From assembly GCF_003544855.1 (NCBI RefSeq), contig NZ_CP032101.1, positions 2,170,001 through 2,234,000 on the forward strand: a stretch of DNA of 64,000 nucleotides, read 5' to 3'. The stretch comes from Malaciobacter marinus (GTDB lineage: Bacteria; Campylobacterota; Campylobacteria; Campylobacterales; Arcobacteraceae). The stretch's first letter is position 1, and each line of letters opens with the position of its first letter. Under the pieces are notes generated by a model that had not been told where the DNA came from, searched no databases, and saw nothing but the letters and a program-made list of their open reading frames with translations. Made by a program: the position numbers and the translations under genes. Below, in pieces: positions 1 through 64,000 of this stretch.

Positions 1-625
1 TTTCATGATTTGCCACTATATTTCCAAGTTCTCTATATAAAACTTCATTTTTTGATTGGAGTAAATATTTATAAGATGTATGAAATTCAACTAATTCTTT
101 AAACTTTGTAATATCTTTACTTAACTCTTCCACATCACTATATGCAAAAATTTGCATAATAAAGTTTTCTCTTAACCAAGCATCATTAAGTCTTGCTTCT
201 TCTTCTATTGGAAGATATTTAAACTTCTCTTTACACATAGCAGCAAATACACCATCTTTTTTACCTTGAGGCATTCCATTTTCATAATATTTTGTACTAC
301 CTAATCCACAGCTTGGAGATTTTGATTTTAATATTATTCCACAGATTTCTTGTTTTTTGAGGTTATCTATCTCTTTTTTCGAAGCTTCTAATACTTTAGT
401 TGTAACATCTTCTTTTGAAAAAACTGTTTTAAGTTCTAAATCTTTTTCTTTTTCACTAATTATTCTAATTGTCTCTCTTGGTGTTCCCATTGCTAAATGT
501 TCAGGACAAAAAGACACAAACTGTGCATATTCAGATAGTGTTTTAAGAACAAATTTATTCATTTGATTTGAACCATCATATCGTACATTATTTCCCAATA
601 AACAACTTGATACAGCTAATAACAT
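1..625 (-). CDS. DUF523/DUF1722 protein, 3' end cut by window edge
   Basis: The reading frame is open from an ATG at 625 down to base 1, giving 208 visible residues with no stop. The N-terminal part is a DUF523 domain: SSCLLG with C8, RYDG, C40 in a CPE motif, and C95/C106 in LKSKSPSCG. DUF523 includes the iron-sulfur thiouracil desulfurase TudS, so these cysteines may bind a cluster. The segment from about residue 135 (KFKYLPIEEEARLND, then HTSYKYLL) matches the DUF1722/YbgA type of C-terminal domain, so this is the common two-domain fusion. Its substrate is unknown. A weak Shine-Dalgarno (GAGGAT) precedes the start. Confidence 0.85.
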   Translation of the reverse strand, partial: MLLAVSSCLLGNNVRYDGSNQMNKFVLKTLSEYAQFVSFCPEHLAMGTPRETIRIISEKEKDLELKTVFSKEDVTTKVLEASKKEIDNLKKQEICGIILKSKSPSCGLGSTKYYENGMPQGKKDGVFAAMCKEKFKYLPIEEEARLNDAWLRENFIMQIFAYSDVEELSKDITKFKELVEFHTSYKYLLQSKNEVLYRELGNIVANHE

Positions 626-969
626 AAATAATCCTCAATTTAATTTCATTTTTTAATTATATCATCAATAGTTGTTCTTTAATACACAAAATATGTTCAT
701 TGATGACAACTTTTTACTATATGTTTTTATTATAATTTATATAATAAAGGATAATAAGTAAGCTTTTTGATACTATATGTAACACAATATAGGTAATTTT
801 ATTTAAAAAAACTTATAAAAATATATTAATAAAATTAATTAAGACTATTGGATAATTTTAATGTGTAGAATTCACACTCCCAACAAATTTACATATTTTA
901 TACATAATTTATAGTTTCATTTTGAAACATTAAAATTAAAAATGTGTAAATATAAACAGGAGAGAGAGG
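626..969. promoter_or_regulatory. Divergent intergenic region upstream of the DUF485-ActP operon
   Basis: About 344 very AT-rich bases separate the minus-strand DUF523 gene from the plus-strand symporter operon. I see no gene here. A short dyad GTTTCATTTTGAAAC lies at about 914-928, and a strong ribosome-binding site (AGGAGAGAGAGG) directly precedes the next start at 970. Several TATAAT-like boxes exist but I cannot assign the true promoter. Acetate symporter operons are often regulated, so the dyad may be an operator; that is inference. Confidence 0.35.
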
Positions 970-1284
970 ATGAACGAAAAATTAGTAGAAAAGATAGAAA
1001 ACCATCCACAATACCAAGAACTTGTTAATAAAAGAAGAAGTTTTAGTATTAGGCTTGGAGTTTTTGTTTTAGTTATGTTTTATGCATATATCTTAACAAT
1101 TGCATTTAACAAAGAGATTTTGGCTACGAAAATAGGCGATGGATTAACAACAATAGCTTTTCCAATAGCCCTAGCAATTTTAGTAATTAGTTTTATAACT
1201 ACAATTATTTACGTAATAAGAGCTAATGGTGAGTTTGAAGACTTAATCAATAAAGTAAAAGATGATGTAAAGGATGAGTTATAA
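970..1284 (+). CDS. DUF485 membrane protein, ActP partner
   Basis: A 104-residue protein with two membrane helices (about residues 28-50 and 63-85) and a charged C-terminus. It fits the DUF485 (YjcH) family, small inner-membrane proteins encoded just before ActP/SSS symporters. The ATG at 970 has a strong Shine-Dalgarno, and its stop codon shares a base with the actP start (ATAATGA), so the two genes are translationally coupled. It probably assists or regulates the symporter, though the molecular role of the family is not established. Confidence 0.88.
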
Positions 1285-2933
1285 TGATTAGATTACTAGC
1301 ATTACTTTCAATCTTTTGTGTTTCAGTTTTTGCAGCGGGAGATGCAAACTTTGAGGCAACTAAAAGAGATTTAAATATTCCAGCCATTATTATGTTTTTT
1401 ATATTTATTGTAGGAACATTAGGTATTACATACTGGGCGGCAAAAAAAACAAAATCTGCAAGTGATTTTTATACAGCTGGTGGTGGAATTAGCGGATTCC
1501 AAAATGGTATGGCAATTGCTGGAGATTATATGTCAGCAGCAGCATTTTTAGGTGTTTCTGGACTTATTTACTTAAAAGGTTATGATGGAGTTATTTATGC
1601 TGTTTCATTTTTAGTTGGTTGGCCAATTATTCTATTTTTTATGGCAGAAAAATTAAGAAACTTAGGAAAATTTACATTTGCAGATATTGCTGCTTATAGG
1701 CTAGGACAAAAAGAGATTAGAACTTTGGCTGCTTTTGGTTCTCTTTCTGTTGTGATTTTATATCTTATTGCTCAAATGGTGGGGGCAGGAAAACTTATAC
1801 AAGTTCTATTTGGAATGGAGTATGAATTTGCTGTTATTTTAGTTGGTGTTATGATGATAATATATGTTACTTTTGGTGGCATGTTAGCAACGACTTGGGT
1901 TCAAATAATAAAAGCATGTCTTTTATTAACAGGTGTATCTTTTATGGCTATTATGGTTTTATATCATTTTGATTTTAATTTTGAAACTTTAGCAGTTAAT
2001 GCAGTGCAAAATCATAAAGATGGTGAGTCAATTTTAGCTCCTGGTGGATTTATATCTGATCCAATTTCAGCTATCTCACTTGGAATGGCTCTTATGTTAG
2101 GTACTGCTGGGCTTCCTCATGTTCTTATGAGATTCTTTACTGTTGGAAATGCAAAAGAGGCTAGAAAGTCTGTTGTTTATGCCACTGGATTTGTTGGTTA
2201 TTTTTGGATTATTATAACAATTGTTGGATTTGGAGCAATTGCTTTTTTAAATTCAGCAGATGGTGCACAATATTTTGTTGATGGGAAGCTATTTGGTGGA
2301 AATAATATGGCATCTATTCATTTATCACATATGCTAGGTGGAAATGCATTTTTAGGATTCATTTCAGCAGTTGCTTTTGCTACTATTTTAGCAGTTGTTT
2401 CTGGTCTTACTCTAGCTGGTGCTAGTGCTATTTCACATGATATTTATGCAAATGTTATTAATCCACAAGCAAGTGATGAAAAAGTTGTTAAGATTTCAAA
2501 AATAACTGTAATTGCAGTTGGAATAATTGGTGTTATTTTAGGTATTGCATTTGAACAACAAAACATTGCATATATGGTAGGTCTTGCATTTGGTATTGCT
2601 GCATCTGCAAATTTTCCAATTTTATTTCTATCAATTTATTGGAGAAAACTTACTACAAGAGGTGCTTTTATTGGAGGATTCATTGGTTTAATTACTGCTG
2701 TTGCATTAGTTGTAGTAGGACCAATTGTTTGGGTTCAAATTCTTGGAAATGAAGAGGCTATTTTTCCATATAAACACCCTGCACTATTCTCTGTAACAAT
2801 TGCATTTATTTCAATTTGGTTTTTTTCAATTACTGATAATTCTCAAAGAGGAAAAGATGAAAAAGAGAAATTTAGAGCTCAAAATATTAGAGCAAATACA
2901 GGTTTTGGTGCAAATACAGCTGTTGAGCATTAG
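1284..2933 (+). CDS. actP: Sodium:solute symporter, ActP (acetate) type
   Basis: A 549-residue inner-membrane protein with an N-terminal signal-like segment ([14 protein letters not shown]) and about 13 hydrophobic helices. It has SSS-family hallmarks: [30 protein letters not shown] near residues 60-90 and [12 protein letters not shown] near 275. The family takes up acetate and other short carboxylates with cations. Length and start fit ActP/YjcG well. It forms an operon with the DUF485 gene and ends at a strong hairpin. The exact substrate (acetate, propionate or glycolate) cannot be read from sequence. Confidence 0.88.
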
Positions 2934-2936
2934 AAC

Positions 2937-2965
2937 TTTTCAAAGAGGTTTTAACCTCTTTGAAA
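2937..2965. terminator. Bidirectional terminator between actP and thiD
   Basis: A perfect stem TTTCAAAGAGGTT / AACCTCTTTGAAA with a minimal loop, flanked by T and A runs, lies between the converging actP and thiD genes and ends one base before the thiD stop codon. It can serve both transcripts. Confidence 0.85.
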
Positions 2966-3730
2966 TTAAACTTTATGATTAATTACCCCAGAGCCTTTAC
3001 CTAAGTTTGGAGCTTTTAAAATAGCTTCATAAACATACTCTTTTGATACTCTTATTGCTTCTTCCAAATCTTTACCCAATGCTAAATTTGCAGCAATTGA
3101 AGAAGATAAAGTACAACCTGTACCATGGACATTTTTTGTTCTAATATATGGAGTATAAAAAGATTTGATATCAGTTTTTGTATATAAATAATCTATACTA
3201 TATAAAATATCATTTATCTCTTTTTTATGTTTTTTTATTAAAACATTTGTTTTATAATCTCTAATCTTAGCTAAATCATGTTCTTCATTTTCATTGTAAT
3301 CAAAAAGTTGTTTAGCTTCATATAAATTTGGTGTTATTACTTTTGCGTATTGACAAAAATCTTTTAACTCTTTTATAGCTTCTGTTTCTAATAAAGCTGA
3401 ACCAGCTTTTGATACAAATACAGGATCTAAAACAATAGGAATATCTAAATCTTTAATTGCATCTTTTACTGTTTTAATTATTTTTTTGTTAAAAAGCATA
3501 CCTACTTTTATCACTTTAATATCAAAATCATCTAAAATTGAATCAATTTGTGCTTTTACAAATTTGGCATCAACTTCAAAAATATCTTTTACACCTGTTG
3601 TATTTTGTGCAGTTAAAACTGTAACAACAGAAGCTCCATAAACACCAAAAGCCTCGAAAGTTTTTAAATCTGCTTGTATTCCTGCTCCGCCACAAGAATC
3701 TGAACCTGCAATTGTTAAAACACTTTGCAT
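2966..3730 (-). CDS. thiD: Hydroxymethylpyrimidine/phosphomethylpyrimidine kinase
   Basis: A 254-residue ribokinase-fold kinase that phosphorylates HMP and HMP-P in thiamine biosynthesis. The start [21 protein letters not shown] is the family signature for substrate binding, [10 protein letters not shown] follows in the middle, and [18 protein letters not shown] near residue 205 holds the anion hole and the catalytic cysteine region. Length matches ThiD (about 265). It is the last gene of a minus-strand run, 9 bases after the response regulator, so it may be cotranscribed. No TPP riboswitch is visible in front of it. Confidence 0.92.
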
Positions 3731-3739
3731 ACTTACTCC

Positions 3740-4432
3740 TTATTTTTCAATAAACTCTCTAAATTTTTTTGCTCCATCTTTACTTGAAGTAATGCTATCT
3801 TTTATATTTGTAAAGAAAAACTCAATCTTACTTTGTTCTTGAGTTTTCATACTTTTTACATAATCAAGGTTTATTATATATGAACGATGTATTCTAAAGA
3901 AATTTGATGATTTTAACAAATTTTCCATATCAGATATCTTTTTTGCATAATATGAAAAGCCCTCTTTTGTTCTAAAAATTACTTCATTTAAATCAGCTTG
4001 AATATAAACAATATCTTCAGGCTTTAATAAATACGCTTCATCTCCATTTTTAGTTAAGAACTTAGTGCCTTTTTCTTCTTTTTTATAAGAAATTGCTCTA
4101 TTTATACTTTTTTGTAAATCCTCTTTTGTAAAAGGCTTCAATAAATAATCAATAGCACCAATTTCAAAAGCTTTTAAAGCATGTTCTTCATATGCTGTTT
4201 GAAAAATAACAAAAGCTTGAGCATTCAATGCAAATATTTCTTGTGCAAGTTCTAGTCCACTTATTTCAGGCATATTAATATCTAAAATATAAATATCAAA
4301 ATTATGCTCTTTATCTAAAGAATCAAACTCTTCTTTATTGTTTGCTACTTTATAATCATATTTAAGCTCATCAAGTAATCTAACTAATCTTTTTATTGCT
4401 AGTTCTTCATCATCCATTACTAATATTTTCAT
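3740..4432 (-). CDS. LytTR-family response regulator
   Basis: A 230-residue two-domain regulator. The receiver domain (1-120) has D7/D8, the phospho-acceptor D51 in YILDINMP, T79 and K99 in YLLKPF. The C-terminal LytTR DNA-binding domain (about 130-228) shows [16 protein letters not shown], the usual DNA-contact stretch. Its start overlaps the end of the upstream LytS-like kinase gene by 23 bases, so kinase and regulator are a coupled two-component pair. Targets are unknown; the operon neighbours (hemH, FAD oxidoreductase, thiD) do not name a signal. Confidence 0.9.
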
Positions 4433-5435
4433 TGCATCTTCCTATTGTGATTTTATAAGTTGGTATTTGACTATTTTCTAAAGAAATTTTTCCCTTACAT
4501 AAAATTTGTAATCTCTCTTTTAAGTTTGTAAGGCCTATTCCAAATCTATTTGTGTTTACTGCTTTTCCATTATTTTTTACGTAAATTTCAAAATCTTTTT
4601 CATTTTCTTTTGCATAAATATCAATTATTAACTCTTTATTTGATTTATCAAAACCATGTTTTATAGCATTTTCTACAAGTAATTGTATTGAAAATTTTGG
4701 AACTTGTCTTTTTAAAAACTCTTTATTTATATCAATATTTAAAACTATTTTATTTGAAAATCTTACATTCTCCAATGCAACATATCTTTTAAGGTTATCT
4801 AATTCATCTTTTAAACTATTTAAAGCACTCTCTTTCATACTTTGTCTTAAGAATTTTGAAAGTTGCATCAAATTATCTTCTGCTTTATTAATATCTTCAT
4901 GAAGCAATTCAACTAGTGAATTTAATGAATTAAATAAAAAATGCGGATTTAGTTGTCTTTGAAGTGATTTTAATCTACTATCTAATAAAAGTCTTTCACT
5001 ATACTCTTTTTTATTACTCATTTTTACAAATTGATACAAAAGTGCAGCAACAAAATATGTTAAAAATCCTATAAAAAGTGCAAAAATCATATAACTATTT
5101 CTAAACTTTTCAAGTAAATAAACATCTAAAATATTACACAAATAATAAGTCAAAAGAGTACCTAAAAAACCTGATAAAAAAGAAAAAATAACAGCTAAGA
5201 AAATCCAATATTTTCTTGAAAGTTTTGGCAATATATAATTATTTAAATATGTAATAAATGTCATTGAAAAAATAAAGATATCAAAACCCAATAATGCACC
5301 AAAAATAACTGCATTTTTAAGTTCTTCATCAATTAAAAAGTAACTATATACTGATAAAACAATTGAAAAAAATATTGCTATTAAAAAAATAAAAAACCAA
5401 TCTTTCAATCTTATTTGTAACTCTATATTTTGCAT
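4410..5435 (-). CDS. LytS/YehU-type sensor histidine kinase
   Basis: A 341-residue membrane kinase. About four or five hydrophobic helices occupy residues 12-135 with no large extracellular domain, followed by a His_kinase domain with H165 in LQRQLNPHFLFNSLNSL. A HATPase region follows with VENAIKHGFDKS (N-box) and FGIGLTNLKERL (G-box). This is the LytS/YehU type that pairs with LytTR regulators such as the one encoded directly downstream. It overlaps the upstream FAD gene by 13 bases. The sensed signal is unknown. Confidence 0.88.
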   Translation of the reverse strand: MQNIELQIRLKDWFFIFLIAIFFSIVLSVYSYFLIDEELKNAVIFGALLGFDIFIFSMTFITYLNNYILPKLSRKYWIFLAVIFSFLSGFLGTLLTYYLCNILDVYLLEKFRNSYMIFALFIGFLTYFVAALLYQFVKMSNKKEYSERLLLDSRLKSLQRQLNPHFLFNSLNSLVELLHEDINKAEDNLMQLSKFLRQSMKESALNSLKDELDNLKRYVALENVRFSNKIVLNIDINKEFLKRQVPKFSIQLLVENAIKHGFDKSNKELIIDIYAKENEKDFEIYVKNNGKAVNTNRFGIGLTNLKERLQILCKGKISLENSQIPTYKITIGRCNENISNG

Positions 5436-6826
5436 ATTAACCTTTGTAAATTTCTAACTCCTAGCATAACTCCTGGCCAACCTTGAGCTGCAAATGTAGT
5501 ATCACCCACATTGTATAAACCTTTTATTGGAGTATCATTTGATGGAAGTTTATAAACTAAGTTTTCATATTTTACTGCAATTCCACCTAAGCTTGTTCTA
5601 TTAATATATTTTTTAAATGTTTGAGGAGTTGCTGCAAAACATTTTATAATCTCATCTTCTTGTATATTTAACTTTTCACATACAATTTTTTTAATTATAT
5701 CTAGTAACTCTTGTTTTTTTTCTTTTGTTTGTGTAGTAAAAAATGCACTATTTGTATGCATAGAAATAGTAACACTTCCTTTCATTTTCTCATCATCATT
5801 ATTGGAAAAAGAGACAAACATAGAGTTTGAGACTGTGTTTTTTAATCTATTTGGCAAGATAATTTGATAGTGATGGTCAAAAGTTTTATTTGTATCAAGC
5901 TTCATATAAACCATAAATGCTGATAGACCAAAATCAAATTTTTTGTATTTATTAATATAATCTTTAATACTTTTATCTTCAAATAAATGAGCACTATCAA
6001 AAAGTGAACTATTTAAAACTACATTTTTAAAATGTAAAGACTCATTTTTACTATGAACAATATACCCATTAGTTGTTTTTTCAATATTTTGTATAAACTC
6101 ATTTGTTCTTACATCATCTATTTTAAAAGCCATTGAATCAAATAGACTTCCCATTCCACCATAAATATAGTAATTATTCATAAACTGATAACCCAAAGCT
6201 AAAGCACAAGTTAAAAAGTTTATCTCATTTGTTTTTGCTTGAGATACAATTAATACTTGGTTATTTATATAATCTAAATACTCTTTTGAAATGCCATTAA
6301 AAAACTTATCTATAAATTTATCTGCTTTTGTAAATAGAAGCGATGAGAACTCAAAAAAAAGATTTTTAAATGAATATAAAGACTTAGCTTTAGAAAAAAG
6401 ATTTTTATTTGAGTAATAATAATCATCAATTTGAAAAAATCTATTTGTTATAGAAAAAATCAATTCATAAAACTCCTTATTCTTTTCATGATAAAATACA
6501 CTATTAATCTCATCAACAAAAGCATCTAGATCTCTTAATCTTCTTATTTTTTTATTTCCAATTAAAACAGTTAAAGATGAGTCAAGTAATTGTTTTTTAA
6601 AAGTAACCTCATTCTTTTTAAAAAAATCATATAAAAAAGTTCCATCTTGGTAACCTGCAAAAGTAGTTGCCCCTGCATTATAATAATATTTTCCTCTTTT
6701 ATAAGTAGAAGAGCATCCACCTAAATATTGTTCTTTTTCAAATAGCGTTACATCAAAATCTTTATTTAATGCTAAAGCAGTAGAAGTTCCACCAATACCT
6801 GCTCCAATTACTGCAAAATCTTTCAT
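5423..6826 (-). CDS. FAD-dependent oxidoreductase, phytoene desaturase/CrtISO-like
   Basis: A 467-residue flavoprotein with an N-terminal dinucleotide-binding motif (VIGAGIGGTSTALAL, then E30) and the motif LGGCSSTYKRGKYYYNAGATTF typical of CrtI/CrtISO-like amine-oxidase-fold enzymes. The C-terminal YNVGDTTFAAQGWPGVMLG is the usual second FAD contact. It lies 1 base after hemH, so it may act on a tetrapyrrole or isoprenoid. A porphyrinogen oxidase role is possible from context but is only inference. No other carotenoid genes are present in the window. Confidence 0.72.
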   Translation of the reverse strand: MKDFAVIGAGIGGTSTALALNKDFDVTLFEKEQYLGGCSSTYKRGKYYYNAGATTFAGYQDGTFLYDFFKKNEVTFKKQLLDSSLTVLIGNKKIRRLRDLDAFVDEINSVFYHEKNKEFYELIFSITNRFFQIDDYYYSNKNLFSKAKSLYSFKNLFFEFSSLLFTKADKFIDKFFNGISKEYLDYINNQVLIVSQAKTNEINFLTCALALGYQFMNNYYIYGGMGSLFDSMAFKIDDVRTNEFIQNIEKTTNGYIVHSKNESLHFKNVVLNSSLFDSAHLFEDKSIKDYINKYKKFDFGLSAFMVYMKLDTNKTFDHHYQIILPNRLKNTVSNSMFVSFSNNDDEKMKGSVTISMHTNSAFFTTQTKEKKQELLDIIKKIVCEKLNIQEDEIIKCFAATPQTFKKYINRTSLGGIAVKYENLVYKLPSNDTPIKGLYNVGDTTFAAQGWPGVMLGVRNLQRLICKI

Positions 6827-6827
6827 A

Positions 6828-7757
6828 TTATGTTCCCATCTTATTATATAAATCTTTGATTACTTCACTCATTAGTATATTAGGAGCTTTTGCTACAATA
6901 TATTCTTTAAATCCTAATTCATATGCTAACTCTTTGTATTCAACATCAAGCTCAAACTCTGTTTCAGAGTTATCAATAGTAAAAGCGATTGGATAAATAA
7001 TTACCTTTTTCAACTTTAAAGAAGCTAATTTATCTTCTAAGTATGGCTTTATCCATTGCATTGGTCCTACCCTTGATTGATAAGCTAAATGTGTCTTATG
7101 AAAATTTATACCTTGTTTTGCTAACTCTTTTCTTGCATAGTAAACATTTTGTTTAATATTTTTTTGATAAATATCTCCATTGTCAATTATTTTTTGAGTT
7201 AAACCATGGGCTGAAAAAACAAGTTCATATTCATTTGGATTTTTATCTTTTAATGCTTCTTTGATTCTTTGAACAATGGCTTTATTATAGTTTTCATTTG
7301 AGTAGTATTTATGTACAGTTTGGATTTTATTTTCCATTTTATATTTTTTTGCTTCTATAAACAAATCATCAAAAGAAGAAGCAGTTGTTGTAGTTGAATA
7401 ATGTGGATATAAAGGAATAGCATAAACTTTATCATAATCTTTAATATTTGGTAATACATCTTTTGCAAAAGGAGGTGTATATCTCATCACATAAAAAATA
7501 TCTGCATCAAGTTCATTATTTAAAATATTTACAAGTTCTTTTGTATAGCCAATTATTGGTGATTTTCCACCTAATTGTTTATAATTATTTCTTGCTTCTT
7601 TTAATCTACTTTTTATGATTATAAATGCAATTAATTTTCTAATTAGTTTTGGTGCTGAAATTATTCTTTTATCATTAAACATATTTTTTAAAAAAACTTT
7701 TACTTCATCTAAATTATTTGGTCCACCCATATTAAGTAATAGTATGGCTTTTTTCAT
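6828..7757 (-). CDS. hemH: Ferrochelatase
   Basis: A 309-residue protein that inserts ferrous iron into protoporphyrin IX, the last step of haem synthesis. It begins MKKAILLLNMGGPNNLDEVKVFLKNMF, a typical ferrochelatase start. It has YPHYSTTTTASS in the porphyrin cleft, the catalytic histidine in LVFSAHGLTQ, and the acidic metal-path segment DNSETEFELD. Length fits bacterial HemH (about 300-320). It is the first gene of the minus-strand run hemH-FAD oxidoreductase-kinase-regulator-thiD. Confidence 0.93.
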   Translation of the reverse strand: MKKAILLLNMGGPNNLDEVKVFLKNMFNDKRIISAPKLIRKLIAFIIIKSRLKEARNNYKQLGGKSPIIGYTKELVNILNNELDADIFYVMRYTPPFAKDVLPNIKDYDKVYAIPLYPHYSTTTTASSFDDLFIEAKKYKMENKIQTVHKYYSNENYNKAIVQRIKEALKDKNPNEYELVFSAHGLTQKIIDNGDIYQKNIKQNVYYARKELAKQGINFHKTHLAYQSRVGPMQWIKPYLEDKLASLKLKKVIIYPIAFTIDNSETEFELDVEYKELAYELGFKEYIVAKAPNILMSEVIKDLYNKMGT

Positions 7758-7895
7758 ATTATTTGCTCCACTAATTTTTTACATTATAATCTTAAATAGT
7801 GAAGTATTGTAGTTAAAATTTGTTAGTTAATAATATATTTGCTATTAGTTTATTTATTAGTAAAATCAATACCCTTGAGGATATTGATTTTAGTT

Positions 7896-8099
7896 TTAGT
7901 AATCTTCTTCATCATCATAAGTATAATCAGCATCATATGAATCATAATCAACAGTAAAGATCTTAGAGTAACCTAATTTTTCAAGTTCTGCATCAATATT
8001 CTTTTCAGAAAGCCTATTTTTAACTTTTTGCATAATTAATTCAATATGCTCTTCTTCTACGTTATTTGCTCTTAATTCATAAATAATTGATAATTGCAC
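7896..8099 (-). CDS. Small acidic protein of unknown function
   Basis: I prefer the GTG start at 8099, which gives 67 residues, because AGAGGG sits five bases upstream; an in-frame ATG at 8126 has no ribosome site. The protein has a predicted helical N-terminal half (VEEEHIELIMQKVKNRLSEKNIDAELEKLGY) and a strongly acidic, tyrosine-rich tail (DYDSYDADYTYDDEEDY). No family is recognised. It stands alone between era and hemH on the same strand, 145 bases after era. Confidence 0.6.
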   Translation of the reverse strand: MQLSIIYELRANNVEEEHIELIMQKVKNRLSEKNIDAELEKLGYSKIFTVDYDSYDADYTYDDEEDY

Positions 8100-8244
8100 G
8101 GTTTCCCTCTTAAAGTAAATACACAATCATAACTGCTTTACAGTTTTGTAAAGCGACGTATCTTAAAACTTTAGATACACCAAACGAATAAACTACAAAT
8201 TATAAAATAAACTTTCTTTAAAAAGCAAGGTAAACTTATACTTT

Positions 8245-9129
8245 TTATAATGTTACATCATATCCTAGGTCTTTTAGGCCTTTTTTATCTTTTGTCCAAT
8301 TTTTTCTTATTGAAACAAAAAGTTCTAAATAACACTTTTTACCTGTTAGTTTTTCTATTTTAACTCTAGCATCTTTACCTATTCTTTTAATAGCAGTAGC
8401 ACCTTTTCCTATAATCATACCTTTTTGAGTACTTTTTTGTACAACTATTGTTGCTTTAATAACATCAATATGATCTTTTTCTTCAACTTTTTCTACAACA
8501 ACATCTGTTTCATAAGGTATCTCATCAGAGATATTTTCAAAAATTGATTCTCTAATGAACTCTTTAAAGATATCTCTTAAAGTTTCAGTAGTCATTATTT
8601 CAGGATCATAAAGATAAGGGTGTTCAGGTAAGTGTTTTACAACCTCATCTAAAATATCTGCATGAGTTGTTGCTTTTTTTATTGATACAGGAATTACAGC
8701 TTGATATTTATCACTATGCTTTTCATACTCTTTCATCTTAGCTAAAACTTCATCATTACTTATATTATCAATTTTTGTTAATAAAAGTATATGATTTGTA
8801 TTTTTCTTATTTTTTTGTAAAAAGTCCTCATAATGAGTAAGTTTATCCGTAACAGGTGCTAAAAATAAAATCAAATCACAATCACCCATAGCCTTTAAAG
8901 CTTCATCTAGCATAAATTGATTTAATAGTTTTTCAGTTTCATGAAGTCCTGGTGTATCCACAAATATAATTTGATCATCTTCATGCATAACTATTATATT
9001 TGATCTTTTTCTTGTAGCATTAGCTTTGTGTGAAACCATTGCAAGTTTTTCACCAACAAGCCAATTTAATAATGAGCTTTTACCTGCATTTGGTCTTCCA
9101 ACTACAGATACATAACCGCATTTTGTCAT
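8245..9129 (-). CDS. era: GTPase Era
   Basis: A 294-residue ribosome-assembly GTPase that binds the 3' end of 16S rRNA. The G domain shows GRPNAGKSSL (P-loop, residues 11-20), the DTPG motif (FVDTPGLHE) and a TKID motif at about 137. The C-terminal KH domain has VVQKSTQKGMIIGKGATAIKRIG. Length matches Era (about 300). In the ancestral order it lies directly downstream of comM, whose 3' part ends 104 bases before. Confidence 0.95.
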   Translation of the reverse strand: MTKCGYVSVVGRPNAGKSSLLNWLVGEKLAMVSHKANATRKRSNIIVMHEDDQIIFVDTPGLHETEKLLNQFMLDEALKAMGDCDLILFLAPVTDKLTHYEDFLQKNKKNTNHILLLTKIDNISNDEVLAKMKEYEKHSDKYQAVIPVSIKKATTHADILDEVVKHLPEHPYLYDPEIMTTETLRDIFKEFIRESIFENISDEIPYETDVVVEKVEEKDHIDVIKATIVVQKSTQKGMIIGKGATAIKRIGKDARVKIEKLTGKKCYLELFVSIRKNWTKDKKGLKDLGYDVTL

Positions 9130-9233
9130 TGATTCTCCTTAAGCTTTAAAAGCTTATTTATTAATTTTGTATAATACCATTTTTGTTATTACAAAGGTGT
9201 AAACTAATCATTTTTATATTATGTCTTACTTTG

Positions 9234-10619
9234 TTATCTTTTTCTATAACTTAATGCTTTCATTAAATCTTCTTTTGTTATATTTTCATTATTATTCAAA
9301 TCAGCAATTGTTCTTGATACTTTTAAAATCTTGTTAATACTTCTAAAAGATAGTTTATAATTTACTATTGCTTTATTAAGTAATTCATTTGAACTATCAT
9401 CTAATTTACAAAATTTTTTAATCTCTTTATCACTTAATTTTCCATTTAAATCATTTTGTGCTCTTTGTTTTTGTTTTTTAAATGCACAAATAACCCTTTC
9501 ATGCAGTTGCATTGAATTATAATAAACTTTTTCATTAACACTTGGTTCATTCATCACTACATATAAATCAATTCTATCTAACAATGGTTCTGAAAGACGG
9601 TTTTTATATCTTTGAACTTCTAAATCACTACATCTACAATCTTTGCTAGTTGAAAGTAAGTTTCCACAAGGACAAGGATTCATTGCACTTATAAATAAAA
9701 ACTTCGTATCATAAAGAACTTTTGAGTTTACTCGACTAATTAAAACTTTAAAATCTTCAAGTGGTTCTCTTAAAGCTTCTAAAGTACTTTTTGAAAAATG
9801 AGGAAGTTCATCAAAAAACAATATGCCATTATTTGATAATGCAATCTCTCCAATCTTTGCACTATTTCCACTACCACCTCCAAATATTGAAGATTTTGTT
9901 GAGCTATGATGTGGAGCTCTAAAAACTCTTATTGGAGAAAAGTCTATGGGTTTTAAATCAATTGATTGAAGTTTCGCTTTTTCTAGTATCTCTTCTAAAC
10001 TCATAGGTGGCATAATAAACTTTAATCTTTTACTAATCATACTTTTACCGCAACCAGCACTTCCTTCAAATAGTATATTATGACTTCCAGCAGCTGCAAT
10101 TAATGAAGCCTCAATAGCATATTTTTGCCCTTTTACTTCATTGAAATCTAGTTCATAATCTTTTAAAAAATAGTATGATTTATTTAAAATAGAAAAACTC
10201 TCACACTCAAAATTTGTAGATGTGTATTTAAATTTTTCTTTATTGTCAAACTTAAAAAACTGCATAGCCATATCTAAATTATCTACACAATAGATATTTA
10301 TATTTGGAATTTTAGAAAGTTTTTTTGCGCTTTCCTTTGATACCAAAACATTTTTTACAAGTTTTTGTTTTGTTAAAGATAAAACTATAGGAAAAATACT
10401 ACTACTATCTTTTATTTTTCCATCTAAACTTAGCTCTCCAAATACATAAAAATCATTAAACTCAATATTTGTTTCATATAAAGCTATTAAAAGTGCAATT
10501 GCCAAATCAAAATGTGTACCACTTTTTTGAATTTCAGAAGGAGATAGATTTATTGTTATTTTTTTTGCAGGAAATTTAAACTCATTTGATAATAAAGCAG
10601 ACTTTACTCTATCTGACAT
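9234..10619 (-). pseudogene. comM: comM C-terminal fragment, cut off by transposon
   Basis: This is the Mg-chelatase-like AAA+ helicase ComM (YifB), which extends heteroduplex by branch migration during natural transformation. The frame holds 461 codons: Walker A GSAGCGKSMISK at about 185, Walker B ILFFDELPHF, and a Mg_chelatase C-terminal domain ending in LKVSRTIADLN. It lacks the first 44 residues, which are found at 30,120-30,256 beyond the transposon. The ATG used here is created by the transposon end (ATGTCA, then the duplicated GATAG), in frame. A shortened protein could therefore be made from an element promoter, but it lacks the ComM N-terminal S5-like segment. The joined gene would encode about 503 residues, the normal ComM length. 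Confidence 0.93.
10609..10613. repeat. Left copy of 5-bp target-site duplication
   Basis: CTATC (GATAG on the comM coding strand) directly abuts the left end of the Tn7-like element. The identical five bases flank the right end at 30,120-30,124. Removing the element and one copy restores the comM frame as ...SRDRVKSALL..., which matches the family sequence. Confidence 0.93.
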
Positions 10620-10752
10620 TTATCTTAAAAAATTGTATAATTTAACCAATATTTCAAAATATTATATAGTTTTTTATCATAGATAAATGTACAATATTTC
10701 AAAATACAGTTTATTAGATTTATACTTATCTAAATAAATTGTATAAAATCTA
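10614..10752. repeat. Left transposon end with TnsB-binding-like repeats
   Basis: The end begins TGACATTTATC. Three copies of the core AATTGTATAA/AATGTACAAT lie at about 10,631, 10,686 and 10,737, and a 14-bp repeat AATATTTCAAAATA occurs at 10,648-10,661 and 10,693-10,706. Spaced 20-odd-bp repeats near each end are the binding sites of TnsB in Tn7-like elements. The tnsA promoter must also lie in this stretch, since tnsA starts at 10,766. Confidence 0.75.
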
Positions 10753-10765
10753 ATAAAGGATACTC

Positions 10766-11482
10766 TTGTTCATCAATAAATCTTCACGAAAAATTCCAAA
10801 AAACTATAGAAATATAACAGGTAAAATATCTAGTATGAAAACAAATAAACTTATAAGCTTTGAATCAAAACTTGAAAGAGATTTTTTATATTTATTTGAA
10901 TATGAAAACTTCATTTTAAATATTATAGAACAACCTATTAAAATTAATTATGTTTTTGAAAATAAAGAATATTCGTATACACCTGACTTCTACTTAGAGA
11001 CTCCTATAAATCATAAGAATATCATTGTTGAAGTTAAATATTATGATGAGTTAAAAAAACTCTTATCAAATAAAAAAGAAAATGCCAAGTACAAAGCAAC
11101 AATTAAATATTTAAATAATAAAGATATAGATTTTATATTTTTAACAAACCGTTGTACATATATTAAATCAGATGAATATAAATTTAATATAAACTTTCTT
11201 TTAAATTACAATGTAATTGACAAAAAAAACTTTCAAATAATAGTAGATTTATATGTACCTCAAATAACTATACAGGAACTATTGAACTTATATACAAAAG
11301 AAAAATTCAAACAACTAGAATTAATTAATACTATTTGGTGCATGATAAGAAGAAAAATACTTACAGTCGATATGTATGAAAAATTAACACTTAATAGCAG
11401 ACTGTTACAACTTAAAAATTACGATGAAAAAGTCTATCAAGCACATTTACAAGGAAGAGTTTCAGGAGGATATTTATTATGA
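10766..11482 (+). CDS. tnsA: TnsA-like transposon endonuclease
   Basis: A 238-residue restriction-type nuclease that cuts the 5' ends of the element so it moves by cut-and-paste. The catalytic set of a TnsA fold is visible: E33/E37 in SFESKLERDF, D74 in YTPDFYL and K91 in VEVKYY, with Q56 between. The start is a TTG at 10,766 with AAAGGA five bases upstream; no ATG fits better. Length is close to Tn7 TnsA (273). Its end overlaps the tnsB start by 4 bases. It corresponds in order to tniC of AbaR-type elements. Confidence 0.9.
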   Translation: MFINKSSRKIPKNYRNITGKISSMKTNKLISFESKLERDFLYLFEYENFILNIIEQPIKINYVFENKEYSYTPDFYLETPINHKNIIVEVKYYDELKKLLSNKKENAKYKATIKYLNNKDIDFIFLTNRCTYIKSDEYKFNINFLLNYNVIDKKNFQIIVDLYVPQITIQELLNLYTKEKFKQLELINTIWCMIRRKILTVDMYEKLTLNSRLLQLKNYDEKVYQAHLQGRVSGGYLL

Positions 11483-13413
11483 GTTTAGAAATAAAAGAAG
11501 GAACAAAAGTTTATAAATTAAATAAAGAATATATTATTACAAGTATCATTGACTTTAATTATGTTTTTGCAAAAAACACCACAACATATGAAACAGAACG
11601 ACTAAAAATTAAAGACTTATCATCTACTCTTCTTGAAAAGCAAGAACCTAATATATGTGAAGACTTATCTTTAGTACCTCCCAAAAAGCTTGAAGAGGCA
11701 AGAAAAAGATATAATGCAATAAAATCTCTTATTGATGTAAACTCAAGAAAAGAAGTTGAAAAAAGAGCAAAAGATTTAAAAGTTTCACCCACTACTTTAT
11801 ATAATTGGCTACGTGATTATAATTCAACACGACAACTAAGTTCTTTAGTTCAATTAAAAATAAAAGGAGGGAAAGGTAAAAGTCGGCTTACTAAAGAACA
11901 AGATGATATCATTGATATTGTTTTAAAGGATTACTATCTTACAAATTTAAAACCAACAGTTGCAAGAACATATGAAGAAGTTGCTATAAAATGTAAAAAT
12001 GCAAATATTCAAATACCTTCTGAAATCACAGTAAGAAGAAGAGTTAATGCTTTATCTGAAAAACTTGTACTAAAGAGACGTGAAAGCAAAAATGATGCAC
12101 ACACCTTAGAACTCAATCAAAAAGAATATCCAGATGGTTTATATCCATTACACATTTTACAAATAGATCACACATTAGTTGATATTATTTTAGTAGATGA
12201 TGAATATAGACAAGAGTTAGGAAGACCTTGGATTACAATGGCAATAGATGTTTATTCAAGAATGGTTGCTGGTTTTTATATTTCATTTGAAAGTCCTGGA
12301 TATTTTGGTACGGGACAAGCATTGTATAATGCAATAATACCCAAAGATTCAATAATAGAAAAATATAATATTAATTCTGAATGGAATGTATGGGGGATAC
12401 CAACTACTTTGCATATGGATAATGCAAAAGAATTTAGAGGTATTGATTTACAACTTACATGTGAAGAATATGGAATAGATATAATATGGAGACCTGTAGG
12501 GAGACCACAATTTGGTGCACATATTGAAAGACTTTTGGGTACATTAAGTAATCATATTCATGCTTTAGATGGTACAACAAAATCAAATATCTTAAAACGT
12601 AGAAATTATGATTCACAAAAACATGCAAATATGACACTTGAAGAATTTGAAAAATGGCTAACTATACTAATCACAGAAAAATACCATAAAGACATCCATA
12701 GCCAAATCAATATGACACCGATTCAAAAATATCAAGAAGGAATTTTTGGTACTAAATCTCAACCACCCAGAGGATTACCCAAAAGAGTAGAAGATGAACA
12801 ACTACTGCAAATAAATTTGCTTCCAAAATTTGATAGAACAATTCAAAAATATGGGATACAACTCGATACAATTAATTACTATAGCGAAGTATTAAATATG
12901 TGGATTGAATCTTTTGAAATGATACGAGGGAAAAAGCATAAAAAGAAATTTATTATAAGAAGAGATCCTAGAGATATAAGTAAAATTTGGTTTTATGAAC
13001 CAAATGTAAAAAAATATTATCAAATTCCATATAGAAATCACAGACTACCTAAAACATCAATTTGGGAATTTAATGCTGCACAAAAATATTTAAAAAAAGA
13101 AAATAATAAAGAATACAATGAAGATGAGATATTTGAAGCATTAATAAGGCTAAGAGAAATAGCAAATGAATCTAAAATAAAAACAAAAGCTCATAGAAAA
13201 AATATTGATAGAATTTCAAAACTTAATAAATTTACTAGTACTAATCTAAATTATGAAAAACCATTAAAAAAAGAAGATGATAAAAATAATATAGAACTCA
13301 AGGATGAAGATTGGTTTGATATGGATGAGTTAGTACCATTTGAAGGTATTGATGATAATTCTTTTAACAAAAAAAATCAAGAAATTCAAAAATTAGATGA
13401 TTCAAACTTTTAA
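11479..13413 (+). CDS. tnsB: TnsB/TniA-type DDE transposase
   Basis: A 644-residue transposase that binds the element ends and joins 3' ends to the target. It has an N-terminal HTH region (about 85-190, with VSPTTLYNWL and SEITVRRRVN), then the integrase core with D230 (LQIDHTLVD), D314 (LHMDNAKEF) and E350 (FGAHIERLLGT). The last pair has the D-35-E spacing of the family. A beta-barrel domain and an acidic, lysine-rich tail follow; the tail is the part that contacts TnsC in Tn7. It is translationally coupled to tnsA and 8 bases from tnsC. Confidence 0.93.
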   Translation: MSLEIKEGTKVYKLNKEYIITSIIDFNYVFAKNTTTYETERLKIKDLSSTLLEKQEPNICEDLSLVPPKKLEEARKRYNAIKSLIDVNSRKEVEKRAKDLKVSPTTLYNWLRDYNSTRQLSSLVQLKIKGGKGKSRLTKEQDDIIDIVLKDYYLTNLKPTVARTYEEVAIKCKNANIQIPSEITVRRRVNALSEKLVLKRRESKNDAHTLELNQKEYPDGLYPLHILQIDHTLVDIILVDDEYRQELGRPWITMAIDVYSRMVAGFYISFESPGYFGTGQALYNAIIPKDSIIEKYNINSEWNVWGIPTTLHMDNAKEFRGIDLQLTCEEYGIDIIWRPVGRPQFGAHIERLLGTLSNHIHALDGTTKSNILKRRNYDSQKHANMTLEEFEKWLTILITEKYHKDIHSQINMTPIQKYQEGIFGTKSQPPRGLPKRVEDEQLLQINLLPKFDRTIQKYGIQLDTINYYSEVLNMWIESFEMIRGKKHKKKFIIRRDPRDISKIWFYEPNVKKYYQIPYRNHRLPKTSIWEFNAAQKYLKKENNKEYNEDEIFEALIRLREIANESKIKTKAHRKNIDRISKLNKFTSTNLNYEKPLKKEDDKNNIELKDEDWFDMDELVPFEGIDDNSFNKKNQEIQKLDDSNF

Positions 13414-13421
13414 GGACTAGT

Positions 13422-14300
13422 ATGTCAAAAATAAAACACTATGATAAACTTACTAAAATTTCAAGAACATTTCTAAATAAATCAATTGAAGAACGAATAA
13501 AAAAATGTAAAGAACAAGTATGGATTCCATATCCTCAAGCAAATAATATTTTAGATGAATTAGAAGATCTTTTTGATTACCCTGATAAAGAAAGGATCCC
13601 TGGATTATTAATTGTAGGAGATACAAATAATGGGAAAACTACTATTATTAATAGATTTATGGATAAACATCCAAGATATTTAAATATAACTAATAAAATA
13701 CCTATAATAAAAATTTCTGCACCTATTGCCCCAAGTCATAATGCATTATATGAAAAACTTTTAGATGCATATTACATACCTTACTCTACAAGTGATTCAG
13801 CTTCTAGAAAAGAGACTCAAATAAAAAAAGTTATGAGAGATGTTGAAACTAAAATGGTTATTATAGATGAACTTCAAGATATTTTTCATGGAGACATGAG
13901 ACAACAAAAGAAATTCTTAGCAGCTATAAAACATTTAAGTACAGATGTGCAAATACCAATTATAGGAGTTGGAGTTTGGGAAGTACAAAGTGTTATAACA
14001 GCAGATCCTCAACTCGCTAATAGATTTGAGCCAATTGAAATAAAAAAATGGAATCCCGATATTAATTTTGCAAAATTGCTAGTTAGTTTTGAGAGTACAT
14101 TACCTTTAAAAGAAGCATCCAATCTTCATGAAAAAGATATTTTTAAATTAATTTATAATATGAGCGAAGGTTTAATTGGAGAAGTTGCGCGCATATTACA
14201 AAAAGCTTCAATATTTGCACTTAGAAATGGAAAAGAAAAAATCGATATTGATGTTCTTAACTCAATAAATTTTACAAAACCTTCTTTGAGAAAAAAATAA
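13422..14300 (+). CDS. tnsC: TnsC/TniB-type AAA+ transposition regulator
   Basis: A 292-residue AAA+ ATPase that links target selection by TniQ to the TnsAB transposase. Walker A is GDTNNGKTTI (about residues 66-75) and Walker B is MVIIDELQDI (about 145). PIIGVGVWEVQSVITADPQLANRFEPIEI is the sensor/arginine region of TniB proteins. It is short, like TniB and Tn6022-type TnsC, rather than the 555 residues of Tn7 TnsC. It shares one base with the tniQ start. Confidence 0.92.
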   Translation: MSKIKHYDKLTKISRTFLNKSIEERIKKCKEQVWIPYPQANNILDELEDLFDYPDKERIPGLLIVGDTNNGKTTIINRFMDKHPRYLNITNKIPIIKISAPIAPSHNALYEKLLDAYYIPYSTSDSASRKETQIKKVMRDVETKMVIIDELQDIFHGDMRQQKKFLAAIKHLSTDVQIPIIGVGVWEVQSVITADPQLANRFEPIEIKKWNPDINFAKLLVSFESTLPLKEASNLHEKDIFKLIYNMSEGLIGEVARILQKASIFALRNGKEKIDIDVLNSINFTKPSLRKK

Positions 14301-15217
14301 TGAATAAATGTTATCCATATAAAGATGAACTTTTAAGTTCTTTAATTTTTAGAATATCTAGAGCAAATTACACAAGTGTATCTAATATCACTAACTATAT
14401 TTTTAAAACTAAAGGTTTATACTTAAAAGATATTGATTTATATAATTTTTCTAAAGATGAATTACTATCAATTAATAAACTTCTCAATATAAAAAATATT
14501 AGAAAATATCAATTATTAAAATATATTGGCTATATTGAAGAAAATTTTAATTTCAATGGTAGAAAAAGATGGATTACACATTTTCACAATAAAAAAAATG
14601 ATTTAAAGTTCTATGGAATAAGATTCTGTCCACATTGCATTAAAGAAAGCCCTTACTTAAGACAATACTGGAGGCTATTAATAGTAAATGTTTGTCAAAA
14701 GCATAATTGCTTTTTATTAAATAGTTGTCCAAATTGTAATAAAAATATTAAGTACCCAAATTCTCACTATGAACAAGAAATTTTTAATTGTTATTATTGC
14801 GGATTTGATTTGAGAACATCAACAACGGAAACGATAAAAAAAGAATCAATTCATCTAAAAGTTCAGAATATTCTTTTAAATATACTAAATTATGGATACT
14901 ATAAATTAAATAATAGATATTACTACTCGATTGGATTATTTTATTTATTGAGATTATTAATTAAAAATGTAATGAGAGTAAATAAAAAAACAGAGTATTA
15001 TATTGATAATTTAAAACCTAAAGAATTATCATATTTTATCTCTTTTTCTTTAATATTGCTAGAAAATTTTCCTCATAGACTTAATAAGTACTATAAAAAA
15101 AATAAACTTTTAAATCTACATACTATTCTTGATAAGTATCGTAATAAAAAACTAAATATTCCCAACTGGTATTTATCAAGTATTTATTACAACACTATTT
15201 CTACAAGGTGGCTTTAA
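14300..15217 (+). CDS. tniQ: TniQ/TnsD-family target-selection protein
   Basis: A 305-residue zinc-binding protein. The TniQ domain begins YPYKDELLSSLIFRISRAN. Zinc ligands are C110/C113 with C132 and H135 (the FCPHC ... VCQKHNC pattern) and C143/C146/C164/C167 (SCPNC ... CYYCG). In Tn7-like elements this protein picks the insertion site; because the element sits in comM, this TniQ may recognise comM, but one insertion does not prove site specificity. Length is between the short CAST TniQ and the long TnsD. No CRISPR array or Cas gene is nearby, so RNA-guided targeting is unlikely. Confidence 0.88.
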   Translation: MNKCYPYKDELLSSLIFRISRANYTSVSNITNYIFKTKGLYLKDIDLYNFSKDELLSINKLLNIKNIRKYQLLKYIGYIEENFNFNGRKRWITHFHNKKNDLKFYGIRFCPHCIKESPYLRQYWRLLIVNVCQKHNCFLLNSCPNCNKNIKYPNSHYEQEIFNCYYCGFDLRTSTTETIKKESIHLKVQNILLNILNYGYYKLNNRYYYSIGLFYLLRLLIKNVMRVNKKTEYYIDNLKPKELSYFISFSLILLENFPHRLNKYYKKNKLLNLHTILDKYRNKKLNIPNWYLSSIYYNTISTRWL

Positions 15218-15218
15218 T

Positions 15219-15662
15219 ATGGCAGAAAAGTTATTAACTATTATGCTTAATGAAGAGAATTATGATAAATTAAAGAAAAAACTTTTAAAAAAGAATACAA
15301 TAGATGTGCAAATAAAAGAATTAGCCCTAAAATATTTAGATTACATTTTTCAATTAAAAACATGTATTAATGAAATCAAAAAAGAGGATAAAGAATTTAT
15401 TTCAGATGAAGATAAAAATGAATTTATATATGAATATTATTGTGAGATAGAATCATCTAAATATTGTTTATTTGAATGTATTAATATTATTGAATTAAAA
15501 AATACTTTAAAAGACTGTATGGTTAATATAGAAACTAAAATAACTGATTGTAAATATGATTTATATCCTGGTTTTTTATGTGAACCTAAATCTATTCTAG
15601 AAGTTTCTATTTTACATTCGACATTGGAAAATTTTAGAGAAGAAATATCTTATTTAGAATAA
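15219..15662 (+). CDS. Small protein at the tniE position of the transposition operon
   Basis: A 147-residue protein starting one base after the tniQ stop, so it belongs to the transposition operon. It is rich in Lys and Glu, mostly helical, and has several cysteines (for example CEIESSKYCLFECINI) but no clear zinc pattern. I recognise no family. The order tnsA-tnsB-tnsC-tniQ-small gene parallels tniC-tniA-tniB-tniD-tniE of AbaR-type elements that also enter comM, so it may be a functional counterpart of TniE. That is a positional argument only. It converges with the helicase gene 14 bases away. Confidence 0.65.
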   Translation: MAEKLLTIMLNEENYDKLKKKLLKKNTIDVQIKELALKYLDYIFQLKTCINEIKKEDKEFISDEDKNEFIYEYYCEIESSKYCLFECINIIELKNTLKDCMVNIETKITDCKYDLYPGFLCEPKSILEVSILHSTLENFREEISYLE

Positions 15663-15676
15663 AAATAACAATCAAT

Positions 15677-18187
15677 CTATTCAAATATATAACCAAAATC
15701 TGATTCCTCTAACCCATACCAATATGCATACTTTTTTGCTCTTGTTGCAGCCACATATGCTAATCTTAATTGTTCATCTCGCTGACTTTCATCATATGTT
15801 TGATTATATTTTGCAAGACGATATATTAAATTTCTGATAATATCCTTTTCTTTATAGTAACAATCTCCTATTAAAAAACATACATCAGCCTCCAAACCTT
15901 TAGAAGAGTGAAAAGTCATAATATCATCTGCACCAATTATCCCATTAAAGTCTTTTGAATTTTGTCGACATAAAACATAAATACTTGCATCAGGCCATTC
16001 ATTTTTTATCTCAATAATTCTTTTGTTAATATCTTCTGTTACTTTTTTTATATCCATCTTATTAGATTTATTTTCTATATTAATTTTCTTAAACTCACTA
16101 TCTATATGCTTATTAAAGGCAATTACCTCTTTATCTAATTTCATATCTACTTTATTTAAAATTTCTCCTGCTTTAGATAAAATATTTTGTGAAGACCTAA
16201 AATTATATGACATAACTAATTCATTATGCTCACAATTAAAATGCTCTTTAAACTTTATTAGATATGAAGGTGTACTACCTCTCCATCCATAAATACTTTG
16301 CCAATCATCTCCTATACACATTAAAGTTGTTTCTTTCTCTTCTTTATACAAATATTTTTGAGCACCTTTAATGAATGACACAATTTCAGGTGATATATCT
16401 TGAAATTCATCTATTAATATGTTTTTCATACTTTTAATTGAAGTTGATGTATAATCAAAATGATTAATGTTATTTACTGAAAAAAATTTTAATAAATTTG
16501 AGAATTGCCATATCTCATTTTCTTTAAAATATTTATTCATAAACTCCCAATAAATCATCATGGCATTATATATATCTTTGTGTTCTTCATCAAAAGTAGA
16601 ATCATTAAGTATTTTATCTTTTAAAGAGTTTAACTGTTCAAAAGAAATTCCAGTACTCTCTATAAAGTTTATAAGGATATAGAAAAACTCATAAATTAAT
16701 TTTTTTCGAGATAATGTACTTATTTTTATATCAAAAATTATGGGAGTATCATTTTTTTCAGAATCATCAGAAAAGTCATTAATTAAAAGTATATTATTCA
16801 GTTCTTGCTGAGTTTCTACAAAAACAACCTTTGAATCACAATAACTAAAAACTTTTTTATGTATATTTCTAGCCCCTAACAATTTAAATTGTTTTTTATT
16901 TAAACGATTTTCTATTAGAATATCTTTAAATTCAGTTTTTTTTAAAATATCATTTTCAGGACTAAAAATTAAATATACATCTAATTTATCCAAATATAAA
17001 TGATAGTAAAAAGATGTATCTACTACTTTAGAAAAAGTTTTTTCTTTGATATTAGTATCTAAAGTAGTTTTAAAAACATCTTTGAATACATTACACAATT
17101 CTTCAGAAAAATTGAGAGCATATTTTATTTGTGAAATACCTTTCTTTTCATCTTGCTTTAATAATAACTTATTAAAATTACTTTTCAAAAATATTTTATG
17201 TATTAATTTTTTAAAGTAATTGCATTTACTATATGAAATAGCATAAATTTCTTTTAATATACTAGATTGTGCATAATTTAATGTGCTATTAAATGTATTG
17301 TCAATTTCTGCATCTAATTCATAATTATTATCTCCATTATCCTTATCTTTAATAAATTCAAATAATTTATATGAACCTAAATAACCTGAATCTTTTGCTA
17401 CTTCATAAACCTTTGAGTGGAAAGTTCTAATCATTTTTTCAATGATTGACTTATCAATATCTAATTTTGCTTTTTTAAAAAGGCTTACAAGTTTATCACG
17501 AAGTTCTTTACAAGATTTTTTTGTAAACGAAAATACTACTAATTCATTAGGGTTCACATTAGCAAATTTAATAAGAACTATAATTCTCAAAAGCATTGTA
17601 GTAGATTTACCAGAACCCGCCGCCGCAGCAACTAACTGAGTACTATTTTTACATAAGATAATTTTCCATTGTTCGTCAGTTGGATTTCCTAAATTTTTCA
17701 ATTCAATAAATTTTTTAATTTCATCATCTTTTTTAGAAAAAACAATAAAATTAATCTTCTTTTCTATTTTAGGTAATGCCTCAACAAATTTCAATCTGGG
17801 GCTATTTAAGGTAAATTTATTTAAAGATTTTTCATAACTCTCTTGAAGTTCTTTAAATTTATTTTTATAATACATATTTCTTTCATATAATTTACTCTTA
17901 TAATCTAATTCTGCATTTTCTAACTTATTATCATAAGAAGAAATAAGGTCATCTATTCTATTAGTATACTTTATTTCTGTATTCTCTAATTTATTTTGTT
18001 GAGCTTTATTATTCTCATCTATTGCATTTTCATAATCTATTTGTACTTGTTCTAATTTATTATTATGAGTTATTTTAATCTTTTTTAATTCTTCATTATG
18101 ATTTTTAGATAATTTTTCTAAATCATTTTCTGTATAGAAACCTAAAACATTAATTAACTTATTAAAATATTCTTGAATGTCAGCCAT
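15677..18187 (-). CDS. UvrD-type SF1 helicase with N-terminal coiled coil
   Basis: An 836-residue superfamily 1A helicase. Motif I is LVAAAAGSGKST, motif II is NILIDEFQDISPE, motif III is CIGDDWQSIYGWRGS, motif IV is MSYNFRSSQNI, then TFHSSKGLEAD and RLAYVAATRAKKYAYW. Residues about 20-125 form a long coiled coil with a rough 20-residue repeat (NKLE...Y...I). No nuclease domain is evident. It is likely a cargo gene for defence or DNA processing; its neighbour on the same strand is the TnsE-like gene. The ATG at 18,187 has AAAGGG six bases upstream. Confidence 0.85.
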   Translation of the reverse strand: MADIQEYFNKLINVLGFYTENDLEKLSKNHNEELKKIKITHNNKLEQVQIDYENAIDENNKAQQNKLENTEIKYTNRIDDLISSYDNKLENAELDYKSKLYERNMYYKNKFKELQESYEKSLNKFTLNSPRLKFVEALPKIEKKINFIVFSKKDDEIKKFIELKNLGNPTDEQWKIILCKNSTQLVAAAAGSGKSTTMLLRIIVLIKFANVNPNELVVFSFTKKSCKELRDKLVSLFKKAKLDIDKSIIEKMIRTFHSKVYEVAKDSGYLGSYKLFEFIKDKDNGDNNYELDAEIDNTFNSTLNYAQSSILKEIYAISYSKCNYFKKLIHKIFLKSNFNKLLLKQDEKKGISQIKYALNFSEELCNVFKDVFKTTLDTNIKEKTFSKVVDTSFYYHLYLDKLDVYLIFSPENDILKKTEFKDILIENRLNKKQFKLLGARNIHKKVFSYCDSKVVFVETQQELNNILLINDFSDDSEKNDTPIIFDIKISTLSRKKLIYEFFYILINFIESTGISFEQLNSLKDKILNDSTFDEEHKDIYNAMMIYWEFMNKYFKENEIWQFSNLLKFFSVNNINHFDYTSTSIKSMKNILIDEFQDISPEIVSFIKGAQKYLYKEEKETTLMCIGDDWQSIYGWRGSTPSYLIKFKEHFNCEHNELVMSYNFRSSQNILSKAGEILNKVDMKLDKEVIAFNKHIDSEFKKINIENKSNKMDIKKVTEDINKRIIEIKNEWPDASIYVLCRQNSKDFNGIIGADDIMTFHSSKGLEADVCFLIGDCYYKEKDIIRNLIYRLAKYNQTYDESQRDEQLRLAYVAATRAKKYAYWYGLEESDFGYIFE

Positions 18188-18307
18188 ATTTCCCTTTCTT
18201 ATATAATAAATTTAGATTTTAAAACTATATCTAAATCTTTGTTTTTTGTCAGATAGAGTAAAATCAGATTTTTTTACAAATGAATTCAATAATCTATCCA
18301 AACAATA

Positions 18308-20065
18308 TTAATTTATTTTTGTAATAATTCTTTCTTCTATTGATTCAATTTTATTTCTATGCGTGAATATGATATATTCATTATTTTTTAATAATAAACC
18401 TGTAGCAAACCAACTTCTATTACCATTAATTGCCATATCTATTAATTCTTTTGATATAAATTTATTATTAATACTTTCAATAGTTTCAGTATTTTTTATA
18501 ATTACTAAAAATGATTTTTGTTCTCCATTTGCTCTTGCCTGTAGTTCGATAAGATAAATATCTTTAATTGATTTATACTGTAATTTTGCAACAAAATATT
18601 TTCGTTTAATTTGATTTTTTTTATCAAGAAACATAAAAGCTCTTTTTAAAGATTTCCCTTTATGATCTAATACTTTAGGAAATTTAAATACTTTTTCACC
18701 TAAATATAAAAAATCACTATTCTTTTTTAAATGATTTAAAATTTCAATTATATTTAAATTGTTTTTACTCTTTTCTTTTTCTTCTTCATCATATTTTTGT
18801 TTAGTAAAAACTGCTTCATCTGTATTACCATTATTATTTTTTGTAGTTGAAGGTGTTTCTTTTAAATTCGTATAATCTTTTTGTTTATATCCACCTTGTT
18901 GTTCTCTTTGAGTATCAACAATTTTTTTTGCATTAAGTGTAATTGGCTCTGAAGCTTTTTGACAATTAATATTTAATTTAAAATCAGAATCTGTTTCTTC
19001 ATCAAACTCAAGTTGATTATTACCATACAATTGATCATTTACACTTAATGAATTATTTTTTCGTATATTTACTTTACAATCTTTTGATGAATCTCTTTTC
19101 CCTTCCTCTTTTTCTTTAAATTGTGACTTTGCATGACTATAGTTACAACTAAAATCGCTTAAAAAATCATTATTTAAATCATGTGTAATAATATTTAAAA
19201 CAAGTAATAAATTTTGTTTCTTATATTCAAAAACTCTTGAATTTAATAGCAATTTTTTTCTTGGTAATCTGGCACTAATTACATTAGATTTTTTGTAAAT
19301 ATTATAAATATTGGAATATAAATATAATCTTTTTGGATTAGTTAAAAAAAATAAAATTTTATACCTGTCATCTATTGAATAATTACCATTAATTTCAATA
19401 TCATAATGATTTTTAACAGAATCATATTTATTGACATTTAAACTATTTAAGATTCCATTTGGTGTCAAAATATCTTGGCAAAAATGACTCTTGGGCTCTT
19501 TTTGATATGCATAATTATATAAATAAAAATACTTTAGAACTTCTATTGCAGGGATAAGAATTTTCCTATTGTTAATAGTATATAAATAAAATTCTAAATC
19601 TTTAAAGTGATCTAATTCATATATTCTTTCTTTTTTTAAAATACCAAATTTATCTACTATTTCTTCTAAACTAAGCACTTCACAATCCGTTGAATCATTA
19701 ATGTTTATTTTTGTTTCATATATTTTCTTTTCAAATGTTTCATTGAAATTTTCAAAAAAAGATATATCGCCAACACTATTAATTTTTGCAAATATATTTA
19801 ATTGAAGTATTGATTTAAAATCAAAGTTTTGTATTTTAAAAGAAAGTTTTTTTGTTAATTTATTTTTAACCAAAATAGCAACAGATATGGAATAATCATT
19901 TGAAGTTTTTTTGTAATTGTACTGAAAAGGATTTGAAATTAAATAAATATAATAATTATTTTTTTTCAAGTCTATATCATGAGATATAAGAAATTGTCCA
20001 TAATTTCTATAATTATGTTCATAAGGAAAACAATATGGAATAAAATCTTCATCATCAAACTTCAT
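18308..20065 (-). CDS. TnsE-like transposon target protein
   Basis: By recall of the Tn7 TnsE sequence, similarity runs along the protein: YYIYLISNPFQ near the N-terminus (Tn7: WRIFVWFNPMQ), ILIPAIEVLKYFYLYNYAYQ in the middle (Tn7: YHIPQLELARSLFLINSYF), a long acidic linker (about 330-450), then a C-terminal domain with KFPKVLDHKGKS, IYLIELQARANGEQKSF and NGNRSW, which parallel LPKVGRSR, FVLLEVDASDG and KSSLNWP. TnsE directs Tn7 to replicating or conjugating DNA by binding the sliding clamp; QLNIF near residue 95 resembles a clamp motif. I use the ATG at 20,065; a TTG at 20,098 is also in frame. Size (585) is close to TnsE (538). No alignment was run. Confidence 0.62.
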   Translation of the reverse strand: MKFDDEDFIPYCFPYEHNYRNYGQFLISHDIDLKKNNYYIYLISNPFQYNYKKTSNDYSISVAILVKNKLTKKLSFKIQNFDFKSILQLNIFAKINSVGDISFFENFNETFEKKIYETKININDSTDCEVLSLEEIVDKFGILKKERIYELDHFKDLEFYLYTINNRKILIPAIEVLKYFYLYNYAYQKEPKSHFCQDILTPNGILNSLNVNKYDSVKNHYDIEINGNYSIDDRYKILFFLTNPKRLYLYSNIYNIYKKSNVISARLPRKKLLLNSRVFEYKKQNLLLVLNIITHDLNNDFLSDFSCNYSHAKSQFKEKEEGKRDSSKDCKVNIRKNNSLSVNDQLYGNNQLEFDEETDSDFKLNINCQKASEPITLNAKKIVDTQREQQGGYKQKDYTNLKETPSTTKNNNGNTDEAVFTKQKYDEEEKEKSKNNLNIIEILNHLKKNSDFLYLGEKVFKFPKVLDHKGKSLKRAFMFLDKKNQIKRKYFVAKLQYKSIKDIYLIELQARANGEQKSFLVIIKNTETIESINNKFISKELIDMAINGNRSWFATGLLLKNNEYIIFTHRNKIESIEERIITKIN

Positions 20066-20441
20066 AATATATTGTACACTAAAAATAATTTTATACAAAT
20101 TAGCTAGATAATAATATTTTAAATGTAATTAAATAAAATTACGAATTTTTATCTTAAGTAAAATAATTCTAGATAACTATATCTAATTTTACATCCTGGT
20201 CTAAAAAATATAAGCCTAAACTAGAAGCTTATTTAAATAATAATGGTTGTATATTTTCTTTTCTTTTTTTGTATATAAAAGAAGAGAGATTTTCTTGAAA
20301 CTTACAGAATCAATTAAAAAGCTTTTGATAATAAAAACAAAAACAAATCTCTACATTGTTTGAAGGTAGATTAGATGAGTTTCTAAACCTATGACTTAAA
20401 AAGTAATTTTTGTTGTTCAAAAAATTCTAAGAGGTTTAGTA
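20066..20441. other. AT-rich spacer with small dyads, no gene
   Basis: About 375 bases between the TnsE-like start and the attC-like site. No reading frame here looks coding. Two inverted repeats are visible: AGAGATTT/AAATCTCT around 20,284-20,352, and CTAAACCT (20,383-20,390) with AGGTTTAG (20,432-20,439). A TATAAAAT box lies at about 20,086-20,093 on the minus strand and could be the promoter of the TnsE-like gene. Confidence 0.3.
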
Positions 20442-20496
20442 ACTTAACGTTTGACTTCACCGACAGTTTACTGTTCGGTGCAACGATTTGTTAAGA
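20442..20496 (-). other. attC-like integron recombination site behind herA
   Basis: Read in the herA direction, the site starts one base after the stop with TCTTAAC (near the RYYYAAC box) and ends with GTTAAGT (a perfect GTTRRRY box). Between them lie AAATCGTTG, the imperfect stem CACCGAACAGT / ACTGTCGGTG with one extra base on the 5' arm, and AAGTCAAAC. The outer parts follow the aadA-type attC pattern TAACAA-TCGTT and CTCAAGCGTTA closely. A single extrahelical base, paired outer boxes and location directly after a stop codon are all attC features. The stem could also act as a transcription terminator, though it lacks a clean T-run. Confidence 0.68.
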
Positions 20497-20497
20497 G

Positions 20498-22270
20498 TTA
20501 CAGTTCTGTACGCCATAGTAGCTCTAGGTTTACATCTTCACTGTCAGGTTGTTTTACTCTTTCAAGACGATCTATTTGCAGTACCATAGGTAAATCGAAA
20601 GATGTACCTGTAACAATACAACTGCCTTTTGACAAGTTTGGAATCAAACTTCTTGATAAATTGTCTAATGTGCTAATGGTATTATCAAGAAGAAATAAGT
20701 CTCTATCGTTGACCAAGCGGTGAATAAAAAAGTTATGTAGCTGCGATATGATTGTCGGTGAAATATCTGCTGGTCTTTGGCTTGACAGAGTAATAAACAT
20801 ACCGAATTTTCGACCTTCTTTGATTATCTCTTCAAATAATTCTAATCTGTAATCCTTCCAATTTTCATTCTCTCTTGTAGATTGTTGAGACAAAATATTA
20901 TGAGCCTCATCAATAATAAGATGCATTGTCTTATCGGGTGGATTTCCAACAGTATCTTTATGTTGATGATAAAAATGCTTTGCGATAAGAAGTGGCAAAA
21001 CTTTTTTTATTTCCTGATTAGATTTTCTCAAAGAAACAACTGTCAGTAATTTACTTTCAGTTTGATTGTTTTCAATTGAGACCACTTTTTTTAAACTGTT
21101 AAGTGAAGATTCAATCCTTTTTAATAATGGCTGAATATGTTCAAACTGAACATAACCGTATATGAGGTCTCGTATTAATTGTAAGTTTGTTCGGATGACC
21201 AATTCATCAAAAGGATTTAATGTATCAATTGTGATATTGTCAACAGTATTTTGAAAAACATTTGTATAACCTGCACCATCAGCATTAAAATACGTTCCAT
21301 TGCTTTTAAAAGTATTATTTGGATGCCCCATCCATGTAATTTCTTTTAACTTGCTACTGAGCTCAGTGTTATTTAAAATATGTACAATGCTTCTTAATAG
21401 GTCAAGTGTATCTGCTTTTGGTGCTGCTGCAGTAAACACTGCTTTGAATGTTGTTTTAATGTAGTTCAAAAGGCTGTCAGGATTATCAATAAACTTCTTT
21501 CTACCGCTAATGATACGATTTAAAAAAGGTCTCTGTGTATTAGCTGTGGCTTGAAACAAAATACTCAATGTTTCAGAGTTCCAAAACTCGTTTTCATTCA
21601 AAGGAAATTTGTCTTGCCCTTCAGTTTGAGTGTTTAATTGCAAAGTGTTTTTATAATTAGCTTCAGCCAATTGATCAGCTGTATATTCACCATTGAAGTC
21701 CAAAATAACGAATTTGCTCTTATCCCCTATAGATTCTAACTTTTGCTCAAATAGTACAGTATACAGTTTGGCTAACGTATTTGATTTTCCACTACCTGTA
21801 TTCCCAAAGATACCAATATGAGTGTTAAAAAGCTTTTGCCACGGAAGAGATATTGGAATATCTTCCTTCAACATTTTTCCAATTACAAAGCCATTAGACT
21901 GTCCACGACTATAAATCTCGGATATCTTGCTTTCCTTTAAAAGAAAAGCAACATCCTTAATCATTGGAAGGAATTTTATACCTTCGTAAAATTTTTCTTG
22001 CTCATAATAGCCAATAGGTTTAGCTTCTACTTTGCGAATGTAATATTTTTTATTTTCTTCTCCTTCGACCTTGTTTTCATCAAGGTATTCTCCCTCAATG
22101 ATACAAATGATATTTCTAAAACCACGTTGAATAGATATATATTCGCGTATAGATACGCCCTTATATTTGTCTCCGTCATAGTAAAGAGTGTCTTTGCTGG
22201 AATCTTCAAATATTTTGAGCGTAACTTTTACGCCATTTACGGCGATAACTTCACCAATTTTAATCGACAC
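20498..22270 (-). CDS. herA: HerA-type ATPase of a SIR2-HerA defence pair
   Basis: A 590-residue hexameric HerA/FtsK-fold ATPase. The N-terminal HAS barrel is about residues 1-100, Walker A is GNTGSGKSNT at 156-165, VILDFNGEYT follows as in HerA proteins, Walker B is LIIDEAHN at about 450, and SSQRPADISPTIISQL with HRLVNDRDL carries the sensor and arginine-finger region. In characterised SIR2-HerA systems the two proteins form a complex that senses phage and depletes NAD+. Its start overlaps the end of the SIR2 gene by 11 bases. The bases are visibly richer in G and C than the flanks, and an attC-like site follows, so it probably arrived as a gene cassette. Confidence 0.88.
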   Translation of the reverse strand: MSIKIGEVIAVNGVKVTLKIFEDSSKDTLYYDGDKYKGVSIREYISIQRGFRNIICIIEGEYLDENKVEGEENKKYYIRKVEAKPIGYYEQEKFYEGIKFLPMIKDVAFLLKESKISEIYSRGQSNGFVIGKMLKEDIPISLPWQKLFNTHIGIFGNTGSGKSNTLAKLYTVLFEQKLESIGDKSKFVILDFNGEYTADQLAEANYKNTLQLNTQTEGQDKFPLNENEFWNSETLSILFQATANTQRPFLNRIISGRKKFIDNPDSLLNYIKTTFKAVFTAAAPKADTLDLLRSIVHILNNTELSSKLKEITWMGHPNNTFKSNGTYFNADGAGYTNVFQNTVDNITIDTLNPFDELVIRTNLQLIRDLIYGYVQFEHIQPLLKRIESSLNSLKKVVSIENNQTESKLLTVVSLRKSNQEIKKVLPLLIAKHFYHQHKDTVGNPPDKTMHLIIDEAHNILSQQSTRENENWKDYRLELFEEIIKEGRKFGMFITLSSQRPADISPTIISQLHNFFIHRLVNDRDLFLLDNTISTLDNLSRSLIPNLSKGSCIVTGTSFDLPMVLQIDRLERVKQPDSEDVNLELLWRTEL

Positions 22271-23420
22271 GTTGTTGCTCCGGTTCTATTTCTTCTGTAT
22301 TATCAGGGTCAAGAGTAAAAACTTTGTTATTAAATGCAGTAAAGTCCAATGAACCGTCTATAGTGATAAATTCTACATTCCGGTATGCTTTAAAATGCTC
22401 TTTTAGGTTTGAACAGCCTGCTTCACTGTAGCAACAAATAAAAAGTTGTAGCGTAGGATTCGACAGTGATCTTTTAACAAGGTTCAAAATATGCTCGTCG
22501 GCAAAAGAGAATCCAAATGTTATGAATACTGATTTTGGCTTTTCAAGTTCATAACTTAGGAGTCTAAGCATTTGGTAATAGTGTTCCTCAAATACTGTTT
22601 CGTGAAACTTCCACTTTGTAGGGTTAACGATTGGCAGTTTTTGATAGCTCTTTAGAAATTCAGTTCTTGTCTTTTCTCTTATAGTACTTGTACTAAAGTC
22701 ATTTACTCTTTTACTCGGATCTTTTAAAATGTTAGAAAAGTTATTTAGCTTAGTGGTTGTACCTTTACTGATTTTAATCATTCTGTTTTCATTGGGTGTG
22801 GTGTAGTCAACTAGGATATTCTCCTCATCTTTATGCCAATATACTGAGCCATGAAGATGGATTAAATTGATCTGAGGAATTTCGCTTCGATGGTTTCCAA
22901 AAACTCCTTTTTGATACATGGAACTATTGAAGTTCTTGGCGTGTAGATAGCGTCTCTTGAATCCTCTCGTACCATCATTGATTATAAATTCTATTTTTCC
23001 ACTTTGTAAAATATTGTCTGCAGTATGGACAAAACAACCATCATAATTTGTAGTGAAAATATTGCAACTTTTTTCATGATTTTTTCGATGTTCGAGTATT
23101 GTCAGTAAAGTCTCAATGAATTTTTTATAGTTTTCGATTACTGCTTTTTTTGTTGCGTCAGCACCTACAGATTCAATATCGAATGTCATCGCTGGTTCGA
23201 TACATTCCTTATAATAGTGCATGAAAAGTAAGGCATATTTATTTGGTTCTCCTGAGCCTTGTTCAAAAAGTGTTGCAAGTGTTTCAATAGTTTGATCTTC
23301 GCCAGCATTACCTTTTAGATCTACTGCAAGAGTTGGGAAAAGCCCGCAAGATGCTCCAGAGCCGATTAAGAAATTAATATTCTTATCGTAAATATCATTG
23401 ATATTAATTTTTTGACTCAT
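22260..23420 (-). CDS. SIR2-domain NADase of a SIR2-HerA defence pair
   Basis: A 386-residue SIR2-family protein. The NAD+ site shows GSGAS at 20-24, N125 in FTTNYDGC and H190 in LIHLHGSVYW; FGFSFADEHI near 300 closes the Rossmann fold. Such standalone SIR2 proteins hydrolyse NAD+ to stop phage growth and work with the HerA encoded directly downstream, whose start it overlaps. It belongs with that gene to one mobile defence module. The ATG at 23,420 has AAGGGG six bases upstream. Confidence 0.87.
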   Translation of the reverse strand: MSQKININDIYDKNINFLIGSGASCGLFPTLAVDLKGNAGEDQTIETLATLFEQGSGEPNKYALLFMHYYKECIEPAMTFDIESVGADATKKAVIENYKKFIETLLTILEHRKNHEKSCNIFTTNYDGCFVHTADNILQSGKIEFIINDGTRGFKRRYLHAKNFNSSMYQKGVFGNHRSEIPQINLIHLHGSVYWHKDEENILVDYTTPNENRMIKISKGTTTKLNNFSNILKDPSKRVNDFSTSTIREKTRTEFLKSYQKLPIVNPTKWKFHETVFEEHYYQMLRLLSYELEKPKSVFITFGFSFADEHILNLVKRSLSNPTLQLFICCYSEAGCSNLKEHFKAYRNVEFITIDGSLDFTAFNNKVFTLDPDNTEEIEPEQQRVD

Positions 23421-24043
23421 TCTACCCCTTTATTTTTTGATATTATTTTAAATAACTTATGGCAACATCCTAGCAGTGTTTATTGTTACATTAGTACTTA
23501 GATTTACATTTAGACTTAATGCTAAAGAAAGAGCTAAGTTGTATTTTATTCCTGTTAGGACTTTATTTTTGGAGCTGAAAATTCTTCTGTATTTTTTTGT
23601 CTTGCATTATATTTCCTTTATTATATTTATTAGTTGGTATATTTCTATACAACATTTTCGGATTTTTTACTGCAAGGTGTTGCTCCAGACCTTTTGAGGC
23701 TCCCCTAAATTATTTCAAGTAAAGTAATTATATATAAAAGATAATTAATATTTATATATCTTAAATAAAAACAACTGATACATGAAGTTTAATCTGTTAA
23801 CAGAAAAAAGATAAATTAAAAAATAAGTTCAAGAACCTGTAATATTTGGCACAATTTGACTAAATAAACTTAAGATACTAAAGTTCTAAGATTATTGGTT
23901 ACTAACACAAAACTCTGAACAATCCCTGAAGAGATATTTAATAGAAAACTTTATGTAATCTATTAAAACCTCTGATTATAGATATATTATGTATTTTCAC
24001 ATTTGTTAAGTTAAAAATAACTTAGTAGCTTTTTAAAACTATT
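23421..24043. other. Long AT-rich spacer, no supported gene
   Basis: About 620 bases between endA and the SIR2 gene. A 73-codon frame at 23,476-23,697 is hydrophobic, lacks a ribosome site and resembles no family, so I do not call it. The first 280 bases share the less AT-rich texture of the SIR2-HerA module and probably came with it; a texture change near 23,710 may mark the edge of that insert. The short dyad AAGTTAAAAATAACTT at about 24,007-24,022 lies downstream of endA and may be part of its terminator. Confidence 0.35.
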
Positions 24044-24736
24044 TTATTTAATATAAGAATTACTATTCCCCTGAATTTTCTGAATTCTTTTATTTTTAAC
24101 TCTTTCCCACTCAGAAACTGGATCTTGCTTGTCCCAAGCTTCCATCATCTTTCTTTCTTGTTTAGATAGTCTTACATTGTATTTATCAGACATATAAAAG
24201 TATACTCTTGCAATATTACCTCTAATATCTTCTTTTGGATATGCTCTTTTAGCTTTAAAATCAACTTCAAATTGACAGTTACCATATTGTGTAGCTTTTG
24301 GTATATTAGCACCATATCTATAATTACTTCTATCTCCATTTACTTCACCAATAGCAGGAACTAAGTTATGCATATCAGCTTCCATAGCTTTAAATGTTTT
24401 ATCTTTTCTACAAGCTTTTCGTCCTCCCTCTCGCCAACAAGGAAGATGTTTTCCAAAGTTATGAGCAGGCATTATATGTTCCCATTCCACTCTTTTAGCT
24501 CTTGTATTTATTTTCCCACTTTTATAATATTTATTTCTTGGAGTGTAATATTTTTTATCTTGGATTATAAGAGTTTTTTCTTTACCATTTACTCTTTTTA
24601 TTTCATAGGGATTTTCACAATAAAAAGTAATCTTATTATCATGATAAACTTTTTTAAGTAGTAATTTTTTAGATTTTGAAAAAGATGCTGCATTTAAAGA
24701 TAATGTAATTGTTAGAAAAGCTATTAGTAATCTCAT
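24044..24736 (-). CDS. Secreted endonuclease I (EndA/Dns family)
   Basis: A 230-residue DNase with an N-terminal signal peptide (MRLLIAFLTITLSLNAAS, cleavage after about residue 17). The beta-beta-alpha metal motif VEWEHIMPAHNFG at about 83-96 carries the catalytic histidine, and ADMHNLVPAIGEVNGDRSNYRY is the second family signature. It should act in the periplasm or outside the cell on double-stranded DNA. Homologues carried on integrated elements in Vibrio and Campylobacter block natural transformation, so this cargo may do the same. Its start overlaps a 38-codon upstream gene (ATGA). Confidence 0.9.
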   Translation of the reverse strand: MRLLIAFLTITLSLNAASFSKSKKLLLKKVYHDNKITFYCENPYEIKRVNGKEKTLIIQDKKYYTPRNKYYKSGKINTRAKRVEWEHIMPAHNFGKHLPCWREGGRKACRKDKTFKAMEADMHNLVPAIGEVNGDRSNYRYGANIPKATQYGNCQFEVDFKAKRAYPKEDIRGNIARVYFYMSDKYNVRLSKQERKMMEAWDKQDPVSEWERVKNKRIQKIQGNSNSYIK

Positions 24737-24849
24737 TTTATAACCTTAATTTCTGTAGCATACTTTTCCATACCCTTTACATTTTTAATTATATTCTCTT
24801 TAATATCAAGTTGTTTTAGTTTTTTCTCTGTATTAGTAACAAATGCCAT
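24733..24849 (-). CDS. 38-residue protein coupled to endA
   Basis: A short frame starts with ATG at 24,849, preceded by AAAAGGC, and stops at TGA overlapping the endA start in an ATGA junction. The product begins MAFVTNTEKKLKQLDI and is basic and helical, with no signal peptide and no recognised family. Start, ribosome site and coupling support translation. It may simply set endA translation, or it could be a cytoplasmic partner; I cannot tell which. Confidence 0.5.
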   Translation of the reverse strand: MAFVTNTEKKLKQLDIKENIIKNVKGMEKYATEIKVIK

Positions 24850-24879
24850 ATGTAGCCTTTTAAAATATATTATATTGAT

Positions 24880-25281
24880 TTAGTTAGGATAAATAGTATA
24901 CCCAACATTAGATTTATTATTTAACATATTATAATAAGTTTTATCTCTAATTTGTTTTATAACATTTCTAACTGTAAATATAGAAAATTTATTTTTTTCC
25001 CAACATTTTTCATAAAGTTCTTCAGCAGATATTTTTTCTGTATTATTATTTATTAAATAAGTAATTATATTTTTTTGAGTTTTGGTAAGTTTAATTTCTT
25101 CATCTTTTTTATTAAATAACTTATCTGAATAAAGTTCATAATAAAAACCTTTTCCTAAATCATATTTACCTTCAATATCTTTAAGGACTAAAGAAGTTAA
25201 ATATTCATAAAAAGATTGTTTCTTTTCTTTTAGTTTATTAGTAAGCTTTTGTTGTTGTTCATCAGTTAAGTTTAAATTCAT
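24880..25281 (-). CDS. Winged-helix DNA-binding protein, OmpR/PhoB type
   Basis: A 133-residue protein without a receiver domain. The N-terminus (TDEQQQKLTNKLKEKKQSFYEYLTSLVLKDI) is helical. Residues about 60-131 form an OmpR-type winged helix: KLTKTQKNIITYLINNN, ISAEELYEKCW, FTVRNVIKQIRDK (recognition helix) and SNVGYTIYP (wing). It probably regulates nearby cargo. Six ATCTATA/TATAGAT heptamers lie just upstream of it (25,393-25,504) and could be its operator. A tyrosine recombinase is the next gene upstream on the same strand. Confidence 0.72.
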   Translation of the reverse strand: MNLNLTDEQQQKLTNKLKEKKQSFYEYLTSLVLKDIEGKYDLGKGFYYELYSDKLFNKKDEEIKLTKTQKNIITYLINNNTEKISAEELYEKCWEKNKFSIFTVRNVIKQIRDKTYYNMLNNKSNVGYTIYPN

Positions 25282-25392
25282 GAATAAAATTCTCTTAAAA
25301 ATATAAAATAATTTAATTGTATATAAAGTATCTTTATAGAGTGCTTACTACAATAGTGAAGATTTACTGATTAAATATATTTCTTTTACTAG

Positions 25393-25504
25393 TATAGATT
25401 ATTTAAGGGTATTCCTTAAATCTATAAAATTTATAGATAGTAAAATCTATATAAAATATTATCTATAAAAAAGGTAGATATTGATGTCTATCTTTTTTAT
25501 AGAT
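25393..25504. promoter_or_regulatory. Cluster of dyads with six ATCTATA/TATAGAT heptamers
   Basis: The heptamer TATAGAT or its complement occurs at 25,393, 25,420, 25,432, 25,445, 25,461 and 25,498. They form a perfect palindrome ATCTATAAA-A-TTTATAGAT (25,420-25,438) and an 18-bp-arm hairpin (25,461-25,478 with 25,487-25,504, one G-T mismatch). A further dyad ATTTAAGG/CCTTAAAT spans 25,401-25,421. The hairpin may terminate the recombinase transcript; the repeats may bind the winged-helix protein or the recombinase. Confidence 0.5.
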
Positions 25505-25602
25505 TTTAGTAAAATGAGTATATAATTGTCAAGTGTAATCAAAAATACACCACTTCGTATCATCTATTTATTAGAAATATCTAACAATCCAGATTTTCTT
25601 TT

Positions 25603-26541
25603 TTACTTTAAAAATTCAAAATTTTTTCTTGGATGCTTTGATTTTAATATTTTTCGTTGATGCTTTAAATTAACTTTTGTGTAAATTTCTGTTGTAGAGA
25701 TAGAAGAATGACCTAGCATATTTTGTATATATCTAATATCAACTCCTTCTTCTAAAAGTAAAGTTGCAAAAGAGTGCCTAAACATATGTGGAGTTAGATG
25801 TTTACTTGTGAATACTGTTTTTTCATATTTATTAATCATCAATCTAATTGATTGTTCTGATATTTTATTTCCTAATCGATTTACTAGAAAAAAATGAATT
25901 TTATTTATATCTTCATAAAATAATTTGTAATACTCTTTTAAAAGTTTTTTTACTTCAAAATCACATACTTGAATAATTCTTTCTTTATCACCTTTACCTT
26001 TTATTTTAATTATTCCTATATTAATGTCTATATCTTGATCTAAGATATTTGACAATTCAGATACTCTAACACCTGTACTAAAAAGTAATTCAATGATAAC
26101 AATATCTCTAACTAATGCTTTGTATGCATATGATTGTTTTTCTTTAAAATTTATTTTAATTTTATACAAGTATGAAAGAAGCTTTTTTACATCTCTTAAT
26201 TCTATAGTCTTTGGAAGTCTAATAGGTTCTTTAATAGCTATTTTTAATTTGTTAAATGGATTAATATCTATAATATCTTCATAATCTAGATAGTTAAAAA
26301 AAGCTTTTATAACAGCAATCTTTCTTTTTATAGTTTTTGCTTTAAGATTAAAAGCATATAAATTTCCAATATACTCTTTAATTAAATGTTTATCAATCTC
26401 TAAAATTTTCAAATATTTAAAATTTTTGTATTCTATGAATTGATTTAAATCTATTGAATATGCATTAAGTGTTTTTTCACTTAAATTCTTTTCATACTTA
26501 CAATGAAATTCAAAATTTATTATTAATTTAGTTAGTAACAA
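25603..26541 (-). CDS. Tyrosine recombinase, XerC/D/H-like
   Basis: A 312-residue site-specific recombinase. The core-binding domain is residues 1-100. The catalytic residues R159 (FSTGVRVSEL), K182 or K184, H252 and R255 (TPHMFRHSFATLL), H278 (MLGHSSISTT) and Y287 (EIYTKV) are all present, so it should be active. Its size and simple two-domain build resemble Xer proteins and invertases rather than phage integrases with an arm domain. It lies 164 bases from one of two 25-bp inverted repeats that bracket the neighbouring restriction-modification operon, which makes it a good candidate for acting on them. Confidence 0.9.
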   Translation of the reverse strand: MLLTKLIINFEFHCKYEKNLSEKTLNAYSIDLNQFIEYKNFKYLKILEIDKHLIKEYIGNLYAFNLKAKTIKRKIAVIKAFFNYLDYEDIIDINPFNKLKIAIKEPIRLPKTIELRDVKKLLSYLYKIKINFKEKQSYAYKALVRDIVIIELLFSTGVRVSELSNILDQDIDINIGIIKIKGKGDKERIIQVCDFEVKKLLKEYYKLFYEDINKIHFFLVNRLGNKISEQSIRLMINKYEKTVFTSKHLTPHMFRHSFATLLLEEGVDIRYIQNMLGHSSISTTEIYTKVNLKHQRKILKSKHPRKNFEFLK

Positions 26542-26601
26542 AATATAATCCTTTTTTATTGGGATTATATTTAAATTAATATTTTATTACTCCATAATAA
26601 A

Positions 26602-26642
26602 GAGAAGAAACTACAAAATTATTAATTTTATAGTTTCTTCTA
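26602..26642. terminator. Hairpin between the recombinase and the restriction-modification operon
   Basis: An inverted repeat AGAAGAAACTA ... TAGTTTCTTCT with further AT pairing inside (AAAATTA/TAATTTT) and a T-rich tail. It lies just upstream of the recombinase start and downstream of the restriction-modification operon, so it probably stops read-through from that operon into the recombinase gene. Confidence 0.6.
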
Positions 26643-26705
26643 TTCTTTTATTTTTTATAAAGTAAGCCCTAAAAATAGACTCTTTTAAGAAAAGTAATTA
26701 ACTTG

Positions 26706-26730
26706 TGAACAATCGATAATAAAGAATTAT
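26706..26730 (+). repeat. 25-bp inverted repeat, copy 1 (downstream of nuclease gene)
   Basis: The repeat begins TGAACAATCGATAATAAAG and ends GAATTAT. Its exact reverse complement lies at 28,884-28,908. This copy lies 18 bases beyond the stop of the DUF262-HNH gene. Bases outside the 25 do not match between the two copies, so the repeat has sharp edges. The half AATAAAGAAT also pairs with ATTCTTTATT at 26,744-26,753 to form a small hairpin. Confidence 0.9.
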
Positions 26731-26748
26731 ATACTATTTATAGATTCT

Positions 26749-27852
26749 TTATTTTCCAGATTTTGCTCGGTTACAATCTTTACAAAGCATTTGACAGTTT
26801 TCTTCTATTGTTTTGCCACCTTCATGCCAAGGTGTAATATGGTCCCCCTCCATTTGGTCAATTGGAAAATATTTATTACATTTAACACAAATACCTTTTT
26901 GGATTTCATAAACTTTTTGTTTAACAGCATCTGAAAATACACGTATTGAAAGATAATTTTCATTACGTGTTAATATATAAGGATATATTCCACTTTTCTT
27001 TTGTACTTCATCGTCTAAAACTAATTGTGCAATTTCATTTTCAAGTTTACTAGTATCATATATAGTATCTTTAAATTCATTGTATAATGTTCCCCAATCA
27101 ACACTTTTCATAAATTTTTCTCTTTTATTTGGAAAAGTGGTTTCAATCCAGGATATAACACTTTGAAAATATATCCAAAGAGCATTGGCATTTGGATCAT
27201 GCTGATGATCTTTCATATACTGTTCAATATCGTTATTATTTATCCATTTTATTGCTGTTTCTAAATATTCTTGTCTATTAACTTTTCCACTTATATAACT
27301 ACTAGCTATTCCTTTTGCAGGACAATTACTTTTACTGAAATATCTTTTTGCATCAGAAACCCATGGCCCAGAAAAAACTGCATTTCTTAATTCTTGATTT
27401 GATAACTTTTCGCCAGCAATATTGATAGTTTCAAACCACTTTAATTTTTCACTATCTTCTCCACTACACAGATAAACCATTAGCTTATAATTTAAAATTC
27501 TTTTCTTTTCATCTTCTTGAAGATTATGAAAAGCTCGAGGTTGAGAAAAACCACCAATACTGACAGAAAAATCTCCTTCCACATATTGACATATAGAGAT
27601 AGTACGTTGTTGTCCATCAATGACTTCATATTTTCCATCTTCTTTAACAGCCCAGTACATTACATTTAAAGGAAAATTTTTTATAATAGTATCTATTACA
27701 GCATTTCTTTGTTTATCTGCATAAACAAATTCTCTTTGATATGGTGGACGAATATCTAACTTTCTATCATAACTAAAAACACCATTTTCTTCATTATCTT
27801 CGTAGCCTTTTGTAAGTTCTTCAATAGTTATTTCTTTTAGCTCAATATTCAT
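26749..27852 (-). CDS. DUF262-HNH nuclease, likely restriction enzyme
   Basis: A 367-residue protein. The N-terminal DUF262 (ParB/GmrS-like) domain shows RPPYQREFVY at 35-44 and EVIDGQQRTIS at about 76-86, the latter typical of the DGQQR family. The C-terminal HNH nuclease (about 315-367) shows CVKC, the GDHITPWHEGG catalytic histidines and CKDC zinc knuckles. It overlaps the methylase gene by 4 bases, so the pair is coupled and reads as a restriction-modification system in which this protein cuts unmodified DNA. GmrSD-like activity on modified DNA is an alternative, but a partner methylase argues against it. Confidence 0.8.
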   Translation of the reverse strand: MNIELKEITIEELTKGYEDNEENGVFSYDRKLDIRPPYQREFVYADKQRNAVIDTIIKNFPLNVMYWAVKEDGKYEVIDGQQRTISICQYVEGDFSVSIGGFSQPRAFHNLQEDEKKRILNYKLMVYLCSGEDSEKLKWFETINIAGEKLSNQELRNAVFSGPWVSDAKRYFSKSNCPAKGIASSYISGKVNRQEYLETAIKWINNNDIEQYMKDHQHDPNANALWIYFQSVISWIETTFPNKREKFMKSVDWGTLYNEFKDTIYDTSKLENEIAQLVLDDEVQKKSGIYPYILTRNENYLSIRVFSDAVKQKVYEIQKGICVKCNKYFPIDQMEGDHITPWHEGGKTIEENCQMLCKDCNRAKSGK

Positions 27853-28871
27853 AATCTTTTATTCCTTACTAATATTCTTGCGTATTTTTGTTTTCCATCA
27901 ATAATCCCCCGGTGTTTTTTTTTGACATCAGTTCGCAAAGATTCAACTTCTTTAGATATATCTCCACTATGGGTTTGACCTAAAATTTCAAATTGATTTG
28001 GATTATATTTACTTAGAAAAGTTACAGGTACACCCATAACACCATCATAATCCATTGGAATATCTGCTACTTTATCAACATTAATTGCAGAATAATTTTC
28101 ATAATTTGCATAGTCTTTTTTATTATATGGTTTATATAAGATTAAATCTTCATGCCTTTTTGCTATATCTAAGTTTGTATACCAACATATATTTCCTAAA
28201 CTTCGCCATTTTTGTCCAGTTTCATCTTGACGATATCTTGTTTTTCTTGCTTCATAATGGCTTGGAACTTTAAATTCCATATCTCCACTTTTATAACCCA
28301 ACCATATTTTATTTTCTTTAATTAAGGAAAATGTCTCTTTAGTTGTTGCAGCATTTTGATTTCCAATAATTAAAAATTTTTTATCATATTCTATGAGTTG
28401 AGCTATATATTCACGAAATAGAGAAAAGGGAGGATTTGTAACTACTATATCTGCTTGTTTTAATAACTCAATACTTTCTTCACTTCTAAAATCACCATCT
28501 CCTTTTAAATAATTTACTCCTATTTCTTGTATATCTGGAATACTATTATTATTTTTATCACCACTATATTCCAAGTAAATTGCTTGTTTAGAATCACTTT
28601 TGGTAAATAGATCCATATCTTGATTTTGATAACATGTTGTTATAAGTTTTTTAAGACCCAACTTCTCAAAATTATACGAAAAATAGTGAAAAAAATTACT
28701 AACTCTTGGATCATCACAATTACAATAAACTACTTTATTTTTAAAGTGTTTTTTATAATATTTTAACTCTTTTTCTATATCTGTTAATTGAGTATAAAAT
28801 TCATCTTCCTTATTTACTTTTGCTTTATGTAAATTTTTGTTCAAATCTTTTTTATTCAGTTTTGTCATCAT
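27849..28871 (-). CDS. Adenine-specific DNA methyltransferase, EcoRI family
   Basis: A 340-residue N6-adenine methylase with the catalytic NPPF motif at 146-149 (DIVVTNPPFSLFREY). The early KEDEFYTQLTDIEKELKYY and VVYCNCDDPRVSNFF are hallmarks of the EcoRI-methylase family. It should protect host sites from the DUF262-HNH nuclease encoded directly downstream. The start is ATG at 28,871, a second ATG follows at once, and AAGGAC precedes it. A 25-bp inverted repeat lies 12 bases upstream and an extended -10 box lies just beyond it. The recognition site cannot be inferred. Confidence 0.87.
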   Translation of the reverse strand: MMTKLNKKDLNKNLHKAKVNKEDEFYTQLTDIEKELKYYKKHFKNKVVYCNCDDPRVSNFFHYFSYNFEKLGLKKLITTCYQNQDMDLFTKSDSKQAIYLEYSGDKNNNSIPDIQEIGVNYLKGDGDFRSEESIELLKQADIVVTNPPFSLFREYIAQLIEYDKKFLIIGNQNAATTKETFSLIKENKIWLGYKSGDMEFKVPSHYEARKTRYRQDETGQKWRSLGNICWYTNLDIAKRHEDLILYKPYNKKDYANYENYSAINVDKVADIPMDYDGVMGVPVTFLSKYNPNQFEILGQTHSGDISKEVESLRTDVKKKHRGIIDGKQKYARILVRNKRL

Positions 28872-28883
28872 TGTCCTTGCATG

Positions 28884-28908
28884 ATAATTCTTTATTATCG
28901 ATTGTTCA
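28884..28908 (-). repeat. 25-bp inverted repeat, copy 2 (between promoter and methylase)
   Basis: Exact reverse complement of 26,706-26,730. This copy lies in the 5' leader of the restriction-modification operon, 12 bases before the methylase ATG and immediately downstream of the predicted -10 box. The two copies span 2,203 bp and enclose only the two-gene operon. Confidence 0.9.
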
Positions 28909-28909
28909 T

Positions 28910-28918
28910 ATTATAGCA
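28910..28918 (-). promoter_or_regulatory. Extended -10 promoter of the restriction-modification operon
   Basis: On the minus strand the sequence reads TGCTATAAT, a perfect extended -10 (TGnTATAAT), preceded by a T-rich stretch as is normal for Campylobacterota sigma-70 promoters. Transcription should start near 28,903, inside the inverted repeat. The box lies outside the bracketed segment, so inversion would part it from the genes. Confidence 0.7.
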
Positions 28919-29020
28919 AAAACAATATTATTATTTATCATTAGATATAACTAATATACTTATACTATAAATTATTAAAATATAAATAATAAACGAACAT
29001 ATAAAATAATAATGATAATT

Positions 29021-30004
29021 TCAATTCTCATAAATTTCATCTTTTATATTAATTAATATAATATTTTCTGCATTAGCTAATACTTTAGCTCCAGAAGTAA
29101 ATCCTACTAAAGATACTACAATTGTTTTAGGATTATCAGGATGATTCTGTCTAACACCAATCATTTCTCTAATAACCGATATACCAACATTTTTAATGTA
29201 TTTTTTTACTTGTACAATTGTGGTTTTCATGTCTTCATCAGTCCCTACTAAATCAATACCTCCATCGGCAGAGTATTGTGTTACTTTTAACTTATATCCT
29301 TGTTTATTTAACCAAATAGCTACCGCATATTCAAACTTCTCAGGAGTTAAATTTTTCCAAGTATCATAGTTTTCCAATTGTTTTTCAAAGTATGATTTTG
29401 TTCTATTTAAAATATCATTTTTATTTTCTATCAAGGATTTTTTATATGATAATAGTTCTTTTAGTTTATTAATATTTGCTTTATTGCTCTTTCTCCAAGA
29501 CTTATAATTCCAATCAATAATTGGCAAAATAGGTAAAGAAAAAAGCATTGCACCCCAACCATAATTAATTGATAAAATTATAACTACAGTTAAAACAATT
29601 AATGCTATTATATTTGTTGTTAGGTTACCTTTCTCTTCTCCTGCCCAATATTTTTCTTCATTCGTAAGATGCATATATGAGCCTATAGGAAGTTCATTTA
29701 CTTTTTTTGTTCTATTCCATTGGTCTAACAAAATATCACTCTTATTGATTGTTCTAAGATATTTTACACTATACTCTAATTTATCATTTTTTTCTTCTAT
29801 TTCTTCTTCAACCTCTAATAAATAATTTGTTTTATATTTAGTATTAAACTTAACATGATTTTGAAATCTTATTTTAGTTATTTTATTTAATTCATCGCTT
29901 AAATCAAGAATAACTAATTTTTTATTATTTATACGTTCTATTGCTACAAATTTACTACTAGTAATAGATGTATATATCTGATACCTTTTGAAGGCTACCA
30001 ACAT
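29021..30004 (-). CDS. Mrr-type restriction endonuclease with membrane segment
   Basis: A 327-residue protein. The C-terminal Mrr-like nuclease domain (about 215-327) has E225, D251 in SADGGIDLVG and Q265/K267 in IVQVKKY, the D-QxK catalytic set. Two hydrophobic helices lie in the middle (about 130-147 and 150-164: IIALIVLTVVIILSI, AMLFSLPILPII), so the nuclease is probably tethered to the inner membrane facing the cytoplasm. The N-terminal 120 residues match nothing I know. It is the last gene before the right end of the transposon. A role against incoming modified or foreign DNA is likely but unproven. Confidence 0.78.
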   Translation of the reverse strand: MLVAFKRYQIYTSITSSKFVAIERINNKKLVILDLSDELNKITKIRFQNHVKFNTKYKTNYLLEVEEEIEEKNDKLEYSVKYLRTINKSDILLDQWNRTKKVNELPIGSYMHLTNEEKYWAGEEKGNLTTNIIALIVLTVVIILSINYGWGAMLFSLPILPIIDWNYKSWRKSNKANINKLKELLSYKKSLIENKNDILNRTKSYFEKQLENYDTWKNLTPEKFEYAVAIWLNKQGYKLKVTQYSADGGIDLVGTDEDMKTTIVQVKKYIKNVGISVIREMIGVRQNHPDNPKTIVVSLVGFTSGAKVLANAENIILINIKDEIYEN

Positions 30005-30042
30005 TAATTCTCCTAAATTTATTTTTTTAGCATTAATTAGAC

Positions 30043-30119
30043 TATTTTACAATATTAATTTTAATTTAACTATTATACAAATTACTTTGATAAAGTACAA
30101 TTAACTTTGAAACTTGTCA
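30043..30119. repeat. Right transposon end with TnsB-binding-like repeats
   Basis: The end reads ...AACTTGTCA. Three inverted copies of the ATTGTA core lie at about 30,047 (TACAATATT), 30,076 (TACAAATTA) and 30,096 (TACAATTAA). The outermost five bases mirror those of the left end (TGACA). The closer spacing at this end and wider spacing at the left end follow the asymmetric layout of Tn7-like ends. Confidence 0.75.
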
Positions 30120-30256
30120 CTATCCCTTGACTCTTGAATTATATTTGATGCTAATCCTACGATTGTAAATGATGGTAAGCCATTTGTAAAAGATGCTTCT
30201 ACATCGACGCTTTTTGCTTCAATAGTTTGCAATGTTGCTGAATTTATGATTTTCAT
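30101..30256 (-). pseudogene. comM: comM N-terminal fragment, cut off by transposon
   Basis: A 51-codon frame too short for most gene callers. It starts with ATG at 30,256 after the ribosome site TAGGAAAT and begins MKIINSATLQTIEAKSVDVE, then shows GLPSFTIVGLAS and IIQESRD, all typical of the ComM/YifB N-terminus. The comM-derived part ends at D44 plus two bases; the last few codons (SDKFQS, stop at 30,101) are read from the transposon end. Joined to the fragment at 9,234-10,613 it restores a continuous ComM of about 503 residues. The native comM promoter must lie between here and about 30,400. Confidence 0.93.
30120..30124. repeat. Right copy of 5-bp target-site duplication
   Basis: CTATC follows the right end directly and matches the copy at 10,609-10,613. 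Confidence 0.93.
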
Positions 30257-30456
30257 TTATTTCCTAAATAATAATTTTATTTATTATATTTAGATTTTAC
30301 ATAAAATTTCAACTTTTTAAAACTCAAAAAGTGTTAAGATATTTGAAGATTAGTATTAAAAAATTATAATTTATGGAATTTAGATAATATTTAAAATTTA
30401 TATTATAAGTTTTTTCAATTATTATGCAAAATAAATAAACAAAGGTAAAATCTAAA
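30257..30456. promoter_or_regulatory. Divergent promoter region between comM and a chemoreceptor
   Basis: Two hundred AT-rich bases hold the original comM promoter (leftward) and that of the chemoreceptor (rightward, ribosome site AAAGGT before 30,457). No other gene is seen. The exact boxes are unclear in such AT-rich sequence. Confidence 0.35.
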
Positions 30457-32001
30457 ATGACACTTTTTACATCAAAAGAAGATTCTGCCAGACTTAAAGC
30501 TTTAGAAGAAAACTATGCAATTATTAGCTTTAAAACTGATGGAACAATAAAAACTGCTAATAAAAACTTTTTGAATGTTTTAGGATATAATAATCTTGAA
30601 GAAATCAAAGATAAAAACCACAGTATTTTTTGTGATAAGAATTATACAAATAGTAATGATTATAAAAAATTTTGGAAAGATTTAAATGAAGGGTTAACGC
30701 AAACATCTGAGTTTAAAAGATATAAAAAAAATGGTGAAGCTATTTATATACAAGCATCATATACTCCAATCAAAGATAAAAATAATAATGTGTATGAAAT
30801 AGTGAAATTTGCACAAGATATAACAAAAAGAAAAATTCAAACATTAGATTATGCAGGACAAATAGAAGCAATAAGTAAATCTCAAGCTATTATTGAATTT
30901 AATACAGATGGTATTATTTTAAATGCAAATCAAAATTTTTTAGATACTTTAGGTTATAGTTTGAGTGAAATTCAAGGTAAACATCACAGTATTTTTTGTG
31001 AAGAGTCATATAAAAACTCTATAGAATATAAAAAGTTTTGGGATAAATTAAATAATGCAGAGTTTGATTCAGGTATTTATTTAAGAATTGGCAAAAATAA
31101 TAAAAGAATTTGGATACAAGCTACATATAATCCAATACTAGATGAACAGAACAAACCTTTTAAGATTGTAAAGTATGCAACAGATATAACAGAAAGAAAA
31201 AATCTTATTTTTGATATTGATGAAAATGTACAAAAAGTTACAAAATCATTGGACAATTTATCTTTAGCTGCTCAATCAATGTCAAATGAAGCTCAAGTAA
31301 CAAAAAAAGGTTCAGAAGAAATATCAGTATCAATTACACAAATCAATGAAGCTGTAAATGATGTATCTTTAAAGATACAAACAATGCTTACATCAATAAA
31401 AGAGATATCAAGTACTTCTTCAAAAGCAGAAGAAATAACAAAGATTGCTCAAGAACAATCAAAAGATACAACATCTGCTATGATGAAACTAAATGAAGAG
31501 TCAGAGAAAATTGGAGAAACTATCAATCTTATTACACAAATAGCATTTCAAACAAATATTCTAAGTTTAAATGCAGCAGTAGAAGCAGCAACAGCAGGAG
31601 AAGCTGGAAAAGGATTTGCAGTAGTTGCTCAAGAAGTAAGAAACCTTGCAAATAGATCTGATGATGCTGCAAAAGAGATTACAAGTGCCATTGAATTAAT
31701 ACAAAATTTAGTTAAAAGCTCTTTAAGTTCAATTGGCAAAATTGATACTACAATTGAACAAATAACTCATATGTCAACAGATATCTCAAAATCAATGTCA
31801 AAGCAAGAAGATATCTCAAATGAACTTTCAAATACTGCTTTTGAAGCTAGTCAAGGTGTAAATGAAGTAACACAATCAATGGCAAATGTTTCAAATAGTG
31901 CACACAATAGTGGAGATAAAGCCAAAGAGACTTTAAGTGCAACAAAAGAGTTAGTTGATGTATCTTCAAATCTAATAGCAATCTTACAAAAACTAAAATA
32001 A
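30457..32001 (+). CDS. Soluble chemoreceptor with two PAS domains
   Basis: A 514-residue methyl-accepting protein with no membrane segment. Two similar PAS domains cover about 10-125 and 135-245, each ending in a PAC-like DITKRK/DITERK; both carry the NHSIFC/HHSIFC stretch seen in Aer-like receptors. The signalling hairpin tip is about 361-401 ([27 protein letters not shown] split by the usual turn). It probably senses redox or a small ligand in the cytoplasm. A terminator hairpin follows at 32,009. No C-terminal CheR tether is present. Confidence 0.88.
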
Positions 32002-32008
32002 ATTTAAA

Positions 32009-32035
32009 GGCAAACTTTATAGTTTGTCTTTTTTA
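32009..32035 (+). terminator. Terminator after the PAS chemoreceptor gene
   Basis: The stem GGCAAACT / AGTTTGTC with a TTAT loop is followed by a run of six T, eight bases after the stop codon. Confidence 0.8.
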
Positions 32036-32098
32036 TTGATTATAATCAAGACAAATATTATCCTATTTTATTATACTTCTAAAAATTAGGAGTTATAA

Positions 32099-33472
32099 AT
32101 GCAAACATTAAGATCATTATATTTTAGAATGACAATTGTACATTATATTGGTATGATTGTACTTCCTTTAAATGCAATACTTTATACAGAAAATAAAATC
32201 GCACAAACTATCCAAGTAATAATTGCTATTGCTTTAATATTTCATGAATTTGATGAAAGAAAAAATGGAAAACAATTATCTTCAAAACTTATAAATTTTC
32301 TAAAAGATATGGATAATCCAAATACTAAGTTTGATACAAATACATCATTTTCAAGTGAATATTCAAAAATAAAAGAGATAATTGATTTAAGAGAAAAAAA
32401 ACAAAATATAAAACAAGCAGAAGAAAAAATACTAATAAATGAAGCAAAAGAAGTTATGGAAAGTTTAAAAAAAGGAGTTTTTTTAAAAAAAATCACAAAA
32501 AGTTCATCTAATCCTTTCTTAGAAGAGTTTAAAAATAGTGTAAATGATATGATTAATAATACAAAAGAAAATTATGAAATTATAAATAAACAATTAATAG
32601 AATATACAAATTATGATTATACAAAAAATATAAAAATTGATAACCTTGAAAATAGTGGTGAGTTCTTGCATATGATAAACTCAATAAATAGTTTAAAAAG
32701 TGCAATTGTTTTGATGCTAAATGAAAATAAAACAAATGGACAATCACTTATGAACTCTTCAACTAAACTTCTAAGTAGCGTAAACAAACTAAATGAAACA
32801 TCAACATTTACAAAAAATAGTATAAAAGACACAAGTCATGATATTCAAGATGTTACAGAACAAATAGAAAGTATTTTTAATAGTACAAAGCATATGTCAA
32901 ATCTTGCTAATACACTTACTACATATGCTTTTAAAGGTGAAGATTTAGCTTCAAAAACAAATAACTCAATAGAACAAATAAATGATAAAGTAAAAGATAT
33001 TAATAAAGCTATTACAACAATCGATCAAATAGCCTTTCAAACAAATATTTTAAGTTTAAATGCAGCAGTTGAAGCAAGTACAGCTGGGGAAGCAGGAAAA
33101 GGCTTTGCAGTAGTTGCTCAAGAAGTTAGAAACTTAGCTACAAAAAGTGCTCAAGCAGCAAAGAAAATAAAAAAACTTGTAGAAGATGCTAATATAGAAG
33201 CAAATGAAGGAAAAACAATTTCAAATAATATGATTGAGGGATATGAAACATTAAATACTAATATTAATAAAACCATAAACTATATAAAAGAAGTTACAAC
33301 GATATCAAAACAACAACAAAATACAATCTTTAAAATAAATGAAAAAGTAACTAGCTTAAATAATGAAATTGAAACCAATTCGATAATATCACAAACTACA
33401 AATGAAATTGCAAATGATAATACTTTACTTGCAAAAAAAATTGTAGAATATACAAATAATAAACTATTTTGA
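32099..33472 (+). CDS. Chemoreceptor with short membrane N-terminus
   Basis: A 457-residue methyl-accepting protein. The N-terminus has two hydrophobic stretches (about 10-28 and 34-48) with almost no periplasmic loop, then a charged helical region (50-210) and an MCP signalling domain whose tip lies at about 310-350 ([16 protein letters not shown]). It is unlike its PAS neighbour outside the signalling core. Without a ligand domain it probably senses membrane or internal state. The ATG at 32,099 is preceded by TTAGGAGTT. Confidence 0.85.
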
Positions 33473-33557
33473 TAGTTGAAGTTTTTTAATTAATTCTATT
33501 TTTAATTTTAATAAAATATTTAAAGAGTAGTATTTTAAACAAAAAATAGGAAAGATT

Positions 33558-33923
33558 ATGCCTTTAATTAAATGTCCAGAATGTGATCATGAAATCCTTG
33601 CAAGAATAGGAACAATTTGTCCAAGTTGTGGTCATACAATTAGTTATTTTGAAGGAGATAAAAATAGAAAAAGATATGGTAAGTTTTTTGCTTTAAGCTT
33701 AATTATTCCATTTTTTTCTTTTATTATGATACTTCTTACATCACCATTTAAATCTGCACTTACAGTTGCAACAGTTGTTTATGTAATATTAGCTTATATG
33801 TCATCACCTTTAAGATTTAAGGAGATATTTTTTACAACTTTTGAGAAAATTTTCTTTTGGAGTATTTGGCTATTGTCAAATGCATTGTTAGTTACAATGC
33901 TTTATAATCTATTTAATAAGTAA
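33558..33923 (+). CDS. Zinc-ribbon membrane protein
   Basis: A 121-residue protein with an N-terminal zinc ribbon (CPECDHEILARIGTICPSCGH: C8, C11, C23, C26) and three hydrophobic helices (about 45-62, 66-85 and 98-116). The function of this common layout is unknown. The start ATG at 33,558 has ATAGGAAAG before it. Confidence 0.75.
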   Translation: MPLIKCPECDHEILARIGTICPSCGHTISYFEGDKNRKRYGKFFALSLIIPFFSFIMILLTSPFKSALTVATVVYVILAYMSSPLRFKEIFFTTFEKIFFWSIWLLSNALLVTMLYNLFNK

Positions 33924-33952
33924 AAAAGCTAAAAACTATTTTTTAGCTTTTA
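33924..33952. terminator. Shared terminator between zinc-ribbon gene and def
   Basis: The hairpin AAAAGCTAAAAA / TTTTTTAGCTTTT lies between two converging genes and overlaps the last codons of def, so it can stop both transcripts. Confidence 0.7.
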
Positions 33953-34451
33953 GCTTTTTCTTCCACTCTTTTTCAAACTTCTTTCTTTTAATAATAGATA
34001 AATTTTCTATAAAAAGATGTCCAGTTAAATGCTCCATTTCATGTTGCCATGCAACTGCTATAAAGTCTTGTGCTTCGATTTTATGTTTTTTACCAAATCT
34101 ATCAAAAAACTCTACAACTATATGTTGAGCTCTTTTTACTTCTTCATTGAAGCCAGGAACACTTAAGCAACCTTCTACATTTACTTGTTCACCATCTTTT
34201 TCAACAATTACAGGATTAATTGCTTCTATTAAATCTTCTTTATTTTGAATATCATACTCATCAGGAAGATTTATAATCAAAACATTTAAGGGAACTGCAA
34301 CTTGTATAGCAGCAAGTCCAACTCCACTTTCTAAAATCATTGTTTCGTACATATCATCTAAAAGAGTGTGAAGTTCTTCGTCGAACTTCTCCACATCTTT
34401 TGATTTTGTTCGAAGTAGCTTGTTAGGATATGTTATAACTTCTCTAATCAT
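33936..34451 (-). CDS. def: Peptide deformylase
   Basis: A 171-residue metalloprotease that removes the formyl group from new proteins. Motif 1 is GVGLAAIQV (a conservative form of GxGLAAxQ), motif 2 is EGCLSVPG with the cysteine ligand, and motif 3 is WQHEMEHLTGHLF with the HExxH ligands. It lies 4 bases after clpP in the order tig-clpP-def, a grouping that links nascent-chain handling functions and is seen in Campylobacter. Confidence 0.94.
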   Translation of the reverse strand: MIREVITYPNKLLRTKSKDVEKFDEELHTLLDDMYETMILESGVGLAAIQVAVPLNVLIINLPDEYDIQNKEDLIEAINPVIVEKDGEQVNVEGCLSVPGFNEEVKRAQHIVVEFFDRFGKKHKIEAQDFIAVAWQHEMEHLTGHLFIENLSIIKRKKFEKEWKKKLKAKK

Positions 34452-34455
34452 TGTT

Positions 34456-35040
34456 TTACTTATGACTTGTAATTACTTTATCAATTAACCCATATGTGCA
34501 AGCTTCATCAGCACTCATAAAGTTATCTCTATCTGTATCTTTTTCAATAACTTCTAAAGGTTGACCTGTTTGCTCAGAAATAATCTTATTTAAGCTATCT
34601 TTCATTCTTTGAATCTCTTTAGCTTGAATTTGAATATCAGTGGCTTGACCTTGTGCTCCACCTAGTGGTTGGTGAATCATAATTCTAGAATTAGGTAAAG
34701 AGTATCTTTTACCTTGTGTTCCAGAAGATAATAAAAATGCTCCCATTGAAGCAGCTTGACCTACACAAATAGTACAAACATCAGGTTTAATATAATTCAT
34801 AGTATCATAGATTGACATACCACTTGTAATAACTCCACCTGGAGAGTTGATATAAATATAAATATCTTTTTCTGGATCTTCTGCTTCTAAAAACAATAAT
34901 TGTGCAACTACTGTTGATGCTACTTGATCATTAATTTCACCACTTAACATAATAATTCTGTCTTTTAGAAGTCTTGAATAAATATCATAACTTCTTTCGC
35001 CTCTTCCACTTTTTTCAACTACGTATGGTATATAACTCAT
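34456..35040 (-). CDS. clpP: ATP-dependent Clp protease proteolytic subunit
   Basis: A 194-residue serine protease subunit. The catalytic serine is in [14 protein letters not shown] (S96 region), the histidine in [12 protein letters not shown] (about 121), and the aspartate in DRDNFMSA (about 170). The [22 protein letters not shown] start is standard. It is cotranscribed with tig (16 bases upstream) and def (4 bases downstream). Confidence 0.95.
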
Positions 35041-35056
35041 CTTTTATCCTAGTAAA

Positions 35057-36358
35057 TTATTTTCCTAATTTTTCATCTAATAATTTTGTAATAACTTTAT
35101 CTTCAATCATAGACATTTTAATTGCTGGTAAGTATCCAGCTTCTTGGTATTGTTTTAATACATCTTGAGGATTTTGTCCCATTTGCATTGCTTCATAATA
35201 AATAACTTGTGTTACTTCTTGATCACTTACATCAATACCCTCAGCTTTTGCTAAAGCATCAACAATAAATGTAGCTTTTACAGATTTTTGAGCATCTTCT
35301 TTTAACTCTTCTCTCATAGACTCAACTTTTGATGCATCTTCTTGTAAAGCTTTAATCTCTTCTTCACTCATAGATCTAACTTTATTATTAAGTGCATAAT
35401 TAATCTCTTGCTCAATTACAGAATTTGGTAATGCAAAGTTTAATTCTTCAACTAATTTATCTAAATAAAGAGGTTTTAACTCTTCTCTATAATATTTAGC
35501 CATTTCAGCATTTTTAAGTTGCTCTTTAATTTTTTCTTTTAAAGTATCAACAGTTACATCTTCTTCATTTGGTAACATTTTCTTAGCAAATTCATCATCA
35601 ATTTCTGCTGCAACTTTTTCTTGAATTTCATGTAAAGTTACTTTAAATACCGCTTCTTTTCCAGCTAAATCATTTGATTGATACTCTTCTGGGAATGTAA
35701 CAGTTACTTCTTTTTCTTCTTCATATTTCATACCAATAATTTGCTCTTCAAATCCTGGGATAAATGAATTTGAACCAATTTGTAATGGATACTTTTCAGC
35801 TTTTCCACCCTCAAATGCAACACCATCAACAAAACCTTCAAAATCAATTACTGCAAAATCACCATCTCTTACCATTCTTTTTCTTTTGATTTTTTCTAAT
35901 GGTGCAGAAGATTTAGCCATTTCATCTAATCTTTCAGCAATCTCTTTTTCATCAATTTCTTTATCTTCAACCTCAGGAATTAATGCTTTATATTCACCTA
36001 AGTCAACTTCTGGTTTGCAAGCAACTTTAATTTCTACATCAATATCACCATTATCTTTTTTATCAAATTTTGTAACTGCTGGCTCACCAACTAAGTCATC
36101 ATTTGTAATATTTAAATCTTCTAAAGATTTTGCTAAAATATCTCTTAATACATCACTCTCTGCATCTTGCTCTAACTTATCAGCATATCTTTGCTTAACA
36201 ATAGCAACAGGAACCTTACCTTTTCTAAAACCTTGAATATCAAGTGTTTTAGCAGCTTGCTTAGCTACCTTGTCTAAGTTTTTTTCAATTAAGTCTTTTG
36301 ATACCGTTGCAGTAATTACTGCATTAGCTTCATCAACTTTTTGTGCGTTAAATTCCAT
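35057..36358 (-). CDS. tig: Trigger factor chaperone
   Basis: A 433-residue ribosome-bound chaperone and peptidyl-prolyl isomerase. The N-terminal ribosome-binding tail contains the signature FRKGKVP (GFRKGKVPVAIVKQRY at about 42-58). The FKBP domain (about 150-245) has DGDFAVIDFEGFVDGVAFEGG, and the C-terminal helical arms follow. Length matches the family (about 430-450). It is the first gene of tig-clpP-def, and its promoter lies in the 91-base divergent gap with the VWA gene. Confidence 0.95.
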   Translation of the reverse strand: MEFNAQKVDEANAVITATVSKDLIEKNLDKVAKQAAKTLDIQGFRKGKVPVAIVKQRYADKLEQDAESDVLRDILAKSLEDLNITNDDLVGEPAVTKFDKKDNGDIDVEIKVACKPEVDLGEYKALIPEVEDKEIDEKEIAERLDEMAKSSAPLEKIKRKRMVRDGDFAVIDFEGFVDGVAFEGGKAEKYPLQIGSNSFIPGFEEQIIGMKYEEEKEVTVTFPEEYQSNDLAGKEAVFKVTLHEIQEKVAAEIDDEFAKKMLPNEEDVTVDTLKEKIKEQLKNAEMAKYYREELKPLYLDKLVEELNFALPNSVIEQEINYALNNKVRSMSEEEIKALQEDASKVESMREELKEDAQKSVKATFIVDALAKAEGIDVSDQEVTQVIYYEAMQMGQNPQDVLKQYQEAGYLPAIKMSMIEDKVITKLLDEKLGK

Positions 36359-36449
36359 TAAATCTACTCCGAAAATATAATTTTATGCGATTTTATCTAA
36401 CTATTACTAAAGCTTTAATAAAATTGGTTTTTACATAAGGAGTAACAAG

Positions 36450-38255
36450 TTGCAATTTTTATATCCAAACGTACTATTTTTCATGTTAATACCAACAATA
36501 TTATTGGCTTTTTTTATCACAACTAACAAAAAATCAATACAAAAAGTCTTTACACAAGAGGCATTAAATAAACTTACAGTTAACAATAAATTTATGAATC
36601 AAAACACAAGAAATATTCTATTTTTTATTGCAGTAATACTGATGCTTATTGCATTGGGAAGACCTGTAATAGAACCAAAAGAACAAGAAATAAAACAAGA
36701 ATTAATCTCATATACAATTGCTTTAGATACATCAAAATCAATGCTAGCAGATGATATTAAGCCAAATAGATTAACTTTTGCAAAAAATAAACTTTTGAAG
36801 TTATTGGATTTATCTAAAGATAAAATTGCATCAGTTATTCTTTTTTCAAATTCATCTTATATTTTATCTCCATTGACAAAAGATATAACTTCACTTAAAC
36901 AAATAGTTTCAAGAATAGATGAAAAATATACTTTTGATAGTGGTTCAAGTTTGCAAGTGGCTATAAAAAGTGCATCAAAGCTTCTAAAAAATATGCAAAC
37001 AAAAAATCTTATAATTTTAACTGATGGAACAGATAAAAATAGTTTTGAAAAAGAGATAAAACTTGCAAAGGATTATAATATAAATATTTATATTATAACA
37101 ACAGCAAGCAAAGAAAGAACGCCAATACGATTAGAAAATGGAAAACTTTTAAATGATGAGAATGGAAATATTGTAACTGTAGCATTAAATGAAAATATTA
37201 AAAATCTTAGTTTAAATACAAATGGAGCATATATAAACTATACAATTGATGATTATGATGTAAAAAACATCATGAAAATAGTTGAAAACAACTCAAAAAA
37301 ACAAAATACTGCATCAGAAAAATTCAAAGTTTATACTGAACTATTTTATTATCCTTTAGCCCTAGCACTGTTAATTTTGCTAATAGCATTCTCTTCTTTG
37401 CCAAAAAGTAGATTCTTACCTTTTATTTTAATTTTATTTATACAATATGATTTAAAAGCTTCTATTACTGACTTTAAAACAATTGACAAAGCACAAGAAG
37501 CTTATGAAAAAAAAGATTATGAAAAAGCAGCTAAAGAGTTTAAAAAAGTTGCAAAAACTCCCCAAGCTTACTACAATCTTGCAAACTCACTTTATAAACA
37601 AAAAAAGTTTAAACAAGCATTAGAAAACTATAAAAAGGTTATAAGTTCAGATGAAAGCTTAGAGTTTAAAAAACTTTATAATATGGGAAATAGTTATGCC
37701 AAGCTAAATCAGCTAGAAGAAGCAATAAGAAGTTATGAAAAGGCATTAAAATTCAAAGAAGATAAGCAAACTAGACAAAATCTAGATATTGTAAAAGATG
37801 CTTTGAAAAAACAAAAAAAACAAGACCCTAAAAAGAGTAATAAAAAAAATAATAAGCAAAAGAATAAAAACAATAAAAATAAAAACAGTAAAAATAATGA
37901 AGATAATAAGCAAGAAAACAAAAAACAGAATAAGCAAGAAAATGATAAACAAAATTCTAATCAAAATCAAAATACTAAAAATAAAAAAGACGAAAAGAAT
38001 AATTCTTTAAAAAATTCCAAAAATAAAGAAACTGAAAAAAACAAAGAAGTTAAAGAAAACAAAGAAGTTAAAAATGAGCAAAAACATGAAAACAACAACA
38101 TAAACAGTAAAGAAAAAAAATCTCAAATATCAAAAATAAGTGAAAAAGAGATTTCAAATAGAGAAGAAAAAAAATGGCTAAGGCAATTAGAAAAAAAAGA
38201 GATTGAAGTATTTCTAAAAAAAGATGAAGAATCAAATGAAAAGACTAAATGGTAG
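36450..38255 (+). CDS. VWA-TPR protein, BatB/BatC-like fusion
   Basis: A 601-residue protein. Two N-terminal membrane helices (about 8-25 and 55-72) precede a von Willebrand A domain with a MIDAS (DTSKSMLADD, T in ILTDGTD). A further membrane helix pair lies at 290-330, then TPR repeats (350-450) and a highly charged Lys/Asn/Glu tail (450-590). In other bacteria VWA (BatB) and TPR (BatC) are separate genes of the Bat aerotolerance operon; here they are one. The start is TTG at 36,450 with AAGGAG seven bases upstream. No MoxR ATPase gene is adjacent. Confidence 0.8.
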   Translation: MQFLYPNVLFFMLIPTILLAFFITTNKKSIQKVFTQEALNKLTVNNKFMNQNTRNILFFIAVILMLIALGRPVIEPKEQEIKQELISYTIALDTSKSMLADDIKPNRLTFAKNKLLKLLDLSKDKIASVILFSNSSYILSPLTKDITSLKQIVSRIDEKYTFDSGSSLQVAIKSASKLLKNMQTKNLIILTDGTDKNSFEKEIKLAKDYNINIYIITTASKERTPIRLENGKLLNDENGNIVTVALNENIKNLSLNTNGAYINYTIDDYDVKNIMKIVENNSKKQNTASEKFKVYTELFYYPLALALLILLIAFSSLPKSRFLPFILILFIQYDLKASITDFKTIDKAQEAYEKKDYEKAAKEFKKVAKTPQAYYNLANSLYKQKKFKQALENYKKVISSDESLEFKKLYNMGNSYAKLNQLEEAIRSYEKALKFKEDKQTRQNLDIVKDALKKQKKQDPKKSNKKNNKQKNKNNKNKNSKNNEDNKQENKKQNKQENDKQNSNQNQNTKNKKDEKNNSLKNSKNKETEKNKEVKENKEVKNEQKHENNNINSKEKKSQISKISEKEISNREEKKWLRQLEKKEIEVFLKKDEESNEKTKW

Positions 38256-38262
38256 AATAAAT

Positions 38263-40800
38263 CTAGCCTTTTAGTCTTTGTATTACAACTTGTGGAATTT
38301 TGTTTTGTTTATTTGCTTCTTTCATAAGTTCAACATACTTTTTATAGGCTTTTTTTGCATTAGATCTATCATAACTATCCCAGTATGCATCACCTAAATT
38401 ATAATATGCCACTACTCTTTTAGGATATATTTCTAAAACCTTATTTAATAAATATATTGCTTCATCACTTTTTCTTTTTTCTTGTAAATAGTAAGCAATA
38501 TTATTATATAAAGTAACCGTTTTACTATTAATTGGTATATTATTTGTCAATTTAAAAAAATAAATTAAATCATAATCTTTTAAAGCTTTTCTTGATTTTG
38601 CTTGTATATCTTTTTCTAGATATTTCAAAACTTTTCTTTCATTTGTATTTATACTTTTAAAGCTATCATTCACACTTACTCTTTGCATAACTTTTTGAAA
38701 ATATCTTAAGTTACCACACTCTTGAATTAAATCTTTATAATAATTAGTATTAGAGTACTCTTTTTCAAGCTTTTTAAAAAACTCTCCATAACCTTGGACT
38801 ATATATTTTTTATAGTCATTTACACTAAAATAATACAACCTATCAAATGAGTAAGAATCATAATTTTTGTAATAACTCTCTTTTTTAGAATTTTTTAAAT
38901 CATATAAAGCTAACTCATTTTTTGCAAGTGAGTATAAAATCTTTGCTTTTAACTCACTATCCTTTGAAGTTTGCAATGCTTTTTTATAATGATTTATTGA
39001 TGTTTGTATTCTTTCTTTTTCTAATTTTAAACTTTTAAAACTATAGCTACTTTTATAAATTGTTGTTAATTTCGCTGAGTTTCCAAAATAACTTAGATTA
39101 TAAATAGCAGTTGCGTACTTATAGTTTGTCAAAGCATCATTTGGATTACTTTTAAGTATTTTTTCAAGGCTAAGTAAGTGTTCTAAAATCTCTTTAATAG
39201 TTTCTTGGTACTTTTCACCTTTTCTATTATTCCCTTTTATTGAGTTTTCAAAAATACTAAAAGTTACTTTATCATTTAAAATTTCACTATTTGTATCTAA
39301 TGCTTCTTTAAATTTAAAGTTGTTTATCAATCCATAAACTTTTGCATTTTCAAGTGTTTTTTGAATATTTTTATTTTTAAGTTTTGAAACAATATAGTTT
39401 TCAAAACTATTATTTGTTTTATTATTAATTAATTCATCAATTCTATTTACTCTATTTAAATCTAAACTTCTTTCATCAAAATAATCCATTTGTGACATAA
39501 GATAAGATTTTAACTTTAAATTACTATTTTTATATAGTGTTTTTAACTTATAAAAAGTATATTTCTCAACAGATTTAAAAGTACAACTATTGTCTAATAA
39601 AAGATTTAATTTTTCATATATTTTTTTCTCAACATCACTATTTACTTTTTTAATATCATTTAAAAAAAGTATATAATCTAGATTTTGGACTTCATGAGAA
39701 GAACTATATTTTTCTTTTAAAATACTCAAATACTGTTTTGCTTGTTTTATATTATTTTGATAATATGAGAAAAAACCAAGTGTTAAATTTACTAAATACA
39801 TATCATCTTTTTTTACAGTTTTTAAATAGTCTATAAAGTTCGTATAATCAATCTTTTCATTTTTCCCATAAAGATCATTTTCAATATCAAAAAAAGTTTG
39901 TGATTTTAATAATGCTTTATATAAAAGCAACTCATAATATTTGCTATTTATATCAAGTTTTGCAATATTCTTAAGTTCATGGATAATATTTGCATTTTTA
40001 CTTAAACCTCTTATTGCATATAGTTTTGCTATTTCATCTTTATTTTTACTAAGATTAACTAACTTATCCCACTGTTTTTGAGTTTTAATATGCTTAAAAT
40101 TATAAAAGGCTAAATGCCAGTTGATTCTATCTTTTGAGAATAATTTTGAAAACTCATAAGTTCCTTTTACAATTTCACCTTTTTTAATAAGTGCTCCTGC
40201 ATAAATTCCAAGAATCCAATCATCAACAATAGTTTTATTTTTATCTTTTAAAAGATAGCTATATGTATTATAAATATCCAAAGGTTTTAAGTTTTTATAA
40301 TGCGCCAACCTCAAAGCCAGAAAAAAATATCTTTTCTTTAAATAATTAGATTGTACTTTTTCTAAACTTTCCAAAGCTTCTTCTATTAAAAACTCTGGTT
40401 TTATAGCATTTTCTTTCTCTTTTTTTGAATAGTAGTTATAAAATGATGATGATACATGAATCTCTTGCTTTTTTACAAAAGCCAAATATCTTAATATATC
40501 TTCATTTTTTATCAAATCAACTTGCTTATTCTTATAAATAATTTTTTCAATTTGTTCTTTTGAGAGTTTATTATGTAATTGCTCTTGCCATAAGTTTAAA
40601 TTTGCTTCTTTTGCTCTTTTTCTATAATCATATATTATTGTATTATAAGTTGAAGCGAACTCCAAGTTTTCTTCATATTTTGCAAAAGGATAATCTCTTT
40701 TTTCTAAAAATAAAAACCTTCCATCATCATACCAAAATCCACCACACGAAAATAAAAATACTTTGAAAAGTATTATCATAAAAAACGTTCGAATAATCAT
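38263..40800 (-). CDS. Large secreted TPR-repeat protein
   Basis: An 845-residue protein with a signal peptide and a lipobox-like LFSC at about 16-19, so it may be a lipoprotein. The rest is helical; clear TPR units are at the C-terminus (SDEAIYLLNKVLEIYPKRVVAYYNLGDAYWD and the following repeat), with degenerate units before. The N-terminal part matches no family I know. Its ATG overlaps the stop of the upstream gene (TAGATG), so the two are coupled. A scaffold in the cell envelope is plausible but unproven. Confidence 0.7.
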   Translation of the reverse strand: MIIRTFFMIILFKVFLFSCGGFWYDDGRFLFLEKRDYPFAKYEENLEFASTYNTIIYDYRKRAKEANLNLWQEQLHNKLSKEQIEKIIYKNKQVDLIKNEDILRYLAFVKKQEIHVSSSFYNYYSKKEKENAIKPEFLIEEALESLEKVQSNYLKKRYFFLALRLAHYKNLKPLDIYNTYSYLLKDKNKTIVDDWILGIYAGALIKKGEIVKGTYEFSKLFSKDRINWHLAFYNFKHIKTQKQWDKLVNLSKNKDEIAKLYAIRGLSKNANIIHELKNIAKLDINSKYYELLLYKALLKSQTFFDIENDLYGKNEKIDYTNFIDYLKTVKKDDMYLVNLTLGFFSYYQNNIKQAKQYLSILKEKYSSSHEVQNLDYILFLNDIKKVNSDVEKKIYEKLNLLLDNSCTFKSVEKYTFYKLKTLYKNSNLKLKSYLMSQMDYFDERSLDLNRVNRIDELINNKTNNSFENYIVSKLKNKNIQKTLENAKVYGLINNFKFKEALDTNSEILNDKVTFSIFENSIKGNNRKGEKYQETIKEILEHLLSLEKILKSNPNDALTNYKYATAIYNLSYFGNSAKLTTIYKSSYSFKSLKLEKERIQTSINHYKKALQTSKDSELKAKILYSLAKNELALYDLKNSKKESYYKNYDSYSFDRLYYFSVNDYKKYIVQGYGEFFKKLEKEYSNTNYYKDLIQECGNLRYFQKVMQRVSVNDSFKSINTNERKVLKYLEKDIQAKSRKALKDYDLIYFFKLTNNIPINSKTVTLYNNIAYYLQEKRKSDEAIYLLNKVLEIYPKRVVAYYNLGDAYWDSYDRSNAKKAYKKYVELMKEANKQNKIPQVVIQRLKG

Positions 40801-41748
40801 CTATATACCTTTTAGTAACTTTTGTAAATCATACTTATTTTTATATTTTATTGTATAAAAAACTACCTCATCAAATCTATTATTACTAATTTTAAAAAAA
40901 TCTTCTAATGCAATTTTTAAATCCTGTTTTTTTGAATCTTCAAACCTAAAAATATCACCTTCATAAACATATCTGCCTTTAAAATAGTGACTTTGTAAAA
41001 CTTTAAAATACCCATTTTTAAGCTTTTCAAATTTTTCATCAAAATCAGTTTGAACTGTACCCTCAAAAATATCAAGTGGCTTTTTATATCTAAATTGTAC
41101 TGCTTGAGAATACAAAGGAAGTGCAAGTTTTAGTTTTAAAGGATATTTATCAAAATTATATTGATATTTTTTTGCAATAGTATTATCTAAAATTGAGTTT
41201 TTTGTATTGTAATCTCCAATATAAGACATATTATAATACATCAATAACCCATAATCCACACTAGGCACTCCAGTTTTTTTATAATACTTAATTTGATGTA
41301 ACCTTATAGTTGCACTAAGTTTTTTATTAAGATTTGTTTTTAAAAGCTTTAAAAATTTAAAATAGTTAGCCTTTGAATTTAGTGACCAATCACAATCTAT
41401 TTGCAATTCATCATAAGTAAATGTATAACTATCTAAAGCTTTTAAAACCTTTAGAACTAATTTATTTGCTTTTACAGTTTTCATTGTTTTATTAGTTATA
41501 TAAATTACGGGAATAAAGTTTTTTGGAGGTTTTACATTAAATCTTGTTTTTATAATTTCTAACTTATTAGAATAATCAATATCTAGAACTTTTATATAAA
41601 GCTTTTCTTTATTTTCTTTTATATTATAACTATTTTCCCAGTGATAAAAACTATATATTAAACTATTTTTATTTTGTTTAGATATATATAAGATTGCTAA
41701 TAATAGTAGCAAAATAGTAAATAGAAGTATTAAGTATTTTTTTTTCAA
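40801..41748 (-). CDS. Membrane-anchored protein, possibly DUF3142-like
   Basis: A 315-residue protein with an N-terminal anchor or signal (about 5-22: LILLFTILLLLLAILYI). ELQIDCDWSLNSKANYFKFLKLLK and the following LSATIRLHQI resemble the TIM-barrel strand pattern of DUF3142 and related glycosidase-like proteins. The start is TTG at 41,748 with TTTGGAAA upstream. It is coupled to the downstream TPR gene, so the two may work together in the envelope. Family assignment is tentative. Confidence 0.55.
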   Translation of the reverse strand: MKKKYLILLFTILLLLLAILYISKQNKNSLIYSFYHWENSYNIKENKEKLYIKVLDIDYSNKLEIIKTRFNVKPPKNFIPVIYITNKTMKTVKANKLVLKVLKALDSYTFTYDELQIDCDWSLNSKANYFKFLKLLKTNLNKKLSATIRLHQIKYYKKTGVPSVDYGLLMYYNMSYIGDYNTKNSILDNTIAKKYQYNFDKYPLKLKLALPLYSQAVQFRYKKPLDIFEGTVQTDFDEKFEKLKNGYFKVLQSHYFKGRYVYEGDIFRFEDSKKQDLKIALEDFFKISNNRFDEVVFYTIKYKNKYDLQKLLKGI

Positions 41749-41782
41749 TATATTTCCAAAGAAAAAAGCAAAAGCTTTTTTC

Positions 41783-42904
41783 TTAATAGTTTTGAGATTT
41801 TCTCATTTGCATTAGCTCTTTTTGAACAGAGATATTTATTTTCTCATTTGGTTGAAAATCTAATGCATAGTTTCTTCCATCATAATCAATAGAATTTAAA
41901 ATAATTTTCACAGCTTCCAATCTTGCTTTGTGTTTATCATCACTTCTTACAATATGCCAAGGTGCACTTCTTGAATTTGTTCTTCTTAACATCTCATATT
42001 TTTTGTCAGAAAATTCAGTCCATAAATCTTGTGCTTGCATATCAACTTCTGAAAATTTCCATTGTCTTAAAGGATCATTTATTCTTCTATCAAATCTTCT
42101 TTTTTGCTCATCTTTTGACACAGAAAAATAAAGTTTAATTAAAACCATACCTTGTCTTACTAAATCTTGTTCAAAATTAACAACATCTTCCATAAAAATC
42201 TCATACTCTTCTTCAGTACAAAATCCAAAGATTGGCTCAACCATAGCTCTATTGTACCAACTTCTATCAAATAAAACTATTTCTCCACCTGTTGGAAAAT
42301 GTTCAATATATCTTTGCAAAAACCATTGGTTTTTTTGTGTTTCAGTTGGTTTACCAAGAGCTACAACTCTATAATGTTTGTTATTCATATATCTTGTAAT
42401 TCGTCTAATAGCACCACCTTTTCCAGATGCATCTCTACCCTCAAATAAAATAATCATTCTTTTATTTTCATTTTCAAGATAATTTTGAAGCTTAATAAGC
42501 TCTATTTGATACTGTTTTAACTCTTCTGCATCATATAGTTTTTGAACACCATCTTTTATAACTTCTGAATCTAAAGTTTCAAAGTCACCTAATAATGATT
42601 TTAAAAATTTATTTTCTTCTTGTAATTTTTCTAATTTTTCATTATCACAAATATTATCATTATTTGGTTTTACTTCAATTTTTTCTTTTTTCTCTTGTAT
42701 AACTATTGAATCTTTAAACTTTTGCATCAAGTTTAAAGCGCTTTTTTTTGTAAGATTATCTTTTTTTGTATATCCTAAAACCTTAACATATCTTTTTCTT
42801 TCATGTTGGAATCTTGCAATATACTTTTTTCCAAAAGTCGGATGGGCAACTTTTGATACATACAATCCACTATAGTTTGTTTTCTCAAAATCACTTAAGT
42901 TCAT
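41783..42904 (-). CDS. Polyphosphate kinase 2 with extra N-terminal domain
   Basis: A 373-residue enzyme of the PPK2 family, which moves phosphate between polyphosphate and nucleotides. The catalytic domain (about 120-360) has Walker A FEGRDASGKGGAI, the lid motif and Walker B FDRSWYNRAMVEPIFGFC. Residues 1-65 (GLYVSKVAHPTFGKKYIARFQHE..RYVKVLGYT) look like the arm-type DNA-binding domain of phage integrases, which is unusual here; a coiled stretch joins the two. It lies 2 bases after a second PPK2 gene, so the pair is cotranscribed. Confidence 0.85.
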   Translation of the reverse strand: MNLSDFEKTNYSGLYVSKVAHPTFGKKYIARFQHERKRYVKVLGYTKKDNLTKKSALNLMQKFKDSIVIQEKKEKIEVKPNNDNICDNEKLEKLQEENKFLKSLLGDFETLDSEVIKDGVQKLYDAEELKQYQIELIKLQNYLENENKRMIILFEGRDASGKGGAIRRITRYMNNKHYRVVALGKPTETQKNQWFLQRYIEHFPTGGEIVLFDRSWYNRAMVEPIFGFCTEEEYEIFMEDVVNFEQDLVRQGMVLIKLYFSVSKDEQKRRFDRRINDPLRQWKFSEVDMQAQDLWTEFSDKKYEMLRRTNSRSAPWHIVRSDDKHKARLEAVKIILNSIDYDGRNYALDFQPNEKINISVQKELMQMRKSQNY

Positions 42905-42906
42905 CT

Positions 42907-43833
42907 TTATTCAGCCTTTGCAAATTTATTTTCTTTTTCCATTAATTCTATTTCTCTAGTTCCATCAATTACTATAGTTGGATCTACTTTTATTTTTTTT
43001 GAATCAATCTTCTTAGGATATTTTACTTGCGTTAAAATATGTTTAATACAATTGATTCTCGCTTTTTTCTTATTATCACTTCTTATTATTGTCCATGGTG
43101 ACATATCCGTATTTGAAGCCATAAGCATTGAAAATTTAGCAACAGTGTATTTATCCCATAAGTTTTGTGACTCTTTATCTACAGGAGATAATTTATACTG
43201 TTTTAAAAGATCAAATTCTCTTTTTTTAAATCTTCTTGCTTGTTCTTTTTTTGAAACTGAAAAATAAAATTTCAAAAGAGTAATCCCAGATTTTACAAGC
43301 ATTTGTTCAAACTCTGGAACTTCTTTTAAAAACTCATGATGTTCTGCTGTAGTACAAAATCCCATTACAGGTTCAACTCCTGCTCTGTTATACCAACTTC
43401 TATCAAATAAAACTATTTCTCCAGCACTTGGAAGATGCTTTGTATATCTTTGAAAATACCATTGAGTAGTTTCAATATCACTTGGTTTTTCTAAAGCAAT
43501 AACTCTTGCACCTCTTGGGTTTAAATGTTCAGTGATTCTTTTAATAGTACCACCTTTTCCAGCTGCATCTCTTCCTTCAAAAACCATAAGAACTTTTAGA
43601 CCTTTTTCTTTTACATAGTTTTGAAATTTCAAAAGTTCAATCTGTAAGGTTGTTAACTCTTTTTCATACTCTAAAGTCTCTTTTTTAACCCAAATTTGAA
43701 CTTTTTTCCCTTTCTTTTTCATATCTTTTCTTTCTCTTGAAAAGTTATTTGGTTTATGCTTCTCATCTTTATTTGTATCTATTTCTTCTTGGTCTTTGAA
43801 CTCTTCATTTATAATACTTCTATCTCTTCCCAT
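42907..43833 (-). CDS. ppk2: Polyphosphate kinase 2
   Basis: A 308-residue PPK2 enzyme with Walker A FEGRDAAGKGGTI (about 82-94), Walker B LFDRSWYNRAGVEPVMGFC and the SRSAPW-like stretch TDMSPWTIIRSDNK. The first 60 residues are charged and probably disordered. It differs from the adjacent PPK2 mainly in lacking the integrase-like N-terminus. Two PPK2 copies suggest different nucleotide preferences or directions (synthesis or use of polyphosphate), which sequence alone does not settle. Confidence 0.9.
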   Translation of the reverse strand: MGRDRSIINEEFKDQEEIDTNKDEKHKPNNFSRERKDMKKKGKKVQIWVKKETLEYEKELTTLQIELLKFQNYVKEKGLKVLMVFEGRDAAGKGGTIKRITEHLNPRGARVIALEKPSDIETTQWYFQRYTKHLPSAGEIVLFDRSWYNRAGVEPVMGFCTTAEHHEFLKEVPEFEQMLVKSGITLLKFYFSVSKKEQARRFKKREFDLLKQYKLSPVDKESQNLWDKYTVAKFSMLMASNTDMSPWTIIRSDNKKKARINCIKHILTQVKYPKKIDSKKIKVDPTIVIDGTREIELMEKENKFAKAE

Positions 43834-43849
43834 ACAATATATCCTCTAG

Positions 43850-44983
43850 TTATAATCTTGCCTCATAATTATTATATCCAAAATTTTTTACAATTTGGTA
43901 ACAACTATTGTCTTTTTTTATAACAATTGATGGTAACTTAATTCCATTGAATGTCGTTGTTTTAACCATAGTATAATGTATCATATCTTCTAAAACTATT
44001 TTATCCCCCATTTTTAGAGGCTTATCAAAAGAGTAATCTCCTATAATATCACCAGCTAAACAAGTATTCCCACCTAATCTATATCTATATTTTTTTTCAT
44101 TTGCTAAACCACTATTTCTTATATCAGGTCTATATGGCATAGCTAAAGTATCTGGCATATGTGCTTCAGCAGAGGTATCCAAAATAGCAATTTTCATTCC
44201 ATTTTCTACGATATCTAAAACAGTTGCCACTAGGTACCCTGTTTGCCAACCTACTGCTTCTCCTGGCTCTAAATAAACTTTCAAATGAGGGTATCTTTGC
44301 TTAAAATCTTTAAGTAAATCAATAAGTCCTTTAACATCATAATCTTCTCTTGTAATATGATGTCCTCCACCAAAATTCACCCACTTCATAGAAGATAAAT
44401 ACTTGCCAAATTTTTCTTCAAAATTCTTCAAAGCTCCTTGTAAAGCATCTACATTTTGTTCACACAAAGCATGAAAGTGTAATCCATCTACACCATCTAA
44501 TTTATCTTCTAAAAAGTTCTTCTTTGTAATTCCTAATCTTGAATAAGCACCACAAGGATTATATAAATCAACTTCAACAGATGAATATTCTGGATTTACC
44601 CTAAGACCAATAGAAGCTTTACCCAAAGCTTTTTCTTTAAACTGTTTTAATTGGTTAAAAGAGTTAAATACTATATGATTTGATAAAGATACAATCTGCT
44701 CAATTTCTTCTTCTTTATAAGCAGGAGAATATGTATGCACTTCTTTTTTAAACTCTTTTGATGCCAATATAGCTTCATGAAGTCCTGATGCACAACAACC
44801 TTGCAAATACTTTCCACATAGTTCAAAAGTAGATTGTAAAGCAAATCCTTTTAAAGCCAAAAGAATAGTAACATCAGCTTCTTTTTGTACATGAGAAAGA
44901 AGCTTTAAGTTTTTTTCTAATAAAGCTTCTTCACAAACAAAACTTGGACTTGGTAATTCATTTATGTTATTAACTGTTTTCAT
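43850..44983 (-). CDS. nspC: Carboxynorspermidine decarboxylase
   Basis: A PLP enzyme of the alanine-racemase fold that decarboxylates carboxy(nor)spermidine to make spermidine or norspermidine. [13 protein letters not shown] near residue 40 holds the PLP lysine, [15 protein letters not shown] is the phosphate-binding glycine loop, and [13 protein letters not shown] and [18 protein letters not shown] are family signatures. I prefer the ATG at 44,983 (or 44,986) over an in-frame TTG at 45,001, because the latter's ribosome site is too close. It overlaps the rubredoxin gene by 14 bases. With the dehydrogenase at 45,211 it completes the pathway. Confidence 0.9.
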
Positions 44984-45146
44984 CATTTTCAATTGCTTCA
45001 AAGTCCTCTTTTGTTACTCCACAGTCAGGACATTGCCAATCATCTGGAATATCTTCAAAAGATGTTCCAGGCTCAATCCCACCATCTGGATCCCCAAGTT
45101 CTGGATCATAAACATAATCACAAACTGTACAGATATATTTTTGCAT
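44970..45146 (-). CDS. Rubredoxin
   Basis: A 58-residue protein too short for a 60-codon cut-off. It has the two iron-binding knuckles [11 protein letters not shown] (C6, C9) and [10 protein letters not shown] (C39, C42) that hold a single iron, plus the conserved GDPDGGI and PDDW. It transfers single electrons in the cytoplasm, often to rubrerythrin or other peroxide and oxygen detoxifying enzymes. ATG at 45,146 follows AAAGGAG. Its end overlaps the nspC start, so both are expressed together, although no functional link is obvious. Confidence 0.95.
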
Positions 45147-45210
45147 AATAGACTCCTTTATGTTTTGTTTATTATGACTTAATTAAGACTTATAAATACT
45201 TAAATAAAAA

Positions 45211-46413
45211 CTAATCTACAGGTAATTCTAATATTTTCCAAGGAAGACCTTGAGTCATCAATTCATCCATAAAAGGTTTTGCTTCAAACTCTTCAATATT
45301 AAATACGCCTTTTGATTTCCATATACCTTTGTATAACATTTTTGTTCCAATCATAGCAGGTACTCCAGTAGTATAACTTACAGCTTGTGCTCCTGTTTCT
45401 TTATAACACTCTTGATGGTCGCATATATTATAAATATAAACTCTCTTTTTTACTCCATCTTTAAGACCTTCAATAATACATCCAATATTTGTTTTACCAA
45501 CTGTTCTAGGACCTAAACTTGCAGGGTCTGGTAATAGTGTAGTTAAAAATTCAATTGGAGTAATCTCTACACCTTTATGCATAACTGGTTCAATTCCTAA
45601 CATACCTACATTTTTTAAACAATTCATATGAGCTATATATGAATCTCCAAATGTCATAAAAAATCTAATTCTTTTTAAACCTTTAATATTTTTAGATAAA
45701 GACTCTAACTCTTCATGATATAAAAGATATGAGGGCTTAATTCCAACTTCTGGATAATCATGGTCAACTCTTATTTCTAAAGGTTTTGTTTCAATCCATT
45801 TACCATCTTCCCAATATCTTCCATTTGCAGATACTTCTCTTAGATTTATCTCAGGATTAAAATTTGTAGCAAAAGCATATCCATGATCACCTGCATTACA
45901 ATCCATAATATCTATATAATGAATCTCATCAAAAAGATTTTGTTGAGCATATGCACAAAATACACCTGTAACACCTGGATCAAAACCACTTCCTAATAAA
46001 GCCATAACATCAGCTTTTTTAAACTGTTCATCTCTTCCCCATTGCTCTTTATACTCAAATTTGGCCTCATCTGGATGTTCATAATTCGCAGTATCAACAT
46101 AATCAACACCTGCTTTTGTACAAGCATCCATAATAGTTAAGTCTTGATAAGGTAAGGCTACATTTAATACAATCTTAGGATTTACTTTTTCAATAAGTTT
46201 TATTAGCTCAGGAACATTATCAGCATCAATAGATGCAGTATCAATATCAACTCCAACTCTTTGTTTAATATCTTTAGCGATATCTTCACATTTTGAAACT
46301 GTTCTTGAAGCTAAAGTTATCTTTTCAAATGTATCAATATTCATAGCACACTTTACCGTGGCAACTCTACTTACTCCACCAGCACCAATGATTAAAATAC
46401 CTTTTTTATCCAT
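45211..46413 (-). CDS. Carboxynorspermidine synthase (saccharopine dehydrogenase family)
   Basis: A 400-residue NADPH-dependent enzyme that joins aspartate semialdehyde with a diamine. It starts GILIIGAGGVSRVATVKCA (Rossmann fold), then shows NVALPYQDLTIMDAC, DTANYEHPDEAKF and GSGFDPGVTGVF, typical of CANSDH rather than lysine-pathway enzymes. The next gene cluster, rubredoxin-nspC, supplies the decarboxylase, so this window encodes the alternative spermidine route used by Campylobacterota. The ATG at 46,413 has AGATTT upstream, a weak site. Confidence 0.88.
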   Translation of the reverse strand: MDKKGILIIGAGGVSRVATVKCAMNIDTFEKITLASRTVSKCEDIAKDIKQRVGVDIDTASIDADNVPELIKLIEKVNPKIVLNVALPYQDLTIMDACTKAGVDYVDTANYEHPDEAKFEYKEQWGRDEQFKKADVMALLGSGFDPGVTGVFCAYAQQNLFDEIHYIDIMDCNAGDHGYAFATNFNPEINLREVSANGRYWEDGKWIETKPLEIRVDHDYPEVGIKPSYLLYHEELESLSKNIKGLKRIRFFMTFGDSYIAHMNCLKNVGMLGIEPVMHKGVEITPIEFLTTLLPDPASLGPRTVGKTNIGCIIEGLKDGVKKRVYIYNICDHQECYKETGAQAVSYTTGVPAMIGTKMLYKGIWKSKGVFNIEEFEAKPFMDELMTQGLPWKILELPVD

Positions 46414-46537
46414 TTAAAATCTCCAATTAAAATATCCGCAATTATAGACTTTTTTTAGTAAATTATAATTGAAAGTAGCAGAATCAACTAATGATAAATA
46501 AAGATTTTCATATTTATATTAAGTTTAAGCTTATTAC

Positions 46538-46545
46538 GATAAAAT
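46538..46545 (+). promoter_or_regulatory. -10 box of the tmRNA gene
   Basis: GATAAAAT lies about 16 bases before the first base of the mature tmRNA (46,561), inside the 147-base gap after the synthase gene. It fits a sigma-70 -10 element without a clear -35, as is usual in Campylobacterota. Confidence 0.5.
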
Positions 46546-46560
46546 TCACTACTTAAATAT

Positions 46561-46956
46561 GGGGATGATATGGCTTCGATTAGAGCATTGAGGCTTGATT
46601 GCATGTCGGCCTGAGCATGCCGTTACGCGGCTCATTTTTTTTAGACGCAAACAATACAAATTACGCTCCAGCTTACGCAAAAGCTGCGTAAGTTTAACAA
46701 CTTATAGACTCCCTTCGGGTTGAGTCTTTGGAGACTCGCACTACTGATTCTATCTAAGTAGGTTATCGCGGGTTCACCCTAGATAGATTACTTTTAAAGG
46801 ATTGATTTGACTTTAAAAGGACACTTTAAAATCTTAGCTTTTTAGTTGCCTTGCAGGTTGAGCTGCTAGAAAGTGAAATTTTTCAACCTCACTAAGCATG
46901 TAGACGTCAAGAGTAAATGTTTTAAGACTCCGGTTCGATCCCGGACATCTCCACCA
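46561..46956 (+). ncRNA. ssrA: Transfer-messenger RNA
   Basis: A 396-base RNA that rescues stalled ribosomes. The 5' GGGGATGATATGGCTTCGA pairs with the 3' CATCTCC-ACCA to form the acceptor stem, and GGTTCGATCCC is the T-loop. The tag frame runs from GCA at 46,647 to TAA at 46,691 and reads ANNTNYAPAYAKAA, very like the Campylobacter jejuni tag. CCA is encoded. The 3' end served as an insertion site for a now decayed element (see the repeats at 46,946 and 47,924). Confidence 0.97.
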
Positions 46957-46980
46957 ATATTAATAGTTATGCTTTCTAAA
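46946..46980 (+). repeat. att-like repeat at the tmRNA 3' end
   Basis: This 35-base segment includes the last bases of ssrA and runs into the intergenic region. It matches 47,924-47,958 with four differences. The shared core is CCAATATTAATA and TTATGCTTT. Elements with P4-type integrases commonly enter the 3' end of tmRNA genes and duplicate it. Confidence 0.75.
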
Positions 46981-47025
46981 GTTTATTACGGTAATTGCAA
47001 AAGTTCAAAAATAAATACCGTATAA

Positions 47026-47355
47026 ATGTCAAAAATTATAAAATCCCTAACAAATAAAGATATTAAAACTGCTAAACCTAAAGAAAAGTTATGAACTTTG
47101 GAGTTTACCCATATATTGGAAATGAATTTTGAAAAAAAGTTATAGATATATCAGGTAAAAAAATGAAAACTAAAAAAGATTTTATTTTGTCTTTATCAAA
47201 ACTAGCAATTGAAATATTAAAAAAGAAACTTGGATATCAAAATAAACATAACTCATGAATTTAAAATTATATTCTCAACAATAACACATGAGAAAAAAGA
47301 ATTAATGCAATGGTAGGCTGATTGCCTGGATAAAATTAAACTAGTTAAATTTTAG
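47026..47355 (+). pseudogene. Decayed P4-type integrase
   Basis: Conserved pieces of a P4-family tyrosine recombinase occur in the right order but broken by stops, shifts and deletions. They are MSKIIKSLTNKDIKTAKPKEK (47,026-47,088; the usual N-terminus, broken here as MSKIIKSLTN then KDIKTAKPKEK), FGVYPYIG at about 47,096, a KKDFILSLSKLAIEILKK stretch at about 47,170, and ELMQW-stop-ADCLDKIKL at about 47,303 (the usual C-terminus). The catalytic R-H-R-H-Y centre is deleted, so it is inactive. It lies where an integrase should be, next to the tmRNA att site. Confidence 0.8.
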
Positions 47356-47514
47356 AAATAATTACTATTTTATTTTATTTAAAAAAGAAGTTAAAAAATT
47401 TATATTATATTTTAATAAAAATATTTAGAATAGAGCTTTTTTATGGTAAATTAACCCTAGTAAAAGGTTTAAAATACTAATTAAAAATAACATGAATAAT
47501 ATACGATTTTTTAT

Positions 47515-47885
47515 ATGAAAAAGTTACGAATGTACACAACTTCAACTATACCACAATCAGAACATTTTCCTTTAAAACAAGAGATACTTAATAAAGCAGA
47601 ACAAATTATAATTGAAAGTGCTAAGTTAACAGGAAATTTAAATATTCATATAATTAATGCAATAAAAGAAAACTTACGGACTATAAACTCTTACTACTCA
47701 AATAAAATTGAATCAGAAGGAACTCACCCAATTGATATTGAACGTGCAATGAAAAATCAATTTTTACAAGATGATAAAAAAAAAGTATACAACAATTATC
47801 ATTGGTACATATTGAGGTACAAAAATATTTAGAAACAACAATAGTGATTGGTGGGTGTGGTTTGTATCAATTTATAATAATTTAA
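47515..47885 (+). pseudogene. Fragment of a Fic-family protein
   Basis: The first 90 codons match the N-terminal part of Fic proteins: YTTSTIPQSEHFPL, then TINSYYSNKIESEGTHPIDIERA. Near 47,800 the frame shifts; the expected continuation LVHIEVQKYLET appears in another frame from 47,802 and stops at 47,885. The Fic core with HPFxxGNGR, which transfers AMP, is missing, so the gene is dead. It is cargo left from the tmRNA-integrated element. Confidence 0.78.
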
Positions 47886-47923
47886 TTTTTGTTTTTTAAA
47901 ATCATCAATATTTCCTTACTCTT

Positions 47924-47958
47924 CATCTGCCCCAATATTAATAATTATGCTTTTTAAA
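47924..47958 (+). repeat. Second att-like repeat, end of tmRNA island remnant
   Basis: Direct repeat of 46,946-46,980 at a distance of 978 bases, with four mismatches in 35. It marks the far end of the remnant element. The drift between copies fits an old insertion. Confidence 0.72.
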
Positions 47959-48131
47959 ATTATTCAAGCTTCAACAACCTTATTAAATAATTTCAAAATT
48001 TACTTTTTAATCATCTAAAATAACTATATAGTGTTATTTTAAAAATTATTAAATTTTTTTTTGATTAAAATAATTTTTTTATAATTGTTTTGCTATTATT
48101 TAGTTTAATTAAAAATAAGGCTACAATTTAA
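47959..48131. other. AT-rich gap before the CHASE2 gene
   Basis: No gene is seen between the att-like repeat and 48,132. Weak TATAAT-like boxes are present (TTTTTTTATAATTG near 48,076) and the ribosome site AATAAGG lies before the start. This stretch probably carries the promoter of the CHASE2-M48 operon. Confidence 0.35.
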
Positions 48132-49358
48132 ATGAATTATTTTAAAATAGTTAAAAATTCTATTTTCTCATTTCTTTTTGTAAGTGGTATCGTATTTTTA
48201 TTAGACAATAAATTAAATTTATTAGAGATAATTCACTCTGCGACACTAAGAAACATTTATAATTCAATTGATAAAGAGACTAAAAATAAAGTTTATAACA
48301 ATAATTCTGATTCTCTTGCATTATTAATTACAAATGAGTTTTATGAAAAAGAGTTTAATTCAACTTCCCCTTTAAATAAAGAAAAACTATACAATTTAAT
48401 AAAAAATATTACAAAACAAAAACCTAAAACAATTATTATTGACTTTAGTATTTCTCCAAATAGTTTACAACAAACAAAAAATGAAATTAAATTATATGAA
48501 TATTTAAAAGAAATTTCAAAAGATATTAATATAGTTTTACCTTTTGCATTTTTTTCAAACTTAAATCTAAAAAATCAAGAAAAATGGATTAAAGATATTT
48601 GTAAAAGCAATATCAAACTAGCAATTCCTTTTATTACTTCTGAAATAGGACTTGTTTTAAAATACAATAATTTTCAAAACCATATTTCACGTGTTGCATA
48701 TACACAAAATAGTAGTATATGTAAATCTTTAAAAACAAAATCAATTAGTGAAGTTTTAACTAATAATAAAAAGCTTTTTACAAATCAAAAAGAGATACCT
48801 GTAAACTATTCTAAAATAACACATAGCACTATTTACTTAAATAGTATGTCTGAAATAAAAAGATATGACTTATCTAATAAAACAGTATTCTTAGGTGGAG
48901 GATATGGGTTTACAGATATATATAAAACACCATATAGTGAAAGATTTGGTGTAGAGATTTTAAATGCCATTTATTACTCAATAACTCATCCTATTGAATA
49001 TGCAAACCTTTTAAATACAAGTATAATTGATATACTAAATGGTTTATTATTTGGTTTTTTTATATCTTTTATTTTAAGAAAAAAATCTATTGCAAAAACT
49101 CAAAATATGAATACTATTTATAACCTATCATTAATTATCATACTCTTTTTATTTATAATTATCTCTTTATCTATTTCAAGTATTTTTTTCCATAAATTTT
49201 TTGTATGGATTAATCCTGTACCAATTATTCTTGGTATGTTTATAGATTTAGTAATAAATTCTGAGAAAAAAGATTTTAATGATAGTTTTAAAACAGCTTG
49301 GTTTGCTTATTTTCTTAGAAGTTGTTTTATTATTTTAGGATTATATTCATTTTTTTAA
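48132..49358 (+). CDS. CHASE2-domain membrane protein
   Basis: A 408-residue protein. One N-terminal membrane helix (12-25) is followed by an extracytoplasmic CHASE2 sensor (about 30-295) and three membrane helices (about 300-395). The CHASE2 pattern is clear: KTIIIDFSISPNS and the end motif FTDIYKTPYSERFGVEILNAIYYSI. CHASE2 is normally joined to a cyclase, kinase or GGDEF domain; here no output domain follows, so a partner must read it. It is first in a three-gene group with a periplasmic protein and an M48 protease. Confidence 0.8.
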   Translation: MNYFKIVKNSIFSFLFVSGIVFLLDNKLNLLEIIHSATLRNIYNSIDKETKNKVYNNNSDSLALLITNEFYEKEFNSTSPLNKEKLYNLIKNITKQKPKTIIIDFSISPNSLQQTKNEIKLYEYLKEISKDINIVLPFAFFSNLNLKNQEKWIKDICKSNIKLAIPFITSEIGLVLKYNNFQNHISRVAYTQNSSICKSLKTKSISEVLTNNKKLFTNQKEIPVNYSKITHSTIYLNSMSEIKRYDLSNKTVFLGGGYGFTDIYKTPYSERFGVEILNAIYYSITHPIEYANLLNTSIIDILNGLLFGFFISFILRKKSIAKTQNMNTIYNLSLIIILFLFIIISLSISSIFFHKFFVWINPVPIILGMFIDLVINSEKKDFNDSFKTAWFAYFLRSCFIILGLYSFF

Positions 49359-49382
49359 ATGAAATTTTATAAAAGGATTTAA

Positions 49383-50093
49383 ATGAAATATATATTAGCA
49401 TTGTTACTTATTAGTTTGAATATAAATGCAACAGTAATGCTTTTGGGTAATTCAAATAACAAAGTTATTTGTGATGGTGAAGAGATATCAGCATTTGAAA
49501 TAAAAGAGTGTAAAAAGATAAAAGCTTTAACAAAAATAAATATTTGCTATTTTATTGACACAAACTTAGACTGCAAAAAACTTTTTAAAAATGATATCTT
49601 TGATACAAAAAAGATAAAAGATGAACCAATAGAGTTTTCACGTCTTTTATCTTTTAACACATCAAAACAGGTAAGTTTTGGAATTAAAAGATTTTCAAAT
49701 TCAAAAGAAACAAACAATACTATTCCAAAAGGTTTTATTCTTAAACCACATCAAAACATAAAAATAGATTTTAATGACAATATAAACTCTACAATTAAAA
49801 TACTAGAAAATGGAAAAAGAATATATTCTAAAAAATTAAAATCAAAATCTCTAATATTAAAACATTCACTTTTTAAATATAACAATAAATATACAATATT
49901 GATAAATAATGAATCATTTGACTTTAGTACATTAAGTAAAAAAGAGCAAAATATAATATTTCAAGAGATTAAAAAACTAACATCAAAAATGAATAACTCA
50001 AATTCAAAACTTTATATAAAAAGTATAATATATGACCAATATGGTTTACTTTACGATAGAAATAATTTATTAAAAGGAATACAAAATGATTAA
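49383..50093 (+). CDS. Periplasmic protein of unknown function
   Basis: A 236-residue protein with a signal peptide (MKYILALLLISLNINAT). It contains three cysteines in the first 70 residues (ICDGEE, ECKK, CYF/DCKK) that could form disulfides, and a beta-rich middle (FILKPHQNIKIDFNDNINSTIKILENGKRIY). Genes of this position next to CHASE2 are often FecR-like, but I see no clear FecR motif. Its end overlaps the M48 gene by 8 bases. Confidence 0.6.
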   Translation: MKYILALLLISLNINATVMLLGNSNNKVICDGEEISAFEIKECKKIKALTKINICYFIDTNLDCKKLFKNDIFDTKKIKDEPIEFSRLLSFNTSKQVSFGIKRFSNSKETNNTIPKGFILKPHQNIKIDFNDNINSTIKILENGKRIYSKKLKSKSLILKHSLFKYNNKYTILINNESFDFSTLSKKEQNIIFQEIKKLTSKMNNSNSKLYIKSIIYDQYGLLYDRNNLLKGIQND

Positions 50094-51105
50094 AAAACTT
50101 GGCTTTACTATTTTATTAGCAAATTCATTATTTGCTTTTGATTTTGCAGATATTACATCTGCTGTGACAGACGTAGCACAAAAAAGCATTAAAGCATTGG
50201 CAGAACCTGGGCAAACAACTAATGTAGATAAACAATGTAAAATAATGTTTGAATCGTATGAAGTAAATTATAAATCAGCTATATCTATAGCTACTTCACA
50301 TACAATTTCAAATAGTAGTACAATTTCTTCTTATTTAAGTAAAGACTCTGATTTTTCAAAAGATGAACTTCAACAAAATATAAAAGAACTTACAAAAGAT
50401 CTAGCAAAAAATTCATTTTGGATTCCAATAGAAGTTGAAAAGTTCTATGGTCAATTGGCTTTTAATGAAAGAAGAAAAAGTGCAGAAATTATTGAAGAAA
50501 CAAATAGAAATATTAGATACAAAAGATTATTTAAAAAAGTAAATTCTTTTTTAAATCAATATAAAAAAAGCAATAAAGACATGAATTTTCCTTTTGATTT
50601 AAAAGTAGCAATTACAACTGAAAAAAATGTTGCTGAAGCCTTGCCTTTTGGTCATCTAATTATTAGTCAAAATTTAATTGAAAGCAATAATTATAAAACA
50701 ATTTTAGCTCATGAGTTATCACATATATCTAAAAGACATGCAGCAAAAGAGTTACAATATAAATTAATTAAATCATATTCATCAATTGAAGATATAGTAA
50801 AGTTTATAAAAAATATAAATGACGAAGATTATGTACAAAATGCAGATTTATCAAATGCCATGCTTTTAGTAAGAGGCTTCTTTAATTACTATTCAAATGA
50901 ACAAGAACTTGAAGCAGATGCATGCGGATTAAAAACAATGGTAAAAATAAATAAAAATAACAAAAGAAAATATGCAAATGAATTAATTCAAAATATCAAT
51001 AAACTATCTGTAAAAACTACAAAAATTGATGATATTTTAGGAGATTCACATCCTTCTAAAGAAATAAGAGTAAAAAATATCAAAGAACTAGAAAGAACTT
51101 TATAA
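50086..51105 (+). CDS. M48-family periplasmic metalloprotease
   Basis: A 339-residue zinc protease with a signal peptide (MIKKLGFTILLANSLFAF). The zinc motif is HELSH in ILAHELSHISKRHA (about 207), and the third ligand is in EQELEADACGLKTM (about 270). The C-terminal GDSHPSKEIRVKNI is also typical of M48 (SxHPS). It resembles BepA/LoiP-type quality-control proteases of the envelope. It is coupled to the periplasmic protein upstream, and a hairpin follows at 51,111. Confidence 0.88.
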   Translation: MIKKLGFTILLANSLFAFDFADITSAVTDVAQKSIKALAEPGQTTNVDKQCKIMFESYEVNYKSAISIATSHTISNSSTISSYLSKDSDFSKDELQQNIKELTKDLAKNSFWIPIEVEKFYGQLAFNERRKSAEIIEETNRNIRYKRLFKKVNSFLNQYKKSNKDMNFPFDLKVAITTEKNVAEALPFGHLIISQNLIESNNYKTILAHELSHISKRHAAKELQYKLIKSYSSIEDIVKFIKNINDEDYVQNADLSNAMLLVRGFFNYYSNEQELEADACGLKTMVKINKNNKRKYANELIQNINKLSVKTTKIDDILGDSHPSKEIRVKNIKELERTL

Positions 51106-51110
51106 TATTT

Positions 51111-51160
51111 CATTCCATTGTCAATCTTGATATTATTTTATCAGATTGACATGGAATTTT
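51111..51160. terminator. Shared terminator between the M48 and HemN-like genes
   Basis: The stem TTCCATTGTCAATCTTGATA / TATCAGATTGACATGGAA (with small mismatches) is flanked by T and A runs, between two converging genes. Confidence 0.8.
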
Positions 51161-51171
51161 TAGCATTTACT

Positions 51172-52425
51172 TTATCTTCTAAACATAGATCTTACTTTAT
51201 CCATGCCACTATAAAAACTTGCCATCATTATCACAAGTAAATACTCACCAAACTGTGTTGGATATATTATGCCCTCTTCTATTCTTATTACATCTAATTT
51301 TTTTACTAAATATAACTCTTTTCTAAGTAGTTTTTCCAAATCTACATTATAAAGTTTATTAAACTCTTTTATATTTAATTTTCCACCAAAAAGTGTGCTT
51401 AGCATTGCATACTCAATTTTATTTATATTTTCAAATTCACTTTTTGCCATAAGAGCATCTTTTCTTGTAATAATATTTTCTTCATACTCTTTTAAATCAA
51501 AGGCATTTATAAAAAGTTTTCCATCAAGATAACTAAATGCTCCACTTCCCACACCAATATATTCATCATGTGTTGATACATATTCATCACTTAAATCTAC
51601 TAGATTTTTAGAAAATGACCACATATTATTTTTAGTATAATCTTTTAGTTCTTCTTTTATTATATTGTAAAATTTTTGTTCATTTGTATTTATTTTTTTA
51701 CTTTTTAAAAAACCTGAATTTAAATCTGAACTCATTAAAGGATATGTTGTTATTTGCTCTATACCTAAATCTTTTGCACTTTGTAAATCATCTCTTAAAA
51801 TATCTTGGGTTTGACTTGGAATATTAAATATCAAATCAATATTTGTTATAGGTAAAATCCCAGCAATTTTAGATATTTTCTCTTTAATTTCAGAACTACT
51901 TCCAAATCTTTTATATCTACTTAATTGTTTTAATATCTCATCATCAAAACTTTGAACTCCAATAGATAATCTTTTTATTAGACCTTTTAATTTATATACT
52001 GTGTTTACATCTATATGATTTGGATCAGTCTCACATGATATATCCTCTACATCAAATAATTTTTTTACAAGTTTTATAGTTATTCTTAATTGTTTTTCAT
52101 TTATAAGAGGTGTTCCTCCACCTACATACACTGAATCAACTTTTACATTTTTTCTTTTTAAAACTTTTAGCTCTTCTCTTAAAATTTTAAAGTATCTATT
52201 AGAGTCTTCAAAGTTATGTTTAAACTTATGAAAAGTACAAAAAGGACATAAATTATCACAAAAGGGTACGTGAATATATAGTAAATATTTTTTTTGGCTG
52301 TCAATACTTGAATATTTTGATTCATTTTTTAAAGTTGATGTTATATTAATGCAAGATGCAAAAGTATTTTTCACTACTGCTTTAGCAGTGAAGATAGAAA
52401 AAATCTCTTTTATATTATTTACCAT
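51172..52425 (-). CDS. HemN/HemW-like radical SAM protein
   Basis: A 417-residue radical SAM enzyme. The cluster motif is CDNLCPFC (CxxxCxxC) after YIHVPF, with VYVGGGTPL and SIGVQSFDDEILKQLSR as in the coproporphyrinogen oxidase-like group. The N-terminal 45 residues are extra compared with HemW. The family includes oxygen-independent coproporphyrinogen oxidase, the haem chaperone HemW and haem-degrading HutW/ChuW; which one applies is not clear. No haem-uptake genes are nearby. Confidence 0.78.
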   Translation of the reverse strand: MVNNIKEIFSIFTAKAVVKNTFASCINITSTLKNESKYSSIDSQKKYLLYIHVPFCDNLCPFCTFHKFKHNFEDSNRYFKILREELKVLKRKNVKVDSVYVGGGTPLINEKQLRITIKLVKKLFDVEDISCETDPNHIDVNTVYKLKGLIKRLSIGVQSFDDEILKQLSRYKRFGSSSEIKEKISKIAGILPITNIDLIFNIPSQTQDILRDDLQSAKDLGIEQITTYPLMSSDLNSGFLKSKKINTNEQKFYNIIKEELKDYTKNNMWSFSKNLVDLSDEYVSTHDEYIGVGSGAFSYLDGKLFINAFDLKEYEENIITRKDALMAKSEFENINKIEYAMLSTLFGGKLNIKEFNKLYNVDLEKLLRKELYLVKKLDVIRIEEGIIYPTQFGEYLLVIMMASFYSGMDKVRSMFRR

Positions 52426-52512
52426 GACTTACTCCTTAGTTGTACTTTTCATGTAAGACAATTTTATAGTAGTATGGTAAATTTAATGTAAATTATTTAT
52501 ATTTTTTAAGGT

Positions 52513-52770
52513 TTATTTGAACTCTTGCATTTTTTCATAGATATTTAATCTATCTAGCTGTTTATTCAGTTCTAACTCTTTATACCAAATATTATATTTT
52601 TCAATTATTTCAGCAGTGTCTTTTGAGTCATTTTGTAAAGCAATATGAAACTTATTCAACATATCAAGCAATGGCTTTGAATATTTTAATGTTTTTTTAT
52701 ATTTCATTTGTTGCAACTCTTTTTTAACTTGTTCTATGTTTTCAATTACTTCATGTTTTGTAACAAACAT
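52513..52770 (-). CDS. Small helical protein of unknown function
   Basis: An 85-residue, highly charged, fully helical protein (MFVTKHEVIENIEQVKKELQQMKYKK and NKQLDRLNIYEKMQEFK). No membrane or signal segment. The ATG at 52,770 has AGGAGAATA upstream. It stands alone; I recognise no family. Confidence 0.6.
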   Translation of the reverse strand: MFVTKHEVIENIEQVKKELQQMKYKKTLKYSKPLLDMLNKFHIALQNDSKDTAEIIEKYNIWYKELELNKQLDRLNIYEKMQEFK

Positions 52771-52883
52771 ATATTCTCCTATTACAAAATGTTAAACTAA
52801 TAATATAATAACATTTTATATAAAAGAATAGTTTAAAAAATGATTTTATTTATATTTTATATAGTAATTTTGAGTAAAAGAGC

Positions 52884-54893
52884 TTAAAAGCTCTCCCACT
52901 CATCATCTTTGTCATTGCTATTTGAAGTAAAAGTTTGAGCTTGTTTAGGTTTTTTTTCATAAGAGTATGATTTTTTATTTTCTATTGGTTTATCTTCATA
53001 CTCCTCTTTTTTATCATATTTAGCTTTTGGCTCTTCTTCATGTGGAACATCTATCTTTTTTACTTTTGCTTGTTCTTTTCCTAAAAACTCTTTTGCTCCA
53101 GCATCACTTACTATCTCTTTTGCTATTGTATCTGTTTGTATTGCAATATCATGTGTTTGTGTTGCTATTGATGCATTCTTTTGTGTTTGTTGATCTAATT
53201 GTGTTACAGCATCATTGATTTGTGTAATCCCTGATTCTTGCTCTTTACTTGCTGCTGCTATCTCACTTATCATTTGTGTTGAATTCTCAATATTCTCTAG
53301 TAAGACATCATAGCCTTTTATCATCTCACTACTGATACCTTTCCCTTCATTTGCTTTACTTGTTGCATTCTCTACTATCTCTTTTATTGATTTAGCTGCC
53401 TCTGCACTTCTATTTGCTAAGTTTCTCACTTCTGCTGCTACTACTGCAAAGCCTTTCCCTGCTTCTCCTGCTGTTGCTGCTTCTACTGCTGCATTAAGTG
53501 AAAGTATATTTGTTTGGAATGCTATTTGATCTATTACTGTGATTGCTTCATTTATTGAACTTACTTGTTCATTTATCTCTTCCATTGATTTTGTTGTTTT
53601 ATTTGCTAAACTTTGCCCTGTTTTTGCTGAGTTTCCTAACTCTTGTGCATACTTACTCATTTTTGCTACATTCTCTGAGTTATTTACTATTGTACTTGTT
53701 ATCTCTTCTAATGCTGCTGCTGTCTCTTCTAGACTTGCTGCTGCTTCATTTGAACTTGTATTTAATACATCTACATTTGTTATTAATTTATCTGATGCTT
53801 CATCTAGTGTTAATCCTATGATTAATGAATCTTTTAACAATCCTGATATCTCATCTGTTAAGAAGTTTACATTCTCTATAAACTCTTTCATATCTCCTTC
53901 AACACCACTACTATCTACTTTACTTGTAAACTTATAATTACTAAACTCTTTTAACACTGTTGAAATTGAATCAGTATTTCTTTTGATATTTCTAAGCATT
54001 GAATTTAAAGCTTCACTTAATTGTAATAGTTGAGGATTATTTGCTTGTGTTGTTAATTGTACATCTAAATATCCAAGTTTTGCTTTTTCTACTATTTTTA
54101 AAGCATCTTCAACTGCTTCATTATCTTTCTTAAGACCTTCATTTATCTTAATAATATTTTCATTTACAAGATTTGCCATTTGAGCAAACTCATCACGACC
54201 TTTTGCCTCTAAAGGTTTTACATCTTTTGATTCTCTATTTAAAAATGAGAAGAAAGATAATAATCCATCTTTAAAATGGTTTAAAGTATTAACTATCAAA
54301 GATGATAAAGCAATAGAAAATAGAATAAAGATAATTGATGATATTATTGCTAAAACCAATAATACAGTTGTCAAAGTATTACTTGCTTCTTCTTTTAATT
54401 CAATTGCTTTTTTATTTATTTCATCTAATTTTTTTTCTAAAACAGTAGCAGATTCTCTCATAGCTAAAACTAATCTTGTAGCTTCTTTACTCTCACTAGT
54501 TAGACCAGATTTATAAGACTGTATCTTCTCTTTTGAAAAATTATTGAAATCTTCAATATATTTAGAAGATAACTTCAAAATCTCATTTGTTAAATCAATA
54601 TTATTTTGATCAAGTAATTTTGATCGAAGATCTTTCACGTTTTCATCTAAGTTATTAAAATCATCTCTTACTTTTTGTGCTCTTTGTTCATTTGAAATTC
54701 TTAAAAATTGATAAACTGAGATTCGACCCTTTAAAAGATCTTGAATAAATTCTTCCGTACTAATTTGAACTTTTACATCATGATTTACTTTTCCATTAAA
54801 ATGAGAAAAGATTATTCCAGATATTATTATATTGATAATAAATAAAGTTGGAAAAAACATAAGTTTTTTTCTAGTAGAAATATTATTTAGCAT
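52884..54893 (-). CDS. Methyl-accepting chemotaxis protein with CheR/CheB tether
   Basis: A 669-residue chemoreceptor. A membrane helix (about 10-30), a four-helix periplasmic ligand domain (30-175), a second membrane helix (about 175-198) and a HAMP-like region are followed by the signalling domain with tip at about 452-490 ([17 protein letters not shown]). The last residues DDEWESF carry the pattern xWxxF, equal to NWETF of E. coli Tar, after a flexible Lys/Glu tail. That tether recruits CheR or CheB. The ligand is unknown. Confidence 0.92.
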
Positions 54894-55045
54894 ATAGTCC
54901 CCTTACATAACATATAAATAATTATACACTAAATTAACTATAATTATCTTTTAATATCACTTTTGCTTAACTAATTATCCAAATAAATTGAAATAATATT
55001 ATTTTTTGTTATTTTAGTAATATTTTTTAGAGAAAAATAATATTT

Positions 55046-55447
55046 TTACTTTTCTCTACACTCTTCTTTTATCTCTTTAAAAACATATTCATCTTCTATT
55101 AGTTGAACAAAAACATTTCTTGCTTCACAAACATACTCTTTTTTGTCTTTTATCGTAATATAAACAAATCTATAAAAGTATTCATTTGCCTCTAAACCTT
55201 TTTTACTTTGCATAATACTTGCACTCAATTTTGAAATCTCATTTCCGTAAATTTCTTTATATTTTGATTTAAAAGCAGCTTTTATACCACCCTCATTCAT
55301 ATTAAAAATATAAATTGAACCTATAAATAAAACACTTATAATTGCAGTACCTAATAAAATTTGACTTGCAGCGTACCTTCTCCTTAGCTTTTGATATACA
55401 ACAGCACCAAGAATAATTAGTACTAAAACAAAGATTATAATTTGCAT
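55046..55447 (-). CDS. Membrane protein of unknown function
   Basis: A 133-residue protein with two membrane helices (about 3-19 and 32-51) and a charged C-terminal domain with two cysteines (YVCEARN, KEECREK). ATG at 55,447 follows AAAGGAAAG. No family is recognised. It diverges from the mscS gene; a 210-base gap with a small-RNA-like unit separates them. Confidence 0.6.
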   Translation of the reverse strand: MQIIIFVLVLIILGAVVYQKLRRRYAASQILLGTAIISVLFIGSIYIFNMNEGGIKAAFKSKYKEIYGNEISKLSASIMQSKKGLEANEYFYRFVYITIKDKKEYVCEARNVFVQLIEDEYVFKEIKEECREK

Positions 55448-55525
55448 TTCTTTCCTTTTTTTTATGATTTTTACATGTTAACTTTTTATTAACCATCTGT
55501 TTTTTTTTAGTTAATTACCATAGGT

Positions 55526-55628
55526 TATAATTTTAACATATATAGATAAAGAGGCGCGAAACTTTATCTATGATACATTCATTGTTCTTCCTAAATAAAA
55601 AGCAGATTGAAAAATCTGCTTTTTTTAT
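55526..55628 (+). ncRNA. Candidate small RNA with own promoter and terminator
   Basis: A GGTTATAAT box (TATAAT at 55,526-55,531) predicts a start near 55,538. The transcript would fold a 10-bp stem ATAGATAAAG/CTTTATCTAT (55,542-55,571) with the G-C-rich loop AGGCGCGAAA, then reach a strong terminator AAAGCAGATT/AATCTGCTTT followed by seven T (55,597-55,627). Total about 90 bases. No reading frame fits. It could be a stand-alone RNA or the attenuated leader of mscS, which starts 70 bases later. Confidence 0.5.
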
Positions 55629-55696
55629 TTGTAAACTAAACTTTATAATAAACTTTAATTTTGTATAATAACAAATATATCCAAAAAGGACTCACA

Positions 55697-57634
55697 ATCA
55701 AAACAAAAATATTCAAAATAATTTTACTTACTATTATAAGTATCAATCTTTTTGCTAATACTACACTTATTAAAGCAGCTACTCAAGTTAATAATACAAA
55801 TACTCAAAATAGCCTTATAGATAATAATACACAACAATTTGATGAGGAATCATTAAGTTCTTCAAAAGATAAAAGATCAATGCATTATTATGATTTGGGA
55901 ATTATTATAAAAATTGTTCAAAGCAAGGATTTTAACAAACAACCAGCTAAACAAATTGAAAAAGTTGAAAGTGAAATAAAAAAAATTACAAAAAATATAA
56001 ATGATGAAATTTTTTATCCTTTCAATGAAAATCAATACCAAAAAGAGATTAGATTTTTAAATAGTAAAATAAATGTAAACTCAAAATATGACAACTCGCT
56101 TGCTGTATCAAGAGATATGTTAAAAGTATCTATCTTAGAAAATCAAAAAAACTTTGCAGATACTATAAACTCAATAATTGATGGTAAAAATTCATTTAAA
56201 GATAAAAAATACTTTATCTCATTTTTAAATAATCAAATAAGCAGATTAAAAAGAATCGATATTAAGCCTTTTCAAGATACATACAATGAAATATCACTTC
56301 AAAATGATCCTGTATCAAATGCTTTTAAAGAATCTTTTCTAAGACTTAAAAATCAAATCAAAGCTCATCTCCTTGTATATAATTATCTTAAAACTAATAT
56401 GAATGAATATAGACCAAGTAATTTTATACTTGATGATTTAAGTTTAAAATATGTTATCAAAAAAATTGATTCAAATACATATTTAAAAGATTTATCTGAA
56501 ACATTAGATTACTATTTTCATATTTCAATAGGTAAAATTGTTATTCTTATGGCAATACTATTCATATTTATGCTTATAAATAGAAAATTACTACCAGTTT
56601 TAGCAAATCTTTTTAATAAAAAGCTATCAGTAAAAATAAAAAATTTAGATATATCTATTTTAGATATTATTCCTGCGAGTTTTAGATTTACCATGTCTAT
56701 GATTGTATACTTATTTGCAATTCAGTTTTCACTACTTCTTTTAATAGAAGATGCACAACTTATAAATAAACTAATTCCATGGTTTAACACTACATATTTA
56801 GCCCTATTTAGTTTTATGTTTTACAGAATTTTGACAAACTATATAAATGAATCATCTGATAAGATATTTAGTCAATATCCTAATATGCGAAAAGAGATGG
56901 TTGATTTTATTTTAAGAATTTTTAAAATTGTTATTCTTATTTTTGTTGCTTTATTTTTACTTGTACAACTAGGTTTTGATATAAAAGCAGTTATAGCTTC
57001 ACTTGGTATTGGTGGTATTGCTGTTGCACTTGCTGCAAAAGATACTCTTTCAAACTTTTTTGGTTCTTTAAATATTATTACAGATAACTCATTTTCTCAA
57101 GGGGATTGGATTCAAGCTGGAAGTGTTGAGGGAACTGTAGTAGATATCAGAATGAGAACGACAAGAATTAGAACATTTGCAAATGCTATGATTACTATAC
57201 CAAATGCAGAACTAGCAAACTTAGCTATTTTAAACTGGTCTAAAAGAGTAATTGGAAGAAGAATTAATATGACTTTAAATATAACTTATGATAGTAAAAT
57301 GAGTGATATTGAAAACCTAGTATATGATATAAGGGAAATGTTACAAGAACACCCACAAATTGCCACATCAAGACTAAATATCGATAAAAAACCATATTTA
57401 TTGAAAAAAGAAGATCTAATGGGAATAAAAAACAATCTTTTAGTTTATATTGATGAATATGATAGTAGCTCAATAAATATAATGGTATATTGTTTTAGTA
57501 GAAGTCCAAACTGGGAAGATTGGCTAGATACAAAACAAGATGTAATTATAAAAATTTCACAACTTCTTGAACAAAATCATTGTAAATTTGCGTTCCCTAC
57601 ACAAACGATTTATTTAGAAAAAGAAGAGAAATAA
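55697..57634 (+). CDS. MscS-family mechanosensitive channel
   Basis: A large MscS-type channel, about 645 residues. A signal peptide (KTKIFKIILLTIISINLFA) precedes a periplasmic helical domain (to about 270), then membrane helices and the pore helix with AVIASLGIGGIAVALAAKDTLSNFFGSL, the MscS hallmark, and the beta domain with VEGTVVDIRMRTTRIRTF and IPNAELANLAILNWSK. The likely start is the ATC codon at 55,697: AAAAAGGA lies six bases upstream and the signal peptide begins exactly there. An in-frame TTG at 55,661 has no ribosome site. It releases solutes under hypo-osmotic shock. Confidence 0.87.
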   Translation: MKTKIFKIILLTIISINLFANTTLIKAATQVNNTNTQNSLIDNNTQQFDEESLSSSKDKRSMHYYDLGIIIKIVQSKDFNKQPAKQIEKVESEIKKITKNINDEIFYPFNENQYQKEIRFLNSKINVNSKYDNSLAVSRDMLKVSILENQKNFADTINSIIDGKNSFKDKKYFISFLNNQISRLKRIDIKPFQDTYNEISLQNDPVSNAFKESFLRLKNQIKAHLLVYNYLKTNMNEYRPSNFILDDLSLKYVIKKIDSNTYLKDLSETLDYYFHISIGKIVILMAILFIFMLINRKLLPVLANLFNKKLSVKIKNLDISILDIIPASFRFTMSMIVYLFAIQFSLLLLIEDAQLINKLIPWFNTTYLALFSFMFYRILTNYINESSDKIFSQYPNMRKEMVDFILRIFKIVILIFVALFLLVQLGFDIKAVIASLGIGGIAVALAAKDTLSNFFGSLNIITDNSFSQGDWIQAGSVEGTVVDIRMRTTRIRTFANAMITIPNAELANLAILNWSKRVIGRRINMTLNITYDSKMSDIENLVYDIREMLQEHPQIATSRLNIDKKPYLLKKEDLMGIKNNLLVYIDEYDSSSINIMVYCFSRSPNWEDWLDTKQDVIIKISQLLEQNHCKFAFPTQTIYLEKEEK

Positions 57635-57680
57635 TTCTCTTCTTTTATACACTAATTTTAAACTATAAATTTATTAATTT

Positions 57681-58334
57681 TTATTCTATAAATGTTTTCA
57701 TTTTATCTTTATTAATAATATACAAATTATTATTTTCATCTATATCAATTAAATTATTTTCTTTTAATTTTTTTATAGCCCTTGATAAACTTTCTGGTGA
57801 AATATTTAAAGTTTGTGCAACTTTCCAATGTTTTTTTTTATTTAATATATCAATATCATCTAAAATCAAATATATTACTTGTTGTAAATTTGAAAGTTTT
57901 TTAGTAGGCCTAAAACTATTAAAATTCATATGATAAAATAATTTTCCTGCAATTGAATTCATTAAAATACTTTGAGATAAAACAAATTCATCTTTATTAT
58001 TAAAAAGTGTTTGAAATCTATTAAAGTCAATTATTATTATTCTTGATTCTTCCTCACACTTTCCTGTAGCAGGATAAGGTATTTTATGAATATTTGCAAG
58101 TTCTGCAACTAAAGACAAAGGTTTAAAATACCTTAAAAGTTGTACTGAACCATTTTCATATGTTTTATAAACTGATACTTCACCCTCAACTAAAAGATAT
58201 AAATTTCTTGCATTGTCTCCTTCATAAAATAAAATTTTATCTTTTGGAAAAATAACTAATTTTGAAATATTCTTAAGTTTCTCAATCATATCATCTGAAA
58301 AATCAATAAAAAAGTTTTTTAAATATCTTTTCAT
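57681..58334 (-). CDS. Crp/Fnr-family regulator of the nos cluster
   Basis: A 217-residue regulator. The cAMP-binding-type barrel (about 20-120) contains LFYEGDNARNLYLLVEGEVSVYKTYENG, followed by a long dimer helix and an HTH (WKVAQTLNISPESLSRAIKKLKENNLI, about 170-196). It lacks the four N-terminal cysteines of oxygen-sensing Fnr, so an iron-sulfur sensor is unlikely; Dnr-type NO sensing through haem is possible. It is the last gene of the nos run, 22 bases after the NosL-like gene, as in other Campylobacterota nos clusters where Crp genes are interspersed. Confidence 0.85.
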   Translation of the reverse strand: MKRYLKNFFIDFSDDMIEKLKNISKLVIFPKDKILFYEGDNARNLYLLVEGEVSVYKTYENGSVQLLRYFKPLSLVAELANIHKIPYPATGKCEEESRIIIIDFNRFQTLFNNKDEFVLSQSILMNSIAGKLFYHMNFNSFRPTKKLSNLQQVIYLILDDIDILNKKKHWKVAQTLNISPESLSRAIKKLKENNLIDIDENNNLYIINKDKMKTFIE

Positions 58335-58356
58335 ATAAACTCCAATATTATGAAAA

Positions 58357-58824
58357 TTATTTTAATTCTAAATAATTAATAAAATTTTTTGTCATTCTTT
58401 CAATACTAAATATTTTTTTTCCACCTTGTTTTTTCAAAAAAGTTTCTGCATCTTCTTTTTTTTCAAAAGGAATAATATCATCTCCTCCAATTGACATAAT
58501 TCTACTTCCAAAAACATATGATGCCTTTTTAGCTTCTATAATTTTTCCAGTATTATAATCAGTCATATATATTTTATGAATATTATTTTTCTTATTTTGC
58601 ATTGCATACGTAAAAGTATATTTTGCAGAACTTACTGCAACAATAACAGAATTCTTAAATTGTACATATCCTAACCATTTTTTATATTTAGAAATAGGAA
58701 CTTTTTTAATTGGACAATTTTCTTGTTTTAAAATTAAATCTTCATACTTTTTCCCAACTAATGACTCTATATTTTGTCCAAATAAAGAGTTTATAAAAAT
58801 AAACATAACTAAATAAAACTTCAT
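58357..58824 (-). CDS. NosL-domain protein, second copy
   Basis: A 155-residue exported protein (signal MKFYLVMFIFINSLFG). The C-terminal half follows the NosL fold: IHKIYMTDYNTGKIIEAKKASYVFGSRIMSIGGDDIIPFEKKEDAETFLKKQGG. Only one cysteine pair position remains (ENCPIKK, single C), so it lacks the lipobox and the CxxC copper site of classical NosL. It overlaps nosY by 4 bases. It probably helps metal handling for nitrous oxide reductase; its exact role is unknown. Confidence 0.75.
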   Translation of the reverse strand: MKFYLVMFIFINSLFGQNIESLVGKKYEDLILKQENCPIKKVPISKYKKWLGYVQFKNSVIVAVSSAKYTFTYAMQNKKNNIHKIYMTDYNTGKIIEAKKASYVFGSRIMSIGGDDIIPFEKKEDAETFLKKQGGKKIFSIERMTKNFINYLELK

Positions 58825-59648
58825 ACTAAATCCTTTCTTTTAAAAACTTTATATCCTAAGAAACTAAATAATGCACCTAATAAAATCGGATATAAAACAC
58901 AATATATTAATAAAAACTTTGCTCCAAATTCATCAATAATAAAGTAACTTGCTGGTCCAATAACAGATAATTGTGGATCAAATAATGCAATTGCACCTAT
59001 TCTAAATACTTGCAAAGGATTGATTAAAGCAATGCTATAAATTAATTCAGCACTTGCAGTAGTTTTTACTAAAATAGAAATCAATAAAATATCTATTAAT
59101 GACAAAAGAAGTATCCAAACAAAAAAAGCAAGAGCAAGAGCTATTTCTTGAGTTTTAACTAAAGATGAAATAAAAAAGCTAAGTCCCAAAAAACTAATAT
59201 TTATAGAAAACAATAGAAATATATAATATATAAATATTTTCCATGGAATTTCTACACCTTTAAAAGTACTCCAAATTAAAGCTAAGAATAATGCCGCGAA
59301 AATAGGAATTGTGATTGTAAATAATTTACCAAAAAATTTACCAAAAAAATATGTTTTTAAAGATATTGGAAAAGAAAGTAGATATTCTAAAATATTACTA
59401 TCTCTATCAGCAGCAATTGTTCTTACAGTATTCACTAAAATAAATATAGGTACTATTACTATACAAATCTCAATAAATATCAAAAGAAGTCTACTTAAAC
59501 CACTAAAGCCTTGAACTTTTGATTCAGTTACTCCACTTATAAAAAAAAGAGCTACTATTCCACCAAAAATAATTGTATATAATAAAAACCATTTAGATCT
59601 AAATGATTCTTTAATATCCATTTTAAAAACTAAATATAAATTATTCAT
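58821..59648 (-). CDS. nosY: ABC transporter permease NosY
   Basis: A 275-residue membrane protein with six helices. It matches NosY/ABC-2 permeases: LVNTVRTIAADRDSNILEYLLSFPISLKTYFFGKF after the second helix, and FRIGAIALFDPQLSVIGPASYF. It partners NosF and the periplasmic NosD to supply NosZ with copper or sulfide. It overlaps nosL by 8 bases and the downstream NosL-like gene by 4. Confidence 0.9.
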   Translation of the reverse strand: MNNLYLVFKMDIKESFRSKWFLLYTIIFGGIVALFFISGVTESKVQGFSGLSRLLLIFIEICIVIVPIFILVNTVRTIAADRDSNILEYLLSFPISLKTYFFGKFFGKLFTITIPIFAALFLALIWSTFKGVEIPWKIFIYYIFLLFSINISFLGLSFFISSLVKTQEIALALAFFVWILLLSLIDILLISILVKTTASAELIYSIALINPLQVFRIGAIALFDPQLSVIGPASYFIIDEFGAKFLLIYCVLYPILLGALFSFLGYKVFKRKDLV

Positions 59649-60081
59649 CTCTTGTTTCCAATACTTTTTTAATTACGTAATTTAAATCATTATTCTCTTT
59701 ATTTAAAATTTTAGTTTTATTGGCACTAAATCCAAAAGCCATGGGAGTAATGGCTCCATATGTCCAATAAGCATTTCTTGCATCTATCCATTTTCCAGTT
59801 TTTGCATCAGTTACATATATATATGCATCATTTTTCCAGTCAATATTTTGTTCTTCAAACCAAAGTATTGTGCATCCAATATCATCAAAATAAAATCTAT
59901 CACCATTTTTTGGATTAATTATTTGAACAGCATATTTTCTATCGCTTATTATCATTTTACATCTTTCACATACCTCTCTGTCCCATTTAACTTCTTTTGG
60001 TGTTGTATCTATTTTAAATTCACATCCAATAACAAATAAAACTAATACTGTGAAAAATATATAATTAATTTTTTTCATCAT
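59641..60081 (-). CDS. nosL: Copper lipoprotein chaperone NosL
   Basis: A 146-residue lipoprotein with lipobox VIGC (C20). The copper site CERCKMIISD (C39, C42, M44) is the NosL signature, then YFDDIGCTILWFEE and DARNAYWTYGAITPMAFGFSA. NosL brings Cu(I) to apo-NosZ through the NosDFY complex. It overlaps nosF by 17 bases and nosY by 8. Confidence 0.92.
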   Translation of the reverse strand: MMKKINYIFFTVLVLFVIGCEFKIDTTPKEVKWDREVCERCKMIISDRKYAVQIINPKNGDRFYFDDIGCTILWFEEQNIDWKNDAYIYVTDAKTGKWIDARNAYWTYGAITPMAFGFSANKTKILNKENNDLNYVIKKVLETRDE

Positions 60082-60703
60082 AAACTACCTTTCCTAAGTC
60101 CATTTCAATTTTTCTGTTGACTATATGAGAAACTTCATCGATTCTATGACTTATAAATATCATTAATTTATTTTCATTATATTTTTTTATAAGTTCGTAA
60201 AAACGATTTCTTCCTTTAGGGTCTAAATTTGCAGTTGGCTCATCAAAAATAAAAATTTTAGGATTTTTAGCAATTGCTATTGCAATTAATAACTTCTGTT
60301 TCATTCCTCCTGAAAGCTTAAAAAAAACTTTATTTAAATGTGAATCTAAATCTAATTCTAATTCTTTACAAAGTTCTAAAACTAATTTTTTTTCAACATT
60401 GCTTGATTTATTTGCATAATAAATCAATTCTTCAACTGTTAATTTAATAGGAGGTGGTAGTTGAGGAACAAAACCTATCAAAGAAAGAGTATTTATTCTA
60501 TCATTAAAAGGATCTTTTCCTTCTATTCTTATGTTTCCAGTTGTTGGTAAATATTGTCCTAAAATTGTTCTAATTAAAGTTGTCTTGCCAGCACCATTTT
60601 GTCCCATTATTATTATTTTTTCACCTAATTCTAATTCCAAAGATATATTATTTAAAGATTTCTGTTCTAAAAATTTCTTTGTTAGATTTTCTATTTTTAT
60701 CAT
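60065..60703 (-). CDS. nosF: ABC transporter ATPase NosF
   Basis: A 212-residue ABC ATPase, rather short (about 300 is usual), with Walker A GQNGAGKTTLIR (35-46), the signature LSGGMKQKLLIA and Walker B IFIFDEPTANLD, then the switch histidine in FISHRIDE. The C-terminal extension found in many NosF proteins is absent. It overlaps the nosH gene by 4 bases and nosL by 17. Confidence 0.9.
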   Translation of the reverse strand: MIKIENLTKKFLEQKSLNNISLELELGEKIIIMGQNGAGKTTLIRTILGQYLPTTGNIRIEGKDPFNDRINTLSLIGFVPQLPPPIKLTVEELIYYANKSSNVEKKLVLELCKELELDLDSHLNKVFFKLSGGMKQKLLIAIAIAKNPKIFIFDEPTANLDPKGRNRFYELIKKYNENKLMIFISHRIDEVSHIVNRKIEMDLGKVVYDEKN

Positions 60704-61593
60704 ATCAACTTCTTTAATTTAGTATCATAATTTAAAGCATCCATATGGCAAACTTCTACACATCTACCACATAAAGTGCAATCACCACTTAGTATTGTCA
60801 TCTCTTTTTTACTATCTTTATTTGCATTCTTTTTAGTTACTTCTAATACATGAGGAACTAAACAAACATTGCTACAAACTTGACAATGATCACAACTATC
60901 ATCCCAAACAATTTTTGTTGCACTCGGCCAGCCAATAAACCCATATGTTGTTCCAACTGGACAAATATACCTACACCACATTCTTTGAGAGAAAAATACT
61001 TCTATTAAAAAAACTATTAGTAGAAAGGTCAAAGCTAAACTCCATCCATAAATAATAGCTCTACTTAGTATTCCTACTATATTAAAAACTTCAAAGACTA
61101 AATAACCACTAAAAAATGCAAAAGATAAAAATATAGCCCAAAATATATATTTAATCTTATGGTTAAAATTATAAGACTTTATTATTCTTTTTTTTAAAAG
61201 AAAAACATGTATTTTTTCACCTATCTCTCCTAAAATAGTATATGGACAAACCCATGAACAATAAGCTCTTCCGCCAATAAGTAAATATACAATTATAATT
61301 GTTATTGTTCCGATGATTAAATTTGTAGGAATTTTATGATGTGCTAAAAAAACTTCTAAAGTAATAAAAGGATCGATTAAATGAAATCCTAAAAATCTTG
61401 AGCCACTAAGAGTACCTTCTAAAAATTGCAAATCAATTTTATAAGATAAAAAGAAAAGTAAATGTATAAAAATTACACTTAACCATCTGTAAAATCTTAT
61501 GCCTAATACTTTTTTACCTTTTTTATTTGTAGTAATAAAAGTATCAAAAAAAGATATTTTATCTATAGTGGCTCTTGTATTATATTTATCCAT
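60700..61593 (-). CDS. nosH: NosH (NapH/NosR-like) iron-sulfur membrane protein
   Basis: A 297-residue membrane protein with five helices, the CSWVCPY motif at about 112 and the CRYICPVGTTYG motif at about 212. Two 4Fe-4S clusters are held by CDHCQVCSNVCLVPH and CTLCGRCVEVCHMD. In Campylobacterota NosG and NosH are thought to carry quinol electrons toward NosZ, taking the part of NosR. It is coupled to nosF (4-base overlap) and lies 9 bases after nosC2. Confidence 0.9.
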   Translation of the reverse strand: MDKYNTRATIDKISFFDTFITTNKKGKKVLGIRFYRWLSVIFIHLLFFLSYKIDLQFLEGTLSGSRFLGFHLIDPFITLEVFLAHHKIPTNLIIGTITIIIVYLLIGGRAYCSWVCPYTILGEIGEKIHVFLLKKRIIKSYNFNHKIKYIFWAIFLSFAFFSGYLVFEVFNIVGILSRAIIYGWSLALTFLLIVFLIEVFFSQRMWCRYICPVGTTYGFIGWPSATKIVWDDSCDHCQVCSNVCLVPHVLEVTKKNANKDSKKEMTILSGDCTLCGRCVEVCHMDALNYDTKLKKLI

Positions 61594-61602
61594 TATATAA
61601 CC

Positions 61603-62037
61603 TTATTTAAAATTTGAAATTTCTTTTGCAAGAATTTCTAAGTCTTCTTTTTTTGCATTATTTAATAAGCCTTTCATTAATGAGTTTTTTACTCTATTAT
61701 TTCTATAGTCATTTAGTTTATTCAATATATAATCAACTGACTTTCCTGAAATACTTGGTGCAACTTTTGTGCCTTTTCCAGATTTACCATGACAAGAAGA
61801 GCACTTTATAACATAAAGATTACTGACTTTTTGCAAAGTAGTCTCACCTGCTTGCTTTTTTAATTCATCTAATTTCTGTTCTTCTTCATTTTTATATGAT
61901 ACAACTTTGTTTTTTTCTTTTTTTTGTATTTCTTTAACTGATTCTTTTACTTCATTTTCTTCTTGTGAAATAAGAAAAATCATTAAAACGATAATTAATA
62001 TACTTAAAACCAAACCTATTATATTTTTAATTTTCAT
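61603..62037 (-). CDS. nosC2: Cytochrome c NosC2
   Basis: A 144-residue membrane-anchored monohaem cytochrome c. An N-terminal helix (7-24) is followed by a charged linker and the haem site CSSCHGKSGKG (about 78-88), with a likely axial methionine in NSLMKGLLNNAKKED. It probably passes electrons to NosZ. It overlaps nosC1 by 11 bases. Confidence 0.88.
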   Translation of the reverse strand: MKIKNIIGLVLSILIIVLMIFLISQEENEVKESVKEIQKKEKNKVVSYKNEEEQKLDELKKQAGETTLQKVSNLYVIKCSSCHGKSGKGTKVAPSISGKSVDYILNKLNDYRNNRVKNSLMKGLLNNAKKEDLEILAKEISNFK

Positions 62038-62575
62038 TTTTCTGCCTTTGTACTTCTTTGTTCAAATTAGAAATTTCTTTTGCCAATGATTTAATTTCTT
62101 CATCATCCATTTGAGAAACCAAATATTTCATAAGCTCATTGACTTTTGTTTTATTTTTATAAGCTTTAATCATATTTGTAATCTCTTTTTCACTTTTTTG
62201 TATAAGTGATGGACCAATTACCCCATTTGCATAATCATCGTGGCAAGCAGAACATTTAACAATATAATTTTTACTTAATGTTTTTGCAAGTATTCTATTA
62301 TTCAAGTTTTCGTAACTATTTCTAATAGTAGATAATGCACCTATTTCTTTTGTTAAATCTGTTTCAACTCCATCTGGTGAAACTTTAATTTTTTTATTAC
62401 CATCTAAATCATAAGTTATAAAAGGATTTTCATTTTTGATTTTATCTTTTCCTTCTATTATCTTTATTTTTGGAGTATTATTATTTTTTATTTTCTTATC
62501 ATCTATGTCTTTTTTATCTTCACATCCGGTAAAAATAATTAAAATAGTTGAAAATATTAGTAAAACTTTTTTCAT
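62027..62575 (-). CDS. nosC1: Cytochrome c NosC1
   Basis: A 182-residue monohaem cytochrome c with a lipoprotein signal (IFTGC, C18). The haem site is CSACHDDYANG (about 117-127) and the axial methionine is likely in NELMKYLVSQM. About 90 residues between the anchor and the haem domain are charged and poorly conserved. It overlaps nosG by 4 bases and nosC2 by 11. Confidence 0.88.
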   Translation of the reverse strand: MKKVLLIFSTILIIFTGCEDKKDIDDKKIKNNNTPKIKIIEGKDKIKNENPFITYDLDGNKKIKVSPDGVETDLTKEIGALSTIRNSYENLNNRILAKTLSKNYIVKCSACHDDYANGVIGPSLIQKSEKEITNMIKAYKNKTKVNELMKYLVSQMDDEEIKSLAKEISNLNKEVQRQKNEN

Positions 62576-63285
62576 CCATAAATCTCCTCATAAGTTGCTC
62601 TTGGTACAATTACTATTGCCGATTCTTCACTTGTAGGACAAAGTTCTTCGCATACACCACATCCTACACATTCATTCATTACTTTAGGAAACCATTTTCC
62701 TTCATTATTTTGTTTCATTTGTATTGCTTTTTCTTTTTCAGGATATGGACACATATCTGCACAAATTGTGCATACTTTACCAACATATGTTTTTAATTTT
62801 TCAAGCACTTTTGCTTCTCTCTCATTTTTATTTGAATGAGATAAAATTCTTGAAATATCTGTTTTTTGAATTTTTTTATTTAATAATGCAAAACATTTAT
62901 TAGGATTTTTTAAAATAGCCATTCCCATTTCTACTTCTTCTGCCTTCGTAATATCATGATTTAAAGAACCGCTTGGACAAGCAAGTACACAAGGAAGTAA
63001 ATCACATAGATAGCATCCTCTTTCCCTTGCATTTATATGTGGAGTTCCATTACTATTACCATTATTAATATCTAAAAGCGAAAGACTATGATATGGACAT
63101 ACTTGAACACATTGTCCACATTTTATACAAGTAGATAAAAAATCTTTTTCATTTATTGCTCCTGGAGGTCTTAGAAAAAGTTTTCCTGCTTCTAATTTTG
63201 GTAATATATATGTTCCTGTTATGAAAAATGAACTAAAAAAAACTGTTCCTACTCCATACTTTACAAAATCTCTTCTATTTTTCAT
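62572..63285 (-). CDS. nosG: NosG (NapG-like) ferredoxin
   Basis: A 237-residue periplasmic iron-sulfur protein with a twin-arginine signal (NRRDFVKYGVGTVFF). Four cluster motifs are visible: CIKCGQCVQVCPY, CYLCDLLPCVLACPSG, CTICADMCPYP and CVGCGVCEELCPTSEE. It is the partner of NosH in electron delivery to NosZ. It overlaps nosD by 11 bases and nosC1 by 4. Confidence 0.92.
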   Translation of the reverse strand: MKNRRDFVKYGVGTVFFSSFFITGTYILPKLEAGKLFLRPPGAINEKDFLSTCIKCGQCVQVCPYHSLSLLDINNGNSNGTPHINARERGCYLCDLLPCVLACPSGSLNHDITKAEEVEMGMAILKNPNKCFALLNKKIQKTDISRILSHSNKNEREAKVLEKLKTYVGKVCTICADMCPYPEKEKAIQMKQNNEGKWFPKVMNECVGCGVCEELCPTSEESAIVIVPRATYEEIYG

Positions 63286-64000
63286 TTTGTTTAAATCTCC
63301 ATTGCATTAAAGGTTCTTTATCAGTTGCTAACAAATCAGGCTCAGAAAAAGGTGCAATTTTTGCTAAAAAATTCAATAAATCAATAATCACAGAACCATA
63401 AAAGAATTTTACACTAGGATTATATAACCATAATTTATCAGCATATACATAATGTTGAAAAGGTATATCTCCTACATTATCTTTATTTCTATCAAAGCCT
63501 TCATATTCATCCCAATAATTTCTTTTCCACATATTAAGATTTAGTTTATTTCTAGGAGAATCATTAACAATCATTTCCATATTCCCTTTAATGATATTTT
63601 TTTCAAAAATACTTTTTTCTCTTAAAGCCTGAAATTGTATTCCACTAGAGTTATATAAAATTTTATTCTTCTTATATATATTTGTAGTTCCAGGTTGAAA
63701 AGGAGATTGATCTATATAAATTCCTCTTGCATTATAAATAATATCATTATCTATTAATGTAAAATTCGAGCTATCTTTCATACCAACACCTACTCCAAAA
63801 GATCCTATAGAATTTCTTATAGTATTTCCAATAGCAGTTGTTCCAGAACTATACATAAAAAAAATCCCTACTGAACTATATTCAAATAAATTATTTTTAA
63901 CTAAATTTCTACCTGCATACATAAAATGCAATGAATATCTATTATAACTTCCATGATTTTTTTCAATAATATTACCACTTGAATACCAAACAACAAAATC
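63275..64000 (-). CDS. nosD: NosD, 5' part beyond window edge
   Basis: The frame is open to the right edge; 241 residues are visible. It is a right-handed beta-helix of repeated units (GNTIRNS, NDIIYNARGIYI, NKILYNSSGIQFQ, KNIIKGNMEMIV), ending WKRNYWDEYEGFDRNKDNVGDIPF, the NosD/CASH signature. NosD is the periplasmic part of NosDFY, which matures the copper site of NosZ. nosZ should lie further to the right. Confidence 0.92.
   Translation of the reverse strand, partial: DFVVWYSSGNIIEKNHGSYNRYSLHFMYAGRNLVKNNLFEYSSVGIFFMYSSGTTAIGNTIRNSIGSFGVGVGMKDSSNFTLIDNDIIYNARGIYIDQSPFQPGTTNIYKKNKILYNSSGIQFQALREKSIFEKNIIKGNMEMIVNDSPRNKLNLNMWKRNYWDEYEGFDRNKDNVGDIPFQHYVYADKLWLYNPSVKFFYGSVIIDLLNFLAKIAPFSEPDLLATDKEPLMQWRFKQNEK

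What the first reader, a model, noticed from the sequence alone, without database searches (positions are those of the whole stretch)
20442..23420. SIR2-HerA defence pair ends in an integron attC-like site
Directly after the herA stop codon lies a 55-base site with outer boxes TCTTAAC and GTTAAGT, inner stems CACCGAACAGT/ACTGTCGGTG with a single extra base, and spacer sequences that follow the aadA-type attC pattern (TAACAA-TCGTT; TCAA-CGTTA). The pair is visibly less AT-rich than its surroundings. This suggests SIR2-HerA moved as an integron cassette, or was captured from a cassette array, before entering this transposon. I found no matching second attC upstream of SIR2 and no integron integrase in the window, so the cassette would have been inserted by an outside integrase or copied with flanks.
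Basis: partly seen in the sequence, partly recalled or inferred. Interest (0 to 1): 0.7.

Follow-up and report, generated by a model that had tools for sequence, protein, structure and literature searches.

The report
Phage-defence genes stranded with integron site
A two-gene anti-phage system (SIR2-HerA) in this Arcobacter-family genome ends in a genuine integron recombination site (attC) of a type common in that family, so it was very probably once a movable gene cassette and now rides inside a different mobile element, a Tn7-like transposon.

Summary
Window 20442-20496 (-) is a real attC site starting 1 nt after the herA stop. A covariance model built from five other Arcobacteraceae sites, window excluded, scores it 67.8 bits (E 2.9e-14). 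It is the only hit in this 2.9 Mb genome. Model hits occur in 39 of 104 family genomes, behind many different genes; the pooled sites show compensatory base changes. The 38 herA relatives checked lack it, so it is not a herA terminator. Arcobacteraceae carry true integron integrases (16 of 104 genomes over the curated cut-off); two congeners keep broken copies and this genome has none. SIR2-HerA is compositionally foreign (GC3 0.27-0.28 against 0.10-0.16 for its neighbours). The pair sits in a 19.5-kb Tn7-like transposon (10614-30119) inserted in comM. Right after the attC lies an IS256-family right-end remnant that abuts attC sites at the same place in several other arrays, so the pair was more likely lifted with part of an array than inserted alone. 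No second attC and no proven 5' cassette boundary were found. Integron cassettes in Tn7-like transposons and integrons in Campylobacterota are known, so this is a new member of a known kind.

The parts
20442..20496 (-). attC recombination site, short Arcobacteraceae type (R'' TCTTAAC, R' GTTAAGT, extrahelical A)
   Evidence: R1 67.8 bits, E 2.9e-14; R2 38.4 bits; only R1 hit in the genome
20498..22270 (-). herA, 590 aa, helicase of the SIR2-HerA system
   Evidence: PADLOC HerA E 2.8e-177; PF01935 E 4.4e-19
22260..23420 (-). sir2, 386 aa, SIR2-like effector of the SIR2-HerA system
   Evidence: PADLOC SIR2 E 2.4e-56; PF13289 above cut-off
23450..23456 (-). candidate 5' cassette boundary (GTTATTT; G^TT 35 nt before the sir2 ATG), unproven
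   Evidence: sequence; same layout as cassette starts in relatives; no attC model hit there
20355..20438 (+). right-end remnant of an IS256-family element (encodes ..STLFEGRLDEFLNL*), abutting the attC R' box
   Evidence: 84-nt matches at 80-87% in many Arcobacteraceae genomes; transposase identified
10614..30119 (.). Tn7-like transposon carrying the cassette; ends TGACA..TGTCA, 5-bp duplication CTATC at 10609-10613 and 30120-30124
   Evidence: comM split into 9234-10613 and 30113-30256
10766..15217 (+). transposition genes: tnsA-like 10766, tnsB-like 11479, tnsC/tniB-like 13422, tniQ 14300
   Evidence: Pfam Mu-transpos_C, TniB, TniQ; ORFs; tnsA by position and sequence only
25603..26541 (-). 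Xer-like tyrosine recombinase, not an integron integrase
   Evidence: TIGR02224 XerC 245 bits, TIGR02249 98.5 bits, both under cut-off

Best explanation
SIR2-HerA is (or was) an integron gene cassette of the Arcobacteraceae integron pool. Its attC, on the strand opposite to the genes, can fold into the hairpin that an integron integrase (IntI) recognises and cuts at G^TT of the R' box. Such a cassette would have been taken into an array by an IntI of a related bacterium. A piece of that array (sir2-herA-attC plus the start of the IS256-derived unit behind it) then ended up as cargo of a Tn7-like transposon inserted in comM. With no IntI in this genome and no partner site on the sir2 side, it is now fixed as a cassette and moves only with the transposon. 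The gene pair itself should work like other SIR2-HerA systems: a SIR2 NADase assembled with a HerA hexamer that depletes NAD+ on phage infection (from established knowledge of the system; not tested here). Shown by computation: attC identity, absence after other herA genes, foreign composition, transposon ends, shared IS junction. Inferred: past IntI recombination, capture as an array fragment, present immobility, defence function.
For: attC by two independent models; covariation across 58 distinct sites, 87.6% of cells paired against 24-42% when slid, 135 double changes against 55 in shuffles; stop-to-attC distance 1 nt, equal to the median of 31 cassettes; nearest sites: a 90% match on Aliarcobacter faecis pAFAEC and the best-scoring site beside the broken intI of congener G082; true IntI in 16 of 104 family genomes with attI (...AATAAATAG^TTA) and ordered arrays; no site after herA elsewhere; composition; shared attC-IS256 junction; transposon limits.
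Against: No attC or attI upstream of sir2, so the 5' end rests on one unproven G^TT. No other copy of this SIR2-HerA cassette in an array: the other family HerAs are only 38-39% identical. A cassette of about 3 kb with two genes is large, though pAFAEC has gene groups of 3-5 kb between attC sites.
Confidence: 0.8

Rival explanations
1. The attC belonged to another, lost cassette; SIR2-HerA landed beside it by an unrelated event.
For: No 5' boundary or second attC found; the attC is tied to an IS256 unit that occurs elsewhere with other genes.
Against: The attC starts 1 nt after the intact herA stop, the typical cassette spacing (median 1 nt), and herA is full length at its C-terminus relative to homologues. 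A random landing would rarely end so exactly.
Confidence: 0.12
2. A lone SIR2-HerA cassette circle was inserted straight into the transposon at a secondary site by an IntI acting in trans (same cassette, different route).
For: Single attC; a G^TT lies 35 nt before sir2; IntI genes occur in the family.
Against: The DNA just past the R' box is the same IS256-end junction seen behind attC sites in other arrays, which a random secondary target would not explain unless the IS end is itself the preferred target.
Confidence: 0.25
3. The hairpin is a transcription terminator or RNA element of herA.
For: It lies directly after the stop codon and folds.
Against: Absent after herA in 38 relatives; found behind many different genes; no T-run; pairs covary in the attC pattern with integrases nearby.
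Confidence: 0.02
4. Chance palindrome.
For: Folding energy alone is only modest.
Against: E 2.9e-14 with a model that excluded it, only hit in 2.9 Mb.
Confidence: 0.005

Closest known systems
Integron gene cassettes and attC sites (class 1 aadA type; chromosomal integrons)
   Same: R''/R' boxes, L-box stem with one extrahelical base, loop, stop codon just before the site; the Arcobacteraceae model finds the R100 aadA1 attC
   Different: Arcobacteraceae sequence type; single site; no integrase in the genome; no proven 5' site
Arcobacteraceae integrons (congeners G081/G082; G056, G068, G085) and the plasmid pAFAEC array
   Same: Same attC types; G082 holds the best-scoring R1 site next to a broken intI; pAFAEC has about 10 same-strand attC sites with candidate defence genes and no IntI
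   Different: These are arrays; the window has one cassette in a transposon
Tn7-like transposons with integron cassettes as cargo (Tn7 and its class 2 integron; PMC8649781)
   Same: Tn7-like transposon carrying a gene with a 3' attC; that survey found intact or partial integrons in 10% of Tn7-like transposons
   Different: Their cassettes were dominated by qacE and dfrA1; here a phage-defence pair in Campylobacterota
SIR2-HerA defence system
   Same: Adjacent sir2 and herA, strong PADLOC matches
   Different: Ends in attC; 73-74% HerA identity to the nearest relatives, which are gammaproteobacterial and lack attC

Membership tests
Integron gene cassette | attC site with R and L boxes, imperfect hairpin and extrahelical base | tested here: met
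Integron gene cassette | gene(s) oriented towards the attC and ending just before it | tested here: met
Integron gene cassette | defined 5' crossover point (G^TT of an upstream attI, attC or target) | tested here: inconclusive
   candidate GTTATTT at 23450-23456; no attC or attI recognised
Integron gene cassette | recombination by IntI | not testable with these tools
   needs an in vivo recombination assay
Complete integron | intI gene in cis | tested here: not met
   no IntI over cut-off in the genome
Array of attC sites without integrase (CALIN) | at least two attC sites close together | tested here: not met
   one site only
Tn7-like transposon | tnsA/B/C and tniQ genes, inverted ends, 5-bp target duplication | tested here: met
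   tnsA by sequence inspection only
SIR2-HerA defence system | adjacent SIR2 and HerA genes of the known families | tested here: met
SIR2-HerA defence system | NADase activity and phage protection | not testable with these tools
   needs expression and phage assays

The most novel reading that the evidence does not exclude
A gene pair of gamma/betaproteobacterial affinity carries a local, Arcobacteraceae-type attC. This would mean it was made into a cassette inside the recipient lineage rather than arriving as one, and that IS256-family ends joined to attC R' boxes at a fixed place take part in forming or delimiting cassettes there. Together these would bear on the open question of how gene cassettes arise.
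Probability: 0.25. Interest if true: 0.65.

Novelty: new member of a known kind. Interest (0 to 1): 0.45.

Why it matters
It shows a two-gene phage-defence system carried as an integron cassette in Campylobacterota and passed on to a Tn7-like transposon, linking two mobile systems that store phage defences. It also points to an integron pool in Arcobacteraceae (attC model hits in 39 of 104 genomes) that can be mined for defence genes by searching behind attC sites.

Tried and rejected
Exact attC-like pattern in the own genome: no hit (the pattern was stricter than the site). DNA of the pair against plasmids: only distant matches. attC against phages: nothing. HerA in viral contigs: one 36% relative. 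Second attC or attI upstream of sir2: none. The repeat at about 23807-23930, 5' of sir2, was followed as a possible cassette end and looks like another mobile-element remnant. The integrase at pAFAEC 126532 next to an attC was considered as a cassette integrase; it does not match TIGR02249. Terminator and chance readings rejected (see rivals). Whether the IS256 element targets attC, or its end is an IntI secondary site, could not be decided: its true right terminus is unclear.

Full report
1. The site. Window 20442-20496 (-) reads TCTTAACAAATCGTTGCACCGAACAGTAAACTGTCGGTGAAGTCAAACGTTAAGT and starts one base after the herA stop. No match to it exists elsewhere in the genome apart from a 17-nt chance hit. 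BLAST of the site alone against plasmids finds Aliarcobacter faecis pAFAEC (90%, E 9e-9) and weaker matches on two Arcobacter plasmids, all outside annotated genes. pAFAEC carries a same-strand run of genes with attC sites between them.

2. Is it an attC? I aligned five short-type sites from pAFAEC and a congener (G082), leaving the window out, and built covariance model R1. It scores the window site 67.8 bits, E 2.9e-14. In the whole genome it is the only hit; 39 of 104 family genomes have hits, up to 27 in one. A second model from 24 sites of a 69-base type also finds it. Across 58 distinct sites the structure shows strong compensatory change (that alignment was fitted to the model, so the slid and shuffled controls matter). 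The model's best hit in a stretch of R100 is the classical aadA1 attC. In 31 cassettes of the family the stop codon lies a median of 1 base from the attC, exactly as here.

3. Integrons in the family. True IntI over the curated cut-off occur in 16 of 104 genomes; two of the five congeners (G081, G082) keep intI broken by stops or frameshifts. Next to intI lies a conserved attI...AATAAATAG^TTA, followed by cassettes. The window genome has no IntI; the recombinase at 25603-26541 is Xer-like. A review already lists Campylobacterota among phyla with integrons (PMC8618304).

4. Not part of herA. 42 relatives of HerA were fetched, best 73-74% identity, mostly gamma- and betaproteobacteria. The DNA after herA in 38 of them shows no such site, and R1 finds nothing significant there. 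The pair is compositionally foreign: GC3 0.27-0.28 against 0.10-0.16 for neighbouring genes, and higher than 30 of 31 cassette genes of the family.

5. Surroundings. comM is split: its start is at 30113-30256 and the rest at 9234-10613. Between them lies a Tn7-like transposon, 10614-30119, with TGACA/TGTCA ends and the duplication CTATC. It holds tnsA/B/C-tniQ and a defence-like cargo (UvrD/GajB-like, SIR2-HerA, a type II restriction-modification pair, an Mrr-like gene). Comparing the coordinates, this is the only tnsB homologue in the family with an R1 attC within 40 kb. Integron cassettes in Tn7-like transposons are known: 10% of them carry intact or partial integrons in one survey (PMC8649781).

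6. What lies behind the attC. Window 20355-20438 is the right-end remnant of an IS256-family element. The same end abuts attC R' boxes at a nearly fixed place on pAFAEC (several sites) and in G068, G056, G081 and G054 among others: 8-9 of 30 IS right ends examined (several judged by eye). So the window keeps a junction typical of Arcobacteraceae arrays. This favours transfer of an array fragment over insertion of a single cassette, unless the IS end is itself a preferred target.

7. The missing 5' end. No attC or attI lies upstream of sir2 even with filters off. A G^TT (GTTATTT, 23450-23456) 35 bases before the ATG looks like a cassette start but could be chance.

8. Verdict. The attC is genuine with high confidence, and the cassette reading is well supported (0.8). 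The route into the transposon and present immobility are inference. It is a new member of a known kind. The more novel idea, that a foreign gene pair received a local attC in this family, is not excluded and could be tested.

Noticed in passing
window 20355-20438; L051 15190, 20857, 26455; L063 6375; L081 4755; L082 13816; L172, L173, L175, L180, L187, L189: The right end of an IS256-family element abuts attC R' boxes at a nearly constant position in many Arcobacteraceae loci (8-9 of 30 right ends examined); other copies share a different outer flank. Either the IS targets attC (as the unrelated IS1111-attC group does) or its end is a recurrent IntI target.
   Followed up: partly
window 10609-30124: Tn7-like transposon of 19.5 kb with TGACA/TGTCA ends and CTATC duplication splits comM; nearest TnsB relative is 76% identical in genome G031.
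   Followed up: yes
L051 (Aliarcobacter faecis pAFAEC 10853-50902): About 10 same-strand attC sites in 15 kb without an IntI on the plasmid; several cassettes match candidate defence models (PDC-M60, PDC-S31, a DUF262 protein).
   Followed up: partly
G081 C66:20019-20991 and G082 C1:416105-417065 (loci L087, L088): Two congeners of the window genome have integron integrase genes broken by stops or frameshifts beside attC sites, so the integron has decayed in these species.
   Followed up: partly
window 23807-23930: A repeat of about 120 bases, 79% identical to a second place in the genome (1850461) and similar to many family genomes; probably the end of another mobile element 5' of sir2.
   Followed up: partly
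L063 6324-7561 (pAFAEC 126323-127560): An attC lies just upstream of a 343-aa site-specific integrase that does not match the integron integrase model.
   Followed up: no
L194 29680-30001 (Aliarcobacter cryaerophilus pCNAC48): A plasmid from chicken meat carries a VEB-type beta-lactamase gene near a Tn3 transposase, in the stretch fetched for the 23807-23930 repeat.
   Followed up: no

Follow-up and report, generated by a model that had tools for sequence, protein, structure and literature searches.

Islands that integrate at the 3' end of the tmRNA gene (ssrA) are known from Dehalococcoides, for which sections of one study (PMC3146451) describe direct repeats downstream, islands arranged in tandem, and some islands that contain no integration genes. 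The P4/CP4-type prophage integrases (PDB 3jtz and others) form a second point of reference: the intact integrase of genome G004, a relative of the one treated here, has the P4-type set of Pfam domains, in the order Arm-DNA-bind_3, Phage_int_M (middle domain) and Phage_integrase, and its arm domain matches PDB entries 3ju0 and 3jtz, the latter named as a CP4-like integrase. Full-text literature searches, in part naming Arcobacter, did not turn up any account of tmRNA islands for this group, which is no proof that none is in print.

The DNA analyzed here, referred to as the window, is a 64,000-nucleotide stretch (positions 2170001-2234000) of a single-contig 2.92-Mb genome. It contains an intact tmRNA gene at 46561-46956 on the forward strand, identified by ARAGORN and by Rfam (RF00023, 142.5 bits), whose tag sequence is ANNTNYAPAYAKAA according to ARAGORN. 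The integration target is the 3' end of this gene, which adjoins the remains described below and serves as the attachment core of the element. As in the islands of its relatives, the family's integrase sits just inside the left end, and in the window it is present as ordered fragments only.

A repeated tmRNA end and the remains between its copies

The original prediction stated that the tmRNA 3' end is repeated 978 bases downstream over 35 bases with four mismatches. Aligning the sequence with itself at this shift bears the statement out (46946-46980 and 47924-47958 are identical at 31 of 35 positions) and extends the repeat to 38 bp, as 46946-46983 and 47924-47961 agree at 33 of 38 positions, with five mismatches. 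Both copies lie on the forward strand. Copy 1 is an attL, formed by the tmRNA 3' end (core ending in CATCTCCACCA) and the left-arm tail of the element, and copy 2 consists of a decayed core and a left-arm tail, making it a relic of the left-end type and no typical attR. The repeat does not recur at unrelated places: a pattern that fits both copies with at most 3 mismatches matched these two positions only in the 2.9-Mb genome, and a reversed-pattern control gave no match there.

AT-rich parts of this DNA do give many spurious matches. When 47845-48131 was compared with 104 family genomes, no convincing homologue was obtained, only scattered AT-rich matches, and 84 of the 104 genomes matched at E<=0.001, so that such E-values mean little here, copy 2's 7.6e-6 included. 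Nevertheless, it is extremely improbable that the repeat itself is a product of chance in AT-rich sequence, because just two places in the genome fit the pattern and because 100 dinucleotide-preserving shuffles of copy 1, searched against 575 kb of window and relatives' DNA on both strands (1.15 Mb), reached a maximum of 28/38, as compared to 33/38 for the real repeat. In the same 575 kb (both strands), copy 1 was matched at 31/38 or better at eight places, itself included, and copy 2 at 29/38 or better at eight places; copy 1, copy 2 and six tmRNA ends would together account for eight, the test having given counts and not positions.

Behind copy 1, the rest of the left arm (46979-47026, forward strand) is recognizable from alignments to G105 and G004, and the junction map against G105 shows that about 95 bp of it are missing. 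It is followed at 47027-47346, on the same strand, by a shattered P4-type integrase, which was delineated by blastn and by a junction map against the intact genes of G004 and G105. Ordered scraps of such an integrase had been predicted, and the pieces indeed align in order to a single intact integrase: blastn against the G004 tmRNA site returns, in this order, the tmRNA end with the left arm, the N-terminal region, a small middle piece and three later pieces, all on the same strand, with the integrase pieces 84-93% identical in DNA to the G004 gene and 83-91% to that of G105. The order obtained with G105, which belongs to another genus, is the same as with G004, which belongs to the genus of the window, and comparison with the intact integrases of relatives places the scraps in the same integrase family. 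Relative to G105, the gene has suffered five large losses of about 100, 216, 368, 99 and 117 bp and several small defects, leaving about 26% of it in order (323 of 1227 bases, a hand sum of the junction-map blocks). The peptide FGVYPYIG, listed in the original prediction among these scraps, is present but is not a natural motif; it is a deletion joint, where FGVYP has been brought together with a YPYIG that originally lay about 70 codons downstream. Deletion by microhomology is not claimed, as the exact repeats at the junctions measure 0-7 bp and the reference is diverged. No excision or circular forms are expected in cis, because the integrase is broken.

Two further features of these remains are shared with other genomes. 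A TAG stop occupies the same codon near the C-terminus (QW-stop) in the window (47293-47367) and in the integrase remains of G107 (L061), which is from a different genus; the open relatives shown have a second tryptophan at this codon, and the common stop was either inherited by both from one shortened variant or acquired in parallel. In addition, the left arm of the window has one arm half-site (ACGGTAA at 46988), and the same holds for G106 and for G107, so that three of the four wrecks share this state. Each of the six relatives whose integrase is open has two, and decay may have removed an arm site at an early stage.

At 47515-47844 on the forward strand lies the first part of a Fic gene, which is frameshifted and truncated and is defined by homology with G105 and G106. 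The predicted frameshifted Fic gene is thus confirmed as a homologue of the intact genes of these two genomes, each of which is open and encodes 396 amino acids. Homology with G105 is contiguous from the end of the integrase into its intact fic gene (86% over 559 bp of DNA), and the fic gene of G106 is 87% identical over 501 bp. The fragment is cut off after about a quarter of the gene, the homology ending at 47844, which leaves 79 bp (47845-47923) before copy 2. By itself the fragment matches no Pfam family; for the G106 protein, Pfam gives a Fic match at 1.9e-14. In G105 the fic gene comes after the integrase. The G106 locus (L058:1590-3123) lacks the integrase, and its open Fic gene follows the left arm directly; this locus has kept cargo and lost mobility.

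The same site in related genomes

The original prediction had proposed looking at this locus in related strains, and inspection of 104 family genomes reveals islands with intact integrases at the tmRNA gene, together with tail-free sites and other wrecks. A 28-bp tail pattern (at most 3 mismatches) is found in seven of these genomes, once each and always at the tmRNA 3' end; the carriers are the window's genome, G001, G004, G022, G105, G106 and G107. A pattern scan of genome contigs returned the Campylobacteraceae MAG HF-Din13 as a carrier of the left-arm tail. A tail-like match in G112 was discarded, as it lies inside an unrelated gene. Three IMG/VR contigs that fit a loose tail pattern were treated as chance matches; ARAGORN detected no tmRNA in the stretches examined, and blastn found neither left arm nor right end on the IMG/VR contigs, one of which gave two weak reverse-strand matches to the integrase query.

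Integrases that match the G004 protein at E<=1e-60 occur in 45 of the 104 genomes, and 20 of these 45 loci were scanned for RNA genes. The six best integrases (G004, G105, G022, G080, G065 and G072) all adjoin a tmRNA gene, the next two adjoin a tRNA-Leu gene, and the other twelve scanned loci showed no RNA gene. Identity to the G004 integrase is 95-87% within the G004/G105/G022 group and 76-74% for G065, G072 and G080. Judging from coordinates, the integrases of G016, G018, G027 and G035 (43-46% identical to that of G004, and outside the 20 scanned loci) also start 170-205 bp after a tmRNA gene, which extends the association of this integrase branch with tmRNA beyond the close group. That the locus in the window is the fossil of a tmRNA-integrated element, as originally predicted, is supported by the single ordered integrase found in it and by the location of all six closest integrases in the 104 genomes at tmRNA.

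Ten genomes have a close left arm or a close integrase. The integrase is open in six of them and broken in two (the window and G107), and the remaining two have the left arm only, G001 and G106 having kept it with at most a few integrase codons. The G105 integrase reads 408 amino acids from its own start, with one stop lying before that start. G106 and G107 belong to one genus and may share one event. Of the six genomes that make up the window's genus here, three (G002, G003 and G005) have no such tail, and in G003 the tmRNA is directly followed by the HemW-like gene that stands at 51172-52425 in the window. The left-arm-only site of G001, from the same genus, shows that relic tails do persist behind tmRNA.

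The ends of intact islands and the identity of copy 2

The right end was found in three of the six islands with an intact integrase (G004, G105 and G065), at distances of approximately 19, 27 and 32 kb, respectively, and the description of attR given here is based on these three. Each right end is built in the same order: paired arm sites (TTACGGTA...ACGGTA), about 82 bp, the core, and then unrelated DNA. The core reads GGACATCTCCACCA, or GCACATCTCCACCA in G065, and in each case resembles the end of that genome's own tmRNA. At the left end, the same paired sites recur ahead of the integrase, about 120 bp into the element. Paired sites inside both ends are as expected for the arm sites of a tyrosine integrase. 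For the other islands, no core with 3 or fewer substitutions was found at 15-24 kb in G022, nor any exact CTCCACCA between 2.0 and 41 kb; no further exact core was found within 39.8 kb in G072, and no right end within 10.2 kb in G080.

Copy 2 does not have the order of arm sites, core and host DNA that characterizes these right ends. No arm sites precede it, the right-end sequence common to G004 and G105 is absent, and the likeness of the preceding DNA to a right arm is weak (39 of 500 shuffles as good for G105 and 98 of 500 for G004). The bases that follow its core instead resemble a left arm, as they match that of G004 at 22 of 27 positions, with 0 of 1000 shuffles as good. At the left end, the bases after the core are element DNA, because their divergence in G065, G072 and G080 goes hand in hand with that of the integrase. 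The flanks of the three attR sites and six tail-free sites score 5-12/27 against the tail. The likeness of copy 2 to the more distant G065 tail does not exceed the chance level (183 of 1000 shuffles as good), and the G065 attR flank is weakly similar to its own left tail (69 of 1000). Judged by its sequence, then, copy 2 is best described as a left-end relic and not as the attR of the element whose scraps lie before it, and the original view that both att copies have stayed is not supported in the form in which it was put. A plain attR was dropped as the first choice for copy 2, in which the left tail is present and the right arm is missing. Since the locus has no attR-type right end, we class it as the wreck of a tmRNA-integrated element and not as a complete one.

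History of the locus and comparison with known systems

We consider it probable that the locus is the wreck of a tmRNA-integrated element with a P4-type integrase and a Fic gene, and that copy 2 is a left-end relic, most likely of another integration. An element carrying a P4-type tyrosine integrase with a Fic gene behind it, as in G105, would have inserted into the tmRNA 3' end and restored that end with its own copy, a mode of integration that we infer from the intact relatives, with which homology is demonstrable. Comparison with these relatives shows that a series of deletions has destroyed the integrase and that a larger loss has removed the rest of fic and whatever followed it. With the integrase destroyed and the rest of fic and the DNA beyond it lost, the element would no longer be able to excise itself. 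Copy 2 would most likely mark another integration at the same site, either because a newer element entered a site at which the left arm of an older related element was already present behind tmRNA, a situation found today in G001, or because a tandem copy was formed. The site does hold more than one left end, namely copy 1 and the left-end-like copy 2. A tandem junction would lead from a right arm through the core into the next left arm; no right-arm sequence was found before copy 2, which counts against such a junction unless this sequence has been deleted. Nothing else of a second element is recognizable, and the left-arm homology of copy 2 does not continue past 38 bp; both observations count against two integrations.

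Two histories involving one integration were weighed against this reading. The simplest would be a single integration in which copy 2 is a decayed attR, with a former host flank behind its core or a shared core that is unusually long and takes in these bases, and the repeat does span the element in the manner of an att pair. This less likely reading, which we regard as improbable, is at odds with the lack of resemblance between the tail and the host flanks of the three islands and six tail-free sites, with the nature of the tail as element DNA that diverges with the integrase, and with the missing right arm and arm sites. Alternatively, copy 2 could be a local duplication of copy 1, generated during or after decay by, for example, strand slippage or template switching, without a second integration. 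The two copies agree better with one another (33/38) than copy 2 does with the other left arms (29-31/38); they have in common one base that is absent from the six other close left arms, so a local duplication would fit this base too; and homology ends after 38 bp, no left-arm homology being found beyond them (199-373 of 500 shuffles as good for six arms). However, a duplication running from the last bases of tmRNA to a point within the tail, and landing 978 bp away, requires a coincidence in its borders, and accretion at the tmRNA site is common elsewhere, according to sections of the Dehalococcoides study (PMC3146451). A local duplication is possible, but we judge it quite improbable.

Three intact genes lie on the forward strand between copy 2 and a HemW-like gene (51172-52425). 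Located at 48132-51105 and annotated by Pfam, they encode a CHASE2 protein (408 amino acids), a 236-residue protein with no Pfam match and an M48 peptidase (339 amino acids). None of the five other genomes of the genus has the trio at its tmRNA site. A CHASE2 relative at E<=1e-20 is found in two of the 104 family genomes, the window's own and G002, and in G002 the trio is present in the same order at another place. These genes may be local, or they may be old cargo, in which case less cargo would have been lost than originally proposed. More tentatively, the fossil may have two layers; copy 2 would then belong, as its left end, to an older or tandem member of the family, and the trio would be the surviving cargo of that element, kept by the host while the integrase was lost; we find this conceivable but doubtful, and it would mean that the site was struck at least twice. 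A long inverted repeat at 51110-51155, between the convergent M48 and HemW-like genes, is probably a two-way terminator.

Because intact relatives occupy the same gene, the decay of this element can be read piece by piece. This integrase family is useful in that it occupies a single site and is found there, within one bacterial family, as an island with an open integrase, as a shattered integrase and as a left arm only, alongside sites free of the tail; this series opens the order in which an island loses mobility to study from DNA. Copy 2, being left-end-like, also carries a practical warning: finding a tRNA or tmRNA end repeated in direct orientation is not enough to place the right border of an island, and it is the sequence behind the core that shows which island end a repeat represents.

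The nearest counterparts of the locus are the islands of G004, G105, G022, G065, G072 and G080, which share with it the target at the tmRNA 3' end, the left arm and the integrase family; the G105 island also has the same fic gene directly behind the integrase. They differ in that their integrase frames are open, whereas the window retains fragments only. The best phage and plasmid integrase relatives among the matches listed are 34-37% identical, and the copy in the window is dead. The Dehalococcoides islands, as sections of their description present them (PMC3146451), depend on the serine recombinase DsiB and are numerous, many of them being large, whereas the present locus is one wreck with a tyrosine integrase. 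Integration at the tmRNA end, tandem islands and islands that lack integration genes are already known, and the present family adds to them a case based on a tyrosine integrase.
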